DNA of 64,000 bases, taken from contig OX393583.1 of assembly GCA_947652605.1 (NCBI GenBank), positions 6,985,222 to 7,049,221 on the forward strand, written 5' to 3'. The DNA is from Elmis aenea. Its lineage: Eukaryota > Arthropoda > Insecta > Coleoptera > Elmidae. The notes under the pieces are model-generated. The model had not been told where the DNA came from and ran no database searches. It was given only the letters and a program-made list of their open reading frames with translations. The position numbers and the translations under genes are program-made. Every line of letters starts with the position of its first letter. Position 1 is the first letter of the stretch. This document shows positions 1-64,000 of the stretch, in pieces.

Positions 1-315
1 TCCCAGCTCTGGCAAACTGCAATCGCCTCCGACTCCTACGACTTTGAGACGAAACTTTGGACATTCCACCTTTAATCGGTCGAAGAGGACGTCGTCGAAC
101 AGTTCATCAACTCTCGCGTGCATGTTTTTACCCTTCTTATGACGGACGAGGATGTAAATGGCCGATACATCAGGGCACGATCTCAAAAGCTTCTCAATTA
201 ATATTTTACCCAAAAAACCGGTCCCACCAGTTATGAACACGCCGGCACCAGAATAAAATTTCTGGATAGGCGTTAGAACATTCTCGTTGTTGATGTTTTC
301 GATTAGTTCCGTCAT
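1..315 (-). CDS. Fatty acyl-CoA reductase, first coding exon (partial)
   Basis: This is the N-terminal part of a fatty acyl-CoA reductase, a membrane-associated enzyme that reduces fatty acyl-CoA to fatty alcohol with NADPH for waxes, cuticular lipids or pheromones. Read on the minus strand, the first ATG is at 315-313 and about 105 residues run to the window edge without a stop. The segment FITGGTGFLGKILIEKLLR is the Rossmann NAD(P)-binding motif (TGxTGFLG) that opens this family, followed by the expected IYILVRHKKG and a later RLK strand region. A pyrimidine-AG splice acceptor ends at 328, so the ATG exon is preceded by a 5' UTR intron. The rest of the gene lies left of the window, so the paralogue cannot be named. 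Confidence 0.9.
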   Translation of the reverse strand, partial: MTELIENINNENVLTPIQKFYSGAGVFITGGTGFLGKILIEKLLRSCPDVSAIYILVRHKKGKNMHARVDELFDDVLFDRLKVECPKFRLKVVGVGGDCSLPELG

Positions 316-689
316 TTCGACAGGAATCTGAAATTGAAAAAAAAATGTTTATAATCTAAATTTTTGCAATGAAGTCACATCAACAGAATCATCGAATTTC
401 GCATTGCAACGTAGCGATCTCGCTTATTATACGAGCTAGAACATAGGTTAATTAGGCAAAGTTGCTTAATTTAATGTTGATTAATAATATCAAGACAGAC
501 TTTAGATATCTGCAAATGTTTTCATAAAAACGTAAAACATCTGATTTTTTCTTATTTTGTCGCTGTACATTAGTCCAAGAAATTACTTAATATTAATAGT
601 CTCGAAACTCGGGAAAAAGAATCCGAGACTCGAGGCTTAAAAATTATTTTTTTAAACGTATTATATTACTTAAAAAATTAAATTGAACT
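316..689. other. Intergenic/5' intron sequence, nothing recognised
   Basis: AT-rich DNA upstream of the acyl-CoA reductase exon. It probably contains part of that gene's 5' UTR intron. I see no other gene or repeat. Confidence 0.4.
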
Positions 690-1290
690 GGAATAAGGGG
701 TAGTGCCCTTAACTTATTTAAAACTTACTTATCTGATAGACATCAAATTGTTAAAGTAGGTGGTTACTTTAGTCCCTCAAAAATTATCACAGGTGGTGTG
801 CCTCAAGGAACAGTTCCAGGTCCAATATTATTTTTAATTTATATCAATGATCTACTACTATCTAATAACATTCATGGCTCTCTGATAGCATATGCAGATG
901 ACACTGTTCTGTTCCTTGGGGCAAGTACACAGGCTGAAGTTGAGAATATGGCGATGGAAGATCTTAAATTTATTAAACAATGGTTGGATACTAATATTCT
1001 TACTCTTAATTACAGAAAAAGTAATTTTATTACATTTTTTGTATATAAAAACCATCAACCAAATTGGGAGAATGTTAAAATTCATGATATAATCTTGTAA
1101 ATAATTGTGATTGTACTTGTCTAATAACTCGAGTAAACTCTGTCAAATATCTAGGAATTACAATTGATATATTTATGAGGTGGGACATACACACTAATAA
1201 TTATGTACCCGAGTTAGAAAAACACTATACCTGTTCAAAAAATTGAAAACAAATTACCTATTCCTACCTTTATTTATGGAGCTCTAGTCT
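690..1290 (+). pseudogene. Non-LTR retrotransposon reverse transcriptase fragment
   Basis: The translation contains a run of LINE reverse transcriptase motifs: TYLSDRHQIVKVG, GGVPQGTVPGPILFLIYIND, and the catalytic YADDT near 890-905. After a stop near 1100 another frame continues with VKYLGITID and RWD. The fragment starts mid-domain, and has a stop and a frameshift, so it is dead. The motifs fit the Jockey/CR1/L2 group. It may be the same family as the LINE 3' end at 5189-5475. Confidence 0.8.
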
Positions 1291-2213
1291 AGAGTGTACA
1301 GTGTCGGATTTTCTATAAAAAAAATTTAAATTTGGAAAATATTTGAAGGCATGAGAAGCAATATCTCGTTTAAATACTTGTAATTTTGTTTGAAATTCGC
1401 GTAGTGTCGAAATAATAAAATACGTGATTTTATTTAAATAAATGTAATTTGGTGTTATTAATCCATTATTTAAATATTAATATTTTATGTATTCAAGTTT
1501 GAACCAGAAAACTCAAAATATTTTATTCTTTCCGCCTAATTTAATTTTTTTTTGCAAAATGTTACGAACTAAATTTATTTGAAAAAAACACTTTTTTTAC
1601 GTTTTTCTATAAATTTAAATTTTTGTGTAATCGATGTGAATTTTAAAAATTTGTTAATAAACATTAAAGTTTTATATTTTTTAAAAATATTTAAAAATCG
1701 CGTTTTTAAAATATTTTTCACTTGCCACTGACTTCCGGAAAAATCACGACTAATTAAACGATGTAGGTATTTTTTGAAATTGTGCTAATAAAAATTTTTG
1801 TTCCACATTACTTAAAACCCGAAAACTGTCAAAATTTAACAATAATTTGAATTCGCGTTTAAAAAAAAAACGCAAAATATTTTTCAACTCACAATTTATT
1901 GATATCCGGAAAAATCAGGACCAAAAAGACGATATGTCACAGCACAGGACACCAAAGCTCACTTCGCGATTACTGTCACAAACCAAACTGAGTGCAATTA
2001 AGCAACCGCGATGATTTTTGTTCTCCACTGTTTTTTTATCAACTGTTTTTTTCCTATCTATACAACGCGTTAGACCTTCTGGCTCTTTTTTCAACATTTA
2101 AATATTGTATGAAAATATTGCCGTGATATGTAGCTGGATGCAACGCATGATACCATCAACATAATATATTTTAATAATAATTAACTTTTAAATGCGTGTT
2201 ATGTGAAATACAC
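1291..2213. other. AT-rich intergenic DNA with degenerate tandem repeats
   Basis: No gene is supported. There are weak direct repeats of roughly 160-170 bp: a block with a 'tccggaaaaatca' core near 1735 recurs near 1905, each time preceded by a 'cgcgttt...aaaatatttttca' stretch. This may be an old satellite or repeat tail. Confidence 0.35.
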
Positions 2214-2961
2214 CAGCGATTCTTAACCGGGGGGTCGTGAGAGGTTTTTGGAGGGGTCGCGAGGTTAAAAGAATATTATTCGTTTATCTAGTTTCTAGTT
2301 CGTTCCACATTTTCGTTATGTTGCTATGTTTTAGAATTGTTTTTTTTTTTAATATTGTTTTCTCCAAGGAAAGTTGTTTATTTTTTGTCCTATTTGTTTT
2401 CTGAGTACTATTCTCATTCTACACATCTATTATTTTATAACTTCGTTCCCAGCGTAAGCTGCTTTAAAGTTGGTAACGAGTTTTTTTTGTTGATATAATA
2501 TAACCAAATATGTGATTCATTTTTTTAAGTAAAAAATTTTTCTGTCAATTTATAAGATTTGTTTTGTTTCATTTATTATAAAGAGAATAAATAAATAATT
2601 ATTAAATTAAATATTAAAAAAAATAAATAATTGTACATGCTTTTAAATTTGCAAAGACGCGACTGTATTCATTACACCGAAGAACGTAACAGGCCAATTA
2701 CTCCCTGCTGTTTTGCACGGCGGGTTCATCGCCAGGGAAGGTACTTACACGGAAAGGTTTTTAAACAGGGAGTTATTGTCCGGGAGGTTATTAAAGGGGA
2801 GTTAATGTCCAGGAATTAATTGCGCTAGGAGGACCATTGGAAAGATATCTTTGATTTGCCTAAAATAAAACGTAATAATTATTGTTACCACAAACTAGGG
2901 GGCCGCAAAAATATTTTTTGATATTTAGGGGTCGCGACTACTAAGAGGTTAAGAACCACTG
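2214..2961. mobile_element. Non-autonomous hAT-like element (about 750 bp)
   Basis: The left end CAGCGATTCTTAACC faces its near-perfect inverted copy GGTTAAGAACCACTG at 2947-2961. Both are followed internally by a GGGGTCGCGA-type subterminal block. This CAGNGGTTCTTAACC style of terminus is typical of hAT-superfamily elements. No transposase frame is visible inside. The flanking 8 bp (aaatacac and atatattt) do not form a clear target duplication. Confidence 0.65.
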
Positions 2962-3349
2962 ATATATTTATAAAAAAAAAACAAATTAATTATAGGTACT
3001 TGGGATTAACTAAGACTAGTTACCTAATTACTGATAAATGTATGTGTAAGCTGTAAACTGTAAACGTGTAAACTAATGTTCATAATATATTCATGGTGCA
3101 TAATGCATGCTGTTTCTTTTCTAAAGTTATTATATTGTATGAAGGTTAAACTGTTTTTTTTTTCATTATGAAAATTCGTTATGTTTATTCAACACTCCAA
3201 TATTTCCATATAATCTTTTGTCGCTGAGCATTTAACAAAAAAAAATGTTTCTTAAAATAAAATAAAGTTTAAAAAAAACCTTGTCCTTGTACGTATCTAT
3301 GTATGTCGCATACATTTTTTATTTTTTTTAAACGCCTCATTTGACTTTC
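2962..3349. other. AT-rich intergenic DNA, nothing recognised
   Basis: No gene, RNA or bounded repeat is visible here, apart from short A/T homopolymers. Confidence 0.4.
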
Positions 3350-3945
3350 TTATGGACGATAACACACTCGTGACGCAAGTAAACGAATTTAAATATCTAG
3401 GAACAAATTGTAATGGGGACGGAATTAGAAACCAAGAGATACGTCACAGAATACAAAAGGCTCGAAACGTTGTTGGTGCAATAAACAGGATACAGTGGGA
3501 AAAAAAGCCAAGTAAAAAAAAAACAAAAAACGAATTGGGCAAACAAGGTTGGAGACAGTTCCAACCTTCCAACTTACCGTATGGTAGGTAGTGAGGTCTG
3601 AACGATGAGGGAAGAAGAAAAACGCAAAATATCGGCAGTAGGAATGGATTACTTACTTACATCGAGAATGAAGAAATTATAAACAGGATGGCAGCAAATG
3701 AAACAGTTATCGATAGAATAGAGAAAAGAAGTTTGAAGCGGTTCGAACATTTGACGAATGAATCATGATGAGCGCAACGAATATTTAAATGGAAACCACC
3801 AGGAATGAGTAAAAGAGGTCGTCCAAGAAAATCTTGGAACGAAGGCGTAAGAAGAGCATTAAGAAATAGAAATATGGACGAAGTCATGGCCCACGACCGA
3901 GAGGCGTGGGTACTGGTATTGGGTATGCAGCGACCTGCTGCATAA
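3350..3945 (+). pseudogene. LINE 3' coding remnant (C-terminal part of RT-type polyprotein)
   Basis: The first part reads NEFKYLGTNCNGDGI followed by EIRHRIQKARNV, the post-catalytic 'FKYLG' region of insect RTE-like retrotransposons. After a frame change the 3' part reads KRGRPRKSWNEGVRRAL and AHDREAW, the usual C-terminal GRPRxxW signature. The piece between is missing or broken, so this is an internally deleted, inactive copy. Confidence 0.75.
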
Positions 3946-4096
3946 TTATTTTATTTTATATTTTATATATGAATTAATCAAAAAATATATGCTTATACAA
4001 TGTATCAAATTAAATATGAAAAAAAAACAAATATTAATGAATATCTAGATTAATTTCAAGACCTTTGTCTCTTTGTCGATAGATTTCTTGTTTATA

Positions 4097-4286
4097 CAGG
4101 GTGTCCCAAATTCGAGTAAATGCATGGGGATCTCGGTTAAATTAGAGCTAGTTATCACTAGAAATATTTTTATAAATGTTCAATTAAAGTTACTACGGTC
4201 CCAATTTGAAATATTTTCTGTGTATTTATATTTTAGTTAACACACCATAAACACTTACTTACGTTAAACATAATACAATGTTTGCA
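4097..4286. mobile_element. Left end of a CAGGGTG-terminus element (truncated)
   Basis: TA-flanked CAGGGTGTCCCAAATTCGAG is followed about 27 bp in by ATGGGGATCTCGGTTAAATT. This matches the subterminal motif of other elements in this window (36883, 45139, 26154). No matching right end is visible before the next repeat begins. Confidence 0.5.
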
Positions 4287-5188
4287 AAATGCGTGGAACC
4301 AGAATTTAAGCAAAGACATTTTGGTAGAACCGAGTGTCGTATTATAAACATACAAAAAAATGGCTTATAGGATTCAGTAATCATCTTATCATACTGGACC
4401 GATAAATAAATGCATAAATAATTTTAAGAAATCTCGATTTAAACGTGAGATTGCTCTTCATTATAAAAAAATGTCAAAAATGCGTAGGCAAAAGATAAAA
4501 CTAAACCTTTCTTGTTCTTTCTTTCAATTGTTTCAAATAACCGCTGTCTACCTTCATAGCCTACTCGAAAATATTACTTTGCCCTAATAATTAACAATAA
4601 AATCGCGATATCTCGGAAAATATCAATTTTAGGTGAAAAACAGCCTGAATGTTTTCGAAAGAGAATTAAATTTTCTATAAGACAGTGTAAAAAAAATAGG
4701 GTGTTGTATTTAAAAAAAATGAGTTATCGATGGTTAAAGTTTCACAAGTTTGACCAAGCGTAAAAAACGCCCTGCATAATATTTTAAAAATGTAGGTGGT
4801 GCAAAGTGTTACATAATCTATTGTCAATCTTATCTCCAAGCGAATTTCTTGAGACTTCTCAAAGTTTTTAAATGTTGAAAATTTTTGAAAATACTGTATT
4901 TTCATGAAAATGCAATTTTCACGAGAACGGTTGACGTTAGACCCATATGACCTTTTACATTTTTTGAATAAAATTATAAGAGGAATCCAAAAATGTAAAA
5001 AAATACAGGGTGTTCCATAAGAAAAAGTATAACTTTGAAATACCACTCTTTTTTGGAGCACCCTATATGTTTAAAAATATTTTTAAAATGTAGCCTTTAT
5101 TGACTTACATAATCTAACAGCGACAGAAATTGGAAAATATAAAGCGTTTCTTCATAAAACTCCGACGCGTCCGTCGTGACTCACCCTG
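4287..5188. mobile_element. Partial copy (spacer plus right arm) of the 1.8-kb inverted-repeat element
   Basis: This tract is collinear with the central spacer and right arm of the element at 13037-14858, and ends with the same GACTCACCCTG terminus next to TA. The left arm is absent. Its open frames are by-products of the repeat, since the same translation recurs at 14336-14731. It is inserted just before, and perhaps within, a LINE 3' end. Confidence 0.7.
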
Positions 5189-5475
5189 TATAACCCAAAA
5201 CTCTGATATTCATAATTATCCGACTAGAAACTGTAAAGACTTTAAATTGCCATTCAGGACCCGAAAGTACACTCAAAATTCTCTATTTTATAAAGGATTG
5301 AAATTTTATAACGATCTAACAAGCGAACTTAAACATGAAACTAATATTGTAAGGTTTAGACGTAAGCTCAGTAGTTTTATTAAGGAAAAGTTTTAATTGT
5401 TATATATTCAAATACGTAAGTTGTGAAATTGTAAACAAAATTAGCAAAATGCTAAATAAATTACATTATTATTAT
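5189..5475 (+). pseudogene. LINE 3' end with (ATT)n tail
   Basis: The open stretch to 5396 contains HNYPTRNCKDFKLPF and LFYKGLKFYNDLTSELK, the conserved C-terminus of CR1/L2/Jockey-like reverse transcriptase proteins (NYxTR...YxGxKxYNxLP). A short AT-rich 3' UTR and an ATTATTATT tail at about 5463-5478 follow, as expected at the 3' end of such an element. It is 5'-truncated. Confidence 0.7.
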
Positions 5476-5698
5476 TATCAAACAGGAATCAATTTACGCC
5501 ATACAGCAAATTTAATTATCTACAAAAAAAAAGATCGGTACATCCTAACCATGATTACAAATTTGTTTACTGCAAATATTAATCAAGTGCTCAGATCAAT
5601 TTAAACGTCAATTTGTTCACAAATGGTTAAACGATTAATCAAAGTCGATATACAGGTTACACTTTTAAATTACTCCACCTCCAATAATCCATTATTAC

Positions 5699-7196
5699 CA
5701 GGGATGGAAAACGTAACGTAACGATACCCGATAACGTTATAATAACGATTCAACTATAGTTTTTTATACAATAACGTAACGATATTTTTATAACGTTATA
5801 TAACGTTATAATAACCGATAACGTTTCATTAAAAGTTATTTTGTATCGTTATTCTCTGAAAATTAAATTTTTATATGGCGATCTTTTTATTTTCAGAAGA
5901 TATAATATTTGGTCTATATTTTAGAAATTAAAATGAAAATAAAATAGCTCAAAGTAATTTTGTACTATTTTTTAAATTTACATTTACAGATCCCAAAAAT
6001 AATTTCAGAGTTACAAATAAAAATTATTTTTACACAGCGTGTGTCTTAAATAATGCGAAAAAAATCGGGAGGTGATTCCTTCTCGAAAATTAAGGGGGGG
6101 TCTTTCCTATATTTTTTTTTCTTTAGGGTCTCCTGTCGTAGTTACACCCCCCTAACGGGGAGCGATAAAATTAGGTTTTTATTTTATCTCTCAAATTTGG
6201 ATAATATGTAAGAGAATGATATTAGGTAAATGTTTTATACTTATTAAAAGGTTTCCCAGTTTTATTTTTAATAATCTCCCACCTTCACAAGGGGCTAAAA
6301 AGTGCGACCCCTGTTGGTTTTTTTATCAGAACTTTTTGGTGGGTTGAAGTCTAGCAATTATTTTTTTTTTGAAAACTTGATTTACTTAGAAGTTTATTAT
6401 TCTTTAACTCTTCTCGTTAAACCTACACTTTTTGAGTAAAAAATTATACGAATGAACATGAACCATCACATATTCCAATATAAAACGATTCATTTTGGTG
6501 GTACCATGGTTTTTTTATGTTCATATTGGGTAGAAGTGACGAGTGTAATTTATTTTGACGTTTACGCGGCGACAACGCTAAAACGCCCGTCAATTCTACC
6601 CAATATGAACATAAACATCATATTCACTCATTTAATTTTTTACTCAAAACTGCAGGATTTACAAGAAAAACTAAAGAATAGAAAAAGGTTGTAAATAAAT
6701 CAAACTCACCAAAAAAAAGTTTAAATTGCAAAATTTCAACTCACCAAAAGGTTCTGAATAAAAATCAACAGGGGTCGCACTTTTGCAGCCCCCTGTGAAG
6801 GTGGGATATGATTAAAAATATTACTATGGGAAACCTTTTAATAAGTATAAAACATCTGCCAAATATCATTCTCCTACATTTATCCAAATTTGAGAAATAA
6901 AATAATAACCTAATTTTACCGATCCCCTTTAGGGGGGTGTTACTCGGAAAGAAGACGTCTAAAAAAAAAAATGTATATAAAAAAAAACCACTTAATTTTC
7001 GATAAGGAATCACCTCCCGATTTTTTTCGCATTATTTAAGAAACAACCTGCATATCATAATTTATGTAACGTTATATAACGTTATATAACATAACAATTC
7101 ATTTTTTTAAGGTTATTTATAACGTTATGTAACGAAAACAAATAATAAATAACGTTATTCAATAACGTAACGATTTAAAACGTTATTCCATCCCTG
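5699..7196. mobile_element. hAT element with AACGTTAT-rich ends and 8-bp target duplication
   Basis: It starts CAGGGATGGAA and ends TTCCATCCCTG. Subterminal regions on both sides are tandem runs of AACGTTA/AACGTA words. The flanks carry a perfect 8-bp direct repeat ATTATTAC (5691-5698 and 7197-7204), diagnostic of hAT transposition. No transposase is readable. The interior is largely occupied by a second inverted-repeat element (6035-7050). Confidence 0.85.
6035..7050. mobile_element. Inverted-repeat element nested in the hAT element
   Basis: Arms of about 330-370 bp face each other (6035-6400 and about 6690-7050). The outermost shared words include AATCGGGAGGTGATTCC and its complement. At the centre is a smaller hairpin: TATGTTCATATTGGGTAGAA near 6517 pairs with its complement near 6595-6614. 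The ends CAGCGTGTGTCTT and AAACAACCTG look like decayed CAGGGTG termini. A partial copy lies at 8571-8660. Confidence 0.65.
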
Positions 7197-7781
7197 ATTA
7201 TTACTGGCATAAAAAATATAATAAGTTATTGTTCTATAATTAAAAAGTTATTTTTAGGGATGGCAATGTTGCTTTAATAATATAACAATATCCTTTGGAT
7301 CTTATCACAATTTTATTATTTTAAGTAGCATTTAAGTTTTAAAAGTATTGATAATAACATTATATTGTATAAGTTAAAGAATAATATCACGAGTGGCATT
7401 TATTTTTAGAATTACGTTAAACTAACTGGAAAATGATAAACTCAAACGATATCTGGTTGAAAAATTAAATTAATTTAAAGTGATTTCTCGCTACAAAAAT
7501 ATTAATTATTTTTTTTGCGTTCTGGGCTTTGCTAAAAGCATGAAAACACTAACGTTTCCATACAGAAACAAATGGAATAATTTTGTATTTTAAAATAAAT
7601 TTGTTGGAAATCCTGATTTCAAAATAATTCAGCGATTTATAGCAACAACACGTCCATTACAAGGTAACACATTGTTAAAACAATGTAGATATGCATCTAA
7701 ATTTTTACGAAAGTGTTTTAATCGCTAGGTATTTTATCTCTGAAGTGGATTTTGCTTAAGTTTATTTAATTCGTCTTAACC

Positions 7782-10700
7782 ATGGACGTCAAAACAGTTG
7801 TTATTTTGTTAAATTGTTTGATTTTCGCGTCGTGTATTAAAACAAAAGCCATCAATGAAGTTTCTGTGGTACATTTAAACGACTTCCACGCCAGGTAAGC
7901 TTTGTTTAAAAAAATATTAGCTGCTTTATTTATTAGCATAGCACGTTCCATTTGAACGCATTTTATTACAACGAGAATTAACTGAAATCAAGCACATTAA
8001 AGCATTGTCAAAAATTATGCTTTACTACATTGACAATAGATAATAATTAATATTTATTTTAAATATTGTAATTCATGCAGATGTTTACTGTTGTCATGCG
8101 ACGACCAGTGATGCAGTCAGGCAAACCATTGATTCGCAACTGTATGTTATCTTTTTTTTTTAAAATTAAAACGTTTTGCTTTACATTACATTTTATTTTA
8201 AACTTATGCGATTTTGGATGTACGTGGGTTAATTGAAATTTCAAACTTTGCAAAGTTTTTAAATATTGAAAATGTTGAAAGGTACTGTATTTTCATGAAA
8301 ATGCAATTTTTACGAAAACGGTTGACTTTAGACCCATACAACCTTATACATTTTTTTAAGTAAATTTAAAGAGGAATCCAAAAATGTAAAAATATACAGG
8401 GTGTTCCATAAGAAAAAGTATAACTTTGATATGCCACTCTTTTTGAAGCACTCTGTAAGTTTGAAAATATTTTTAAAATGTAGCCCTTATCGACTTACAT
8501 AATCTAACGGCGAGGAATATATGCCGTTACGCCACAAAACTCCGTGGCGTCCGTCGTTACTCACCCTGTATATTGCGAAAAACTTTGGGAGGTAATTCCG
8601 TATCGAAAATTAAGTGGAGCTTTTATGTAAATTTTGTTTCTTAGACGTCTCCTTTCGAAGTGTAAGTTTCCTTCATTTGAGAACATTAAACCATAAATAT
8701 CCTTTTTTTTAGTTTAAGCATATGGCTATAAACACAATTTTCATGGATCGTATTATTTTCATGTTCTTTATTTGCAGAATATGCTTCCAGTCTTTCATTC
8801 CATCATTTACAAACGAACATTCGTTCTTATTTATGCCAAGCACACGGAACAATATAGAGATTTTTTTTCCAAACAATATGATAACCATCGTCTATTTATA
8901 TTATCATCGCTGTAAAATATAACATTTGGCTTAAATGGCAAATAAGTTGGCACTAGTTGGCTGATAAGGATGTTTGTTAAAAAAATCCTCAAAATTTTGA
9001 CTTGTTGGTGTTGTGAAATAACTAGCTGATAAGCATTCAAAATTTTTGTTACTTGATAAGTTAGACTTGAACATGAAGACTTTGCTTCGATAATCGACGT
9101 TTCAATTTTGTCTGTTTCAACGGGGCAGATTATATTGTCTTCGTTTGTCGAATTTGATGAATGCGAATCTTGATCAATGTTAGATTTTTCAACATCAGGT
9201 GCACTAACTTTAGAAGTTAAAGAAAACAAATCACTTAACTTGAAACTTTTTTTAGCAGCTTCGTGAAGTACTTTTTGCCTTTTCTCTTTCTCTTTTTGAG
9301 CACATTTTCTTTTTTCCATTTTTCCTTGATTAAAAACTATAACCAGAATAATCTCACAATCTCACAATGAATGTAAAGAATCAGTCTGCATTTATTAAGT
9401 TCAATAATTGTTTATTAATTACTAAAATATTAAAACTAACGTTCTAGTAAGGTATAATATCAATATCACTTGGTGCTCAAAAACACAGCCCGGACGGTGA
9501 AATTTAACGAAAACGTCGGACATGGCAGAGACACAAATCAGAGACGTAGTCAGCTTATAAAGCTTGGGAGGGCCAGGGGTACAAAAATTATGCGAGGTTG
9601 TAAATTATTCTATATTTATTACTAACCGAAATAATAATATTGCATAATTTTTTCTTAAAAATCATAAGTACTGTGGGTCGCGGCCTCAGAGCGACCGGCC
9701 CACCGGGATTCCTCCCGGTGTCCCGCCAGCTCAGTCCGCCACTGGATTCGCGTGTAACTTTAATGAACAGATAGTCATTTAGCAATAAAATCACGCAAAA
9801 CTTACAATTCAATTATTCTAAGCCCTAAGGCTTATACTGGTTCGGCGTCTGCCAATGTCTCTCCATCCTGGTAGTTTTCCTGGTGGTTTATAACGCACCA
9901 TGATTTTCGGAAGTCGGTCTGCCTCCATTCGCTCTAGATACATGCATATTTTAATTTAGAAACATTGAGAAATTTAAAAACCTCAAGCATTTCTTTCATC
10001 CTAGACTGAACGAACCATAAGTTCTTTTTGTTTTCTTTTTCCAGATTTGACGAAACTTCTAGATCGTCCACTTCTTGTAATAATGACAGTGACTGCATCG
10101 GCGGTATATCCAGAACCTACACAGCTGTATATGAACTATTGAATTCACGGCCCAATTCTATATTTCTAAATGCAGGCGACAATTATCAAGGCACGCTGTA
10201 TTACAATTTGTTTAAATGGAACATAACTCAACATTTCCTCAATTTCTTCCCAGCATCTGCTTATGTAAGTGACGTACCTCAAACACTGCTAATCTGATTT
10301 ATAATTATAAAATATACACGAGCTAATTAATCTTTTCGTTTACCCCACTGGTGCCAATAGATTTCGCAATGTTATTGCAGCAATTATTTCAAATAAGATG
10401 GATTTATTTGGAACTGTATGAAATAAACTACGCATGCGGGAAAACGTTTATTCAAAAAACGATCGATCGAGATTTTACTATAGTGAATATACAGTGTGCC
10501 CATTTTTCTAACCTGTTGTATGGGTAACTCCGTTAATATTGGAGATACAGAAACGTTTAAATTAGCAAATTTGTGCAGAATTTAAAGAGAAATCTAATGC
10601 CATTTTTAAATTTGACCTACGTCATCAACTTTTTGAAATATTTTGAAAAAACTGAAAAAGGTCAATTTTTTCAAACTTAAATTATTCCGTAACCATATGA

Positions 10701-13700
10701 GTTAGAACAAAAATAAAAATTGGCTTTTATAGATATTTTTACGTAGATTTTAAATATGTTAACAAAATTTTCATAGCATAGATTTCCGAGTTATAGCACA
10801 CACTTGCATTTTTTTAAATGGAAGTCATAGTTGGCTGTGGTCTTATTAAAAAGGTTATTTTTTTCTCGTTTCAATGATATAAGGTTTGTTATGCTTTACT
10901 GTTGTAGTTTTTCTTTAAATAAGCAAAAATCATTTTACATGTTCACAGCCTACTAATAGATGGGAGTTATCCCGTGTTGATGTTCTTTTTTTTTCGAGGT
11001 GACATTTAAGAGTTGTCTCTTATTGTTAGTGTAGCAGTTATTAGACAGTTACAAATTGTAAAAACAAAACCTCAGAGTTTGTCAAATATAATTTATTGTT
11101 TGTTTTACGTAGGTTCGTGGGTATAAATCTCTCTCTCGTGTTGATCAAAATGTTTGATTGAGTGTATTGTAAATTTCAAAAACAATGTGTTCTAATGAAG
11201 AAAAAACCACATGCTTTTCTATTACTACGCTTGTAATAGAAATAGTAGAAATTCAAGCGAAATGTATTTGCAAAGATTTATGGAAAGGAGCCAACCAAGA
11301 AAGAAGTTGTTTTCGTTATTAGAAACCAATTTAAAAAAATACGGGTATACCAAAAAGCCTGATAATATTATTCTTTATTAGTAACTCATATGGTTACGGA
11401 ATTATTCAAGTTTGAAAAAATCGACCTTTTTCAGTTTTTTCAAAATATTTCAAAAAGTTGATGACATAGGTCAAATTTGAAAATGGCATCAGATTTCCCT
11501 TTAAATTCTGCACAAATTTGCTAATTTAAACGTTTCTGTATCTCTAATATTAACGGAGTTACCCATACAACAGGTTAGAAAAATGGGTACCCTGTATTAT
11601 GCATATTAGAACAATTTTTGTCATACATTTCAAACTATTTTTCACTCATTGTTTGGTTTATCGTACTAAAAGTGCTTGATCAATTAAAAAAAGTTTGAAC
11701 TTGTCTTTTGTCTTCGAAATTTTAAAACCTCTGTTGCAGACCTTGGGTAATCATGAATTCGATGATAAAATAGCTGGATTAATACCATATCTGCAAAGTC
11801 TGAAAGCACCTGTTATCGTCTCAAACATCGATGATAGCCTAGAGCCAGAAATACAAGGCTTATACAACAAGAGCGTCATAGTGGAGCGAGGAGGAAAGAG
11901 GATTGGCATCGTTGGAGTCATATACTCTCACACAGACGTAAGCGAAACATGACCAAGAAGCTGTTAAGATGTTTGAAAGCTTTTGTTTGTAGGAAATCGC
12001 AAGTACTGGAAAACTGAAGTTCTTAAATGAATCCATCTCCGTTAATGCAGAAGCTGAAAGGCTTGTGGAAGAAGACAACGTCGATTTTATAATAGTCCTT
12101 TCGCACTGCGGTTATGACATTGATAAAATTATTGCGTCCAAGGCAGTTCCTAAGATTGGTCTAATAGTTGGAGCGCATTCTCATACTTTTCTTTATACAG
12201 GTACATATTCATGAAGTGAACAAAAAAATTTGATACTAAACGATCACAAATACATCATCCTTCTACGTTTTCTTCTCTTTTACCCTTATTTCTTTTCCTT
12301 TCTTCTCTTTTCTTAAATATTATGTGTAAACTAGCTCTGGCACTTAACTTCTATTTATTATGTTACTCCGTCCTCAGTCACCATTTTTCTTCTTTTTGTC
12401 TTTCCTTCATCCTTTATGTTATAACACTTAAGTGTGTATTTAACTCATTCCTCTTTTTTCTCTCTTCTTTTCCCTAGGCTTTTACTCATCTTCTTTTCCT
12501 TTGTTTGCCTCTGTTTTTTTAATTTACTTCATATGTGTATATTCAAATGTTTTTTAAATTAAATTTTTGTCCTTTCTTCATTTCTCATCTCTTATCGTCT
12601 ACTGCTTTATACTTGAGTTTGGTTTATCTTCCTTTTTATCTATACGCGTTTGTGTATTTTATTCTTCTTATGTTCTTCGTCATTCTTCTCCTTATCTTTC
12701 TTTCTTCTTGCTCTGCTTTTTCTCTCTTCACTTGTTTTTATATTTGATTATTGACGCTCATATACAGGGTTAGCTAGAACTTTTTTTTTCTGATTTCAAA
12801 AATGTATTACATAATTATTTTATTTACATAAACAACGTGTTTATATAAAAAAAAAGGTTTTCATTTATTCAACATATCTAATAACTAGATGAAAAGCAAG
12901 TTTGTCGCCCATAAGAAATTAAAAAGGTAGTACCTATAAAACAAAACAAAATCGGCACAGCAAAAAATTGATGGCACCATTAAAGGTAAAATAAAAAGTG
13001 GCCATGTAAAGGTTTTTACAGATTTAAAAAAATATACAGGGTGAGTCACGACGGACGCGTCGGAGTTTTATGGCGAAACAGTTTGTATTTTCCAATTTCT
13101 GTCGCTGTTAGATTATGTAAGTCAATAAGGGCTACATTTAAAAAATATTTTCAAATATACAGGGTGCTCCAAAAAAGAGTGCCATATCAAAGTTATACTT
13201 TTTCTTATGGAACACCCTGTATATTTTTACATTTTTGGATTCCTCTTTAAATTTAATTCAAAAAATGTAAAAGGTTATATGGGTCTAAAGTCAACCGTTC
13301 TCGTGAAAATTGCATTTTCATGAAAATACAGTATTTTCAAAAATTTTCCACATTTGAAAACTTTGACAAGTCTGAAGAAATTCGCTTGGAGATAAGATTG
13401 ACAATAGATTATGTAACACTTTGCATCACCTACATTTTTAAAATATTATACAGGGCGTTTTTTACGCTTGGTCAAAGTTGTGAAACTTTAAACATCGATA
13501 ACTCATTTTTTTTTAAATACAACACCCTATATTTTTTTACACCGTCTTATAGAAAATTTAATTCTCTTTCGAAAACATTCAGGCTGTTTTTCACCTAAAA
13601 TTTATATTTTCCGAGATATCGCGATTTTATTGTTAATTATTAGGGCAAAGTAATATTTTCAAGTAAGCCATGAAGGTAGACAGCGGTAATTTGAAACAAT

Positions 13701-16700
13701 TGAAAGAAAAAACAAGAAACTTATAATTTTGTCGTTTGCCTACACATTTTTGAATTTTTTTTATAAGAAAGTTGTAGATTTACCATTTTTACGTTTAAAT
13801 ATAGGTTTCTCATCAGGGCCACAATATTTTTCATATAATTGAGTTTGATCGTTTGACAAGTCCTAAAAACCGATTGATAATGTATTAGGTACGAGAACGG
13901 AACGCTGATTTAAAAAAAAAAGTAATACTGACTTGTCTAATTTTACATTTAAAAAGAAAAACATGGTTGGTACTGTTTTTGGTAGAGTGTCGTAGTGTAG
14001 TATCGCAAACAGACAAAAAATGGTTTATAGGATTTAGTAATTATCTTATAACACTGATCCAATAAATAAATGCATAAATAATTTTAAAAAATCTCTATTT
14101 AAACGTAAGTATGGTAAAACTACAACTTTCCTATAAAAATATGTCAAAAGTGTGTAGTCAAACGATAAAATTATAAGTGTCTTGTTTTTTCTTTCAATTG
14201 TTTCAAATTACCGCTGTCTACCTTCATAGCCTACTTGAAAATATTACTTTGCCCTAATAATTAACAATAAAATCGCGATATCTCGGAAAATATAAATTTT
14301 AGGTGAAAAACAGCCTTAATGTTTTCGAAAGAGAATTAAATTTCTATAAGACGGTGTAAAAAAATATAGGGTGTTGTATTTAAAAAATATGAGTTATCGA
14401 TTTTTAAAGTTTCACAACTTTGACCAAGCGTAAAAAACGCCCTGTATAATATTTTAAAAATGTAGGTGGTGCAAAGTGTTACATAATCTATTGTCAATCT
14501 TATCTCCAAGCGAATTTCTTCAGACTTGTCAAAGTTTTCAAATGTGGAAAATTTTTGAAAATACTGTATTTTCATGAAAATGCAATTTTCACTAGAACGG
14601 TTGACTTTAGACCCATATGACCTTTTACATTTTTTGAAGTAAATTAAAAGAGGAATCCAAAAATGTAAAAATATACAGGGTGTTCCATAAGAAAAAGTAT
14701 AACTTTGATATGCCACTCTTTTTTGAAGCACTCTGTAAGTTTGAAAATGTTTTTAAAATGTAGCCCTTATTGACTTACATAATCTAACAGCGACAGAAAT
14801 TGGAAAATATAAACCGTTTCGCCATAAAACTCCGACGCGTCCGTCGTGACTCACCCTGTATAAATAAAAAATTTATAGCAAAAAAACTAAATAATTTTTT
14901 TCAAGAGCTTTCAATTTTTTCAAAAACAGTTGAAGATATTTCAAATCTGTTTTGATATTATTGATGAGCATACAATTTAGCAACTTTGCCAAACCTACCC
15001 TCTATCTTCAGTAATAAGCGACATCCCCATGGTCGCCCTCGAATTTGAATCACCCTGTATGTTTATAATTCCTGTTTTTCGCTAATCTTCCTTTTGCTAT
15101 TCTGTTTTACCCTTCGTCCTTCTCTTCCTCTTCGTCTTTCTTTTATTTTTTCCTTTATGCAGTAAAACTTATCTATGTATTTTGGTATTATCCCTCCCTT
15201 TTTATTTTTTCTTACTCTCCCTTATTTTCTTTATCTTCTATAATGTTTTTTCTTCATGCGGTAACTCAAGTACCAACATGTTTTTACTTTTTTTGCTTCA
15301 CCTTTCTTCTCTTTTAGCATGTTGCTCATTTTCGCGTCTCTATTTATCTTTTCGCTCGTTTGTGTATTTTATCATTTTTCTTTCACCTTCTTTCCTTCGT
15401 TTTCTAACCTACTTTTGTTCGTTTTTTTTATTTTACTGTCTTGTCTCATATTTTTTTCTAGTTTTTAAAATTGTACTTTTAATTTTCTTACTTTCCTTCT
15501 TATTTCCCTTTTTAGTTCTTATTTCCCTTTTTTTATTATGTATTCTCTTTTAATCTTGCGAGGAAAAATTGAAACCCCACCCAGGGGCGGACTGGGTGCA
15601 TAAAACTGACCGGGCAATTTCTCCAAATTCGGCCCACATAGGTAAAATAAACTTTCGCGATATCGTTTTTATGGCATTGATTGTTTTTGTCCCTCCCCGC
15701 GTTTTCGAGATTAAATTTGCTTAAAGGTTGCCAGTAAGTTATTGGATTTGCATAAGAAAATCACGTATAAAAAATGTACCCTAACTTACGCTGTTCAACT
15801 TAAAATAACGGTGTCGAAACCACCCATAGTGTAATTTAGAGGTATTACCTGTAGACTGTACAGGGTGGCTTATTTTCGTTGCCTATACAGGGTATTTCGG
15901 TTATTATCCAAGATTTAAAAAAAACTAAGTACGTATTCTCGATTTCTTTTTTCGAGAGAAATTTATTGCCGTAAACAGATTTTTGATATCTTTTTTAATT
16001 TTCGAAATATGTATAGCCAAAAACCGGTAATGAATTTCTCTCGAAAAAGAAATCGAGACTACGTACTTAGTTTTTTTCTATCTTGGATAATAACCGAGAT
16101 ACTCTGTATGGGCATCGAAAATAGGCCACCCTGTACGTATTGAAATTTGTATCCAAACAAATGTATTTAATAATTAATTATAAATAAATCGAAGATTGAA
16201 AATAGCCAAGTAAATATATGTATATTCACAGTCATTTAATTAATTAAGTACATAGGTATTAATATTACAAATTTTGGATAATATAATAATAATGCAGTTT
16301 ATGCTGCATGCGTATAATGTCCAAAATTTATTCAACACAATAATCTTTAAAAAATTTAGTGATACGTCCAGTCTAACTTCAGCTTATATCCCTTATAATT
16401 TAACAACGAAACTTACTTGGTTAATTAATTCAATTTTCACACTGAACAAAAAATAAAGAAACTTGTATTGGTAGCCTGTAGCCTCCCCAAATGCTGTCAA
16501 CAGTCTCAGCAGACATCGACCGTACACCTTAGGGTTTTTTTTTTAATGCGCTGACGTAAACAGTCACTAAAAGTAACACTAACACCCGGCATTTTTTATT
16601 AAGTTGGTAAAATAAAGCTGATTATATAGTAGTAGAAAAATTCATTTAAATTTGGAAATGATTTGGTGTTAACGCCACCGACATCGGCCCTTGAACCCAT

Positions 16701-19700
16701 CGGCCCACCGGGCAATTGCCCGGTTGCCCGGCGGGCCAATCCGCCGCTGACCCCACCCATCTCTTTTACAGATGTTCTACTTCCTTTCGTTTTATTATTT
16801 TGTGCTATTATATTTGTAGTAAAGAACTTCTGTGTTTCAATTATTTCAATACATCTCTATACCAGTGATCTTGTTTGCAGGTAATAATCCTCCTGGACCG
16901 GATGTTCCAGCAGGTCCATATCCCACTATCATCAATCACCAAGATGGTAGACAAATTTTAGTGGTCCAAGCGTCTTCGTACACCAAATATTTGGGAAACA
17001 TCACTGTATACTTTGATGATGAAGGGAAAGTAACAAACTGGACGGGGGCTCCAATATTTTTAGACAATAACATTCCACAAGGTAAATTGGTAGAGAATTT
17101 ATAAAATATGGTAAATTATAATCATTTTTGACCGGATATGAGCAAATACATATTCATTAAATCGTTTGGAGATGGTAAGTTTTTTTTCTTGATTTTTTTA
17201 AATCAAATTTGTTAACTGGGTAATTAGCAACAATAATGTTGAAGCAAAACCTCCAACAAAGACTAAACATAGTTAGAAGCTAGTTTTAAATGAAAAAATA
17301 GGTTTTTGGTAGAAAATATTTGTAAAATCATTTACTCAAAATCATGCACAAAACTAAAGAATCTGTTTTTATATCGTATTCCTGATTTTAATTTCTTTTA
17401 TTCGACGTTGCTAAAGCAATAGTTTTCTGTGAATATTTTGTTTTAGATGACCAGATAAATCAAGAACTGCAACCATATAAAGCAATAGTGGATGCTCAAT
17501 CTAACAAAGTGATTGGATCAACCGCTGTCCTTTTAGATCAAACTTCTTGCAGAGTTACAGAATGTACTTTGGGAAATTTTATTACCGATAGCATGATTTA
17601 TGCTGTAAGTATGATTATTTGCTTCAAAAATGAGTTTTATTAACTATCAACTTGCCTAGCAATTTCTAATTGTACATGTTTTTTAAGATATTTGGCATCA
17701 AAATAAGATAACACGATTTTTTTTTCACAATTTTTACAACAATGAATCAACTGAGATTATTTATCAGTAAAATAAGCCTACGTTATGTAGTTTTGATGCA
17801 CGTTAGTATTTCGATTTAATTTTAATAGTATTTGGACGACGCAGAAGACGATGCTTGGACATATGCAGCGATATCCATGACAAATCCTGGAGGTTTAAGA
17901 ACGTCTCTTGTACCTGGAGGTAGGACAATTTTACTGCAATTTCTTACCAAGTTGTTTTTTGTTTGTTTAAATAATTACTCAATCATTTGTTGTTCAAGTA
18001 AGGGCATCGTCAAATACATTTTAGAACAGGCAATTTTTTTAATTGTTTCTGTAGTAAAGCATGTTTATTTATTAATAAAAAGTCAAATGTAAGGAAGAAA
18101 AATGATTGGCTTTTGTGGGCATGCAAAAAATTTCGATAAAACTGTTTAATTTCGGGAACCTTTTAGAAATAACCTATGGCGATATGGTGGCGGCACAGCC
18201 GTTTGGTAATACTCTTGATTTTGGAGTAATTCAAGGAAAATATTTGCTAGAAGCTTTGGAAAAATCAGCAGGCCCTTTTTATGATGGTAGAGTATACAGT
18301 GTCACCAGTTTCTTGCAAGTTTCAGGTAAGAGGCATCGAAAATTAATTGAACTACCCCACTTGATTCCTCTGTTTGTGACAGTTTTCCTCGCTTCCTCCT
18401 TCTAAGCCTTCCTTGGTCTTCCTCTTTGGTTTTTTCTCCCGTGCGCGCCTCATGGGCTTTGGGAATTCTGTCTTCTCCCATTCTATACATAATAATTTAA
18501 CATACGCTCATTGAAAATATAATGTTTACAAATATTTGAAAATAACATCACGAAGATGACCGACCTCCATGTCGTTTCATACAGTCTCAGTCTTGCGCGT
18601 AGGTCATCATTACATTTTGCATCATGATCAGAGGAATTCGATCTACCTCTTCTCGGAAGTTTGGGTGGTGGCTGGAAGATGTGTGATTTTTTATACAGTG
18701 TGTCCAAAAGGAATGGAATATGCTATATATCTCAGTAAATATCCACTTAAGGGAAAAATGTTTTGAATAAAAGTAGTTTGGTACAAAAGCGCAATGAAAA
18801 ACAATTGATATTATACTCATTCGATAGAGATTTTTTTTCTCTTTTCAATGATGCAAAACTTTAGTACCCTTTCTTAATAAGCAACTTTTTGAGAAAACGC
18901 AAAAATTATTTTAATTGATTAGTAGAGTAAAGTGCCCTAATATGGAACAGTTACCTATTATGGAATACATCAGTTTTATGACAATGAATAAGCGATATCT
19001 GTTGAAAAGTATATGTACCTATTTGTACATTGATCGCACATTCCCAAATGTAAAATAGTTAAAAAAAATATTCACTAGATTACATAAAAGTTTCAAATAT
19101 ATTTTTGACGTGCTACTGAGTTTTTAGGCTAAATCTTTCAGTGCAAAATATTATATGCTAGGGTAAATGATATAAAATATTTTATTGCATGTTTATTTAG
19201 CATGAGCCTTTACATTTCAATTAAATAGACCAAAATTTTGATTGGGGCCATTTCATGTTTTACATATACCGATTTTTGAAATGTCACATTGATGCCTAAT
19301 ATGAAATACATAGAGGTGCCTTTTAATGAATATGATTATGGTCACTAAGTACAGCAATATGGGTTCAGTGTCAAAAGTGTCAGAAATGGGCAGACGAAAA
19401 ATGTGCAAAATACCCAAAAAAAAACAATTCTATTGTCCTACCTGTAAAAAATAAATAAATTATCAACATTTAGTTCGAATGACACTTGAATTATAATTTA
19501 AGTTACATAAATAACAGAGTTTTGGTTTGGTTTAAGTAATAATGCAAATCAGAAAGAAATAAAAGATTAATCTATGAGCAGTTGTTTATTTTAATGTATA
19601 TTTCCTATATAATTCTATATTCCATATTAAGAACCCTTAGTATTCCATATTAGGTTCCCCGGGAGCTTAATATGGAATAGTAGTAACATTTAAAAGAAAT

Positions 19701-21185
19701 AGCTATATAAGTAATATCTACCGTAATATCGTACCAGAATTTGAGTAATGTGTTGCATATTCATTACAAATTCCTTATAATTTGTTTTGCAAAATTTTGT
19801 TGAATAAATGTGAATATTATTGCCGAATACAAAAAAGTATTCCATATTAGGGCACTTTACTCTAGGTATTTTTAACAAAAACATTAGAACTACAATTTTT
19901 TGACGAAATCTACAATAAGTGTTTAAACTGTGAACCATTTTCAGCTTGGCAATGATAAACTCGGTTTTTAAACCCGTTTATAACATTCCCAACCATTTCA
20001 GGTGTAATTTTTCTCATAAGATCTTTTAAATTTTCGATATTCTCCGGCCTCTTAGCATAAACTTAATTTTTAAGGTGACCCCATCATTGAAAAGAGAAAA
20101 AAAATCTCTATCAAATGAATATAAAATAGGGGTACCTTGCCATTAATAAAAAAAACAATTGTTTTTCATTGCGCTTTTGTTATTCAAAAAAACATATTTA
20201 AATTTGGTCTCATGGTGGAAAACTAAGTACCAAGCAACTTTTAATTAAAACATTTTTCCCTAAAGTGGATATTTACTAAGATATATAGCATATTCCATTC
20301 CTTTTAGACACACTGTATGTATAGCCAAAAGAAGTATCACATTGAGAGATCTGGCGGGCCGCCGAATATCCTAGTTCTTCAAGATGATATGATTACGAAA
20401 AAAAATCCCTTGCAACATTTATGGATACTCTTGAGGTGTTGCTCGTAATACTATCTGTCCGCGTGTGATTATTTCCTTTAGAAGTACTTAAAATCGCACG
20501 TCTTTAAACCACCACCACGCAAACTTCAGGACTTTGAGAACGGATTCGAGAAGAAATGGTTCGAAATTCCTTTGACCACGCTACACAATGTAATGAGTAA
20601 GCAACCTACAACCTTTGAACTTTTTAAACGCCCATCGTATATTCTACAAAATCTCCTGTTTACTATGTTACAATACAATTGTGGACTGATATATTCTTCC
20701 TTTATTTTTTTGTTTAGATCTATGATTTCCAAAAAGGTGTTTTCTGGGCACCCATTTTTTCTTCTATTCCTTGATTTGTTATCTTCGCGTTCTGATACTT
20801 CAATTAATATTTCCACACTTCCTCTATGTGTTGCATTTATCCTGTTTGCGTAATTTGCAAAGAAATTTAGAAAAACTACGATTATGTTCCAGGACTCCAG
20901 ATGGTTGTAAACGTCACCAATCCAGCCGGTTCTAGAATACAATCGGTAAAAGTGAGATGTTCGAATTGCACGATTCCAAAGTACGAAGATCTCGATGTGG
21001 AAGCGTATTACAGGCTAATATTGCCATCATTTTTGGCCGGTGGTGGTGACGGTTATACTGTGTTTGCGGAGAAATATTTAAACCGAACGATAGGTCCAGT
21101 TGATATCGATATTTTGGACAAATATGTCGGAAGTCAGTCGCCCATTGTCCGAGAAATAGGAGGAAGAATTACAGTACTGGCTTGA
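7782..21185 (+). CDS. Secreted 5'-nucleotidase (apyrase/5'-nucleotidase family), 9 exons
   Basis: Exons: 7782-7894, 10045-10264, 11740-11937, 11993-12200, 16881-17081, 17447-17604, 17829-17919, 18167-18325, 20893-21185. All junctions are GT-AG, phases match, and the product is 546 aa. The enzyme hydrolyses extracellular nucleoside mono- or polyphosphates. Residues 1-21 form a hydrophobic signal peptide. Metallophosphatase motifs appear in order: HLNDFHAR, GDNYQGT, TLGNHEFDD, LSHCG and GAHSH. The C-terminal substrate domain has ITYGDMVAAQPFGN, TNPGGLRTSL and GGGDGY. The protein ends at ITVLA with no hydrophobic GPI-anchor tail, so it is probably secreted. This leaves open a salivary-apyrase-like role. 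Introns 1, 2, 4 and 8 are swollen by transposons; intron 3 is 55 bp. Confidence 0.95.
8231..8568. mobile_element. Right-terminal fragment of the 1.8-kb inverted-repeat element
   Basis: This part of intron 1 of the nucleotidase gene matches the outer part of the arms of the 13037-14858 element, including GTTCCATAAGAAAAAGTATA and the TCACCCTG end at 8568. The remainder of the element is missing. Confidence 0.7.
8571..8660. mobile_element. Fragment of the 6035-7050 inverted-repeat family
   Basis: The sequence ATTGCGAAAAACTTTGGGAG, then GGTAATTCC...CGAAAATTAAG, matches the arm of the nested element at 6035-7050. It abuts the preceding element fragment directly. Confidence 0.5.
8831..9744 (-). 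pseudogene. Truncated hAT transposon, transposase N-terminus (TTF-type zinc finger)
   Basis: On the minus strand a 162-codon frame (9319-8831) is Lys-rich and polar at first. It ends in NRRWLSYCLEKKSLYCSVCLA, the start of the TTF-type zinc finger (RRW-x-SY...YC-x2-C) of ZMYM1-like hAT transposases. A stop follows at once and the catalytic and dimerisation regions are absent. On the same strand, about 425 bp upstream, a hAT-style terminus CAGTGGCGGACTGAGCTGGC begins at 9744. I infer that this is the element's 5' end. It sits in intron 1 of the nucleotidase gene. Confidence 0.6.
9835..9955 (-). pseudogene. Short LINE C-terminal fragment
   Basis: The minus-strand translation includes YLERMEADRLPKIMVRYKPP and GWRDIGRRR, resembling the C-terminal 'RLPK...GRRxxGRPRxRW' region of RTE-like LINE proteins. 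The match is short and degenerate. Confidence 0.45.
10492..11594. mobile_element. Mariner-like element with about 210-bp terminal inverted repeats
   Basis: TA-flanked CAGTGTGCCCATTTTTCTAA at the left faces its complement ending GGGTACCCTG at 11594. The inverted arms run about 10492-10705 and 11381-11594. The subterminal TATGGGTAACTCCGTTAAT is the family motif discussed under findings. The interior keeps a transposase N-terminal remnant (11185-11381), so this is a deletion derivative of an autonomous element. It lies in intron 2 of the nucleotidase gene. Confidence 0.8.
11185..11381 (+). pseudogene. Transposase N-terminal helix-turn-helix remnant (DUF4817-like)
   Basis: After an ATG at 11185 and a frameshift around 11205, a 58-codon frame (11208-11381) reads HMLFYYYACNRNSRNSSEMY, LQRFMERSQPRKKLFSLLET and NLKKYG. 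The pattern N-x2-S..Y-x2-RF-x2-R..P....F..L...L...G resembles the DUF4817 helix-turn-helix at the start of a mariner-like transposase family. The DDE domain is missing, consistent with the internally deleted element around it. Confidence 0.5.
12240..12764. repeat. Pyrimidine-rich repeat tract, left part
   Basis: Almost pure C/T-rich sequence on the plus strand. It shares longer words with the tract at 15060-15556 (for example a TTTATG..GTAA.ACTTA..T.TGTATTT pattern). The two are separated by a TA-flanked insertion, so they look like one tract that has been split. Frames through it give only Phe/Leu/Ser-rich peptides. Confidence 0.5.
12765..15057. mobile_element. Outer CAGGGT...CACCCTG element carrying a nested inverted-repeat element
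   Basis: CAGGGTTAGCTAGAAC at 12765 and CGAATTTGAATCACCCTG at 15057 each abut TA and bound the DNA separating the two pyrimidine tracts. Reading inward from the right end there is ATGGGGATGTCGCTTATTAC, the shared subterminal motif. The left subterminal region does not mirror it, so the left end is uncertain. The element at 13037-14858 lies inside. Confidence 0.4.
13037..14858. mobile_element. Intact 1.8-kb foldback-type element with about 770-bp inverted arms
   Basis: The left arm (13037-about 13808) and right arm (about 14087-14858) are near-identical inverted copies around a spacer of about 280 bp. The termini are CAGGGTGAGTCACGACGGAC and its complement, flanked by TA on both sides. Each arm itself contains an internal pair of CAGGGTG-like words about 65 bp apart (near 13160 and 13220). 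No protein is encoded. Related partial copies lie at 4287-5188, 8231-8568 and 48047-49313. It is within intron 4 of the nucleotidase gene. Confidence 0.85.
15060..15556. repeat. Pyrimidine-rich repeat tract, right part
   Basis: Continuation of the C/T-rich tract at 12240-12764 on the other side of the inserted element. A 123-codon hydrophobic frame through it reflects the base composition only. Confidence 0.5.
15582..16749. mobile_element. Non-autonomous hAT element with 8-bp target duplication
   Basis: The left end CAGGGGCGGACTGGG and right end CCAATCCGCCGCTG are imperfect inverted repeats with GCCC/GGGC-rich subterminal sequence. A perfect 8-bp duplication ACCCCACC flanks it (15574-15581 and 16750-16757). 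It contains the small CAGGGTGG element at 15861-16133 and no transposase frame. Its end resembles the one at 9744. It lies in intron 4 of the nucleotidase gene. Confidence 0.85.
15861..16133. mobile_element. 273-bp TA-flanked MITE (CAGGGTGGC ends), nested
   Basis: The ends CAGGGTGGCTTATTTTCG and its complement are flanked by TA. Inverted similarity extends inward over GTATTTCGGTTATTATCCAA and an AAATCGAGA..TACGTACTTAG block, making almost the whole element self-complementary. A right-half copy lies at 23690-23767. Confidence 0.8.
18696..20315. mobile_element. 1.6-kb TA-flanked element (CAGTGTGTCC ends)
   Basis: CAGTGTGTCCAAAAGGAATG at the left has its complement ending ACACACTG at 20315, with TA on both sides. 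Inverted similarity continues inward over the GCGCAATGAAAAACAATTG and AGAGATTTTTTTTCTCTTTT blocks. It splits a transposase remnant and is itself interrupted by 18925-19862. A fragment of the same family is at 49812-50012. Confidence 0.75.
18925..19862. mobile_element. 0.94-kb TA-flanked element nested in the previous one
   Basis: GAGTAAAGTGCCCTAATATG at the left and its exact complement at 19842-19862 are flanked by TA (18923-18924 and 19863-19864). The ends differ from the CAGGGTG group, but the TA flanks again fit Tc1/mariner/pogo chemistry. No coding capacity is seen. Confidence 0.75.
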
Positions 21186-21197
21186 AAATGATAATTT

Positions 21198-21203
21198 AAT
21201 AAA
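21198..21203 (+). promoter_or_regulatory. Polyadenylation signal of the 5'-nucleotidase gene
   Basis: A canonical AATAAA lies 12 bp after the TGA stop (21183-21185). It would give a very short 3' UTR, which fits the close tail-to-tail neighbour. Confidence 0.6.
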
Positions 21204-21618
21204 ACTTATTGTTTAGTTCCGTTTGGGACATGTTTTTGTTTCCCCGAAAATTTTCCCTTAGGCTATTGGCACAATGATATGATTTTTTTAAACTACAAGT
21301 CACCAGTGTAAAACGAAAACAATTTTAGGAAGTTTTTTTCCCCTAGTCTCCACTGCATAAAAGGATTAAAAGAGGGCGCATCTTGACATGGAAAAGATGG
21401 ACGCAAGTTCAAAATGACTTCTTCTGGCTGTAATATAATTCTTTGTTAAAACTTTCAATTAAACGCCCAAAAGCACAAATGGTATTTGTGCGACGCGTAT
21501 AAAAATCTCCCTCAATATCCGCTTGACTTGGTTTTTCAATATTATATTTACAATCAACTTATATACATTTGGTAAAAGCAAAACAACTTATAAATATTTT
21601 TAAGAAAAGCAACTGTTT

Positions 21619-24600
21619 TTAAGAATGTTTTTGAATGATTTGGTCGATCCACTCCCTATAATGTGCTATTTTGACGTACACTCCTGGCTTGTTCGCATGT
21701 CCGCAGTGGTGTCCCCAAGATGTTACACCGAATAACGTAAAAGCTCCTGAAATGATTAAAGATAATATCATCATACGCTCAAGGTCAGATCTAGGGGCGC
21801 GCGAGCCCAGAGCGGCAAATTTGGGGGGCGTCAAAATTGGTAGAAAGAGAAAATTAAAATCAATAAAAACCAATATAAAATCAGAGTATACATAAGCACA
21901 TCAGAGTATTAGTGTACTTGTGAGGGGGTACAATAATAGTTCTTCAATGGTAAAGCGTTTAGGATGAGTTTAAAGTTGATCATTAAATCATTAAAGTTAA
22001 TCACTTTGAAATTTATTTTCATTATAATTTTCTTACAAATATTGTCACGACCAAGGGGTTAGCTTAGTCGAAGGGGTACTACCTGCAAGAGGTACTAGTA
22101 AAACGCCGATGTACTAATTCTAATTTATTATAAACTAACTTAAAACCTACCTTTCGTCTGGGGGTTATTTTGCCCGTAATCCAAACAAGTGGGACACCGC
22201 CGCGAGATATGAACAAAAGGGGCGACCCCTTGGGCTGTTTGTCTATATAATTGTACGGTTCCTCTCTTTCCCCCGTTTAAGAAGAAAGAGATGGACGAAC
22301 ATAGACAGTCAAGAGCTACGCGATTCGCTGAACATAAATGCTGAATCGCAATTTAGAATACTTCGCGATGATGTTAATTTAATAATCCATTTATATAAAT
22401 AATTATGATTCGTGGCAATATTACTTACAATGTTTTACATACAGGGTTGACTGAGAGTATTGTACAATAGGACTTTATCATAAGGGCCTAAGTTCACCTT
22501 TCGTCCCCGATTTTCGGGGACAGTTCCCGAAACAGACTCAAGTCCCGGATTATTCTTGTCCCCGATTTACATAATTTTCTCATACATTACTAAAATAATT
22601 AATGTGAGTTATGGTACGGCATTGTTGCAAAATTATGCAAATCTGAGGGTCTGGCAACATTGTAAAAGTGTAACCGCTCATTGGAAACGAAAACTGGAGT
22701 AGGAGGAAGTTTTGAAATGAGCAAAAATATCCGAGTTTTAACTTTCGGCTCTTTTTTTTTAATGTAGCTTGATTTCCACGAAAATTAGTCGAGGTTTTTT
22801 TTCACAACCCTTGGTTAGTGTCCCTGAAACTTCGGAGAAAAAATGGACACCTTATTTTAGCCATGCAAAATTAATTAGTTGCAAATGTTGGCTCCCCTGA
22901 TTATTTTACGGCAAAAGTGTAAACATAAAAGTTGTTCAGAATCAAAAACAACGTAAGATATTTCACTTGCATTTTCAATTTGGTTAGGATATCCGCTTCC
23001 TTTAGAAAAATTTAAAAAATATCGCGGTAGTCTGATTTCCTATAGGTAGCATTATACGGATTTTATGCAACTTAACAATATGCATCTTAAACTGAAGGTT
23101 CCCATCGTAAAATTATCCTCCAGACTCGAATTTCCAAAAATAAAATTTTGAAAAGTACCAAAAATGGTGTTGGCTTTATTTCGAGTATTAAAAAAGATAT
23201 CAAAAATGTTAAATATCTCGCTTAAACGAAAAGATAGAGAAAAACTTTAGGGACATTTTTTGCATGGTTTTTTGTCCTTAATAAAATAGCGATGTTCAAT
23301 TTTTTTTTACTCATACAAATGTTGATATATTACACTTAACTTTTTTATTTTAAATAGCAACCATAGTCGGCTTTGACATGAATCGAAAGCTTATTTTTTG
23401 CGCTTTTCAAAAATATATAATATGCTTATGGTTGCCATTTCAAACAAAAAAGTTAGGTGTGATATATCAATATTCGTATGACTAAAAAAAAATTGAACAT
23501 CGCTATCTTATAAAGGACAAAAAACCATGCCAAAAATGTCTTAAAAGTTTTTCTCCTATCTTTTCGTTTAAGCGAGATATTTAACATTTCTGAAAAGTGC
23601 CAAAAATCGGTTTTTAGCAATATTTCGAAAATTAAAAGAGATATCAAAAATCTGTTTACTGCAATGAACTCCTCTCGAAAAATAAATCGAGACTCGTACT
23701 TGGTTTGTTTTTCTATCTCTGATAATAACCGAGATACCCTGTATGGACATCGAAAATAGGCCACCCTGTACAGTTTTTTAAACACTGTTGTTTTCCGAAT
23801 AATAATGCCAAGAGCACTTTTAAAATTTAGATCACAATAAACTTACCTTCATGCAAGATATAATAGCGCTTATTTATTTCCTATTTCCTATTTATTTAAT
23901 AAAAATTTCAAATAATTGTAGAATAGTGAAAAATGCTTATAAGAATTTAAAAATTGTGCTATTTTGCTTATTTTAACGCATGGAAGCGAAAATGCTAACT
24001 AAATTAAAAATGCAAGTGAAGAATCTTGCGTAGTTTTTGATTATAAAAAAAACTTTATGGTTACCCTTTTGTCGTAAAATAATCAGGGGGGCCAATATTT
24101 GCAAATATTTAATTGTGTATGGTAAAGTTCTTTGTACAATATTTGCAGTCAACAACCTGTATATTTTTATATATGAAATAACAATTTGTTGTTGCATATT
24201 ATAATTTAAATATCCCTCGCGAAACAATACCTCCGCAAGCAGTAAAATATTTTGTGTTTACGTTGTTTTTTTATTAATTAAAAAAAATATTTTGTTTTTC
24301 AAAGATATGTTACAGAAGTAAAAGTTATTGTATTGCAACGTCTAAATAATTTATTTTTGTGAAGAGGCATGAAATCAGACTTATTTCGTTTGCTTCAGTC
24401 AATGGTACCAGAAGATGATTAAAATTGATTACTTGAAACCCCCTAAAAGTCTTCCTTGTTATCAATATTTGATCACTTATCGATAAATCTAGTCAGTCAT
24501 TGATGGTATACACCAGATTTAAAGTTTGTCCAAAAAATACGTAAAAGTAACTTCACCATTTTTGAAGCAAAAACCAGAGAGAAATTACCTTGATGAAGAC

Positions 24601-27600
24601 AAGCCAAAGGTCCTCCACTATCCCCATCACAAGAATCAACGCCACCCTCCAAGCTTCCAGCGCATATCATACCATCAGTGATGGTATTTCCATAAACATG
24701 CGGCATTTTGCAAACCTCTGGGGGTTGTATCGGTATCCACCCGGCGCGCAATTCGTTGGAAAAAGCTACAAACAGCTAATTAACAAAAAGCCAAACTTTG
24801 TTAGAGGTAGTAATACCAGATTTTCCACTTTGCACAGATCCAAATCCTGAAATAGTACAATTCAATTCTTTCTCGTAAATCACATCAGCGTCAGGCAGGC
24901 AAATCGGTTGAACATCTTCGGTGATATTAAATCCTGTTCCTTTCAGTTTGATCACAGCTAAGTCGTTGTTCATCCTATTTCCTTTCCTGAATTGCTCGTG
25001 TGCGTAATAATCTTCTATGTACACTTCTTGTTCTGTGCTCTCCGGGACATTTATGTTGTAGTCGCCCGCCACTACCAAATAAGCTCCTTTGGTGAAGCCC
25101 TCGAGACAATGAGCCGCGGTAAGAATGAACCTTTGAGAAATTATAACTGCACCACACCAGTGCGACGGTTTTGATTTATTTTTTATTCTGAGACTTGCCT
25201 TGAGTAAAAAAGAAACAAATACAATAAAACCTAGCTGTGATTATGGAAGACTTCGAATATTAAAAGTGAGTTAACTTAGCCCAATTTTTAACGTTCAATA
25301 ATTATAACAAATATCGTACCTGCCATGGATAATCTCCCTTTTTAGCAATAGACGATTCAACAACTCGGAAATGTACGTCATCGTTCCTAACAAACTGATT
25401 ATCCTTCCTTAGACCACAAGAATCCGGTAAAACCGGTGAAGGTGCCATACTTTTAAAGACTTTAGCTGGTAATTTTGCTCGTTTTTCGTTAACTGAAAAT
25501 TATAGGTTCTCGCCATTTTCATAACACAGTACATCGATTTATCGCTAATACCTGGTAATTCGTAATTACTACAAACAACTCCGACATCTTCATCGTGTTC
25601 GCAGTTGTGCTCTCCCCAGTTCCAGTGGTAGCAATTTTGGATTCCGCTTTCATTTCCTTGGCAGTAAACTTGATCCAACCATATCGGTCCATCACCTAAA
25701 ATATCATTTTCACAGGGGGTTGGTATTTGGTAATATTCCAGGAACTAGATTTTAATCTTATTTAAAAAAATAATATGTAAGGCAGATAGATTCCTCCAAA
25801 ATAAACTACCGGGATCAAGTATTCTTTACAAGCAGCGTTCATATTTAACCAGAAATACTTTCATTAATACCAATTATAATCAGTGGCGGATCTTGATTTT
25901 GTGGGGCGCCAGGCGCAACCTGATCTAGAGACCATTCTTAGGAATGAGATGGTTCACTTAAATGAACAATGCAGAAAATCGTAACGTTTTTTACTTTTGG
26001 AATCAACAAAAACATAAACACAACAATAAGATACGGAAACAAAAAAATATTCTCAGGTATCTACTAGACTAGAAAAAAAAACACATTTCCATTTTTTAAA
26101 AAAAATCGCATCTCAGGTAGAAAAAATCCTAGTAAATTCTGCATCATACAGTACAGGGTGGTCCAAATTCGATAAGATTACATGGGTATCTCGCTTAATA
26201 GTCAAGATAGAGAAACGGTTAAGTTACCAAAAATGTGCAGTTTTGTTGGGACAAACTCAGAACCGTTTTAAAAAATATTTTATCATTTTCAGTTTTTGAG
26301 TTATGAAAGAAAAACTGTTTTTTTTGGTTATATTTATAATGTGTCATGTCTTCCTTATTGTTTTAAATATCGAAAAAGTTTATGAAGATTATTTTAAGAT
26401 ATTTTTATGTAGATTTTGATGGTAGTAAAAAAAATTTTTTACGCTCGCCTTTAAAAAGTTATGACACAAACTCAGCTTTTTTGAATGGAAACTATAGTTG
26501 GCTATGACCTATTTAAATTCCTTATTTTTTCCCTTTCCAAATATACAGGGTGTGTAAAAATTGGCGGAAGGGCTACACGGGGCGATGTTCTTCGTAAAAT
26601 TCTAAGTCGAAAATCTTAATACGAAAATGTTGTACCATGCTTCCTATGGCCTCAGGAACCATTTAAAGAAAAAAAAAATTGGCAACATTGCATACATTGA
26701 TTTACGTTTGGACATTTTTTTATCAGCAATTTTTACTTAGGTATTTACATTTTTTGTTCGAACTGAAAGCCTTCAGTTCGTAAACATAGCTGCAAACTTT
26801 TGGGTATCGTAAAACACAAACAAGAAATAATTACGAGAAAAACAGAGATGACAGCTAAGGACAATGTTGCCATATGTATTACTGTCATTAAAATCACTGA
26901 TTTACATATTTTCAACACCAATTTTTGAAAGGAAGAACACAATATCTAGGAAAAAATACTATACGAAATCTATTTTTATTCCAATTTGCAGCTTTTTCAT
27001 TTGCAAGTATTAAATAATAACGCCTATTAAAGGACTAAATGTCAAAGCTTTGAGGACCTCTTGCAGACCCAGCAAACGTGGTACAACATTTTCGTATTAA
27101 GATTTTCGACTTAGAATTTTATGAAGAACATCGCCCCGTGTAGCCCTTCCGCCAATTTTTACACACCCTGTATAAGGGTTGATGTATTTATTTTCAATAA
27201 TACGCAAATTACAAAGGTTTTTTAATTTTTTAAAGATGAGAAACAAAAGTAGGCTGTGAAAACGAAAAAAAAACAAGTAAAACCGGAACTAATAGAATAC
27301 ATTTGAGAACTGTTCTGAATTTGTCTCAAAAAACACATTTTTGGTAACTTAACCGTTTCTCTATCTTGACTATTAAGCGAGATACCCATGTAATCCCATC
27401 GAATTTGGACCACCCTGTACAGAACATCGGCTTGCAGGGCACTGTAATCAGATGCAAGCAGGGTTGCAAGTTTTGGCGATTTGGAACCAAATTGGCTATC
27501 TTTTTTGTTTAATTTACCATGTTTTTTGCATAAAAATAATCCAGGTTGAATTTGAACGCTCCTTGTTAATATCAAACTAAACTTTCACGAAAAAGAGTTG

Positions 27601-30600
27601 ATTTTTGCATACAATTTATAAATAATAATTTTACTCTTGTTTTTTTTTTTAATAGGTACTCCTATTTAATTTAGTGACGTACTATAAGCCTCAATAGTTT
27701 TGTTAATTTAATTGTGGAGAGCAATTCTCCCCTGAAATCGACATAAAATTAACCCTTTTTGATCTGTGTTAAATTAGTGTTGGTTCTTTTATTTGAAGCA
27801 CTGTTTCTTCTTCATAAAAAATTTTAGGATGTTCTCAAAGGAACTTTTTTCTAAATGCAACCTTGGAAAGCAGTTCCTAAATTTTTGGTACCTTATGCTC
27901 TAGTACTTTGTAAATTTGCGTTTTTATTGAACTCTTGGTATACCTGCTCCAAAAAATCCATCCTTTTTTGCAATAGCCTGGCCCCGGTAACCCAAATATG
28001 CACAGACAACTTTGGCAGCATCGTCATTAAAATCATCGTCACAGACAGTTCCCCACATGCCTCTGTATCTTACTTCGACGCGTCCCTCATATTGTGACTT
28101 TCCATTGGCAAGACGAAGTTCTATTGGTGCCTAAAAAGTACGCATCTATACAACAGTTAGGTACTTCAGAAACTGATATAATACAGTGTAGATCAGCGTT
28201 TCTCAAACTATGGGTCGCGACCCAAAATTGGGTGGCGTTAAATTTTTATTAGGTCCTGAAACGGAACTGTTTGATAAAAATAGGTACAAATAAAAATAAA
28301 AATGTAAATTTCTGTTTTAAAATGGTTTACAATGACATTTCTAAAAGTATTTTTTCAAAAATTTTCTTGCGGGGATGGACCCTTATGGGTTGTACTCTCA
28401 TTTCTAGAAAATTATTTGGGTCGCGTGTTTAAACGTTTGAGAAACGCTGGTGTAGATCATTCAATAGCTTGATATAAGTATTTCTTACTTCATGAGTTTA
28501 AAACCCAAAGCGTAAACTATTGCATAAAAATGTTTTTCACTAGAAAATCGGTAGTAACTGATGATGCTGTTGTATTAATTTATAGATGCAGGCGATGGAA
28601 ATAAACTATTGGAGAATATGTTGTCGACTCGCTAGGGATGATAGGGTAAGAAATACCGAAATCGCAAAAAGATGGAAAGACCAAGAAGAACATGGAAAAA
28701 CGAAGCGGAAGAAGCATTGGAAAGTAAAGACCTAACAACAGATAACTGAATGGATAGCAAGATATGAAAACTAGGTTGCGAAAAACGGCGATTGCTACCT
28801 ATAAACATTGTTATTTTATTTAAGTTCTAATTATTTTTTTTTGTACATTGTGCGTTTTGATTTCGGCCCTCGATCTGAGCGCTAACACTTTCTGTTTCAC
28901 ACAACCGAATAATTTTCAGTTATCAATTATCACAACAATCATCAGTTATCAATACAAAAAATATGAACTCGTGACATGGCATCAAAGATGATAAAAAATA
29001 CCTCACAATGCTGGTCGGCTTCATCTGATTGATCTTCACAGTCGTTCACACCATCGCAAAGGAAAGATATCGGTAGACATTCCGAGGTGGTATCACATTT
29101 CCAACTATCTTTAGGACACTTTTCTTCGGGTGTTTTGCAAACAACTCCAGCAATCTTAAATCGTACAGATCTTACATCACAGTTTGTTCTGGTGACATTC
29201 CTCTTACCTCTTGGTCCTCGCAGTCGTGTGCTCCCCAGCCGTTGAAATCGCAGTTCCTCAAACTGGTCTCATTGCCAATACATGAAACGTCGTCCATCAA
29301 GTAAAAGGTTGCGTTTTCCTTTAAATCCTGGGCGAAATATGATTGGCCTCGTACTTCTAAAGCTCCTAGCGAATAACCCAGCTCTTTGCAAGCAACGTCG
29401 GCGTCTATTATGGTAAACTTGTCGTCACAAATGTAGCCCCATTTACCGAACGCTAGAAAAAACAACTTTTAACTAATCCATGGAATAAATCATCAATTAA
29501 AAAACTTTAAAAAAATAATTAATTTTTGCTCGTATTGAGTATACCAAAGGTTGCTACATTTGGAAAGCGTAGATAAGGGAAATATACCTTCAAGTATGCC
29601 CTAATACTCGCAAGAGAGACGTTGGGCAGTTAAGAATAAAGGTGAAACATGTTTTTCAAGTAGTTTATATTGACTTTGGCTCAGTACATACTTTGTCAAG
29701 TAGTTTTATGTTTTACCTTTAACTTCTATTCGTCCTTCGTAATCATTTTCTGAACCCATGAGCCTTATATCATAGTCCAGAAGTCCAGCGTCGCATCCCT
29801 TTTCATCAACCCGATCCCCACAGTCATTTATGCCATCGCAGACTTGGAAATGGTTAATGCATTTCTTGTTTTTGCAAGTGTACAGGCTGCTACAGTCGAC
29901 GGTGTACATTTTAACTTCGTAATAATCATAAGCTGGGGCAAGCGTGAGGGCCCCAGAGAATCCAACGTTTGTATCGCTCAGGAAGCAAGAACTGTCGTTT
30001 TTCCTAAAAGCATTGCACATGGAAAATCAAATCACGAAAGAGCCAATCTAAAAAGGTTAAGAAACACTGAGATAACATTGCCATAAAAATTTTAGCTGTT
30101 CAGGTACTTTGAACTTTTGTGCAGGGTGGGTAAATTTCGATGTTTTCATAGGGAATCTCGGTGACAATAAGAGCTATCGGAAAACGGACCCCCGTTCCCT
30201 GATCTCTTTTTTCGAGAAAAAGTTAATGGTGAAAACTGAAATTGCCTATCGTCTTTTGTTTTCGAGTTATCCCTATGAAAACATCGAAATTTGCTCACCC
30301 TGTACAGTAAATATTCATGAAATATGTAGCCTTTACGCATTTGATGAGAGTGTTTTTCGAATTTCGTGTCAGCAAAATTGCTTATACTGACTATGATTAA
30401 CAGACAATTTTCTAAGACGCTTCTATAAAAAAATTCAGTGTTAAGGAAACAGCTATCAAATTTAACGATTATATTAGGGATAAATCCGAACCGCAAAACC
30501 GTTTTGAAAAAACGCGGTTTTAGTTTTTTTTTTCAGAAAAAAAAATGCTTAATATGTAGGAGTATTTTACTTGCGTGTGTACTAAATCATATGGCTAAAT

Positions 30601-33600
30601 TCAACTAAAATTAAAAATGATATAAAAATCACCATACTAAACTAAAATGTTAGATAACGATTGCACTCGAAAGCACTAAATCACCAGAAAACGCCACTAG
30701 ATCTATTTCTTCCAGTTTCATTCTTAGAGCTTAGAGTTTTGTATTGTCTCTAGTCTACCATTTACGTTGATTTTTAAAATTAAAAGTTAAAGGAACTATA
30801 CGCAGAATACTTACCTAGTCAAAAATGTCAATTTTCAATTATAATTAGACCGAAACAAAACTTTATCGCCGGTAAGTGCAGCAGTAGAAGCATTAAACCG
30901 CTGTGATTCTAATATTTTCACTGCTTATGGGGTAAATAATTTCTTGGTAAAAAAAAAATAATTTACGTTTAAGCAAAGATTTGTTAAAAATATCAAGGAA
31001 CGTATGAAAACTCGTGAAAATCTAGAATTAACAGAATTGTCCAAGTGCTTACTAGACCCTCTAAAAACACCATCAAAATCGGATCTAGCATTGGCTACAA
31101 TTTTGTTTTAATCGCCTGTACCTAACAATAAATATGATGAAAACTTTGCGATTGCGAGCAATAGAAAAGAATTGGAAGAATTGCCACGTACGAATAAAAT
31201 ATTGCTAACAGAAGAAATTCAAGAAGCAATTCAAGAGTATTAATAAAAAGTACTTCTAAACAAATAAATCGCTCTTCTCATTCCGTTAAGCAAGACTTCG
31301 CCATATTTAAATAAAAGGTGAGAGAAAAAAAAACTAAATTTGTTGTATAAGGCTTTTTCTACTATTAAAGCTACATTCACGTACGCGAAGAGAACATTTT
31401 CGATAAGGGCAAATTTTTGCACAAAACTGCGTACGCGTTTAAGTGTTAACTTAAATAGTTCGGTGTTTTTGAATTTTTTGAATTTAAATGCCAACCTTAA
31501 GTAAGTATTAGTACATTGTAGTGCAGAAACGTAATGTTTTTGTAGTATATTTTCAATTTTTTAGTGTGTGTATTTTAATAAAAATTAGCATTTTCTTGCT
31601 TGCCATTCAAAAGGGGGTTACTTTTTATATAAGTGTATTGCAGTTTGTCCTTGAAAATTTTATTTTAATAAGTATTTTAAACAATAATTTTGGCACTGTA
31701 AAAAAATTCTTAAAAACCGAAACCGAAACGAAAACCGCGGTTTTTGAATTTATAAACCGAAAACCGCGGTTTTTAAAATATGCGTTTTTTCAGAAAGCCT
31801 AGATTACATTTAGCAAAACGCCTTTCAAATTTATTGACTTGAAACGTCCAGTAAGACACTGATCATTTTTTCCGCTGGCCTTAAACCGTATAAGAATTTT
31901 TACATACCTGTAGCAAAACGATTTGCACTTGAAAGAATTAATTTCCATGCAACTCTTCGCGCAGTACACGAGAGTGACATTCGACACCCTCTCTTGCTCG
32001 CGTAGAGCCAACCTGGAATTAGGAATCAGCGAGAAGTTATCCAAATATTTCTCGCAGTTTATTTCGTCTATCCCGTTTGAACAATCCTGGAAAGAAAAAT
32101 GTATAAAATGGGCCCCATTTATAAGTTCTATTTCTTTTTTAACACCTTGAATCCATCGCAGACCATGCTTCTTGAAATACAATCATCTACATCGCACTGG
32201 AAGTCGGAGCTATCGCAATAATCCTTCCGTCTTCTCGGGTCTTTTTCTGTGTAGGTTTCTGTTGGTTCGGGTCCCAGTACGGAGTCTTCGCCTTCGAAGA
32301 CGTAGTCTGCGTTTGTGTCCGTCGACGGAAACGGTGGAGGCCACTGCCTTCTGCCGGTGGTCCTTGGTGTAACTTGGGTCGTCAAGGTCCTAACAGTCGA
32401 ATATCTTGCTGGACCTCGGCTTGGGTGTACATATCCTGGATGACTCCTCGGGGTAACTTGAGTTGTTAAAGTTCTGCCTGTCGTTTGTACATTTTGGGCT
32501 GGGATTTTATAAACAAACTCCTAAAAACGTTTAACTTTATTATGAAATATTTCTAACGAAAATGTAGGAATTAAACAATAAGTTTTTGGCAAAGGCTGTG
32601 GAATATGGGGAGCAGCTCAACGGAGATAAAGCACATCTGTAAGCCTTGGACATTGTGCAACCATATTTCAAGCCCAATATACGCTAAGCAGAAAAATATT
32701 TTAGTAATTAAAGAATCTTCATAGTGTCAGACAGCCAAGCAGCGTTAAAAGCTCTTGGCTCGTCGGAAGTAAACCCATGACTTGTTCTGAACTGCATCCG
32801 GGCACTTAACGCGCTAGGAAGCAGGAATCATGTTAAACTAGTATGGTCCAGAGCACACTGATATACCAGGGAACGAGAAGGCAGATCGCCTAGCTAAAAT
32901 TGTCAGCGAGACACCTTTCTTCGGACCAAATGCTGTCTAAATCACATTATGTTACACAGAAGCATAATACTCATTGCAAAGTAGTAGGACAAGACCATTC
33001 TAAGGCTATCCCGTCAAAGGTCATTAAAGAAAAGACTGAATGAGCAGTGAAGACATCAGAGCAGCCACCGGACTCATCACAAGATACTGTGGACTAAACC
33101 AACATTTCTACATAATAGAGCTCTCAGAGACCGACATAAGCAGAGGATGTGGTGAAGAAGAAGAAACTCCTTTTCACGTATTATGCCAGTATGAAGGATT
33201 CACACTCTATTGGTGTAGACTTCCGGGGATGGAAAAAGCAACCAAGAGGAGTTAAGAAAAACACCCTTGAAGAAATTTAGGAGTTTTTCAAAAACACAGG
33301 ACTTCTTTAAGGGGCTATCACCAGAGAGTACAACAGGCCAATAGGTCGTAGTACAGGAATCCGAAAGGGGACTACCTCCGCGGAAATAAATAAAAAACAA
33401 AATGTTGCCTAAAAAATCATTAATCTACATTTACAATATGGTACAAATAAGTATTAATGAACCTTCAATACGGAAGTGTTTTAATTTTTAATAAAAATTA
33501 TATTTTGGGTCCATATTACCATTTTTTTTGCTAAAGAAAATTTCGTAGCAAAAAGTCACTTTTTCACATGGAGGGCTACAATATTTAATTAGTGTCGGGT

Positions 33601-36600
33601 TATAGTGTTTCTCTTCAAAAAATATGTTTATTTCATAATTTTTTGGAAAGGTTGTTAAGACTTGATGTTTTTTACAACTGTTTTTTTTATAAGAGCAATG
33701 GAAAATTAAGGCATTATTAAATAAAATATGCGATCGCTTCGTTTAATAAAGATTTAAATAAATAACTTACTTGTTGATTATTATTTTGAGTTTGATTTCG
33801 TTGTTGATTTGCATTGTAGTATTGACTCTGAGCTGTATCTTGATCAAGTCGGTTTTGCCCACCGCTACTACCAAATTCTTGTCTATTTGCATTATATCCT
33901 AACTGCCCTTCATTCGCTCGGTGATGCTGATGCTGTGTGTTACCAGAATTCTGTCCATATTGTCTGTTATCGGTTTGCCAGTATATATTTTTGTTTCCGC
34001 TTTGGGTTTTATTACTTTCACTTTCAGATATTTTCCCCTGGTATGTGCTTTTCCCAGCACAGTTAACATTATGTGGGAAGTCACATATTTTTGAAACTGA
34101 GTTGAAAAGGGTACCTGGACCGCAATCTTGTATGAACGTTTGCCCATTTGCACAGTTAAGGAATTTTGAGCAATCCGTCGGGTGGGGATGCAATCCCGCA
34201 ACATTTTTCGGGCAAGAAGCTGGCGTGGCGCTTCCTGTGTTAACACTTCCTGTTTGGGAAACATACGCTCCATATTGCGTGCTCTGCCCAAAACCTCTGG
34301 ATTGTCCTGAATTCGATGTTCCTTGCTGTGGGTTTTGATTAGGACATTGCACGTTATGCGGAAAATCGCATACTTTGGAGAGGGGATTGAAGACAGTTCC
34401 TGGACCACAATTTTGTATGAAAGTTTGGCCGTTTGCACAGTTCAAAAACAAGGAACAGTCAGTGGGATGCGGAAACATTCCTTTGGCACCTGCAGGACAT
34501 TTTAGTTCACCATTCTTGGTTGTTGTAAAGGTATTTTGCGCTCCTGTTGTTGTGTAACTGCCCTGATTTTGACCCTGGTAGCTTGTTTGGTGAACATTCT
34601 GGTTAGTTCGTGAACCTTGTCCGCTCGGATGTCCATATTGGCCACCTTGGTTTTTATTGTTGGTCAGTTGCTGTTGGTTAAATGTGGTTTGAGTTTGGCT
34701 GCTGTAGCTTCCTTGGTGATCTTGATTGTGTCTCCCGGGGTGTTGTCCTTGAGAAGATTCGTACTGACCTATGTAACCTTGGTGGAACCGGGAATCGCGC
34801 GGTCTTGTACTCTGCTGGTTTTGGCCATGGAATTGTCCCTGGTAATTATTGTTTTCTTGGACAAATTGGGGTGGGTTTGGTTTATGTTGTGCTCCCACTT
34901 GTTGGTCAAAGTGTCCCTGGTAATTGTTGTTGTGTTGGATGAATTGCTGTTTTCCCCCCTGTTGACCAAGCTGCCCTTGATAACTGCCACTTTGATGGTC
35001 GAATTGCTGTTGTGTGCCAGTCTGTTGGTCAATATGTTGCTGGCAGTTGTTGCCCTGTTGAGTTGGCTGTTGGAAATTTGGATTGTATTGATACGGTTTC
35101 CCAACTTGTTGACCAGCTTGTTGGCTGGACTGTCCCGGATCGTTGCAATTTTGTGGGGGATTAAATTCGTTTCGACCGCTTTGCCCACCGGATGGCCCTA
35201 CAGACGGTCTAAATTGGCCCTGGTAGACACTTCCATGCTGGTCATGTTGTCCCCGATATTTGTTACTCTGATAATTAGCAGTATTTTGCGAGAACTGGTC
35301 CGTTTTTTTCCTATTTCCACCAGCGTCATAGCCAGTGTCCCCGTAACTCTCGCTCAACCAGTTGTACTGGCCGTAAAATTGCGAATTTCCTGTATTTTCA
35401 TACTGCAAAGTCCACGTCGCGCACTCCGCAGCTTGGGCAAAATTACAATTGTTGATTTTCACGCTGAACAGCGTGCCAGGGGGACAATCCATAACGTATT
35501 CCCGGCCGTTCGCGCAGTTTATAAACTTGCTGCAGTCCGTGTGATGAGGAATGATACCATCAAAGCCCGACGGGCATTTCATTTGAACTTTCGAAGCTGC
35601 CGATCGCTGTTGGTTGTCTTCAACGAAATTCCGCGAACCGGATATGCACTCTACTTTCGCGGCATAATCGCATTCAAGTGTTTTTGGGTTGAAAAGGGTA
35701 CCTGGGCCACAAGTGAGTACGTGGCCACGTCCTTTCCAACAGTTCAGGAATTGGTTGCACGAAAGCGCGTAAACGAATTGTCCTGTTGCCATTTTCGGGC
35801 ACTTGCTGTACACCTCTATGGTTATTGGTTTAATATCGGAAGCGGAAACTTGTATATCATCGTGCTCGTTTTCCACGGGATATTTCCTAGCTTGTTTTGA
35901 GTTTTCAACCACAATTTTTGGCTTGGGAATGTCAGCTGTCGTTTGGTAATAGTCGCGTTGTTGCAGTTCTGCTTCGATTATTTGATCTATGCGATTTTTG
36001 TTACTGTACGGACTTTGCTGTAACTGTTGGTGTGTGGTGGAGGAAATGATGTCTTCACTGTGATGTGTGTTAGCCCCAAAGTCCTGAATTTGACCGGGGT
36101 TGTCATCAAAATCTCGATTTTGGCCCGTGTTATCCCCAAAGTCCCGTATTCGGCCCGTGTTATCCCCAAAGTCCCGTATTTGGCCCGTGTTGTCCCCAAA
36201 GTCCCGTATTTGGCCGGTGTTGTCCCCAAAGTCCCGTATTTGGCCCGTGTTGTCCCCAAAGTCCCGTGTTTGGCCCGTGTTATCCCCGGTGTCCCGTATT
36301 TGACCTATGTTGTCTCCAAGGTCCTTACTCTGACCCATATTTTCTCCAAAATCTTCAGTTTGGCTTGTATAGGCCCCAAAGTCTCGACTTTGGCCAAAAT
36401 TATTGCTTAAATTTTGCGTTTGTTCCGTGTTTTGATTAATATTATGTTGCCAAATGTTTTGGGTACTTTGGCTGTGTTGAGAGACGTGCTGCGGGCTTTG
36501 GTAACCACTTGAAGAGTTTGTTTGAACGGAAACTCTGCTGTAATTGTGGTGCACTTGAACTTGGTTGTAATTATCTGGATTTTGCCATCCTATCGTTTTG

Positions 36601-37492
36601 ATTCCCAATGTGTCTAAAGTTTGTTTTGTCATTGGCTTGCCAGGCACGTGGATCTAAAAGGTTTTGATTATAATACAGACTGTTTATTTTTTGAAGTACA
36701 TGCATTGCTGTATGTGTTAAACACAAATATTTAATTTCTCTTTGATTTTTGAAAGCAACAAAAATTAAACGCATTCAAAATCCATATGAAATTACAAACT
36801 AAAGTGGAAGAAATAAAGTCAAACTCATGCAAAAATAAATTGAACAAAATACTCACAATATTTTGATTTCTAAAAATATATACAGGGTGTCCCAGATAAC
36901 ATTTCCAGCATGGGGATCTCGTTTATTATAAGAGATACAGGTGTGCTTAATTTGGATGAATTATTAAGTATGAGAGGAGCCACAATCAATTTTCAAAAGT
37001 ACAAAATTCCTCTTACTTCAGATGTTACAGCAAAAAATATAAAAATGTTGAATTTCTTTCTTCTCTTTTAACTTTTTCGTCTTAATCATTAAAGCAACTT
37101 TGTCAGTACTTTTTCTAGGTACTTTTTAATGTTATTTTAGATTTCTTTTATCACTTACCATTTTTGAGATATTAAAAAGTATCTTAAGTAATATACTTGG
37201 AAATAATTCATCTAATTTAAGCAAACCTGTATCTCTTATAATAAGCGAGATCCCCATGCTGGAAATATTACCTGGGACACCCTGTATAAGCTTTCAAACG
37301 ACTTAAGTTCTTTTCATGTAACAATCTTATATTTTGATTACTATTACAGCAAAGTGTGTTCTTCGAAAAACCCAACCTGTACTTAAAACTAAAAACTAAC
37401 GATTAAATAATACTTACAGCTTCATATTTTTCGAAAACCAATAGAGATGTCAACAAACTTATTAAAAAAACTTTTACACTAAACCTACACAT
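21619..37492 (-). CDS. teq: Tequila/neurotrypsin-like modular secreted serine protease, 13 exons
   Basis: Exons (minus): 37492-37418, 36653-33771, 32520-32146, 32086-31908, 30003-29717, 29452-29208, 29154-29002, 28130-27944, 25695-25552, 25492-25320, 25198-24817, 24765-24589, 21746-21619; phases agree and give 1795 aa. Residues 1-25 are a signal peptide. CBM14 chitin-binding domains lie at about 309-361, 385-436, 744-793 and 839-890, separated by Gln-rich linkers. Then come LDLa 1088-1122, a PAN-like module 1135-1205, LDLa 1208-1241, SRCR 1249-1354, LDLa 1361-1398, SRCR 1402-1505 and trypsin from 1553. The triad is His1597 (TAAHC), Asp1646 (NNDLAVIKL) and Ser1744 (GDSGGPL). Asp1738 predicts trypsin-like specificity. 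Activation would cut FR|VVESS, where most relatives have IVGG. It likely acts extracellularly on chitinous matrix, or in immunity or synaptic roles as in Drosophila Tequila. The symbol is by architecture, not proven orthology. Confidence 0.93.
22043..22417. mobile_element. Solo LTR (375 bp) with 4-bp target duplication
   Basis: The sequence begins TGTCACGACC and ends CGTGGCA (TG...CA), flanked by ATAT on both sides (22039-22042 and 22418-22421). It contains a TCTATATAA box and is more GC-rich than its surroundings. No second copy or internal region is adjacent, so it is a solo LTR left by recombination of a Ty3/gypsy-type element. It lies in the last intron of the protease gene. Confidence 0.75.
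23195..23590. repeat. Inverted repeat, arms about 150 bp
   Basis: 23201-23345 and 23447-23590 are inverted copies. Both contain AAATATCTCGCTTAAACGAA and a GAACATCGCTAT-type block or their complements. The spacer is about 100 bp. Frames across the arms are artefacts of the repeat. Confidence 0.6.
23690..23767. mobile_element. Right-half copy of the 15861-16133 MITE
   Basis: The blocks CTGATAATAACCGAGATACC and AAAATAGGCCACCCTG (ending 23767, then TA) match the right end of the MITE at 15861-16133. The matching left end is not found. Confidence 0.6.
25881..26150. mobile_element. Possible single hAT end
   Basis: CAGTGGCGGATCTTGATTTT, then GTGGGGCGCC, resembles the CAGNGGCGGA hAT termini at 9744 and 15582. 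No partner end or target duplication was found nearby, so the right boundary is arbitrary. Confidence 0.3.
26154..27417. mobile_element. 1.26-kb TA-flanked element in protease intron 8
   Basis: CAGGGTGGTCCAAATTCGAT and its complement bound the element, flanked by TA. The subterminal ATGGGTATCTCGCTTAATAG is repeated in inverted orientation near the right end. Inverted similarity extends about 90 bp (to ACCAAAAATGTG). It contains a second complete element. Confidence 0.8.
26546..27170. mobile_element. 625-bp TA-flanked element nested in 26154-27417
   Basis: CAGGGTGTGTAAAAATTGGC at 26546 faces its exact complement ending ACACACCCTG at 27170. The inverted repeats are about 95 bp and nearly perfect (they include GGGCTACACGGGGCGATGTT). 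TA flanks both ends. The high arm identity suggests it is younger than its host element. Confidence 0.85.
28194..28449. mobile_element. 256-bp hAT MITE with 8-bp target duplication
   Basis: CAGCGTTTCTCAAAC and its complement GTTTGAGAAACGCTG form the ends, with GGGTCGCG subterminal boxes as in SPIN-like hAT elements. An exact duplication GTGTAGAT flanks it (28186-28193 and 28450-28457). It lies in intron 7 of the protease gene. Confidence 0.9.
28588..28815 (+). pseudogene. LINE 3' fragment in protease intron 7
   Basis: The translations [20 protein letters not shown] and [18 protein letters not shown]...[10 protein letters not shown] match two parts of the C-terminal region of insect RTE-like LINE proteins. 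They are brought together by an internal deletion, with stops between. It is antisense to the protease gene. Confidence 0.65.
30122..30302. mobile_element. 181-bp CAGGGTG MITE
   Basis: CAGGGTGGGTAAATTTCGAT and its complement form the ends. The subterminal TAGGGAATCTCGGTGACAAT is the family motif. The left flank has lost TA; the right flank is TA. It lies in intron 4 of the protease gene, and the short frames across it are not genes. Confidence 0.75.
30945..31500 (+). pseudogene. Degenerate hAT transposase, C-terminal part
   Basis: The plus-strand translation includes [20 protein letters not shown] and, after stops and frameshifts, [20 protein letters not shown] followed by FLNF. The latter is the C-terminal hAT dimerisation signature (ERxFS..g.f.tK.R.rLs...l..l.FL). 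Flanking sequence out to about 30480 and 31795 is full of AACCG/CGGTT words (ACCGCGGTTTTT), as in the MITE at 50236-50681, and is probably the element's ends. It lies in intron 4 of the protease gene. Confidence 0.7.
32590..33250 (+). pseudogene. LINE fragment with RNase H domain and C-terminal zinc-binding region
   Basis: In shifting frames one reads [11 protein letters not shown], the RNase H active-site strand; [10 protein letters not shown], the RNase H C-terminal box; and [18 protein letters not shown], the cysteine/histidine tail of I/R1/Jockey-group polymerases. Multiple frameshifts make it a dead copy. It lies antisense in intron 2 of the protease gene. Confidence 0.7.
36070..36400 (-). 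repeat. 30-bp tandem coding repeat in the protease exon 2
   Basis: About 11 in-frame copies of a 30-bp unit encode a decapeptide close to [10 protein letters not shown]. The central copies are nearly identical and the edge copies have diverged, as expected from unequal exchange. They lie upstream of the first chitin-binding domain and would give a polar, disordered spacer. Confidence 0.85.
36883..37284. mobile_element. 402-bp CAGGGTGTCCC MITE in protease intron 1
   Basis: TA-flanked CAGGGTGTCCCAGATAAC faces its complement ending GGGACACCCTG. The subterminal ATGGGGATCTCGTTTATTAT is repeated inverted at the right. Deletion copies of this family occur at 45139-45347 and about 63500-63819. Confidence 0.85.
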
Positions 37493-38230
37493 ATTTTTGT
37501 CTTATAACTTTCACTTTCCTCCAACTATTAAGAGTAAGAGAATCTTTTAAAACATATTATTGCAAATTTTGTTTAAGTATTTTGTAAACGCATACCGGGA
37601 ATTGTTTATAACTAATAATATGCTTCTGTATTTGTGTTACAAGAACTATTATCTTATCAGTTTAAAGTTGAAGGGGTCATTATTAATCATCTTCTTGAAT
37701 ATTTTGTCACATATAATTTAATCGCTGCATGGATTTGCCTTATCGGATTTCAAACTACATATTTGCGATTGTATAATATGTTGGCAACTGTTATTCGGAA
37801 GTATTTGTTAATTCAGGGTTGCTTTAATTTACTAAGAAACTTAACTATTTCGTTACTAAAGTTGCTACTGATATTATTCTTCAAATTATAAATATTTGTG
37901 AGTTTACTTTGAAAGTACTTATCTTATTTACAGCTATATTTATTTTTAAGGATATTTAGACCAGATTCTCACTTCATCTCGAAATCTCCTATTAATTAAT
38001 TTATTTATTTACATGCATTTGCGATCATCTTTGTAACGACGTTCGTCTAAAACCAAGTTGACTTATTATACAGTTTATCCAACTTCAGTGAAAGACCAGG
38101 CCAATCAGAAAAGCTTTAACTTAAATTTTAAAAGTATAACAAACACATTTTTTAACCCATTTTTAACCGAGTTGTTTGAAAAAGCTCAAATTTCTTTTCG
38201 GGATTGTGTAACTCATGGCCAGAAATATTC
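37493..38230. other. Region upstream of the protease gene, nothing recognised
   Basis: This is presumably the promoter and 5' UTR side of the Tequila-like gene. I do not see a convincing core promoter, another gene or a bounded repeat. Frames of 60-85 codons show no family resemblance. Confidence 0.4.
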
Positions 38231-38790
38231 TTTAAGGTATTTATAGTCAGGCTTCTGACAGAGTATGGCATAAGGGCTTAATGTAGAAACTTAAATGTAC
38301 ACTTCCAAATAACTTCTACACGATTCTCAAATATTATCTAGAAGATAGAAAATTTCGACCAAAGTTCGAAAACGAATACACAGATCAGCAGTCAATTTAT
38401 GCAGGAGTTCTTCAAGGAAACGTATTTGGTCCGATATTATATTTGACGTTTGATTAAGCAACAGTTCCTGGTATAACCACTGCAACTTTCGCTGATGACA
38501 GCAATTTTAGCGTCAAACAGGAATCCAATTACAGCTTCGGAAGTCTCTTTACTATGTGCAAAAGTGGTTTAATAAGTGGAAAATCAAGATAAACGAAAAG
38601 AAGTCTGTACATAAAACATTCTCCACCCGAAAAGAACACTGTCCCCCAGTATCGTTAAACTGCCAACAAGTTCCACAAAGTGAAGATTTGAAATATTCTG
38701 AAATATAGGTACTTCGATAAAAGGCTAACCTGGAAAAACACATCTTCACTAAAAGAAACAATTAGGTCCCACACTAAGAAAATTTAACTG
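38230..38790 (+). pseudogene. Jockey-type LINE reverse transcriptase fragment
   Basis: The translation includes ASDRVWHKGL, FYTILKYYLEDRKF, AGVLQGNVFGPILYL (the PQGSVLGP box) and ATFADDSNF (catalytic FADD). It continues with KKSVH and LTW-like thumb motifs. Stops and frameshifts interrupt it repeatedly, and there is no 5' end. Confidence 0.75.
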
Positions 38791-38799
38791 GATGGATGG

Positions 38800-39375
38800 T
38801 ACAAAATCAGAGCTCCCCTTAGAAAGCAAATTCATTTTATTTTTCTTCTTTTTAATCGGTTCGTCTTGTACCTTTCGGTGTCTAGGTATGCTTTTCTATT
38901 TCTGTGTTATGTTTCTCCACTCCTGCATATCGTTAGCTAATTGTGGCACATCTCTCCAGCTGACTCCTTTTTCTTCTAGTCTCTGCCTCACTTCTTTTTC
39001 CCATTTTATTCTTGATCTTCCTCTATTTCTTTTTCCCTCCATCTGCATTTTCCATCCTATTTTCGCGTATCTACTTTCTGGCATGCGTAGTAGATGTCCA
39101 ATCTATCTTAATTGATTCGTCTCCATCGTTTTCTTAATATCTCTTACTCCTAGGTTATGTCGAATTTTTTCATTAGTGATTTTATCGATCAGTCTACATC
39201 CCTCTATTTTTCTCAGAAATCTCATTTCCTGTACCTGTATTCTTTGTTTTTGTTTTTGTGTTGGTGTCCAAGTTTCTGAACTGTACGTGAGAATGGGTAC
39301 GTACACTGCATTAAAAACTCGCGTCTTCGTTTCTTTTGATATTTCCTTCTTACTTATCAAACATTTATTAGTGGC
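38800..39375 (-). pseudogene. LINE C-terminal region (RTE-like), one frameshift
   Basis: On the minus strand one frame reads VFNAVYVPILTYSSETWTPT and QEMRFLRKIEGCRLIDKITN. A second, shifted frame continues RMPESRYAKIGWKMQMEGKR and GRSRIKWEKEV. These are consecutive parts of the LINE C-terminal domain (PxLxYxSExW ... EMRFLR ... GRPRxxW). It faces the Jockey fragment end to end. Confidence 0.75.
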
Positions 39376-39379
39376 GTAG

Positions 39380-40184
39380 TAAGTATTTTCTTATAGCATA
39401 TTAAAATTTATAATTTTATAGCCAACCTAGTAAACTATTTATAGTAAAACATATTTGTTTATTGCAAAACAAATTATTTACAGCAGTTTATTACAAGCCT
39501 TTGATTAATTAAAATTAGTAATAAAACATTTTTTATGGTTAGCTACAGTTGCCATTTAAAAATATTTAATTTTAGTCTGTATCGGTTCACTTAAAAAAAA
39601 TATTGGTATCTCAATCAAAAATGTGAGTATATTTATCTGAAATTTACCCATTTAAAACTTTTTTTCTACCTGCTATAATTCGGAAGATATTTGTGTTTGA
39701 TAATTTTGTCATTCAGTATTTTAAGTTTTCTCAGAAACGTCGCTAGATTGCTTTATTTTTCAAAGGCCGTTCATTTTTATTTTTTTTTGTAATTTTGCCC
39801 ATCTTTGTTTATTTAAGCAACTCTTTTACTATCGTAATAACCAAGTTATTCATGCAACGTGTAGATGATTGTCACCTTGTACTTTCATGATACAAAGTCA
39901 GATGATGACTACTCTATTAAATATAAAAACAATAAACATTGTTTGGAAAGTCGTCAACATAAAAAATAAATAATCAACAACCAACTTGACGTCACCTTAA
40001 TTTCAGATTAAATGCAATTAGCACAAGTGGATAAGTTTGACCGAACCTGCTACAGAATACTCGAGATTGCTGGAGTGGGAAGGCCAAAGTAATCTAATAC
40101 TTTTAATTGTTTGTCAATATCGTTATTGCAAAGTCAAGAACGTATGTGTATACAGACACCAGGTTCATTTTTAGCTTGTTTAAA
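39380..40184. other. Upstream region of the fatty-acid-binding protein gene
   Basis: AT-rich DNA with no repeat I can bound. An AATATAAAAA box near 39920 could be a TATA element, but its distance to the ATG (about 265 bp) would require a long 5' UTR or a 5' intron. No other gene is visible. Confidence 0.35.
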
Positions 40185-43100
40185 ATGTCCATCGACCAGT
40201 TTTTGGGTAAATTGTACAAACTGGAATCTAGTGACAATTGCGAAGACTACCTTAAATATGTCGGTGAGTAATTTATTTTAACGGTATCGTGGCCTTTACC
40301 TTTGTTAACAACAAACTTGAACCAATTTTTGCGTAGGTTGAAAGCTAATCAGTTTAATTTTATTAAAACTGTGGCGTGATTTATTCACTCAGCAATATTA
40401 TATAGAAAAATTTATTTAAAAAACTTTCAACCACAGCAAATATAATGTCTACATACAGCTTTTACTACAATATTATCGTGAATAAGATTATAACAACTGT
40501 TTATATAGATATTGTCATTTAACAAACATGTTTATTTAATTTGTTTATTGAAAATTTAATATATTGCAAAGTTGCTGATTAATTATAGATGTCTATAGTA
40601 CTGTCATCCTACTAATAAATGTTTGAAACGAGAAATATTGGATTAACGCGTGTATTCATTTACTGGGGGCTCCGAAACCGTACATTTTTGACCCCGAATT
40701 ATGTATGGCAGTCCCGAACAGCAATAAGCACCTCTACGCTCAGAGTTTTGCAAACGACCAGGTGGTCATTGCTGAAGATGAGGAAGGCCTAAGCTATATG
40801 GTAAAGAAGTTAAAAGAAGAATTTATGAAAACAGCTGTAGAAATTAATTTGAATAAAACAAAATATTAAACAACCCAAGAAGAAAAAGAAAATTTAGAAA
40901 TGGACGAGGCCCAACAAATAAAATGATCAGGAAAATTTAAATATTTGGGGTGTTCAATATCAAAAAAAAAAAAACAAAAGAAGAAATTAAAAGCAGACTT
41001 GGTCAAACCAGAACTTGCATTAAACAGTTCAATTCAATTTTACGGTATAGACACATTGCAAAAAATACTAAAACAAGGTACGCAGTATAACATTTGGAGC
41101 TGAAAAGTGGGTGATAATTAAAAAGAATAGAAGTAAAATTACTGCAACGGAGAATATTGGAGAAGGAGCCAAGGATGGACAGACTAAGCAACGAAGAAGC
41201 CAAAGAAGAATGGAAGTACAAAAAGACATACTCAGTTACATGGAAGAAAAGTGGCTCACCTGGTGTGGACATTGGACATGTTAGAATTTAAACACGAAAG
41301 GAGATCTATTCAGGACGTCTTCCTACGATTATTACGGAAAAAAATTGCTGCTGTTTAAAAGATAATTGGAGATGAAACAGGCACCTAAAGGTAATGGAGC
41401 ATCAAATCAGAATTGGATTCTCAGCTGTTGGAACAGTACTCCACCCATCACCAGCAGAAGTCGATTAAAGCTCTCCAAGTTCCAAATAGCAGAACATGTA
41501 AGAATTTGCCCACAAACTTTGAATCTGCTCAATAATCTGGGCACCTATTTTTGTTTTACATTATGGTAAGTGATGAAACTTGCATTCCCTTTTTCGACTT
41601 ATCTGCCCCCCGTCCCCAAGAAAGGTGTGAATGAATTCACGAAGATGAGCAAACTCTGACAATGATCAAAAAGCACCGAGCAATGAAAAAGTAATGTGTG
41701 CAATTTTCTTCATGAGGCCAGGTCAATGCATCTAAGCCAGATACACAGAAGACAGTTATACAGCAAAATGGTGCACGAAAAAATGGTTGCTTAATGTATT
41801 CTTCAGAGTTCTGCAAAAGGGGATTATGCTTCATCGTGATTATGTATCTTTTCACACTACAGCTTCAACCCGCCAGTTTATAGCTGAAAAAACTTTAAAA
41901 GTAACAGAGCTTCCACCGCGCTCACCTGACTTGGCAATGTCTGACGTTTGTTAATTTTTTTTTGGACCTAAAAGAAATTTGCGGGGTAAAAAGTTCTTGC
42001 CTGATTCTGCCATTCACGTATTCTTGTGAAGTATTCCTTAAAAGGATCGGTTGGAAGCTTTTGAGGACTGGAAAGTAAAAAAAAAATGAAGTGTTTCATT
42101 GCTGATGATGACCACGTAATATTTTTGGGTTAAAAGCAGCGAGTTCATCTTTGTGAAATTTTTCATAAAGTTTTCACAAAAAACATTCGCTCTGTAGTAA
42201 ATCGAATTCTTCTTCTTTTCAAACTCCTTTTGCCTTTTCAAGCGTCGGATTCCCCATGCCCTTCTGTTTTTTGCTAGTGTTCTCATTTCTTCTAATGTTC
42301 TTCCTTTTTCTAACCCTGTTCCCCTTATTTGGTCTATCCATTTTCTTCTTGGTAACCCTCGTTGGTTTTTGGCTGGTTTTCCTTTTTCACCCGGCCATTT
42401 GACCATCTCTGGTATTATGTTCTCTTCTTCACTTGATTTTTCAATTTTGACTTTTTGTACTGCGTCTTCGGCTCCTTCTCTCTTAATTTCTTGTTGGAGG
42501 TCTGTTTGTTCTTCTCGGTTTATGTTTTCTTCTGGAATTGCCTTGTGATATTTGTTTATATAGTGTTCCCTCCACGTTTCTCGTATTTCTTTTGTGACTG
42601 TTTGTACTTGTTCGTGTTTGTTTTTTATTGCTTTTACTTATTTCTTTTTATTCCCTCTTGGTCTTTTTATCCTCGTCCAAAAATTTCTGTTGTCTATTTG
42701 GTGTAGTTCTGTTATCGCTTCTCCAAATTCCTCCCACGTTTCGATTTTCGATTTTTTGACAGCTTCTTTTACTGTTTTTCTCTCCTGTTGTATTCTTCTC
42801 TATCATTCTCTGATTTTGATTGGATCCATTTTTTCCATGCTATTTTCTTTTGTTTTGCCAGATTGTTTATATCATTGTTCCACCATTTCGGTCTTTTCAA
42901 GTGTTATTTTATTTACTTTTTCCACATACGTTCGCTGTTATTGTCAGTACTGTATCTTCGAGTGTCATGCATCTTCTTCTAGTATCCATTCTGCTTTTTC
43001 GCACTCCATAATTTGAAATTCTATATGTGTCTCGTTTTGGTATTTCTCCTTATTTTCTTTATTTTTAAGTTTGTTTTGCTAATCCGCTATATTTTATTGT

Positions 43101-43954
43101 TTCTTCTTTACTGTTTCTTCTTTACTGTTTGTTTTTACTAAACAGTTCGCTATTACTACTCTGTGGTTTGATACTATTTCTGCTCTTTGTTTGTGTCAAT
43201 TTTTTGAACTATCTCTGTTAGGTCTTGTGTATATCTTATAAGTTATATAGTCTTTCACGCTTCTAGCATTTCGTTCTTTTGCCACAAACGTGTATTTGTC
43301 TTATATTCTTTGTTCCCACATCGTATTTTCTATTGCAAAGTAATTCTTTTCACAAAAGTCTTATCATTTTTATTCCATTCCTGTTAATGGTTTCCTCTCC
43401 ATGAATTCCCATATACCCCATTCCCCTTTTGTGGTCTTTACTTACTCTGCTGTTCCAATCCTCCATTATAATTGTTTTTTCGTTTTCTTCTTTCGGTTCA
43501 TCTCGCGTCCGAATTAAAATCATCAATTTACGACGAACGATGGACGCCTAAACAACATTATTTTTACTCGCGACCAGATTTTAAATGTTGCTAGTCATTT
43601 AGACTATTTCAAAATTTTGTTGTTTTAGGTGTTGGATATTTGTGCCACAATGTACCTGACAAACTAAAGGTAGCAATCAGACTAGAAAAATTTGACGACG
43701 AATATGTGATAACATCGAGATACTGCTCGGAGACAACAGTTGCTACGAAATTCGTTCCAGGAGTCGAATTCAGAATGAAAACTATAGACGGCTGTGACTG
43801 TACGTGCGTCATCACCATAGAGGGAAACACGATAAGGGAAATTCAGAGAGACACCAAACCGAATGGAAAGGAAATAATTATTGAAAGAATTTTTAGCGAA
43901 GACCAGTTAACTAAGGTAAACGTTAAGGATTTATCAACGTATCTTGGATATTAG
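40185..43954 (+). CDS. Fatty-acid-binding protein (FABP/CRABP family), 2 exons
   Basis: Exons 40185-40263 and 43629-43954 join in phase (GTC G|GT) to encode 134 aa, the usual size of intracellular lipid-binding proteins. The N-terminus MSIDQFLGKLYKLESSDNCE, then DYLKYVGVGY, is the family signature: a first strand and helix-turn-helix with the G-V-G turn. The intron after residue 26 is at the conserved first-intron position; later introns are absent. Beta-strand segments follow (KLKVAIRLEKF, VATKFVPGVEF, NTIREIQRD). Unusually, it carries six Cys, including CDCTC, and its C-terminus STYLGY lacks the R-x-Y ligand-carboxylate motif. The intron is 3.4 kb, filled with LINE and mariner remnants. Confidence 0.9.
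40690..41290 (+). pseudogene. LINE reverse transcriptase palm/thumb remnant in FABP intron
   Basis: Translations include LYAQSFANDQVVIAEDEEGL, where the catalytic FADD box is mutated to FAND, then MVKKLKEEF, INLNKTKY and GKFKYLGCSI. This is the order seen in RTE-like reverse transcriptases. Stops and frameshifts are frequent. Confidence 0.65.
41370..42080 (+). pseudogene. Mariner transposase pseudogene in FABP intron
   Basis: Parts of a D,D34D catalytic domain are readable: VSDETCIPFFD (first Asp), TMIKKHRAMKK, GIMLHRDYVSFHTT (the HHDNA box, second Asp) and LPPRSPDLAMSDV (SPDLAP.D box, third Asp). There are stops and frameshifts between and within motifs. No terminal inverted repeats were found. 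Confidence 0.75.
42190..43510 (-). pseudogene. LINE endonuclease-RT junction with internal deletion
   Basis: On the minus strand, in order, one reads SVKDYITYKIYTR with a HRVVIANCLVKT tail (end of the endonuclease domain). Next come IRETWREHYINKYHKAIPEE (linker before RT) and, after a large deletion, LPRRKWIDQIRGTGLEKGRT with LAKNRRAWG (C-terminus). The plus strand appears T-rich for this reason. It is antisense in the FABP intron. Confidence 0.65.
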
Positions 43955-44249
43955 AGTAGAGTATGTTTACCTATTTGTATGACATTATTAGCAGTTATAA
44001 ATCAAGGGTGAAATTTGAACGTACAAAGAATCTTTTTTTTTTAATTTAAGGAGGCTTTACCTTCTCCACAAAGATTTAAGCAGATTAGTTTAACTTAAAA
44101 AAAAAAAAGATTTTTCCAGATACATAATACTTCATATACACACGTTATTTTTAGGTGCTCAGGGCAGATGACAAAAAATGTGTTAGGATATTTAAGGCTG
44201 TCAAATGATGATCGAGAAGTGTTCAAATTATGAAGTGAACAATGCCAGA

Positions 44250-44255
44250 AATAAA
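44250..44255 (+). promoter_or_regulatory. Candidate polyadenylation signal of the FABP gene
   Basis: AATAAA lies about 295 bp after the stop codon at 43954, the first canonical signal downstream of it. Confidence 0.4.
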
Positions 44256-45138
44256 ATATATGCTTGAAGTGAAAACATTTTGGTTTTTCTGCAAAGTTAT
44301 TAAAAATAAATTTATTATACCCTAATTGCAAAAAAGATAATTATGTAGCACCTTTTTTACCCCGTCCTAGACTGGACTCTGGTTTAGAGTTGGCAAGGCC
44401 ATACGTTAGAGGCGCCATTTCAGTTTACTTTTTGTATTTTTTGTTTAATTTATTCGTTATTGTAAACCATTTTTACATTGAGCATAATTTAAAATACTTT
44501 AATTATTTATTTTGTTTTTTCATTCAACCTGTTTTACTCTAAACTATTTCTAGCAACATTAAAACCATAATCGATCGTTGACAACACGGTACACCTAAAG
44601 AAAGACGCTTTAAAACTACTTGTACTAATTGTACAAATTAAGTGTTATGAACGACCAATCGAAATGAAACACAATTTTATATGCAGTCTTTTTGGCCACA
44701 ATATAAAAGATACCCATTCTTATATAGTTCAGGATTTTCCCCTGTTTTCTCTCTTTAACTAAAATTATTTGAATTTTGTTTTAAGAAAAAATTAAAAATT
44801 ATATAATTGTCAGACAGTTTAACTTACAAATACAGTTTAAATTATTGGCAAGAGCACACGAACTAATTCAAGTGACTGCGAAGTACTAACAAGATATAAA
44901 CCATAACATGTGAATACAAATCCTTTTAAACACTTAACTTGGCTATTATTAAAGTATTTTACTATCACAAGCACGTTTAACTACGTCTGTGTCAAGCCAA
45001 TTGATGTTTTTCGATAGTTTTAAACCAACATTTTCGCAAACAAATAATTCATAAGAAATTTGTATGGAAAACATGCAAGTTTTTTTTTTGAGTTAAACTT
45101 TATAAATTTAAATCATATAGAATGATGGCATCATTATA
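44256..45138. other. AT-rich intergenic DNA, nothing recognised
   Basis: No gene, RNA or bounded repeat is seen between the FABP 3' end and the MITE at 45139. Confidence 0.4.
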
Positions 45139-45347
45139 CTGGGTGTCTCGGAATACATTTTCAGCATGGGGATCTCGCTTATTATAAGAGTTACAGGTTT
45201 GCTTAAATTAGATGTATGAGAGGGGAATTTTGTACTTTCAAAAATTAATTGTAGTTCCTCTCATACTTAACTAATACATTACTCCATTACTGTATCTCTT
45301 ATAAAAAGCGAGATCCCCATGCTGGAAATGTAATCTGGGACACCCTG
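45139..45347. mobile_element. 209-bp deletion copy of the CAGGGTGTCCC MITE
   Basis: CTGGGTGTCTCGGAATAC and its complement ending GGGACACCCTG bound a shortened version of the 36883-37284 family, with ATGGGGATCTCGCTTATTAT subterminal motifs on both sides. A second terminus of the same type starts 4 bp beyond, at 45352, head to head with it. Confidence 0.75.
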
Positions 45348-45374
45348 TATACAGGGTGTCCCAATAATTATACC

Positions 45375-45600
45375 ATCATGTACTGCTGCTTTTTCATTTT
45401 ATGTATAGCTTTATCCAACTCTGCCTCAGTTGTTTCTTGTTCGTTTGCTTCACATATTTCCTCCACTTGCACTTCTTCCTCATGATTTATTATATTGTCA
45501 TTTTCCAACAACTCTTTAAAATAATTTCCCCATTTTTCTATGATTTCTTTCTCTGTTAACAGTATTATTTCTTATTTATCCATTATTTGTTTTAACATAA
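45375..45600 (-). pseudogene. LINE pre-RT linker fragment
   Basis: The minus-strand translation EKEIIEKWGNYFKELLENDN, then EANEQETTEAELDKAIHKMK, matches the segment just before the RT domain of insect LINEs (W..YF..LL...T..E...A...K). It is short and isolated. Confidence 0.5.
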
Positions 45601-45699
45601 TGGTTTTTATCTTTTTTAAACTTTTAAAGTACTTTGTCGAAAAGTTTTTGATTACTCAATGTTCTTCAAATCTTTTTCCAAAATCTCCCCCAGATATAT

Positions 45700-45960
45700 T
45701 ATAACAAAATATTATATACAATTACGAAAGCAAAATTAATGCCATAGAAATGAGATTTATCAGTGAAATAGTGAAATAGAATAATAAATGAGGAAAGACG
45801 AAATAAGTAATGAAGTATTTAAGAAAAATTAAAAATTAAATCAATTGGGTCAATATTATAAGAGAGTCGACTTGGGTGGGTAGAACACATGGTATACAGA
45901 AATTCAGATGAAATACTAACAAGAATGGTACAAGAATCATGAATAATTTCATGAAAAAAA
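45700..45960 (+). pseudogene. LINE C-terminal fragment, heavily decayed
   Basis: NAIEMRFISEIVK and STWVGRTHGIQKF resemble the EMRFLR and LRWxGHVxRM boxes of LINE C-termini, with several stops between. This is a weak call. Confidence 0.35.
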
Positions 45961-46750
45961 ATTAACAAAAAACAATTTTGGATGAAACAATATGTAAAAC
46001 AATATGTTTATTGAAAATAACCAGTTTTCAGAATTGAAACCCTTTAAATGATTTCTAAATAATTTTTTTTTTACCATTGATAAGAGCACGATTTATTATA
46101 ATTTACGTATATTATCCCAATGTAATTATTTAATACATAAATTGCGGCAATGCCCCTATAAGAGCCTATTTTGAATATTATTTCGGTTTTTTAATTAGTT
46201 CCCCAATTATTATAAAATAGCTCAAACAGGCAATAGTAGTTCCACTGTACCTCCAATTATAGAATAGTTCAAATAGGCAATCGTAGTTCCACTGTACTGC
46301 TATTAATAGGACCGTCGTATTCGTTGTCATTTTGAAAATTTGCTTTTAAAATGCATGATAGTTTGTACTAACACTTATCCTAGTTTTATGGGATATTAAG
46401 AGATTTCCTTGCCATTTCTGATAGCTTTAAATCAAGTGTCACAGGCAATTTTGTTAACAAATCTCTGTAGTTACTGCTAGTGGTTACTGCGTGGTTACTG
46501 CTGAGTGTTGTGTAATTGCGCATTTATGTCGTGTTTGTTTATGTATATGTGGCATAGTTTACAAATAAACATTAATAACTGACATAAATTACGAAACTAT
46601 TAGTGTTACTGAGAAATGAAACCACAGGTAAGATAGCAGTATCATAATTTATCTTGCAGAAAATAATAATTTATGTCGTAGGTTATGTCAACGTTTGATA
46701 TAGTTCCTGGACTTATTTAATTGTGCAAAATATTTAACTGTTGAACTACA
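45961..46750. promoter_or_regulatory. Upstream region of the TMEM248-like gene
   Basis: A short ATG-bearing segment near 46616 is followed by a good splice donor (CCACAG|GTAAGA). It may be an upstream non-coding exon ahead of the coding start at 46751; this is inference. No TATA box is evident. Confidence 0.3.
46212..46310. repeat. Two-copy tandem repeat of about 54 bp
   Basis: The unit contains AATAG.TCAAA.AGGCAAT.GTAGTTCCACTGTAC twice, once near 46218-46252 and again near 46264-46300. A few differences separate the copies. It lies upstream of the TMEM248-like gene. Confidence 0.6.
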
Positions 46751-47901
46751 ATGATAGTGTTAACTCCATGCACAAATTTATACGGTTTTATTAAATCGCG
46801 TCCACCGCTCGTCGTTTTTACGATATGTTTGATAGCGTTCGCCGTAACAACATTATGTTTATCATATTATGTGGAATATAAAGGGAACATCGTTAATACA
46901 GACGCACAGGAAGTAAGTGTGTTAGCCAAACTACGTTGCCGGCTGCTTTCAACAAGATTTTTATTTTTTTAAGGATTGGAATTCGCTGTTAAAATATCTG
47001 AGTGACGTTAACTTTTGCGTTAAATCCGACAAGACTTTCCGTGAAACTAGAGTCAGCCCTAATCCGTTAATTGAAAACGTGCAAGTTGCAACTTGTGGAA
47101 CCTTAAACATTTCGTATTTACCTCCGGATGTTACTAATATACAGGGGGTTATACCGCTCTCGGGGTGGTCGAGTAAATGCCCAGAAAAGGTGGATGTTCC
47201 CGACTATTTAGAAGTTTATTTAAGCATCCCACAGAATTATCATCACACGATAAACAAATCGCAGGAGATATGTGTGGTTATAAGGGGACCAGCTGATTTT
47301 TTGCCAGAGTTTGGGGGCCCAGCTGTCTGCAATTCGTCAACTGTTAAGGTATGCATAGTCCCTAATTTTCAGGATAACACACTCTGGGACCAGTGACGTG
47401 TTTTACGTTTATGGAGTCTTGATGGACCAATGGGACTAATCTTAGTTGTCTGAGACACAAATTGGTTGATCTTAGCGCTTAAGTTAACCATTTTAAAAAT
47501 CACGTGACGATGATGTCTTATTCATGTTGATCTGTTTATGGTTTAGGGAAATTGGGGTACGTTAGTTGTGCCACAGACCGACAAAGACATCTGTCAAAAT
47601 GATGCCATAGGAAAAATTTTGTACGACCGTAACAACATCAAACATTTACAGTTTAATGTGTTCCTGAGTATGGTAAGCGTGTTAGCGCTTAATGAGTTTT
47701 CTTACTGACACGTATGTTTTATTTTTGTTTCAGAATGATAAGTCAGTGATAAATATGCACCTATTAGCAACTAGTTATTTTTTAGTAGCCATTATTTTAT
47801 TAATATTGTGTTATGGTATTGTTAAGTCTAGTAAGAATGTGAACGAGTCGATGCAGTTTTTAGCACCTAAGTCAGGCAAAACTTTGTATATTAAAGCTTA
47901 A
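46751..47901 (+). CDS. TMEM248: TMEM248/TMEM219-family transmembrane protein, 4 exons
   Basis: Exons 46751-46912, 46974-47348, 47547-47672 and 47734-47901 join in phase 0 throughout and give 276 aa. The N-terminal SRPPLVVF followed by a transmembrane helix (about residues 17-40) is characteristic of TMEM248. So are DWNSLLKYL...FCV after it, and near the C-terminus DKSVINMHLLATSYF running into a second helix (about 229-251) with a short basic tail. The loop between the helices has several Cys and N-glycosylation sites (NIS, NKS, NSS), so it should face the lumen or outside. The molecular function of TMEM248 is poorly defined; its relative TMEM219 is an IGFBP3 receptor. Intron 1 is only 61 bp. 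Confidence 0.88.
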
Positions 47902-48046
47902 TTTAATACATTTTGTGTTTTTATTTAAAATGCAAGATCCAAGAAGTGCTAATACATTTACATGTCATCAAAAAAATTAAGTTACAATATTTAACCCGCT
48001 ATAACAATTTTATTAGTCGTTTCTAAGTTTTAAAATTTGCTGGAGA

Positions 48047-49313
48047 GGGCAAAGTGATATTTTCAAGTAGGCTATGAAGGTAGACAGCGGTAATTTGAAA
48101 CAATTGAAGAAAAAAAAAAACAAGAAACTTATAATTTTATCTTTTGCCTACACATTTTTGACATTTTTTCATAAGAAAGTTGTAATTTTACGTTTGAATG
48201 GGGGTTTCTCATAAGCAGTGGTGAGCTGTAGGGGGCTCGCGCGAGCCCTTTGTTAAATTATTCCTTAATTTGCGAGCCCCTTGTTCTTCTTGTTAACCAT
48301 TTTCTCAAGAAAAAATATATCTTAAAATCATTGTCATTACATACATTTGTAAAGCGACGAAGTCATGCCTATCAAGCAAAAACGATTAAATTTAGAATAA
48401 CCCGTCGCACATTAGAATTTTTTGAATTATGTACAATCACTCGATTATTCACGTTTGAATTTAAAATGCCATTTTTTTTTCCAACATATAATTAACATTA
48501 TTTTTTTGTTTTTATTTAACTATGAGCGAGCCCTTTGTTAAAAATTTCATAGCTCACCACTGCTCATAAGGGCCACAATATTTTTCATATAATTGAGTTT
48601 GATCGTTTGTCAAGTCCTAAAAACCCATTGATAATGTATTAGGCACGCGAAAAAGACGCTGATTAAAAAAAGGTTTATACTGACTTGTCTAATTTTAAAT
48701 TTTAAAAAAGCGTGGTTGGTACCGTTTTAGGCAGAACTAAGTGTCGTATTGTAAACATATAAAAAATAGTTTATAGGATTTAGTAATTATCTTATAACAC
48801 TGGTCCGATAAATAAATGCATAAATAATTTTAAAAAACCCCCATTCAAACGTAAAATTACAACATTTTTATGAAAAAATGTCAAAAATGTGTAGGAAAAA
48901 GATAAAATTATAAGTTTCTTGCTTTTTTCTTTCAATTGTTTCAAATTACCGCTGTCTACCTTCATAGCCTACTTGAAAATATCACTTTGCCCTAATAATT
49001 AACAATAAAATTGCGATATCTCGAAAAATATCAATTTTAGGTAAAAAACAGCCTTTATGTTTTCGAAAGATAATTAAATTTTGTATGTCTTTGTAAAAAA
49101 ATATAGGGTGTTGTATTTAAGAAAAATGAGTTATCGATGTTAAAAGTTTCACGAGTTTGACCAAGCGTAAAAAACGCCCTGGAGCACCCTGTATTTTGAA
49201 AATATTTTTAAAATGTAATCCTTATTGATTTACATAATCTAACCGCAACAGAAGTTTGAAAATATATACTGTTTCGCCATAAAACTCCGTGGCGTCCGTC
49301 GTGACTCACCCTG
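48047..49313. mobile_element. Left-truncated copy of the 1.8-kb inverted-repeat element
   Basis: It starts inside the left arm (GGGCAAAGTGATATTTTCAA) and runs through the spacer and right arm to GTGACTCACCCTG at 49313. A deletion removes part of the right arm around 49182. A hAT MITE (48216-48562) is inserted in it. It lies about 150 bp downstream of the TMEM248-like gene. Confidence 0.75.
48216..48562. mobile_element. 347-bp hAT MITE with 8-bp target duplication, nested
   Basis: CAGTGGTGAGCTGTAGG and its complement ending GAGCTCACCACTG are flanked by an exact 8-bp duplication CTCATAAG (48208-48215 and 48563-48570). The subterminal GAGCCCTTTGTTAAA occurs at both ends, and the left end has a GGCTCGCGCGAGCC palindrome. 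The host repeat is interrupted at exactly this point. Confidence 0.9.
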
Positions 49314-49811
49314 TATATACGTATATATACACATAGAGAGAAAATATATTATTTGAAACGTGCAAGATGTTTTTAATATAGTTAATTTAATTTGTGCCAA
49401 TAAATTGGAATATAGTTTATTTAGGTTTTATATTTCCTGGTTTTATTTTGCTTGCAATTCTTGCTAGTCCAGAACAGTTATAATTTAGACTTTGCAGTTT
49501 TTTTTTTTTTCTATGATTCTAGAACAGATTTAAAAAATACTTTTGTTAAACGGACTTTCAACGAATTGCTTATTTTTGTCATGAATTAATTGTGTGTTGT
49601 TTTTAACAATTGCTAAATTTTGAACAAAGAGATACCCAGGGGTTTACAAGAGCCAATTTAAAACTTATTACAAACTACATTTACACCCGAAATAGCCATT
49701 ATTGGCCCTCAATATTATTTGTATTTTTGAATACTTTATTTTTGTGCTATTTTAATTGGTTTTTTAGCTTTGTGATTAAGTTTGAGATATATAACGGGGT
49801 TGAAATTTGCG

Positions 49812-50012
49812 TTATTTATAGTAAATATCCATTATAGGGTAAAATGTTTTAAATAAAAGTTGTTTGGTACTTAGTTTTCCACCATAAGACAAAATTTAAA
49901 TTCTGTTGTTTTCAAATCACAAAAGCGCAACGAAAAACAATTAAATTTTTTTAAATGGCAAGGTACCCCTATATTATACTTATTTTATAGAGAATTTTTT
50001 TCTCTGAATCAT
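49812..50012. mobile_element. Fragment of the 18696-20315 family
   Basis: The blocks TAGTAAATATCCATTATAGG, AGCGCAACGAAAAACAATTA and TGGCAAGGTACCCC match the inverted-repeat region of the 18696-20315 element. The terminal CAGTGTG is missing. Confidence 0.55.
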
Positions 50013-50149
50013 GTGAAAACTCATGTACATGTACATACAAGCGAGAAAAATATTCATGTAACTTTGAAATTTAAAACGTTTCTTTGTAGTTTTCCAAATA
50101 TTTATAAAATTGGAGCTCCCTCTTTTTTGCAGCAGCTTACCCTTCATTT

Positions 50150-51660
50150 TATGAATGAACTGTTAATTAAAACTGTTTAGAGAACTGATCGATCTAATCT
50201 AAGTGCATTTGTGTGTGAATTTTCATATAGGTAACCAGGGCTCGAAACCGAAAAAATTTTTGGTTAACGGTTAACCGAAATCGAGAACTTTATTTTTATA
50301 ACGGTTTTTGTTGAAAAACCGGTTTTATTCGTAAAAAACCGGTTTAGAAAAAACGGGTTAAATTAACCGGTTTTTAAAATTATTTAGATCAGAAATGCAA
50401 AGTATGAAATGATATTATTTATTTATAATTTTATAATAAATGTACAATCAAGAGTTCAGTAATGACTTTTGGTAAACTAATCGCATTTACTACAGATTTT
50501 GTATTTTTCATCGTAATTTTTATTAAAAAAAAGACTTAAAAAAAACCGGTTTTTTATTATTTTGGTTAAAGGTTACCGTTTTTTTTGCCTTTAAAAATAA
50601 CGGTTTCGGTTTCGGTTAAAAATCACTTTTTCTGACAAAAAATAACGGTTAACCGGTTTTTTAAACCGGTTTCATGCCCTGTAGGTAACCATTCAAGGCA
50701 ATTTCTTCAGCGAGAAGGTAAATTAATAATTGTTTAATTGTGATTATTTCAAAAACACTCAATGGTGCTTAAAATTTGACTTGAAAAACGGACCATGCAG
50801 TTTTTTTTCCACTTATGCGGCATCCGAAAAATTTATAATTAAACTATACTTAGTGGGATGTATGGGATAAGTCGTAAAAAAGTTGTTTAACAGTTGTAAA
50901 TGTATTTTCTGAAAGAATTATCTCGAATTGTTTTCCATTCACTGCATGTATTAAACGTTGCCTAGTTGTATACTCCATTGTGTTTCGTAATGTAATTAAA
51001 TTAAACTTGAAGGTGATACCGTGATATAGACGCACTACCATAGATCCTTCAAAAAATGATAGAGTATTAAATTTTCAATAAAGTCGTTTTTCATTTATGT
51101 TAATACATAAATAATCGGATATTTTTATCATATCAAGTTGCCAAATATATTATCAAGAACGTGTTAACACGTTATAGAAAGCTGATCTATCTAACTAGTA
51201 CAAAGTAAATGTATTTTCGTTTATTTAAGCTTTAAGGCATTTAGACACAATTTGTTTAGCAAGAAGGAACATTAATAGTTAAAAATTGTGTAAAAATAAT
51301 CTTGGATGCTTAAATTTGACTTGCAAAGCGCCCCATGCTGCTTTTTTCTATTTTTTTGCATCCAAAAGTCTATTATTTTTATTACCACGTATTATACTAA
51401 CACATGACGCGCGGTATCTATTGAGAAGTGATCTAAGTGCATTCATGTGTGAATTTTCGTGTAGGTTTTATAAACATTTTAGACAATTTGTTTAGCGAAA
51501 AGAAACATTAAAAGTTAGTTTAACAAGTCTAACAATTGTGTCTACTTTAAAAAATTGATTTAAAATGCAACCTACTTTAAAAAATTGATTTAAAATGCGA
51601 CCCCCATTTTTTTCTCTTCTGCGAATCAAAAATATTTATATATATGCATACTTAGTGGAA
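50150..51660. repeat. Degenerate direct repeats of a 300-600-bp unit
   Basis: Three segments (about 50160-50230 continuing at 50690-50870, about 51190-51380, and about 51430-51660) share blocks in the same order. These are GATCTAAGTGCAT..GTGTGAATTTTC, then ACAATTTGTTTAGCGA.AAG.AACATTAA, then GCTTAAATTTGACTTG.AAA or similar, then TACTTAGTGG.ATG. No coding frame is conserved across the copies. Confidence 0.4.
50236..50681. mobile_element. 446-bp hAT MITE rich in AACCGG words, 8-bp target duplication
   Basis: CAGGGCTCGAAACCG at the left and CGGTTTCATGCCCTG at the right are inverted. An exact TAGGTAAC duplication flanks the element (50228-50235 and 50682-50689). Both halves are packed with GGTTAACC/AACCGGTTTT words. 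The degenerate hAT at about 30480-31795 has similar AACCG-rich ends and may be from the same lineage. Confidence 0.88.
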
Positions 51661-51774
51661 TGGATGATAGAATTTGTTAAAAAAAGTATTTTTAGAGTTC
51701 TAACGTATTTTTCAAAGTTTAAATTTTCGTCAAGGATAAACACTAATATACCAAATAACTTTACACTATCATAA

Positions 51775-52055
51775 GTTGTGGTTAGCTGAACGGTTAAACT
51801 CCTGTTTGTCATGAGCAGGGTCCTACGTTCAAATCCACCTCCGAGTGTAAAATTACACTCGGAGGTGGGGAGGAATTGCAAAAAAAATTGAAATTTTTTG
51901 CGTTGAAACCGCGCCGTAATGCGCGGACGCAAGTTATGACAAAATCCTGAGTGGCCAACCAACCATCCTCCTGGGCTCGATCCCAGGACCCAATCTCGTC
52001 CACAAATTAACAAAGTTAATTTGCTGACGGACCCACTCAGCTATTGCCACAACTC
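51775..52055. mobile_element. tRNA-related SINE-like element with two opposed heads
   Basis: On the plus strand, AGTTGTGGTTAGCTGAACGG then TACGTTCAAATCC look like pol III A and B boxes; the anticodon-loop-like position reads GTC. On the minus strand, from about 52055, a second head begins AGTTGTGGCAATAGCTGAGT and has GGGATCGAGCCC. Between them is a perfect 34-bp palindrome (51835-51868, 16-bp arms). Both heads are too degenerate or extended to be working tRNA genes. Confidence 0.5.
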
Positions 52056-52099
52056 TGATAAGCCAGTACAGTTAAGTATTTAAAGTGAATTGTACAGCG

Positions 52100-52950
52100 G
52101 GATACATACATACAAACTTACGTACTTATCAGCAGTTACATGCCGATTATCGAATAGAATAGACCGCAGTTTGGTGGTTATTCGTGATGTGTTTAAATAA
52201 ATATTACCTTTTTATACTAATAATTATTGTGAGTGGGGTGGTGTATTTATTTTCAAAAAGTGTTGGTTGCATTAAAATCAGATCCATGCATTTAAAACTT
52301 CAAGGAAATCACTCTAATCATCGTCGTCAAAACTAAATTAAGTGTCTTAAAAACATTTTGGATATTAGCAGTTGCTCGTCTTAAAAAGGTAATATACGTA
52401 TCTGTTTTTTAATTCAGTAATTTAATCTATTTAGGAACTTAAAGTAATTTTTTGTAAAAAGTCTTGGGTATTAAATTTACATGCTTTATTTAAAGTCAGT
52501 AATTCTATTCCTGCTAGCAAAAATCCCCTTAATATGTTAATATAATTACTGTTTGAAACTATTTCCTAATTTTAGTGCTCCATGCGCATCAGAAAATGTC
52601 GGTCAAACATGGACGTTTCTATTATCTCTTCACTCGGTTAATAAATCGTGTTTGTTGTATTCCTTTTTTTTACGACAATGTGAAAAGCCTGACCACTAAA
52701 TATAACTAAACAAATTGAAACGGCCCCAGAATATACTTGTACAAAATGTCCATATCTAGTTATGACAAATTAATTTCATAGCTCTATTTGGAAAAGATAC
52801 AGTGTTCGCGGAAATTAATTATGTGTTTAATTAATAACCACGTGAACTTTTTGGCTTTGTTATTTTGATTTCAAATATATAAAAAGTTGTTTTGGTACAT
52901 AAAATCAAACGTATCGAATAAATCGCTGTTCTGTTTGATAATATGTGCAA
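52100..52950. other. AT-rich DNA before the tandem array, nothing recognised
   Basis: No gene, RNA or bounded repeat is visible. The region could hold the start of the transcription unit that follows. Confidence 0.35.
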
Positions 52951-54656
52951 AATGAATGTGCCGCCTCGTTCATAATTGCGACCAGTACTATAGTATTATT
53001 CTAACCTAAAATCTATGACATTTCGCGGTAATATTCATGTAGTATTTATAATTATGTTTTATTAACCAAAATGATCAGTTAATGTTAGTGTCCCGTATAA
53101 AAATATGTAGTTAATGTAGAGGTGGTCGTGTTCAAAGTTTTCTCAAATACTTTTTAACATCGTATGGTTGCATGTCACATTATTTGGCTTGAAACTGAGT
53201 TATGCGAATGAGGCAGGTCCCTTTTTGCATTATTAAGCTGCCCATTTGTAAGTTATAGTATTATGGAATGAATGTTAATTGTATAATTATTTTTACAGAT
53301 ATTGAAATTCAACGTACAGAGCTGCGTTCGTCGATGTCGTCTATCAACCATCTGCATCCCCACCCACAAATCTTCAGCGATTGATTTGGAACTGTTGCTT
53401 GTCTGTTTGTTGTTTCCTCATATATACTTCAAGATGTTGTGGAATTGTCGATATCGTACATCAGCCAGGAAATGCTTTAGAACCCTTACTAAAATTAACT
53501 GTGGGTGTCATCTTTATTATCTTCAGTCGTAGTTCGGAGAGTGTTCTTGCTAATGGAACATTAAAGGTAATTTTAACATCGTTTTTGAAACGAATGGATT
53601 GTTAACAGTAGGGGTGGACGATATTGAATTTATATCATCGGCTGTGAATGTTGTATCATAAAACTACTGAAAAAACTGGTGGCTTATGTTGTCATCGATG
53701 TATTGTCCACCTCTAGTAAAAAGTTGTTATCTGTCACTAAGTCTTAGTTTAAAAATTAGTCGGTGTCCTAAGTGTAATTTGGAGTAGCTTTTATTTGCAA
53801 TTGTTTAGAAATAAAAGAGTGACGTTTCTTGATCGTTTTTAAATCTTTTCACTCATGTTTAGGGTTAAAAAGGATGTAATTTATTTTTTGTAATTTATTA
53901 GTGCCGTTTTAATTTCAGGTTGTCCTTTGAGGATCTGGTCACTGTTGGACCTGATGACTGGATGCTGCAGTTTTATCTACATGTCGAGCATCATCGTGTA
54001 GTGCTGTGCTTGCTCGGACAACGGCGTGGTTCGAATTCTTCTGGTGAGAAATTAATTTTTTTTTTTCCTTTGGTTCTGTAATTTTATAATTTTGTTGGTG
54101 GTTTCCTAGGAGGAAATTTTGGGTGGCATTTAAGCAAGGTTTTAGTCATTGTTCAATATAAATAATTATAAAAATAGCACTGATTTTGGATGAAGGATTT
54201 CTTGTAGAAATGCCAAGCCAGTTTCGATCTACCGTCAATGAGACCAGAGTCTTGAAATTGCTTAAGCATCTCTAAGAAAATCCCTTATATAAATTAGCAA
54301 TTATTATTAATTGTAATAATTCTTTGATGATTTCTGAACAATTTTTTCATAGGTTTTTGATAAGTTTTGTTAAATATTGTTATTAATAAAATATTGTTGT
54401 TGCAGATATTTCGATGAAAATGAGGGAATGACAACAGGAAATCATGGAGCCTTCTTGTGGAAAAAAAGGGTGAGTGGTTTAAATTTGTTTTTAGTTTAAA
54501 AAAATAGACTTAAGTCCTTGTACTTTATCCATTTTTTATAAAACTGTCTGAGAGTAAATAATTGTTATAAAATTTAGTTTGTAATTAACATATGGTCGTA
54601 GATTTAATATGTTTTGGATTGCTTCCTTACAAAAGTGCAAAGATTTTGTTCAATAC
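52950..54656 (+). ncRNA. Putative spliced non-coding transcription unit, copy 1
   Basis: Segments bounded by good splice signals: 53299-53566 (tttttacag / gtaatttt), 53919-54043 (atttcag / gtgaga) and 54406-54469 (tgttgcag / gtgagt). The first and last have counterparts with the same splice sites in copies 2 and 3. The reading frames are not preserved between copies, because indels are not multiples of three and stops differ. I therefore call it non-coding, though the 53919-54043 segment is open in one frame. About 330 bp upstream of the first exon is a conserved block with ATGTGCCGCCTCGTTCAT (about 52960) and ATGAGGCAGGTC (about 53208). Confidence 0.4.
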
Positions 54657-55373
54657 TGTTACGCTTAAGATTAGAGCCTACGGTATATTATCATGATATG
54701 TAATTGTGTAATTGTAGATGTTATCTTAATAGCTTCCGTGGGTTTGGCAATTCGGTTTACCTCATCAATTTATGTGGCACGTGTGGTAACCCACCGCGAC
54801 CATAAGTTGACCAACATTCTAGGAGATACGCACTTCTGCGCTATCTGTTATTTTTCATATAATTGCAAACCACACCTTTTGTTTTGCCAAACTCAAGGCT
54901 AGCGATGTGTTGTTTGACTTTGTTAATGTCATTCAATTATACGAAAATCCCTATCTTACAATGTAACAATCTAATTTATTATGTATTATTGTATTGTGAG
55001 TTATCTATAGTTGTGGTAATTCTGTTTGATTTACAATAACAACTACCGGATGGATTTTGGTTATTTGGCCTCGTTAATCCGTATAAATACTAGGCCCTTT
55101 GAGTACACTTTTCAGAGTCGTGCCAGACTCCTCAAAGTGTTCCTGTTCAAGTGTTCAAGTGTTCAAGTGTACCAAAATCCATCGGATTATGTTACTGTGT
55201 TTGTGAGTAAAATATATTCTAAGTCCAATTTGGACTTAGCCTAATTTCTGCATGAAAATATATTCTAAGTCCCATTCGAACTTAGTTTGATTTCTGCTAC
55301 TGCTTTAACGATCCTGCATGTACTAACGTACCTCTCGACAGTTACTACGGACTCTTAAAGGCCGTATGTAACA
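54657..55373 (+). repeat. Left LTR of the CHHC-finger retrotransposon (717 bp)
   Basis: It begins TGTTACGCTTAAG and ends GCCGTATGTAACA, an inverted TGTTAC...GTAACA. It matches the right LTR (58390-59114) except for one fewer copy of an 8-bp unit TTCAAGTG (three copies at 55146-55169). A TATAAATA box lies at 55082-55089, followed by the likely transcription start region. Short frames inside the LTR are not genes. Confidence 0.95.
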
Positions 55374-55424
55374 TTTGGTGGAGGCATACCGGTCCTTTTC
55401 TTGGAAAATTCTCCATAATTTTCC

Positions 55425-55646
55425 ATGGATACAAACACCTTCGTCATTTGTAAGGTGGACCCCCATCACCGAGTTTTGTCACATCGCTACGCGAATCACT
55501 TGGGAAAGTGTTTACGCCAGTGTTCCCACAAATACAAACACTGTGAGTGGACGTGGACCCATATAATTTTCGAAGACGATCCGAAATCTGCCGTTTGCAC
55601 GGAATTTTGCAAGAAAATCCGCGCAAATTGGTCCAACCGCTCTTAA
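55425..55646 (+). CDS. Small ORF with CHHC (Gtsf1/U11-48K-type) zinc finger
   Basis: This 73-aa ORF is the first after the left LTR. Residues 9-29 read CKVDPHHRVLSHRYANHLGK with a final C, giving C-x5-H-x9-H-x3-C. That is exactly the CHHC zinc-finger spacing of Gtsf1/Asterix, U11-48K and TRM13. The P-x-H...HL-x-KC residues are also typical. The second half has H-I-I-F-E-DDP-K-SA-V-C-x3-C-K, shared with the next ORF. CHHC fingers bind RNA: the 5' splice site for U11-48K and tRNA for Gtsf1. The ATG at 55425 is 52 bp after the LTR. Function in the element is unknown; retention of the four ligands argues against decay. Confidence 0.75.
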   Translation: MDTNTFVICKVDPHHRVLSHRYANHLGKCLRQCSHKYKHCEWTWTHIIFEDDPKSAVCTEFCKKIRANWSNRS

Positions 55647-55685
55647 GTCGGGTAGTCCTTTTCATTTTTTTTGTGTTGGTTCAGT

Positions 55686-55991
55686 ATGGTCGGTAAACGC
55701 CCATACACCCCTCAAAGCCCCGATTTTAAGCTACGTGCTTTCCCGTGTCGCGTTTGCTACACCTACATGGTGATCGCAAACGGCGAATTTGAACCGTACT
55801 CCCACTATCTGCGGCACTTACAAAAGTGTTTAAAAACAAATACGCGCCCTTATAGCCACTGTCCCACGTACTGGGGCCATGTCATTTTTGCCGACGATCC
55901 GTCTTCCGCCCGTTGCAATTCTCACTGTAAGTGGATGAGCAACCCTTTCAACCACCAATTCAAATGTCCCATAGATATAACACAAGATTGA
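55686..55991 (+). CDS. Small Cys/His-rich ORF, diverged duplicate of the CHHC ORF
   Basis: From the ATG at 55686 this is a 101-aa basic protein. Its C-terminal half carries HC-x6-H-V-I-F-A-DDP-S-SA-R-C-x3-C-K, clearly the same module as in the preceding ORF. The finger itself is altered: HLQKC (H-x3-C) is kept, but the first Cys is followed by CRVC and the C-x5-H spacing is lost. It overlaps the start of gag by 28 bp in another frame, implying a compact polycistronic or reinitiation arrangement. It may be a second zinc-binding module with different ligands. Confidence 0.65.
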   Translation: MVGKRPYTPQSPDFKLRAFPCRVCYTYMVIANGEFEPYSHYLRHLQKCLKTNTRPYSHCPTYWGHVIFADDPSSARCNSHCKWMSNPFNHQFKCPIDITQD

Positions 55992-57337
55992 AGAAACCAC
56001 CTCAGGACAACCTAACAGCCCTAGGGTCCGACGACAGGTTAAACTTCGTTACCAATTCACTCTCACACCGGCTTGATTCCCTTTCCGAATCAATCTCTGA
56101 ACTTTTTACACCCCATTACCGGAGCTCCAGTCTCCCCAGTACGCCCTCGTTGGACGCTGAAGTGATCCACCGCATCGTTGGCCAGTTTTCCCGTCCCGAC
56201 GACCAAGCGGATTACATTATCGCCAATTCTTCTCGCGACAACGTCTCGCAAATTGTTGCTTCATCAAAAAGTCCGCTCTCGCCGCCTCTCCGCTTTGTGC
56301 TAAATCCTTATTCCCAGCTAGATTTGCAAGGCTTGGACGACACTCCAGCCACCGCTAACACATTTTTTCACAACTCAGTTGTCAATACCATCACTAATCC
56401 AGTCCCCGTGTTACAACCAATTATTGTCCAACCCGCAATGCAGAACGTTACTATCAGTGACGCGCTAGAAACGCATCGCACACCGGCGGTGCCAAAATTT
56501 CAAAAGCCAGAAAATTTTAATCCGCTTGACGGAAATGCACAGAAATTTTTGAAAAATTACGAGCAGTGTGCTTTCAACAACTGTTGGAGTCCGCAGCACA
56601 AAATTACCTATTTTGGAAATTTTTTAATCGGCCCAGCTCAAAGTTGGTATCAAGATTTTGTTTCTAATGCCGCTAATTCCCTTAAAACATGGGACGATAT
56701 TAAACTTGCGTTTAAAAATCAGTTCGCGACGGAAAGCGCAAATCGCGATATTACCTTTCGTATTCGGTCCCGCAGACAAGCTGCGACTGAGGACATTAAA
56801 AATTACTATTACGATTTAATTTCCCTTTGTGACCAGTTAGAACCAAAAATTTCGTTTTCACAATTTCGCGACTTTTTTGAGACAAATTTACACCCAACAT
56901 TGTTGTACCAATATTCACTTTTAACGCCAGGAGTAACGACCGAGGAATCGCTTCGCCAGTTAGTATTTCGTATTTCGGAAGCGCGTAGTCGCGCTTCGAT
57001 GGCCCAATTCACATTGGAAGCGCCAAATTTGTTAGCGATGTCAATCGCAGAAAATCAACAACAAACTCAGCCTACGGGGGGAGAGAGATATCAGCGCGAC
57101 GAGCGGCCGCCGAGATATCAGCGCGACGAACAACCGCCGCGGCAGTATGACTATCGCCCGCGAAATAATCAAGCATATAACGCACACTTTCAACAAATGA
57201 GAAACGTGAATAATAGAAGCTTGTGTTTTAACTGCGGTAAATTTGGCCACTTAGCTAGAGTTTGTCAGAAGCCGTTTAACGCTAACAGACGTCTCCTCCA
57301 TGACAATCCTCCGTCCAAGGTGCGACCCTCTGCGTGA
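55964..57337 (+). CDS. Gag polyprotein of the LTR retrotransposon
   Basis: The frame is open for about 457 codons from the ATG at 55964; the frame itself extends further up. The central region (FNPLDGNAQKFLKNYEQCAF, then ITYFGNFLIGPAQSWYQDF and TWDDIKLAFKNQF) is a Retrotrans_gag capsid domain of Ty3/gypsy type. Near the C-terminus, after an Arg/Gln-rich stretch with a repeated RYQRDE unit, is a nucleocapsid knuckle CFNCGKFGHLARVC (C-x2-C-x4-H-x4-C). The frame stops shortly afterwards, where pol would normally start. It is intact, which fits a recent insertion. Confidence 0.9.
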   Translation: MSHRYNTRLKKPPQDNLTALGSDDRLNFVTNSLSHRLDSLSESISELFTPHYRSSSLPSTPSLDAEVIHRIVGQFSRPDDQADYIIANSSRDNVSQIVASSKSPLSPPLRFVLNPYSQLDLQGLDDTPATANTFFHNSVVNTITNPVPVLQPIIVQPAMQNVTISDALETHRTPAVPKFQKPENFNPLDGNAQKFLKNYEQCAFNNCWSPQHKITYFGNFLIGPAQSWYQDFVSNAANSLKTWDDIKLAFKNQFATESANRDITFRIRSRRQAATEDIKNYYYDLISLCDQLEPKISFSQFRDFFETNLHPTLLYQYSLLTPGVTTEESLRQLVFRISEARSRASMAQFTLEAPNLLAMSIAENQQQTQPTGGERYQRDERPPRYQRDEQPPRQYDYRPRNNQAYNAHFQQMRNVNNRSLCFNCGKFGHLARVCQKPFNANRRLLHDNPPSKVRPSA

Positions 57338-58262
57338 TCGTTTATGTCTCATTTCCGAAACATATGACGATTATGTTATCAGCACACTATGTGCCCGGAA
57401 AGTAATCGCCGGAGGATCGGCCGTTGAACTCGCCGAAATTTGTCCTTTCGTATGCCGTCACACCGGTGCTAACTTCCCGTTTGTAACTGCCCTCGGTGGA
57501 AATCGGTTTCTCATAACACACGCTCCTGAACACACGTTCATTCAATGTTCTAATCGCACAATCCAGTTAAATAACTCTGTTAATATTGGAGTTCTTTTTA
57601 TTTCTTTACCTTGCGGCTGTTCTTACAAATATGGTCCTACGAGACATCTTCACCCTATTTATCCTTGTCTCGATAAAACCGTTCAATTGGAACACGCGCG
57701 AATAATTCCCGCTCTTTGGTCCACTGCTCGGAGTATTAAAATACCGCCTATTACTTCTTCGCCGCCAATTTTTAATGACCTAAATGAATGTGTGAATAGG
57801 GATTGGATGACTACAGCTGTAAAACCAGATACTGCCTCACAGCCTCCCACCGCTCTCATTATGAGTAGTATAGCCTTAGTTATATCTTTATGTAGTTTAT
57901 ATTCTTGTTTTATGTTATTTCTTAAAAGACGAATTTTTCTCAGGGAAAGGTTGCCTACGAACCGTTCACGTTGGGAGCCGGATGTTCGGCCACCCGAACT
58001 GTTGCCCAGGCCTGGCGTTGATGGTGATTCAGCGGTACAGTCTGGCCGCCCTCGTGGAACGTCTCCTCGACGTTCCACGACTTCGGTTGATGATTGTGCT
58101 GACGGATACATCACTCCTACCGCTTTGGCATCGGCAAACTTTTCCTTTCCTGCCTCACAGGATGTGGTTACGGATACTCATTATGATTATCCAAAGTTTT
58201 CTAGGCACCCTCGCCCTGCTGAACTGTCGTCGAGAAATGAATATATACCGATGCTCCGTTGA
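57300..58262 (+). CDS. Envelope-like ORF, probably N-terminally truncated
   Basis: This is a 320-aa frame in a different phase from gag, overlapping its last 38 bp. It has an ectodomain rich in Cys with N-x-S/T sites. A single strong transmembrane segment (about residues 186-210) is followed by a basic stop-transfer stretch and a tail of about 110 residues rich in Pro, Ser and Arg. No signal peptide is present at the start. I infer that a deletion removed pol and the 5' part of env, joining gag to the env 3' part. I cannot assign the envelope to a particular viral glycoprotein family. As a broken gene it is unlikely to be functional. Confidence 0.6.
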   Translation: MTILRPRCDPLRDRLCLISETYDDYVISTLCARKVIAGGSAVELAEICPFVCRHTGANFPFVTALGGNRFLITHAPEHTFIQCSNRTIQLNNSVNIGVLFISLPCGCSYKYGPTRHLHPIYPCLDKTVQLEHARIIPALWSTARSIKIPPITSSPPIFNDLNECVNRDWMTTAVKPDTASQPPTALIMSSIALVISLCSLYSCFMLFLKRRIFLRERLPTNRSRWEPDVRPPELLPRPGVDGDSAVQSGRPRGTSPRRSTTSVDDCADGYITPTALASANFSFPASQDVVTDTHYDYPKFSRHPRPAELSSRNEYIPMLR

Positions 58263-58389
58263 GACTCACTCCCTTCCTTTTGATCAAAATTTTTTTTTTT
58301 GTGTGGTCCCCTGTTCCTGAGGGTTTGACTAGTTTTTTCATAGATCTCTTGCTAAGTCCGGGGTCGGACTTCGCCGGCAGGGGGAGTCA

Positions 58390-59114
58390 TGTTACGCTTA
58401 AGATTAGAGCCTACGGTATATTATCATGATATGTAATTGTGTAATTGTAGATGTTATCTTAATAGCTTCCGTGGGTTTGGCAATTCGGTTTACCTCATCA
58501 ATTTATGTGGCACGTGTGGTAACCCACCGCGACCATAAGTTGACCAACATTCTAGGAGATACGCACTTCTGCGCTATCTGTTATTTTTCATATAATTGCA
58601 AACCACACCTTTTGTTTTGCCAAACTCAAGGCTAGCGATGTGTTGTTTGACTTTGTTAATGTCATTCAATTATACGAAAATCCCTATCTTACAATGTAAC
58701 AATCTAATTTATTATGTATTATTGTATTGTGAGTTATCTATAGTTGTGGTAATTCTGTTTGATTTACAATAACAACTACCGGATGGATTTTGGTTATTTG
58801 GCCTCGTTAATCCGTATAAATACTAGGCCCTTTGAGTACACTTTTCAGAGTCGTGCCAGACTCCTCAAAGTGTTCCTGTTCAAGTGTTCAAGTGTTCAAG
58901 TGTTCAAGTGTACCAAAATCCATCGGATTATGTTACTGTGTTTGTGAGTAAAATATATTCTAAGTCCAATTTGGACTTAGCCTAATTTCTGCATGAAAAT
59001 ATATTCTAAGTCCCATTCGAACTTAGTTTGATTTCTGCTACTGCTTTAACGATCCTGCATGTACTAACGTACCTCTCGACAGTTACTACGGACTCTTAAA
59101 GGCCGTATGTAACA
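58390..59114 (+). repeat. Right LTR of the CHHC-finger retrotransposon (725 bp)
   Basis: Its ends are identical to those of the left LTR. It has four copies of TTCAAGTG (58879-58910), where the left LTR has three, which accounts exactly for the 8-bp length difference. The TATAAATA box is at 58815-58822. A purine tract CAGGGGGAG precedes it. Confidence 0.95.
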
Positions 59115-61150
59115 ATACTTTATAGTTTACAATTTTTCATGGACATTTCCAAGTGTTGGGTTGTTTTCTATCAGTTTAACAAGTTCACTTGCATTACAGT
59201 TAATCAGTTTTGAAGTTTAAATACCCAATTTAAAGTTCAAAAATCAAATTAACTCTTTGAAGGTGATAAGCACCTGAGATTTAGGCAACCCAAGTTACAG
59301 CAACTTAGTATTGATCAATACATGAACGAGGCGGCACATTAAAAGTACATAATGGATGAAATTATTTTGACTTTCTTTTTACATGTTATTGGATGTGCCG
59401 CCTCGCTCATTGACGATCACCACCAATACTATATAACCTAAAAACTTTGACGTTTCTTGTGATCATTTTGCAAGTTTCATGTGAAAATAAATGATTTTGT
59501 GAGCATTTTTTCAACATCTGCGTGGTTGAATGTTTGCAGTAAAACATTTTTATGAATGAGGCAGGTCACTTTTTATATTGTTTTATCTTAAGCTGCCTTT
59601 GTGTTGGTTTGTAATACTACCTAATTAATTTTAAAAGTGAAAGTTGAAATAATGTATGATTATTTATTTCTAATGTATATTGTTTTCACAGATATACTTC
59701 AGGCGTGTTGAAATTCAACGCATTTCGTTGTAGTCGTCCCATCAGTCGTCTGATCAGAAATTTTCAGTGAATGATTTGGAACTCGTACTATAATTTAACG
59801 CATATGTACTACCAGTCGTGGTTCAGAGAGGAAGAAGCTTTTTCTCTAATGAACATTAAAGGTAATTTTTATGTTGTTTTTTAAGGATTTCTAAGCCAAT
59901 TGCCTTCTTCATTTCATGGTTTAAGCCAACTGCCTGTTCCGCCTTCCCAATACGTATCAGTGGTTTCTGCTTATATTCTCTTATTATTTTTTGTGAATCT
60001 CTGTTGTTTTCTTTATTTTGTCTCCGAGATCATACATTTCTAGACCTTCTCCCATAACTTGCTTTCTTAGTTGGTCTATGTTACATTCTTTTATTCTTCT
60101 TTCGCATTTCTGCTGTTTGTGTGTTTTACATGTCTGAATGTGTGAAAATCGAAGTTTCTCTGCCTTACATCAACATAGGTGTGACCATTGTTTAATAAAA
60201 TTTTATTCTTCTTGTTAAGCGTTCCGAACATGTGTAATCAAATCGATGTAATTTTAATTCTACGTCTTATCCTTCTCGTAGCTGATGTCTGTTCCTAGAT
60301 AGCAAAAATGTGATATTCGTTTGTTCGTGAGTTATTATTTTGGATCTTATATTACTGGGCAACTTTTTGCAATTCATGTACAGCTGTTTGTAAGTTTTCT
60401 TCCCTATCGCGTGTTGTCATGAAGTGTGTGTTGTCGTGACTGATTTTTTTTTGGAGTTCACTTCACTCTTCTTGGTCAATGTATGTGTTACATCCTAGTC
60501 TGGAAGGTCCATGTTGTGAGTTCTACCGGTATTTAATGTATCGGTTGTTTCTTAAATTTATTATCTGCCAAAGCTTCGTCCTATTCACTTCATCGAAAGC
60601 TTTTTTAAAATCGATGAGTGCTAAATGGATGTCGGCATTTTTTAATTTAAAGGTGTTTTCTGCAGACGATCTTCCTACTCTAAATCCCCAAGTCTCTCGT
60701 TTTTTATTTTCGAGTGCACTTTGTAGGTGGAAATAAGTAAATTAATCCCTTGGTAATTGTTACAATTTATCTCCCGATCTATTAATGCGATACATATTTT
60801 TTATAAAATCAAGTACACTTAATTTTAATTGTTATTAATAAAGTTTTGTTGTTACAGATATTTTTCGATGAAAATGAGGGAATGACGACAGGATGTCATG
60901 GAGTCTTCTTGTGAAAAACCAAAAGGGTGAGTGATTTAAATTTGTTTTAGTTTAAAAAATAGACTATAACCTTTGCACTTTGCTCATTTCTTATAAAAAC
61001 AATTAAATAATAATTTGAACCATCTGAGAGTTAATAATTGTTATTAAATTTAGTTTGTAAAGAACATATACTCGTAGATTTAATATTTTTTGCATGCTTC
61101 CTTACAAAAGTGCAATGATTTTAGTCTATACTTTATAATTTATAATTTTT
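59115..61150 (+). ncRNA. Putative spliced non-coding transcription unit, copy 2
   Basis: Exon-like segments 59692-59861 (ttttcacag / gtaatttt) and 60858-60926 (tgttacag / gtgagt) match those of copy 1 at their splice junctions and in blocks such as GAACATTAAAG and CGATGAAAATGAGGGAATGA. The upstream block has ATGAACGAGGCGGCACAT (59322-59339) facing ATGTGCCGCCTCGCTCAT (59393-59410), a 17-18-bp stem, and ATGAATGAGGCAGGTCAC near 59552. The intron carries an antisense LINE fragment that copy 1 lacks. Frames are not conserved. Confidence 0.4.
59890..60750 (-). pseudogene. LINE RT fragment inside copy 2
   Basis: The minus-strand translation includes FRVGRSSAEN, HLALIDFKKAFDEVNRTKLW (the RT IDFKKAFD box) and, further on, REENLQTAVHELQKVA. 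Decayed thumb and C-terminal motifs follow. It is an internally deleted RTE-like copy with frameshifts. Confidence 0.65.
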
Positions 61151-62580
61151 CACGGAAATTTCTACGTGTTAGGCTGTTTTTTGAATTTGTTAATGTTTTC
61201 TATTAGCTTAACACAATTTAAAAAGTTCATTTGCATCACAGTTGATCAGTTTTGAAGTATTAATGCACAATTTAAGGGTAATGAATCAAATTTACTCTGA
61301 AGGTGATAAAGCGCCTGAGATGTAGGCAACCCAAGTTACAGCACTTGAGATGTAGGCAACCCAAGTTACAGCAACTTAGTATTGATCAATAAATGAACTA
61401 GGCGGCACATTAAAATTTCATATTGGATGAAATAATTTGAACTTATTGTTTTTACTTGTTAGAGGATGTGCCGCCTCGCTTATTGACGATCACGACCAAT
61501 ACTATTTAACCTTAAAACTTTGACGTTTATGTGATCATTTTGCAAGTTTCTTCTGAAAATATATGATTTTGTGAGAGTATTTTTTCAACATCTGCGTGGT
61601 TGAATGTTATTATATTTGCTGTAAATCAGTTGTGTGAATGAGGCAGGTCACTTTTTATGGCATTTTATCTTAAGCTGCCTTTGCGGTGGTTATTGTAATA
61701 ATAACTTATTCATTTTAAAAGTTGAAATAGTGTATGAATATTTATTTCTAATGTATATTGTTTTTACAGATATACTTGAGGCGTGTTGGAATTCAACGCA
61801 TTTCGTCGTCTGATCAGAAATCTTCAGTGAATGATTTGGAACTCGTACTGTAATTTAATGCACGTGTACTACTAGTCGTGGTTCAGAGAGGAAGAAGCTT
61901 TTTTGCTAATTAACATTGAAGGTAATTTTTATGTTATTTTTTAATGAATGCTGTTGAATTTCTAAGCCAAATGCCTTCTTCATATCATGGTTTAAGCGAA
62001 CTGCCTGTTCCGCCTTTCCGATATGTCATTATAAGTGTCCCATTAGTTTTTGCTTATATTCTCTTATTAATCTTTGTTGTTTTCTTAATTTTGTCTCCGA
62101 GATCATACATTTCTAGACCTCCTATAACTTGGTTTCTTATTTGGTTACATTCTTTTATTCTCCTTTCGCATTTCTGCTGTTTGAATCTTATTTATGAATG
62201 AACGTGTGGAAAATTGAAGTTTATCTTCCACTAATCAACATAGGTGTGACCATTGTTTAATAAAATTTTATTCTTGTTAAGCGTTTTTTTTTAATTGTTT
62301 CACACGTGTGTATTCAAGTTGATATAATTTTAATTCTACGTCTTATCCTTCTCGTAACTGATGTCTGTTCATAGATAGCAAAAATGTGATATTAGTTTGG
62401 TCGTGTATTATTATTTTGGATCTTGTATTCTTGGGCAACTTTTTGCAATTCATATACAGCTGTTTGTAAGTTTTCTTCCCTATCCTGTGTAATCGTGAAG
62501 TGTGTGTTGTCGTGTTAAACAAAGTTGATGATATGCTGCACCCTTGTCTGGAAGTTCCATGTTGCGAGTTCTACCGGTAT
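61151..62580 (+). ncRNA. Putative spliced non-coding transcription unit, copy 3 (partial)
   Basis: The block with AGGCGGCACAT (about 61400) and ATGTGCCGCCTCGCTTAT (about 61466), the GAATGAGGCAGGTCAC block (about 61636) and the exon-like segment 61770-61921 all match copy 2. The downstream LINE fragment (61960-62580) is also shared with copy 2. The last exon is not seen; a mariner end begins at 62587. There is a small internal duplication of GAGATGTAGGCAACCCAAGT near 61317-61365. Confidence 0.35.
61960..62580 (-). pseudogene. LINE fragment inside copy 3, duplicated with the unit
   Basis: Collinear with the LINE fragment in copy 2 (shared blocks include CTGTTCCGCCTT and GAGTTCTACCGGTATTTAAT), but lacking the RT FKKAFD part. 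Its presence at the same place in copies 2 and 3, and absence from copy 1, dates the insertion before the copy 2/3 duplication. Confidence 0.5.
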
Positions 62581-62586
62581 TTAATA

Positions 62587-62830
62587 CGAGGTGGGACCCA
62601 AAAATTACCGGAATTATGTTCTAGAGGGCGTGCCTCTATTAGTAAATGCTTTCCGTGCTAGTTGAATATTCTAGAAACCCTTTTGCATGAGTGTGCCATC
62701 TAATGTTGTTATGAGTTGCTGCGTTCGGCTTCAGTGTTTTTTTTCTCGAAGACTCTTTCAACGCATCTGCCTATTTTGTGATGGCTGATTAACAAGAACT
62801 TTGGGCAGTGAAATTAGGCTGCTTCGTAAC
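62587..62830. mobile_element. Possible mariner 5' end
   Basis: TA-flanked CGAGGTGGGACCCAAAAATT resembles mariner terminal inverted repeats (CGAGGKKxGxxCxAAAAAxT). About 195 bp on, ATGGCTGAT is followed at once by a stop. No right end was found. A G13 run near 62863 follows. Confidence 0.35.
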
Positions 62831-63490
62831 CATAGCACCAAGATTCGTCTTCGATCATGATTTGGGGGGGGGGGGACGATCTGGTTAGGTCAGCCTTCAA
62901 CTGCTTGTAGCAAATTTGTTATCATATAATTATGGGCACATTTACAACTAATTAAAAATGTTGAAATGCCACATTATTTACAATAGAAACTGTGTAAAAT
63001 AAATAATTTTAATTAATTAGTTTTGGATTTTTGGTTGGTTTGTCGAAAAAACCATATACTTTTAAATTTATTTCCAAATTTTTGTAATTACGCATCCTTC
63101 GTTGCCTTTTCTCGGGATATAGCTCTAATTGTATTCGCTCAGCTTCTTTACAGTTTTTATGGCAAAGAATGTAGCATTTCAACATGTAAAATTAATCGCT
63201 ATTTTTAAATGTTGCTTTCATTATAACAATTACTACAAAGACTCTCAAATTACACAACAATACTATTAAATTCTCATAAATGATACCGCAGACAAATAGT
63301 AACTGTCATTTGACACTTAATTAGTTGTTTTTTGTTTTTATTTTCATAGATAACTTGATAAGTGTTGGGTAAAATACGATTTTTCTTCAGTTTGTCATTA
63401 TTTATAAAAATAAATGTAGCAAGTAATATCTCATTGTAAAGAGGAAAAAAAAGCACATTCAACTATTCTATAGCCAACTTCGCGGGCCAT
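62831..63490. other. AT-rich DNA, nothing recognised
   Basis: No gene, RNA or bounded repeat beyond the poly-G run near 62863. Confidence 0.4.
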
Positions 63491-63499
63491 AAGAAAAAT

Positions 63500-63819
63500 T
63501 GAAGTTAGGGGTAATATCTCGAAAATGGTAGGTGTTAAAAATAATCTAAAATAACTGTTACATTCTCCATTAAAAAGTGCCTTAAGAAAGTACAAATAAA
63601 ATTGTTCTAATGATTAAGACAAAAAAGTTATGAGAGAAAAAAGAAATGGGACATTTTCATATTTTTTGCTATAACATCTGAAGCACGAGAAATTTTGTTC
63701 TTTTAAAAAATGATTGTAGCTCCTCTAATACTAAGGAATAATTCATCTAATTTAAACAAACCTGTATCTCTTATAATAAGCGAGATCCCCATGCTGGAAA
63801 TGTAATCTGGGACACCCTG
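63500..63819. mobile_element. Left-truncated copy of the 36883 MITE family
   Basis: In inverted orientation it is collinear with 36883-37284 (shared blocks: AAGTACAAAATT-type sequence, AGACAAAAAAGTTATGAGAG and TAATAAGCGAGATCCCCATG). It ends GGGACACCCTG followed by TA. The left terminus is missing. Confidence 0.65.
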
Positions 63820-64000
63820 TATAATCTCACAATTGAAGGATATGCTGCAAAAAGGAGGTAGCTTCAATTTTTATGCGTTTTGAATTGAAAATCCTATCTT
63901 GTGCAATAAAAAAATCTCTTGCAATTGGTACAAGAAGCAATTCAGTTCCTGAGTTATTCAATATATTGAGCCTAATCTTGTTCGTCTGGGACAAAAAACG
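63820..64000. other. Window end, nothing recognised
   Basis: AT-rich sequence without a recognisable feature. Confidence 0.4.

Follow-up and report, generated by a model that had tools for sequence, protein, structure and literature searches.

A GTSF1-like double zinc finger gene ahead of gag in an env-bearing Ty3/gypsy lineage of Elmis aenea

The window, which is the whole 64,000-nucleotide stretch of Elmis aenea DNA analysed here, contains a recently inserted retroelement that has lost pol and belongs to an env-bearing Ty3/gypsy family; in it, a short gene, ORF1, lies ahead of gag and encodes two tandem zinc fingers. ORF1 and its diverged duplicate, ORF2, are real genes under purifying selection, and the sequence of ORF1 marks it as probably related to GTSF1, a cofactor of PIWI-directed silencing. 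The explanation that best accounts for all the observations, to which a probability of roughly 45% is assigned, is that the lineage captured a GTSF1-type double-finger gene whose product acts on structured RNA. As far as the searches reached, an env-bearing Ty3/gypsy lineage with a GTSF1-like accessory gene has not been described before.

The retroelement and its two genes ahead of gag

The features of the element are as follows (strand in brackets; a dot where none applies).

54653–54656 (.), left target-site duplication ATAC, repeated at 59115–59118, with an empty paralogous site near 61130
54657–55373 (+), 5′ LTR, 717 bp, TGTTAC...GTAACA, no mismatch against the 3′ LTR
55376–55384 (+), probable primer-binding site core TGGTGGAGG, unchanged in 11 of 16 listed copies
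55403–55424 (+), predicted leader hairpin GGAAAATT-6-AATTTTCC, abutting the ORF1 start codon
55425–55646 including stop (+), ORF1, 73 aa, GTSF1-like double zinc finger, by PF05253 match, family members and purifying selection
55449–55511 (+), ORF1 finger 1, C-x5-H-x9-H-x3-C (Cys9, His15, His25, Cys29)
55542–55610 (+), ORF1 finger 2, C-x5-H-x11-C-x3-C (Cys40, His46, Cys58, Cys62), first two ligands aligning with GTSF1 finger 2
55686–55991 (+), ORF2, 101 aa, diverged duplicate of ORF1, by tblastn and profile–profile comparison (E 3.6e-16)
55746–55829 (+), ORF2 finger 1, changed to C-x2-C-x19-H-x3-C (Cys21, Cys24, His44, Cys48), by four aligned ORF2 sequences
55860–55928 (+), ORF2 finger 2, C-x5-H-x11-C-x3-C, the same pattern as in ORF1
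55964–57337 (+), gag with capsid domain and CCHC knuckle, Ty3-type (PF03732, PF19259, PF00098)
57288–58262 (+), C-terminal remnant of the second env gene, including a stretch that resembles a membrane anchor, by the open frames of relatives
58390–59114 (+), 3′ LTR, 725 bp, by LTR alignment
59115–59118 (.), right target-site duplication ATAC

The two LTRs differ by one extra 8-bp unit in the 3′ LTR alone, and their near-identity, together with ATAC on both flanks and an uninserted tandem paralogue, indicates that the insertion is recent. Both pol and env1 have been deleted from this copy. The env remnant, for which no Pfam match was found, is 98–99% identical to six places in longer relatives, where the open frames reach 576–644 aa. 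The left LTR ends 51 bases before ORF1, ORF1 and ORF2 share a reading frame within 55425–55991, and gag begins within the end of ORF2. No hydrophobic membrane stretch was seen in ORF1 or ORF2 when their sequences were judged by eye. Of 11 distinct leaders, 9 are predicted to form the hairpin, the exceptions being those of L028 and L066; it is possibly an RNA ligand or a translation control. Its energy is unremarkable, since 17% of the 37-mers sampled from the element are predicted to be just as stable. The base pairs at the foot of the hairpin (window 55402–55425 and equivalents) differ between subfamilies.

Several other features of the window were recorded. The element is inserted at the end of a piece (54376–54661) that is 81% identical to 60828–61135, and 59269–60438 and 61340–62514 form a tandem duplication of about 84% identity. 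An inverted repeat of about 775 bp at 13033–14863, with arms 96% identical and related copies at 4319–5193, 8240–8574 and 48046–49318, looks like a non-autonomous DNA transposon. On the minus strand, 24776–36653 contains a 978-aa frame with four CBM_14 (chitin-binding) domains, plus a trypsin domain and a weak PAN match below cut-off; these exons look like those of a multidomain secreted protease. The neighbouring genes point to an arthropod host. Rfam and tRNA scans of the window gave nothing useful.

The initial annotation, made from the letters of the sequence, had described ORF1 as carrying a GTSF1/Asterix-type CHHC finger; its ligand positions for finger 1 in the 73-aa frame after the left LTR are exact, and the surrounding P-x-H and HL-x-KC are both present. 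The GTSF1 connection has held, through a PF05253 match and a relation to GTSF1, but the protein has a double finger and not a single one, and the single-finger reading was dropped on account of the second set of ligands, which follows a 10-residue linker. PF05253 (U11-48K-like CHHC finger) is matched by ORF1 of the window at 26.1 bits (E 7.9e-6), above the curated Pfam cut-off of 21.1 bits, and is the sole family above cut-off in ORF1. ORF2, for which the same profile comparison had been suggested, matched neither PF05253 nor any other family in the Pfam scan.

Conservation and distribution of ORF1 and ORF2

The PF05253 profile is short and was also matched in 2 of 14 control genomes (above cut-off in one), so conservation among copies of ORF1 outweighs the lone Pfam match. 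All 15 ORF1 family members tested match the profile at E 0.01 or better. The source genome, of 516 Mb, holds at least 36 ORF1 places, derived from 59 matches that include cross-matches to ORF2. Comparison of 35 of these copies, all from this one genome, yielded 22 distinct sequences over 66 codons, in which each of the eight ligands is kept in 20–22 (those of finger 1 in 21–22). Ligand losses are confined to three damaged sequences, namely C9Y in L028, an alteration from about residue 60 in L052, and a stop at codon 56 in L048/L049. The ORF1 alignment was built from 15 of the 22 distinct sequences, and the codon tables cover 17 of 18 representatives, the damaged L028 being excluded.

Seven ORF1 representatives share 62–86% amino acid identity, and their 21 pairs show pS of 0.45–1.12 and pN of 0.09–0.29; synonymous sites are saturated in 18 of these pairs, and dN/dS is 0.06–0.14 in the three that are not. 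Over 66 codons, seven of 24 ORF1 pairs gave computable dN/dS values of 0.04–0.34, the highest (0.34) being that of the window against L017. Against its nearest copies (L002 type), the window ORF1 shows two amino-acid changes and no silent change. Of six ORF2 pairs, three are unsaturated and give dN/dS values of 0.10, 0.17 and 0.18. Low nonsynonymous change despite synonymous saturation, with the ligands kept, establishes that both ORFs evolve under purifying selection. This selection is at least as strong on ORF1 as on gag in the three pairs compared (among the window, L019 and L029); between the window and L019, pN is 0.18 for ORF1, 0.30 for gag and 0.31 for ORF2.

These data bear on whether the motif is a chance pattern in the leader, or the frame a decaying one without function. 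When the residues of ORF1 were shuffled, 496 of 200,000 shuffles (about 0.25%) yielded the strict single-finger motif, so that a lone finger can arise from composition, but none of 200,000 yielded the strict motif plus a second finger. Within the 64-kb window, ORF1 is the only one of 231 stop-to-stop frames of at least 60 aa to hold the strict CHHC motif. The chance reading is extremely improbable against the profile match, the 35 copies, and a protein conserved while synonymous change is mostly saturated. It was rejected because the copies and the codon comparison contradict it, and with it fell the concern, raised at the outset, that the ORF might be a random frame without purifying selection on its ligands.

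ORF2 was correctly recognized from the start as a diverged duplicate of ORF1 sharing H-[IV]-I-F-x-DDP-x-SA-x-C-x3-C-K, as the shared motif and a tblastn match (50% identity over 42 aa, E about 1e-10) agree. A CHHC first finger is already lost from ORF2, and the altered pattern that replaces it is retained in all the aligned ORF2 sequences (with x17 in one). Within the window element, ORF1 and ORF2 differ with a dN/dS-type ratio of 0.46 over 42 codons. Window-like and L019-like copies have ORF2, whereas L025, L028, L029 and L067 do not, their ORF1 (71–81 aa) leading straight to gag; no ORF2 is visible in L066 either. In L013 (C6:35872826–35873260), a deletion has left the first part of ORF2 joined to an env-like tail within a single frame of 239 aa.

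LTR elements that carry ORF1 and also include pol, for which the initial annotation had proposed to look, are present in the source genome. In L077 and L072 the pol frame is open and gives Pfam matches to protease, RT, RNase H and integrase, and the env frame matches the baculovirus F protein (E 1.6e-13 and 2.8e-14, respectively); between their LTRs lie Gag, PR-RT-RH-IN, in that order, and a baculovirus-F-type Env, where the window copy has only gag and the env remnant. L071 has pol and an env frame without a Pfam match. An RT search gave 115 scored matches from 907 candidates. Among the matches listed, 20 of the 21 RTs at least 78% identical to the query have ORF1 2.8–3.3 kb upstream and none of the 36 RTs at 54–61% identity has ORF1 beside it, so ORF1 marks one RT clade, subject to the sensitivity of the searches; the remaining 58 RT matches are 42–46% identical. 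For sixteen ORF1 places, the window copy included, no RT is listed in the 6 kb that follow, and many copies are therefore truncated or rearranged. Many copies are clustered at C4:33.54–33.60 Mb and C4:34.79–35.06 Mb of the source genome (G000), some spaced about 8.5–11.5 kb apart in one orientation; such groups may be tandem arrays, or may mark a locus that traps insertions, for instance a piRNA cluster.

The longer elements contain two tandem env-like genes, for example at C3:27472859–27476593 (−) and C5:18826048–18829630 (+), and in at least 16 places an env1-type match is followed, about 3 kb downstream, by an env2-type match. A literature search on paired env genes of this kind gave no paper. 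The env1-type genes are of the baculovirus-F type where scanned. The window env remnant belongs to env2, being 60–99% identical to env2-type and 27–33% identical to env1-type genes. The env1 frames of L077, L069, L072 and L071 have no ATG before the conserved ectodomain, with the first Met at residue 87–100, and env1 is thus probably translated from spliced RNA. GTAA at ORF1 codons 9–10 is a candidate splice donor for env1.

The missing env1 start codon also invites the reading that ORF1 serves, in its 5′ part, mainly as a leader exon for spliced env mRNA, in which case the N-terminal MDTNTFV would reflect Env and the fingers would be secondary. The GTAA donor has phase-matched acceptors in L072 and L071, and some Drosophila errantiviruses are reported to splice env from a short exon that precedes gag (PMC12992720). 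However, selection covers both fingers as far as residue 62, and phase-matched CAG/TAG sites in L077 occur only past a signal-peptide-like stretch, which makes this account of ORF1 a very unlikely one.

Relationship of the fingers to GTSF1 and U11-48K

The source genome appears to have three two-finger GTSF1-like genes of its own (C9:11908862, C7:4781402 and C1:4733985) and a U11-48K-like gene (C1:3905244), all named by resemblance. The C9 and C7 frames have a second finger of C-x5-H-x10-H-x3-C, and the C1 frame is matched twice by PF05253. Aligned with these GTSF1-like genes by hhalign, ORF1 gives E 1.1e-6 over 49 columns, which cover finger 1, Cys40 and His46 and stop before Cys58 and Cys62; the alignment with the U11-48K-like gene gives E 1.6e-6 over 29 columns and takes in finger 1 alone. 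A search of the ORF1 profile against PDB chains placed GTSF1 in the best two of three matches, at E 0.007 and 1.2.

Finger 1 by itself is less telling. That of the window scores equally with the U11-48K-like gene and the best GTSF1-like gene of the genome, which qualifies its first description as a Gtsf1/Asterix-type finger. In five of six sequences (L019, L025, L029, L066 and, narrowly, P0001, a relative described below; the window is tied), finger 1 scores higher with the best GTSF1-type finger than with U11-48K, in a comparison set of five GTSF1-type fingers and one U11-48K finger, an imbalance that favours GTSF1. A U11-48K ancestry for finger 1 is possible on these alignments. A plain U11-48K or TRM13 origin of ORF1 was set aside as the best reading, as the second finger speaks against it.

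ORF2 has moved further away. Its comparison with the GTSF1-like genes of the genome was insignificant (probability 2%), and its profile found ENL as the best PDB match (E 0.06), with GTSF1 not among the six matches. The AlphaFold models of the two ORFs are poor (mean pLDDT 50 and 55). The low-confidence model of ORF2 has a strand-strand-helix arrangement twice, and its two best Foldseek matches are GTSF1 (E 0.25 and 1.0), with U11-48K at rank 4 of 11 and no match at E 0.001.

Tandem fingers and GTSF1 matches, together with a CHCC second finger and a U11-48K-like first finger, lead us to call ORF1 GTSF1-like rather than a member of GTSF1, an identity that is likely on present alignments. Strict membership does not apply to a protein whose finger 2 is CHCC and not CHHC.

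Finger 1 of GTSF1 has been reported to bind RNA, notably tRNA (PMC9539491, PMC9385479), in mouse through R26, R29, K36 and K39 (PMC9385479), and GTSF1 binds PIWI through W98, W107 and W112 (PMC9539491, PMC9385479). In a gapless alignment of finger 1, the four RNA-binding residues of mouse GTSF1 correspond to L18, R21, K28 and R31 of ORF1; positions 21, 28 and 31 are R or K in all 22 distinct sequences, and position 18 is Leu in 21. At most 19 residues follow finger 2 in ORF1, with one Trp there in 14 of the 22 distinct sequences and none in 8, and the PIWI-binding aromatic tail of GTSF1 is not present in any of these 22. Two of the GTSF1-like frames of the genome itself have tryptophans after finger 2. 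From three of four basic positions and the missing tail, we infer that ORF1 would be an RNA-binding module without the PIWI arm.

Outside the source genome, 5.8 billion proteins queried with the ORF1 alignment yielded a single match. This protein, P0001, is encoded on a 515-base ENA contig and aligns at E 3.6e-25 with 59% identity, although Arg replaces His46 of finger 2 and its PF05253 score (17.8) falls under the cut-off. In P0001, NIWWKA lies upstream of MDTNTFV, and the primer-site region of the window translates to NIWWRH; the order of primer site and then ORF1 therefore seems to recur. The source of P0001 may be a relative of the host. In the protein database, a single-sequence ORF1 query gave no candidate and a gag query gave 3308 candidates, none at E 0.001, and viral contigs queried with ORF1, gag and the ORF1/ORF2 pair yielded nothing useful. 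In the part of the open literature covered, no retroelement was described as encoding a CHHC or GTSF1-like protein ahead of gag or elsewhere; the CHHC motif described in Tat elements is a Gag nucleocapsid knuckle (PMC2577118).

Candidate functions and comparison with known systems

The function tentatively preferred for ORF1, on the pattern of its residues, is that of an RNA-binding accessory protein acting on structured RNA, likeliest the leader of the element itself or its tRNA primer. In this env-bearing Ty3/gypsy (errantivirus-like) lineage, ORF1 stands directly before gag, in longer relatives too, and certain subfamilies have in addition its duplicate ORF2, whose first finger is altered. 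ORF1 would descend from a cellular GTSF1-like gene and would have retained the RNA-gripping side of finger 1 without the PIWI-gripping tail, and its product would bind the leader or the tRNA primer, and so could aid priming, packaging or protection of the RNA. The conservation of ORF1 says nothing on which RNA, if any, it binds.

The main rival, which fits the same anatomy, holds that ORF1 is a counter-defence decoy that occupies structured RNAs or piRISC surfaces on which host GTSF1 depends, cannot recruit PIWI for want of the tail, and thereby weakens piRNA silencing of the element. GTSF1-like fingers with three basic RNA-binding positions and no PIWI-binding tail would suit such a decoy, the more so as two host GTSF1-like frames do have tryptophans beyond finger 2. 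In fly ovarian somatic cells, transposons are reported to be silenced by Piwi together with Gtsf1 and Maelstrom (PMC13269885), and the capture of part of nxf2 by TART-A, for which counter-defence was proposed, offers a precedent (PMC7785250). However, a dN/dS well under 1 would be an unusual mark for an arms race, and a host-wide loss of silencing would harm the host of the element too, so that the decoy appears rather unlikely. A more elaborate form, in which GTSF1 was cut down to its RNA-binding fingers, duplicated and diversified into a piRNA-pathway suppressor that competes with host GTSF1 at piRISC-bound or tRNA-primed element RNA, is doubtful and slightly harder to credit. A replication cofactor is favoured over an arms race because purifying selection has been steady over long divergence.

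The fingers could instead bind protein or DNA, with ORF1 and ORF2 having nuclear roles in how the element is transcribed, spliced or exported. Zinc fingers have been reported to make contacts with other proteins in C. elegans GTSF-1 and in the mouse proteins GTSF1L and GTSF2 (PMC9539491), and sORF1 of MDG1 elements, likewise ahead of gag, was found in the nucleus (PMC11952523). The conserved basic positions of the RNA-binding face argue against this possibility, and sORF1 is unrelated, being described in the same source as a potential helix-turn-helix protein and not a zinc finger (PMC11952523); nuclear binding of protein or DNA is thus distinctly unlikely.

An element that is itself a target of silencing keeps a conserved GTSF1-like gene, and a parasite may thus make use of part of the defence of its host. 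tRNAs are the primers of LTR elements. GTSF1, which is needed for PIWI-directed silencing, has been reported to bind tRNAs (PMC9539491). A gene of this kind in a targeted element would open to study what the RNA-binding face of GTSF1 recognizes and whether suppressors of the piRNA pathway exist as proteins encoded by animal transposons. The one-gene and two-gene subfamilies within one genome are natural variants for comparison.

Among known systems, GTSF1/Asterix resembles ORF1 in having two fingers in tandem, separated by a short linker (10 residues in ORF1; 9, 9 and 11 in the C9, C7 and C1 genes), in the PF05253 match of finger 1 and in supplying the best PDB chains. GTSF1 generally carries two CHHC fingers (PMC9539491), whereas ORF1 has Cys in place of the second His of finger 2, ORF2 has a changed finger 1, and ORF1 is encoded by a retroelement, almost without a C-terminal tail and without conserved PIWI-binding tryptophans. 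The CHHC fingers of U11-48K and TRM13 share the pattern of finger 1. U11-48K has a single CHHC finger within a longer protein, whereas the 73-aa ORF1 has a second finger and its match to U11-48K is confined to the first; unlike TRM13, ORF1 has no methyltransferase domain, PF05253 alone being above cut-off in Pfam.

Like errantiviruses, the family of the window element has LTRs, a 4-bp duplication and Gag, with the PR-RT-RH-IN order and a baculovirus-F-type Env in relatives; unlike them, this clade has one or two GTSF1-like ORFs ahead of gag and two tandem env-like genes. The MDG1 group of Drosophila (412, mdg1, Stalker, blood) also has two short ORFs between the 5′ LTR and gag, reported to have low dN/dS (PMC11952523). 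There, sORF1 is described as a potential helix-turn-helix protein and sORF2 as a FAST-like membrane protein (PMC11952523), whereas ORF1 is a PF05253 finger; the MDG1 group is also without Env, unlike the family of the window element. TART-A, like this lineage, is a retroelement that contains a portion of a gene of the piRNA pathway, but its proposed action is through antisense piRNAs and not through an encoded protein (PMC7785250).
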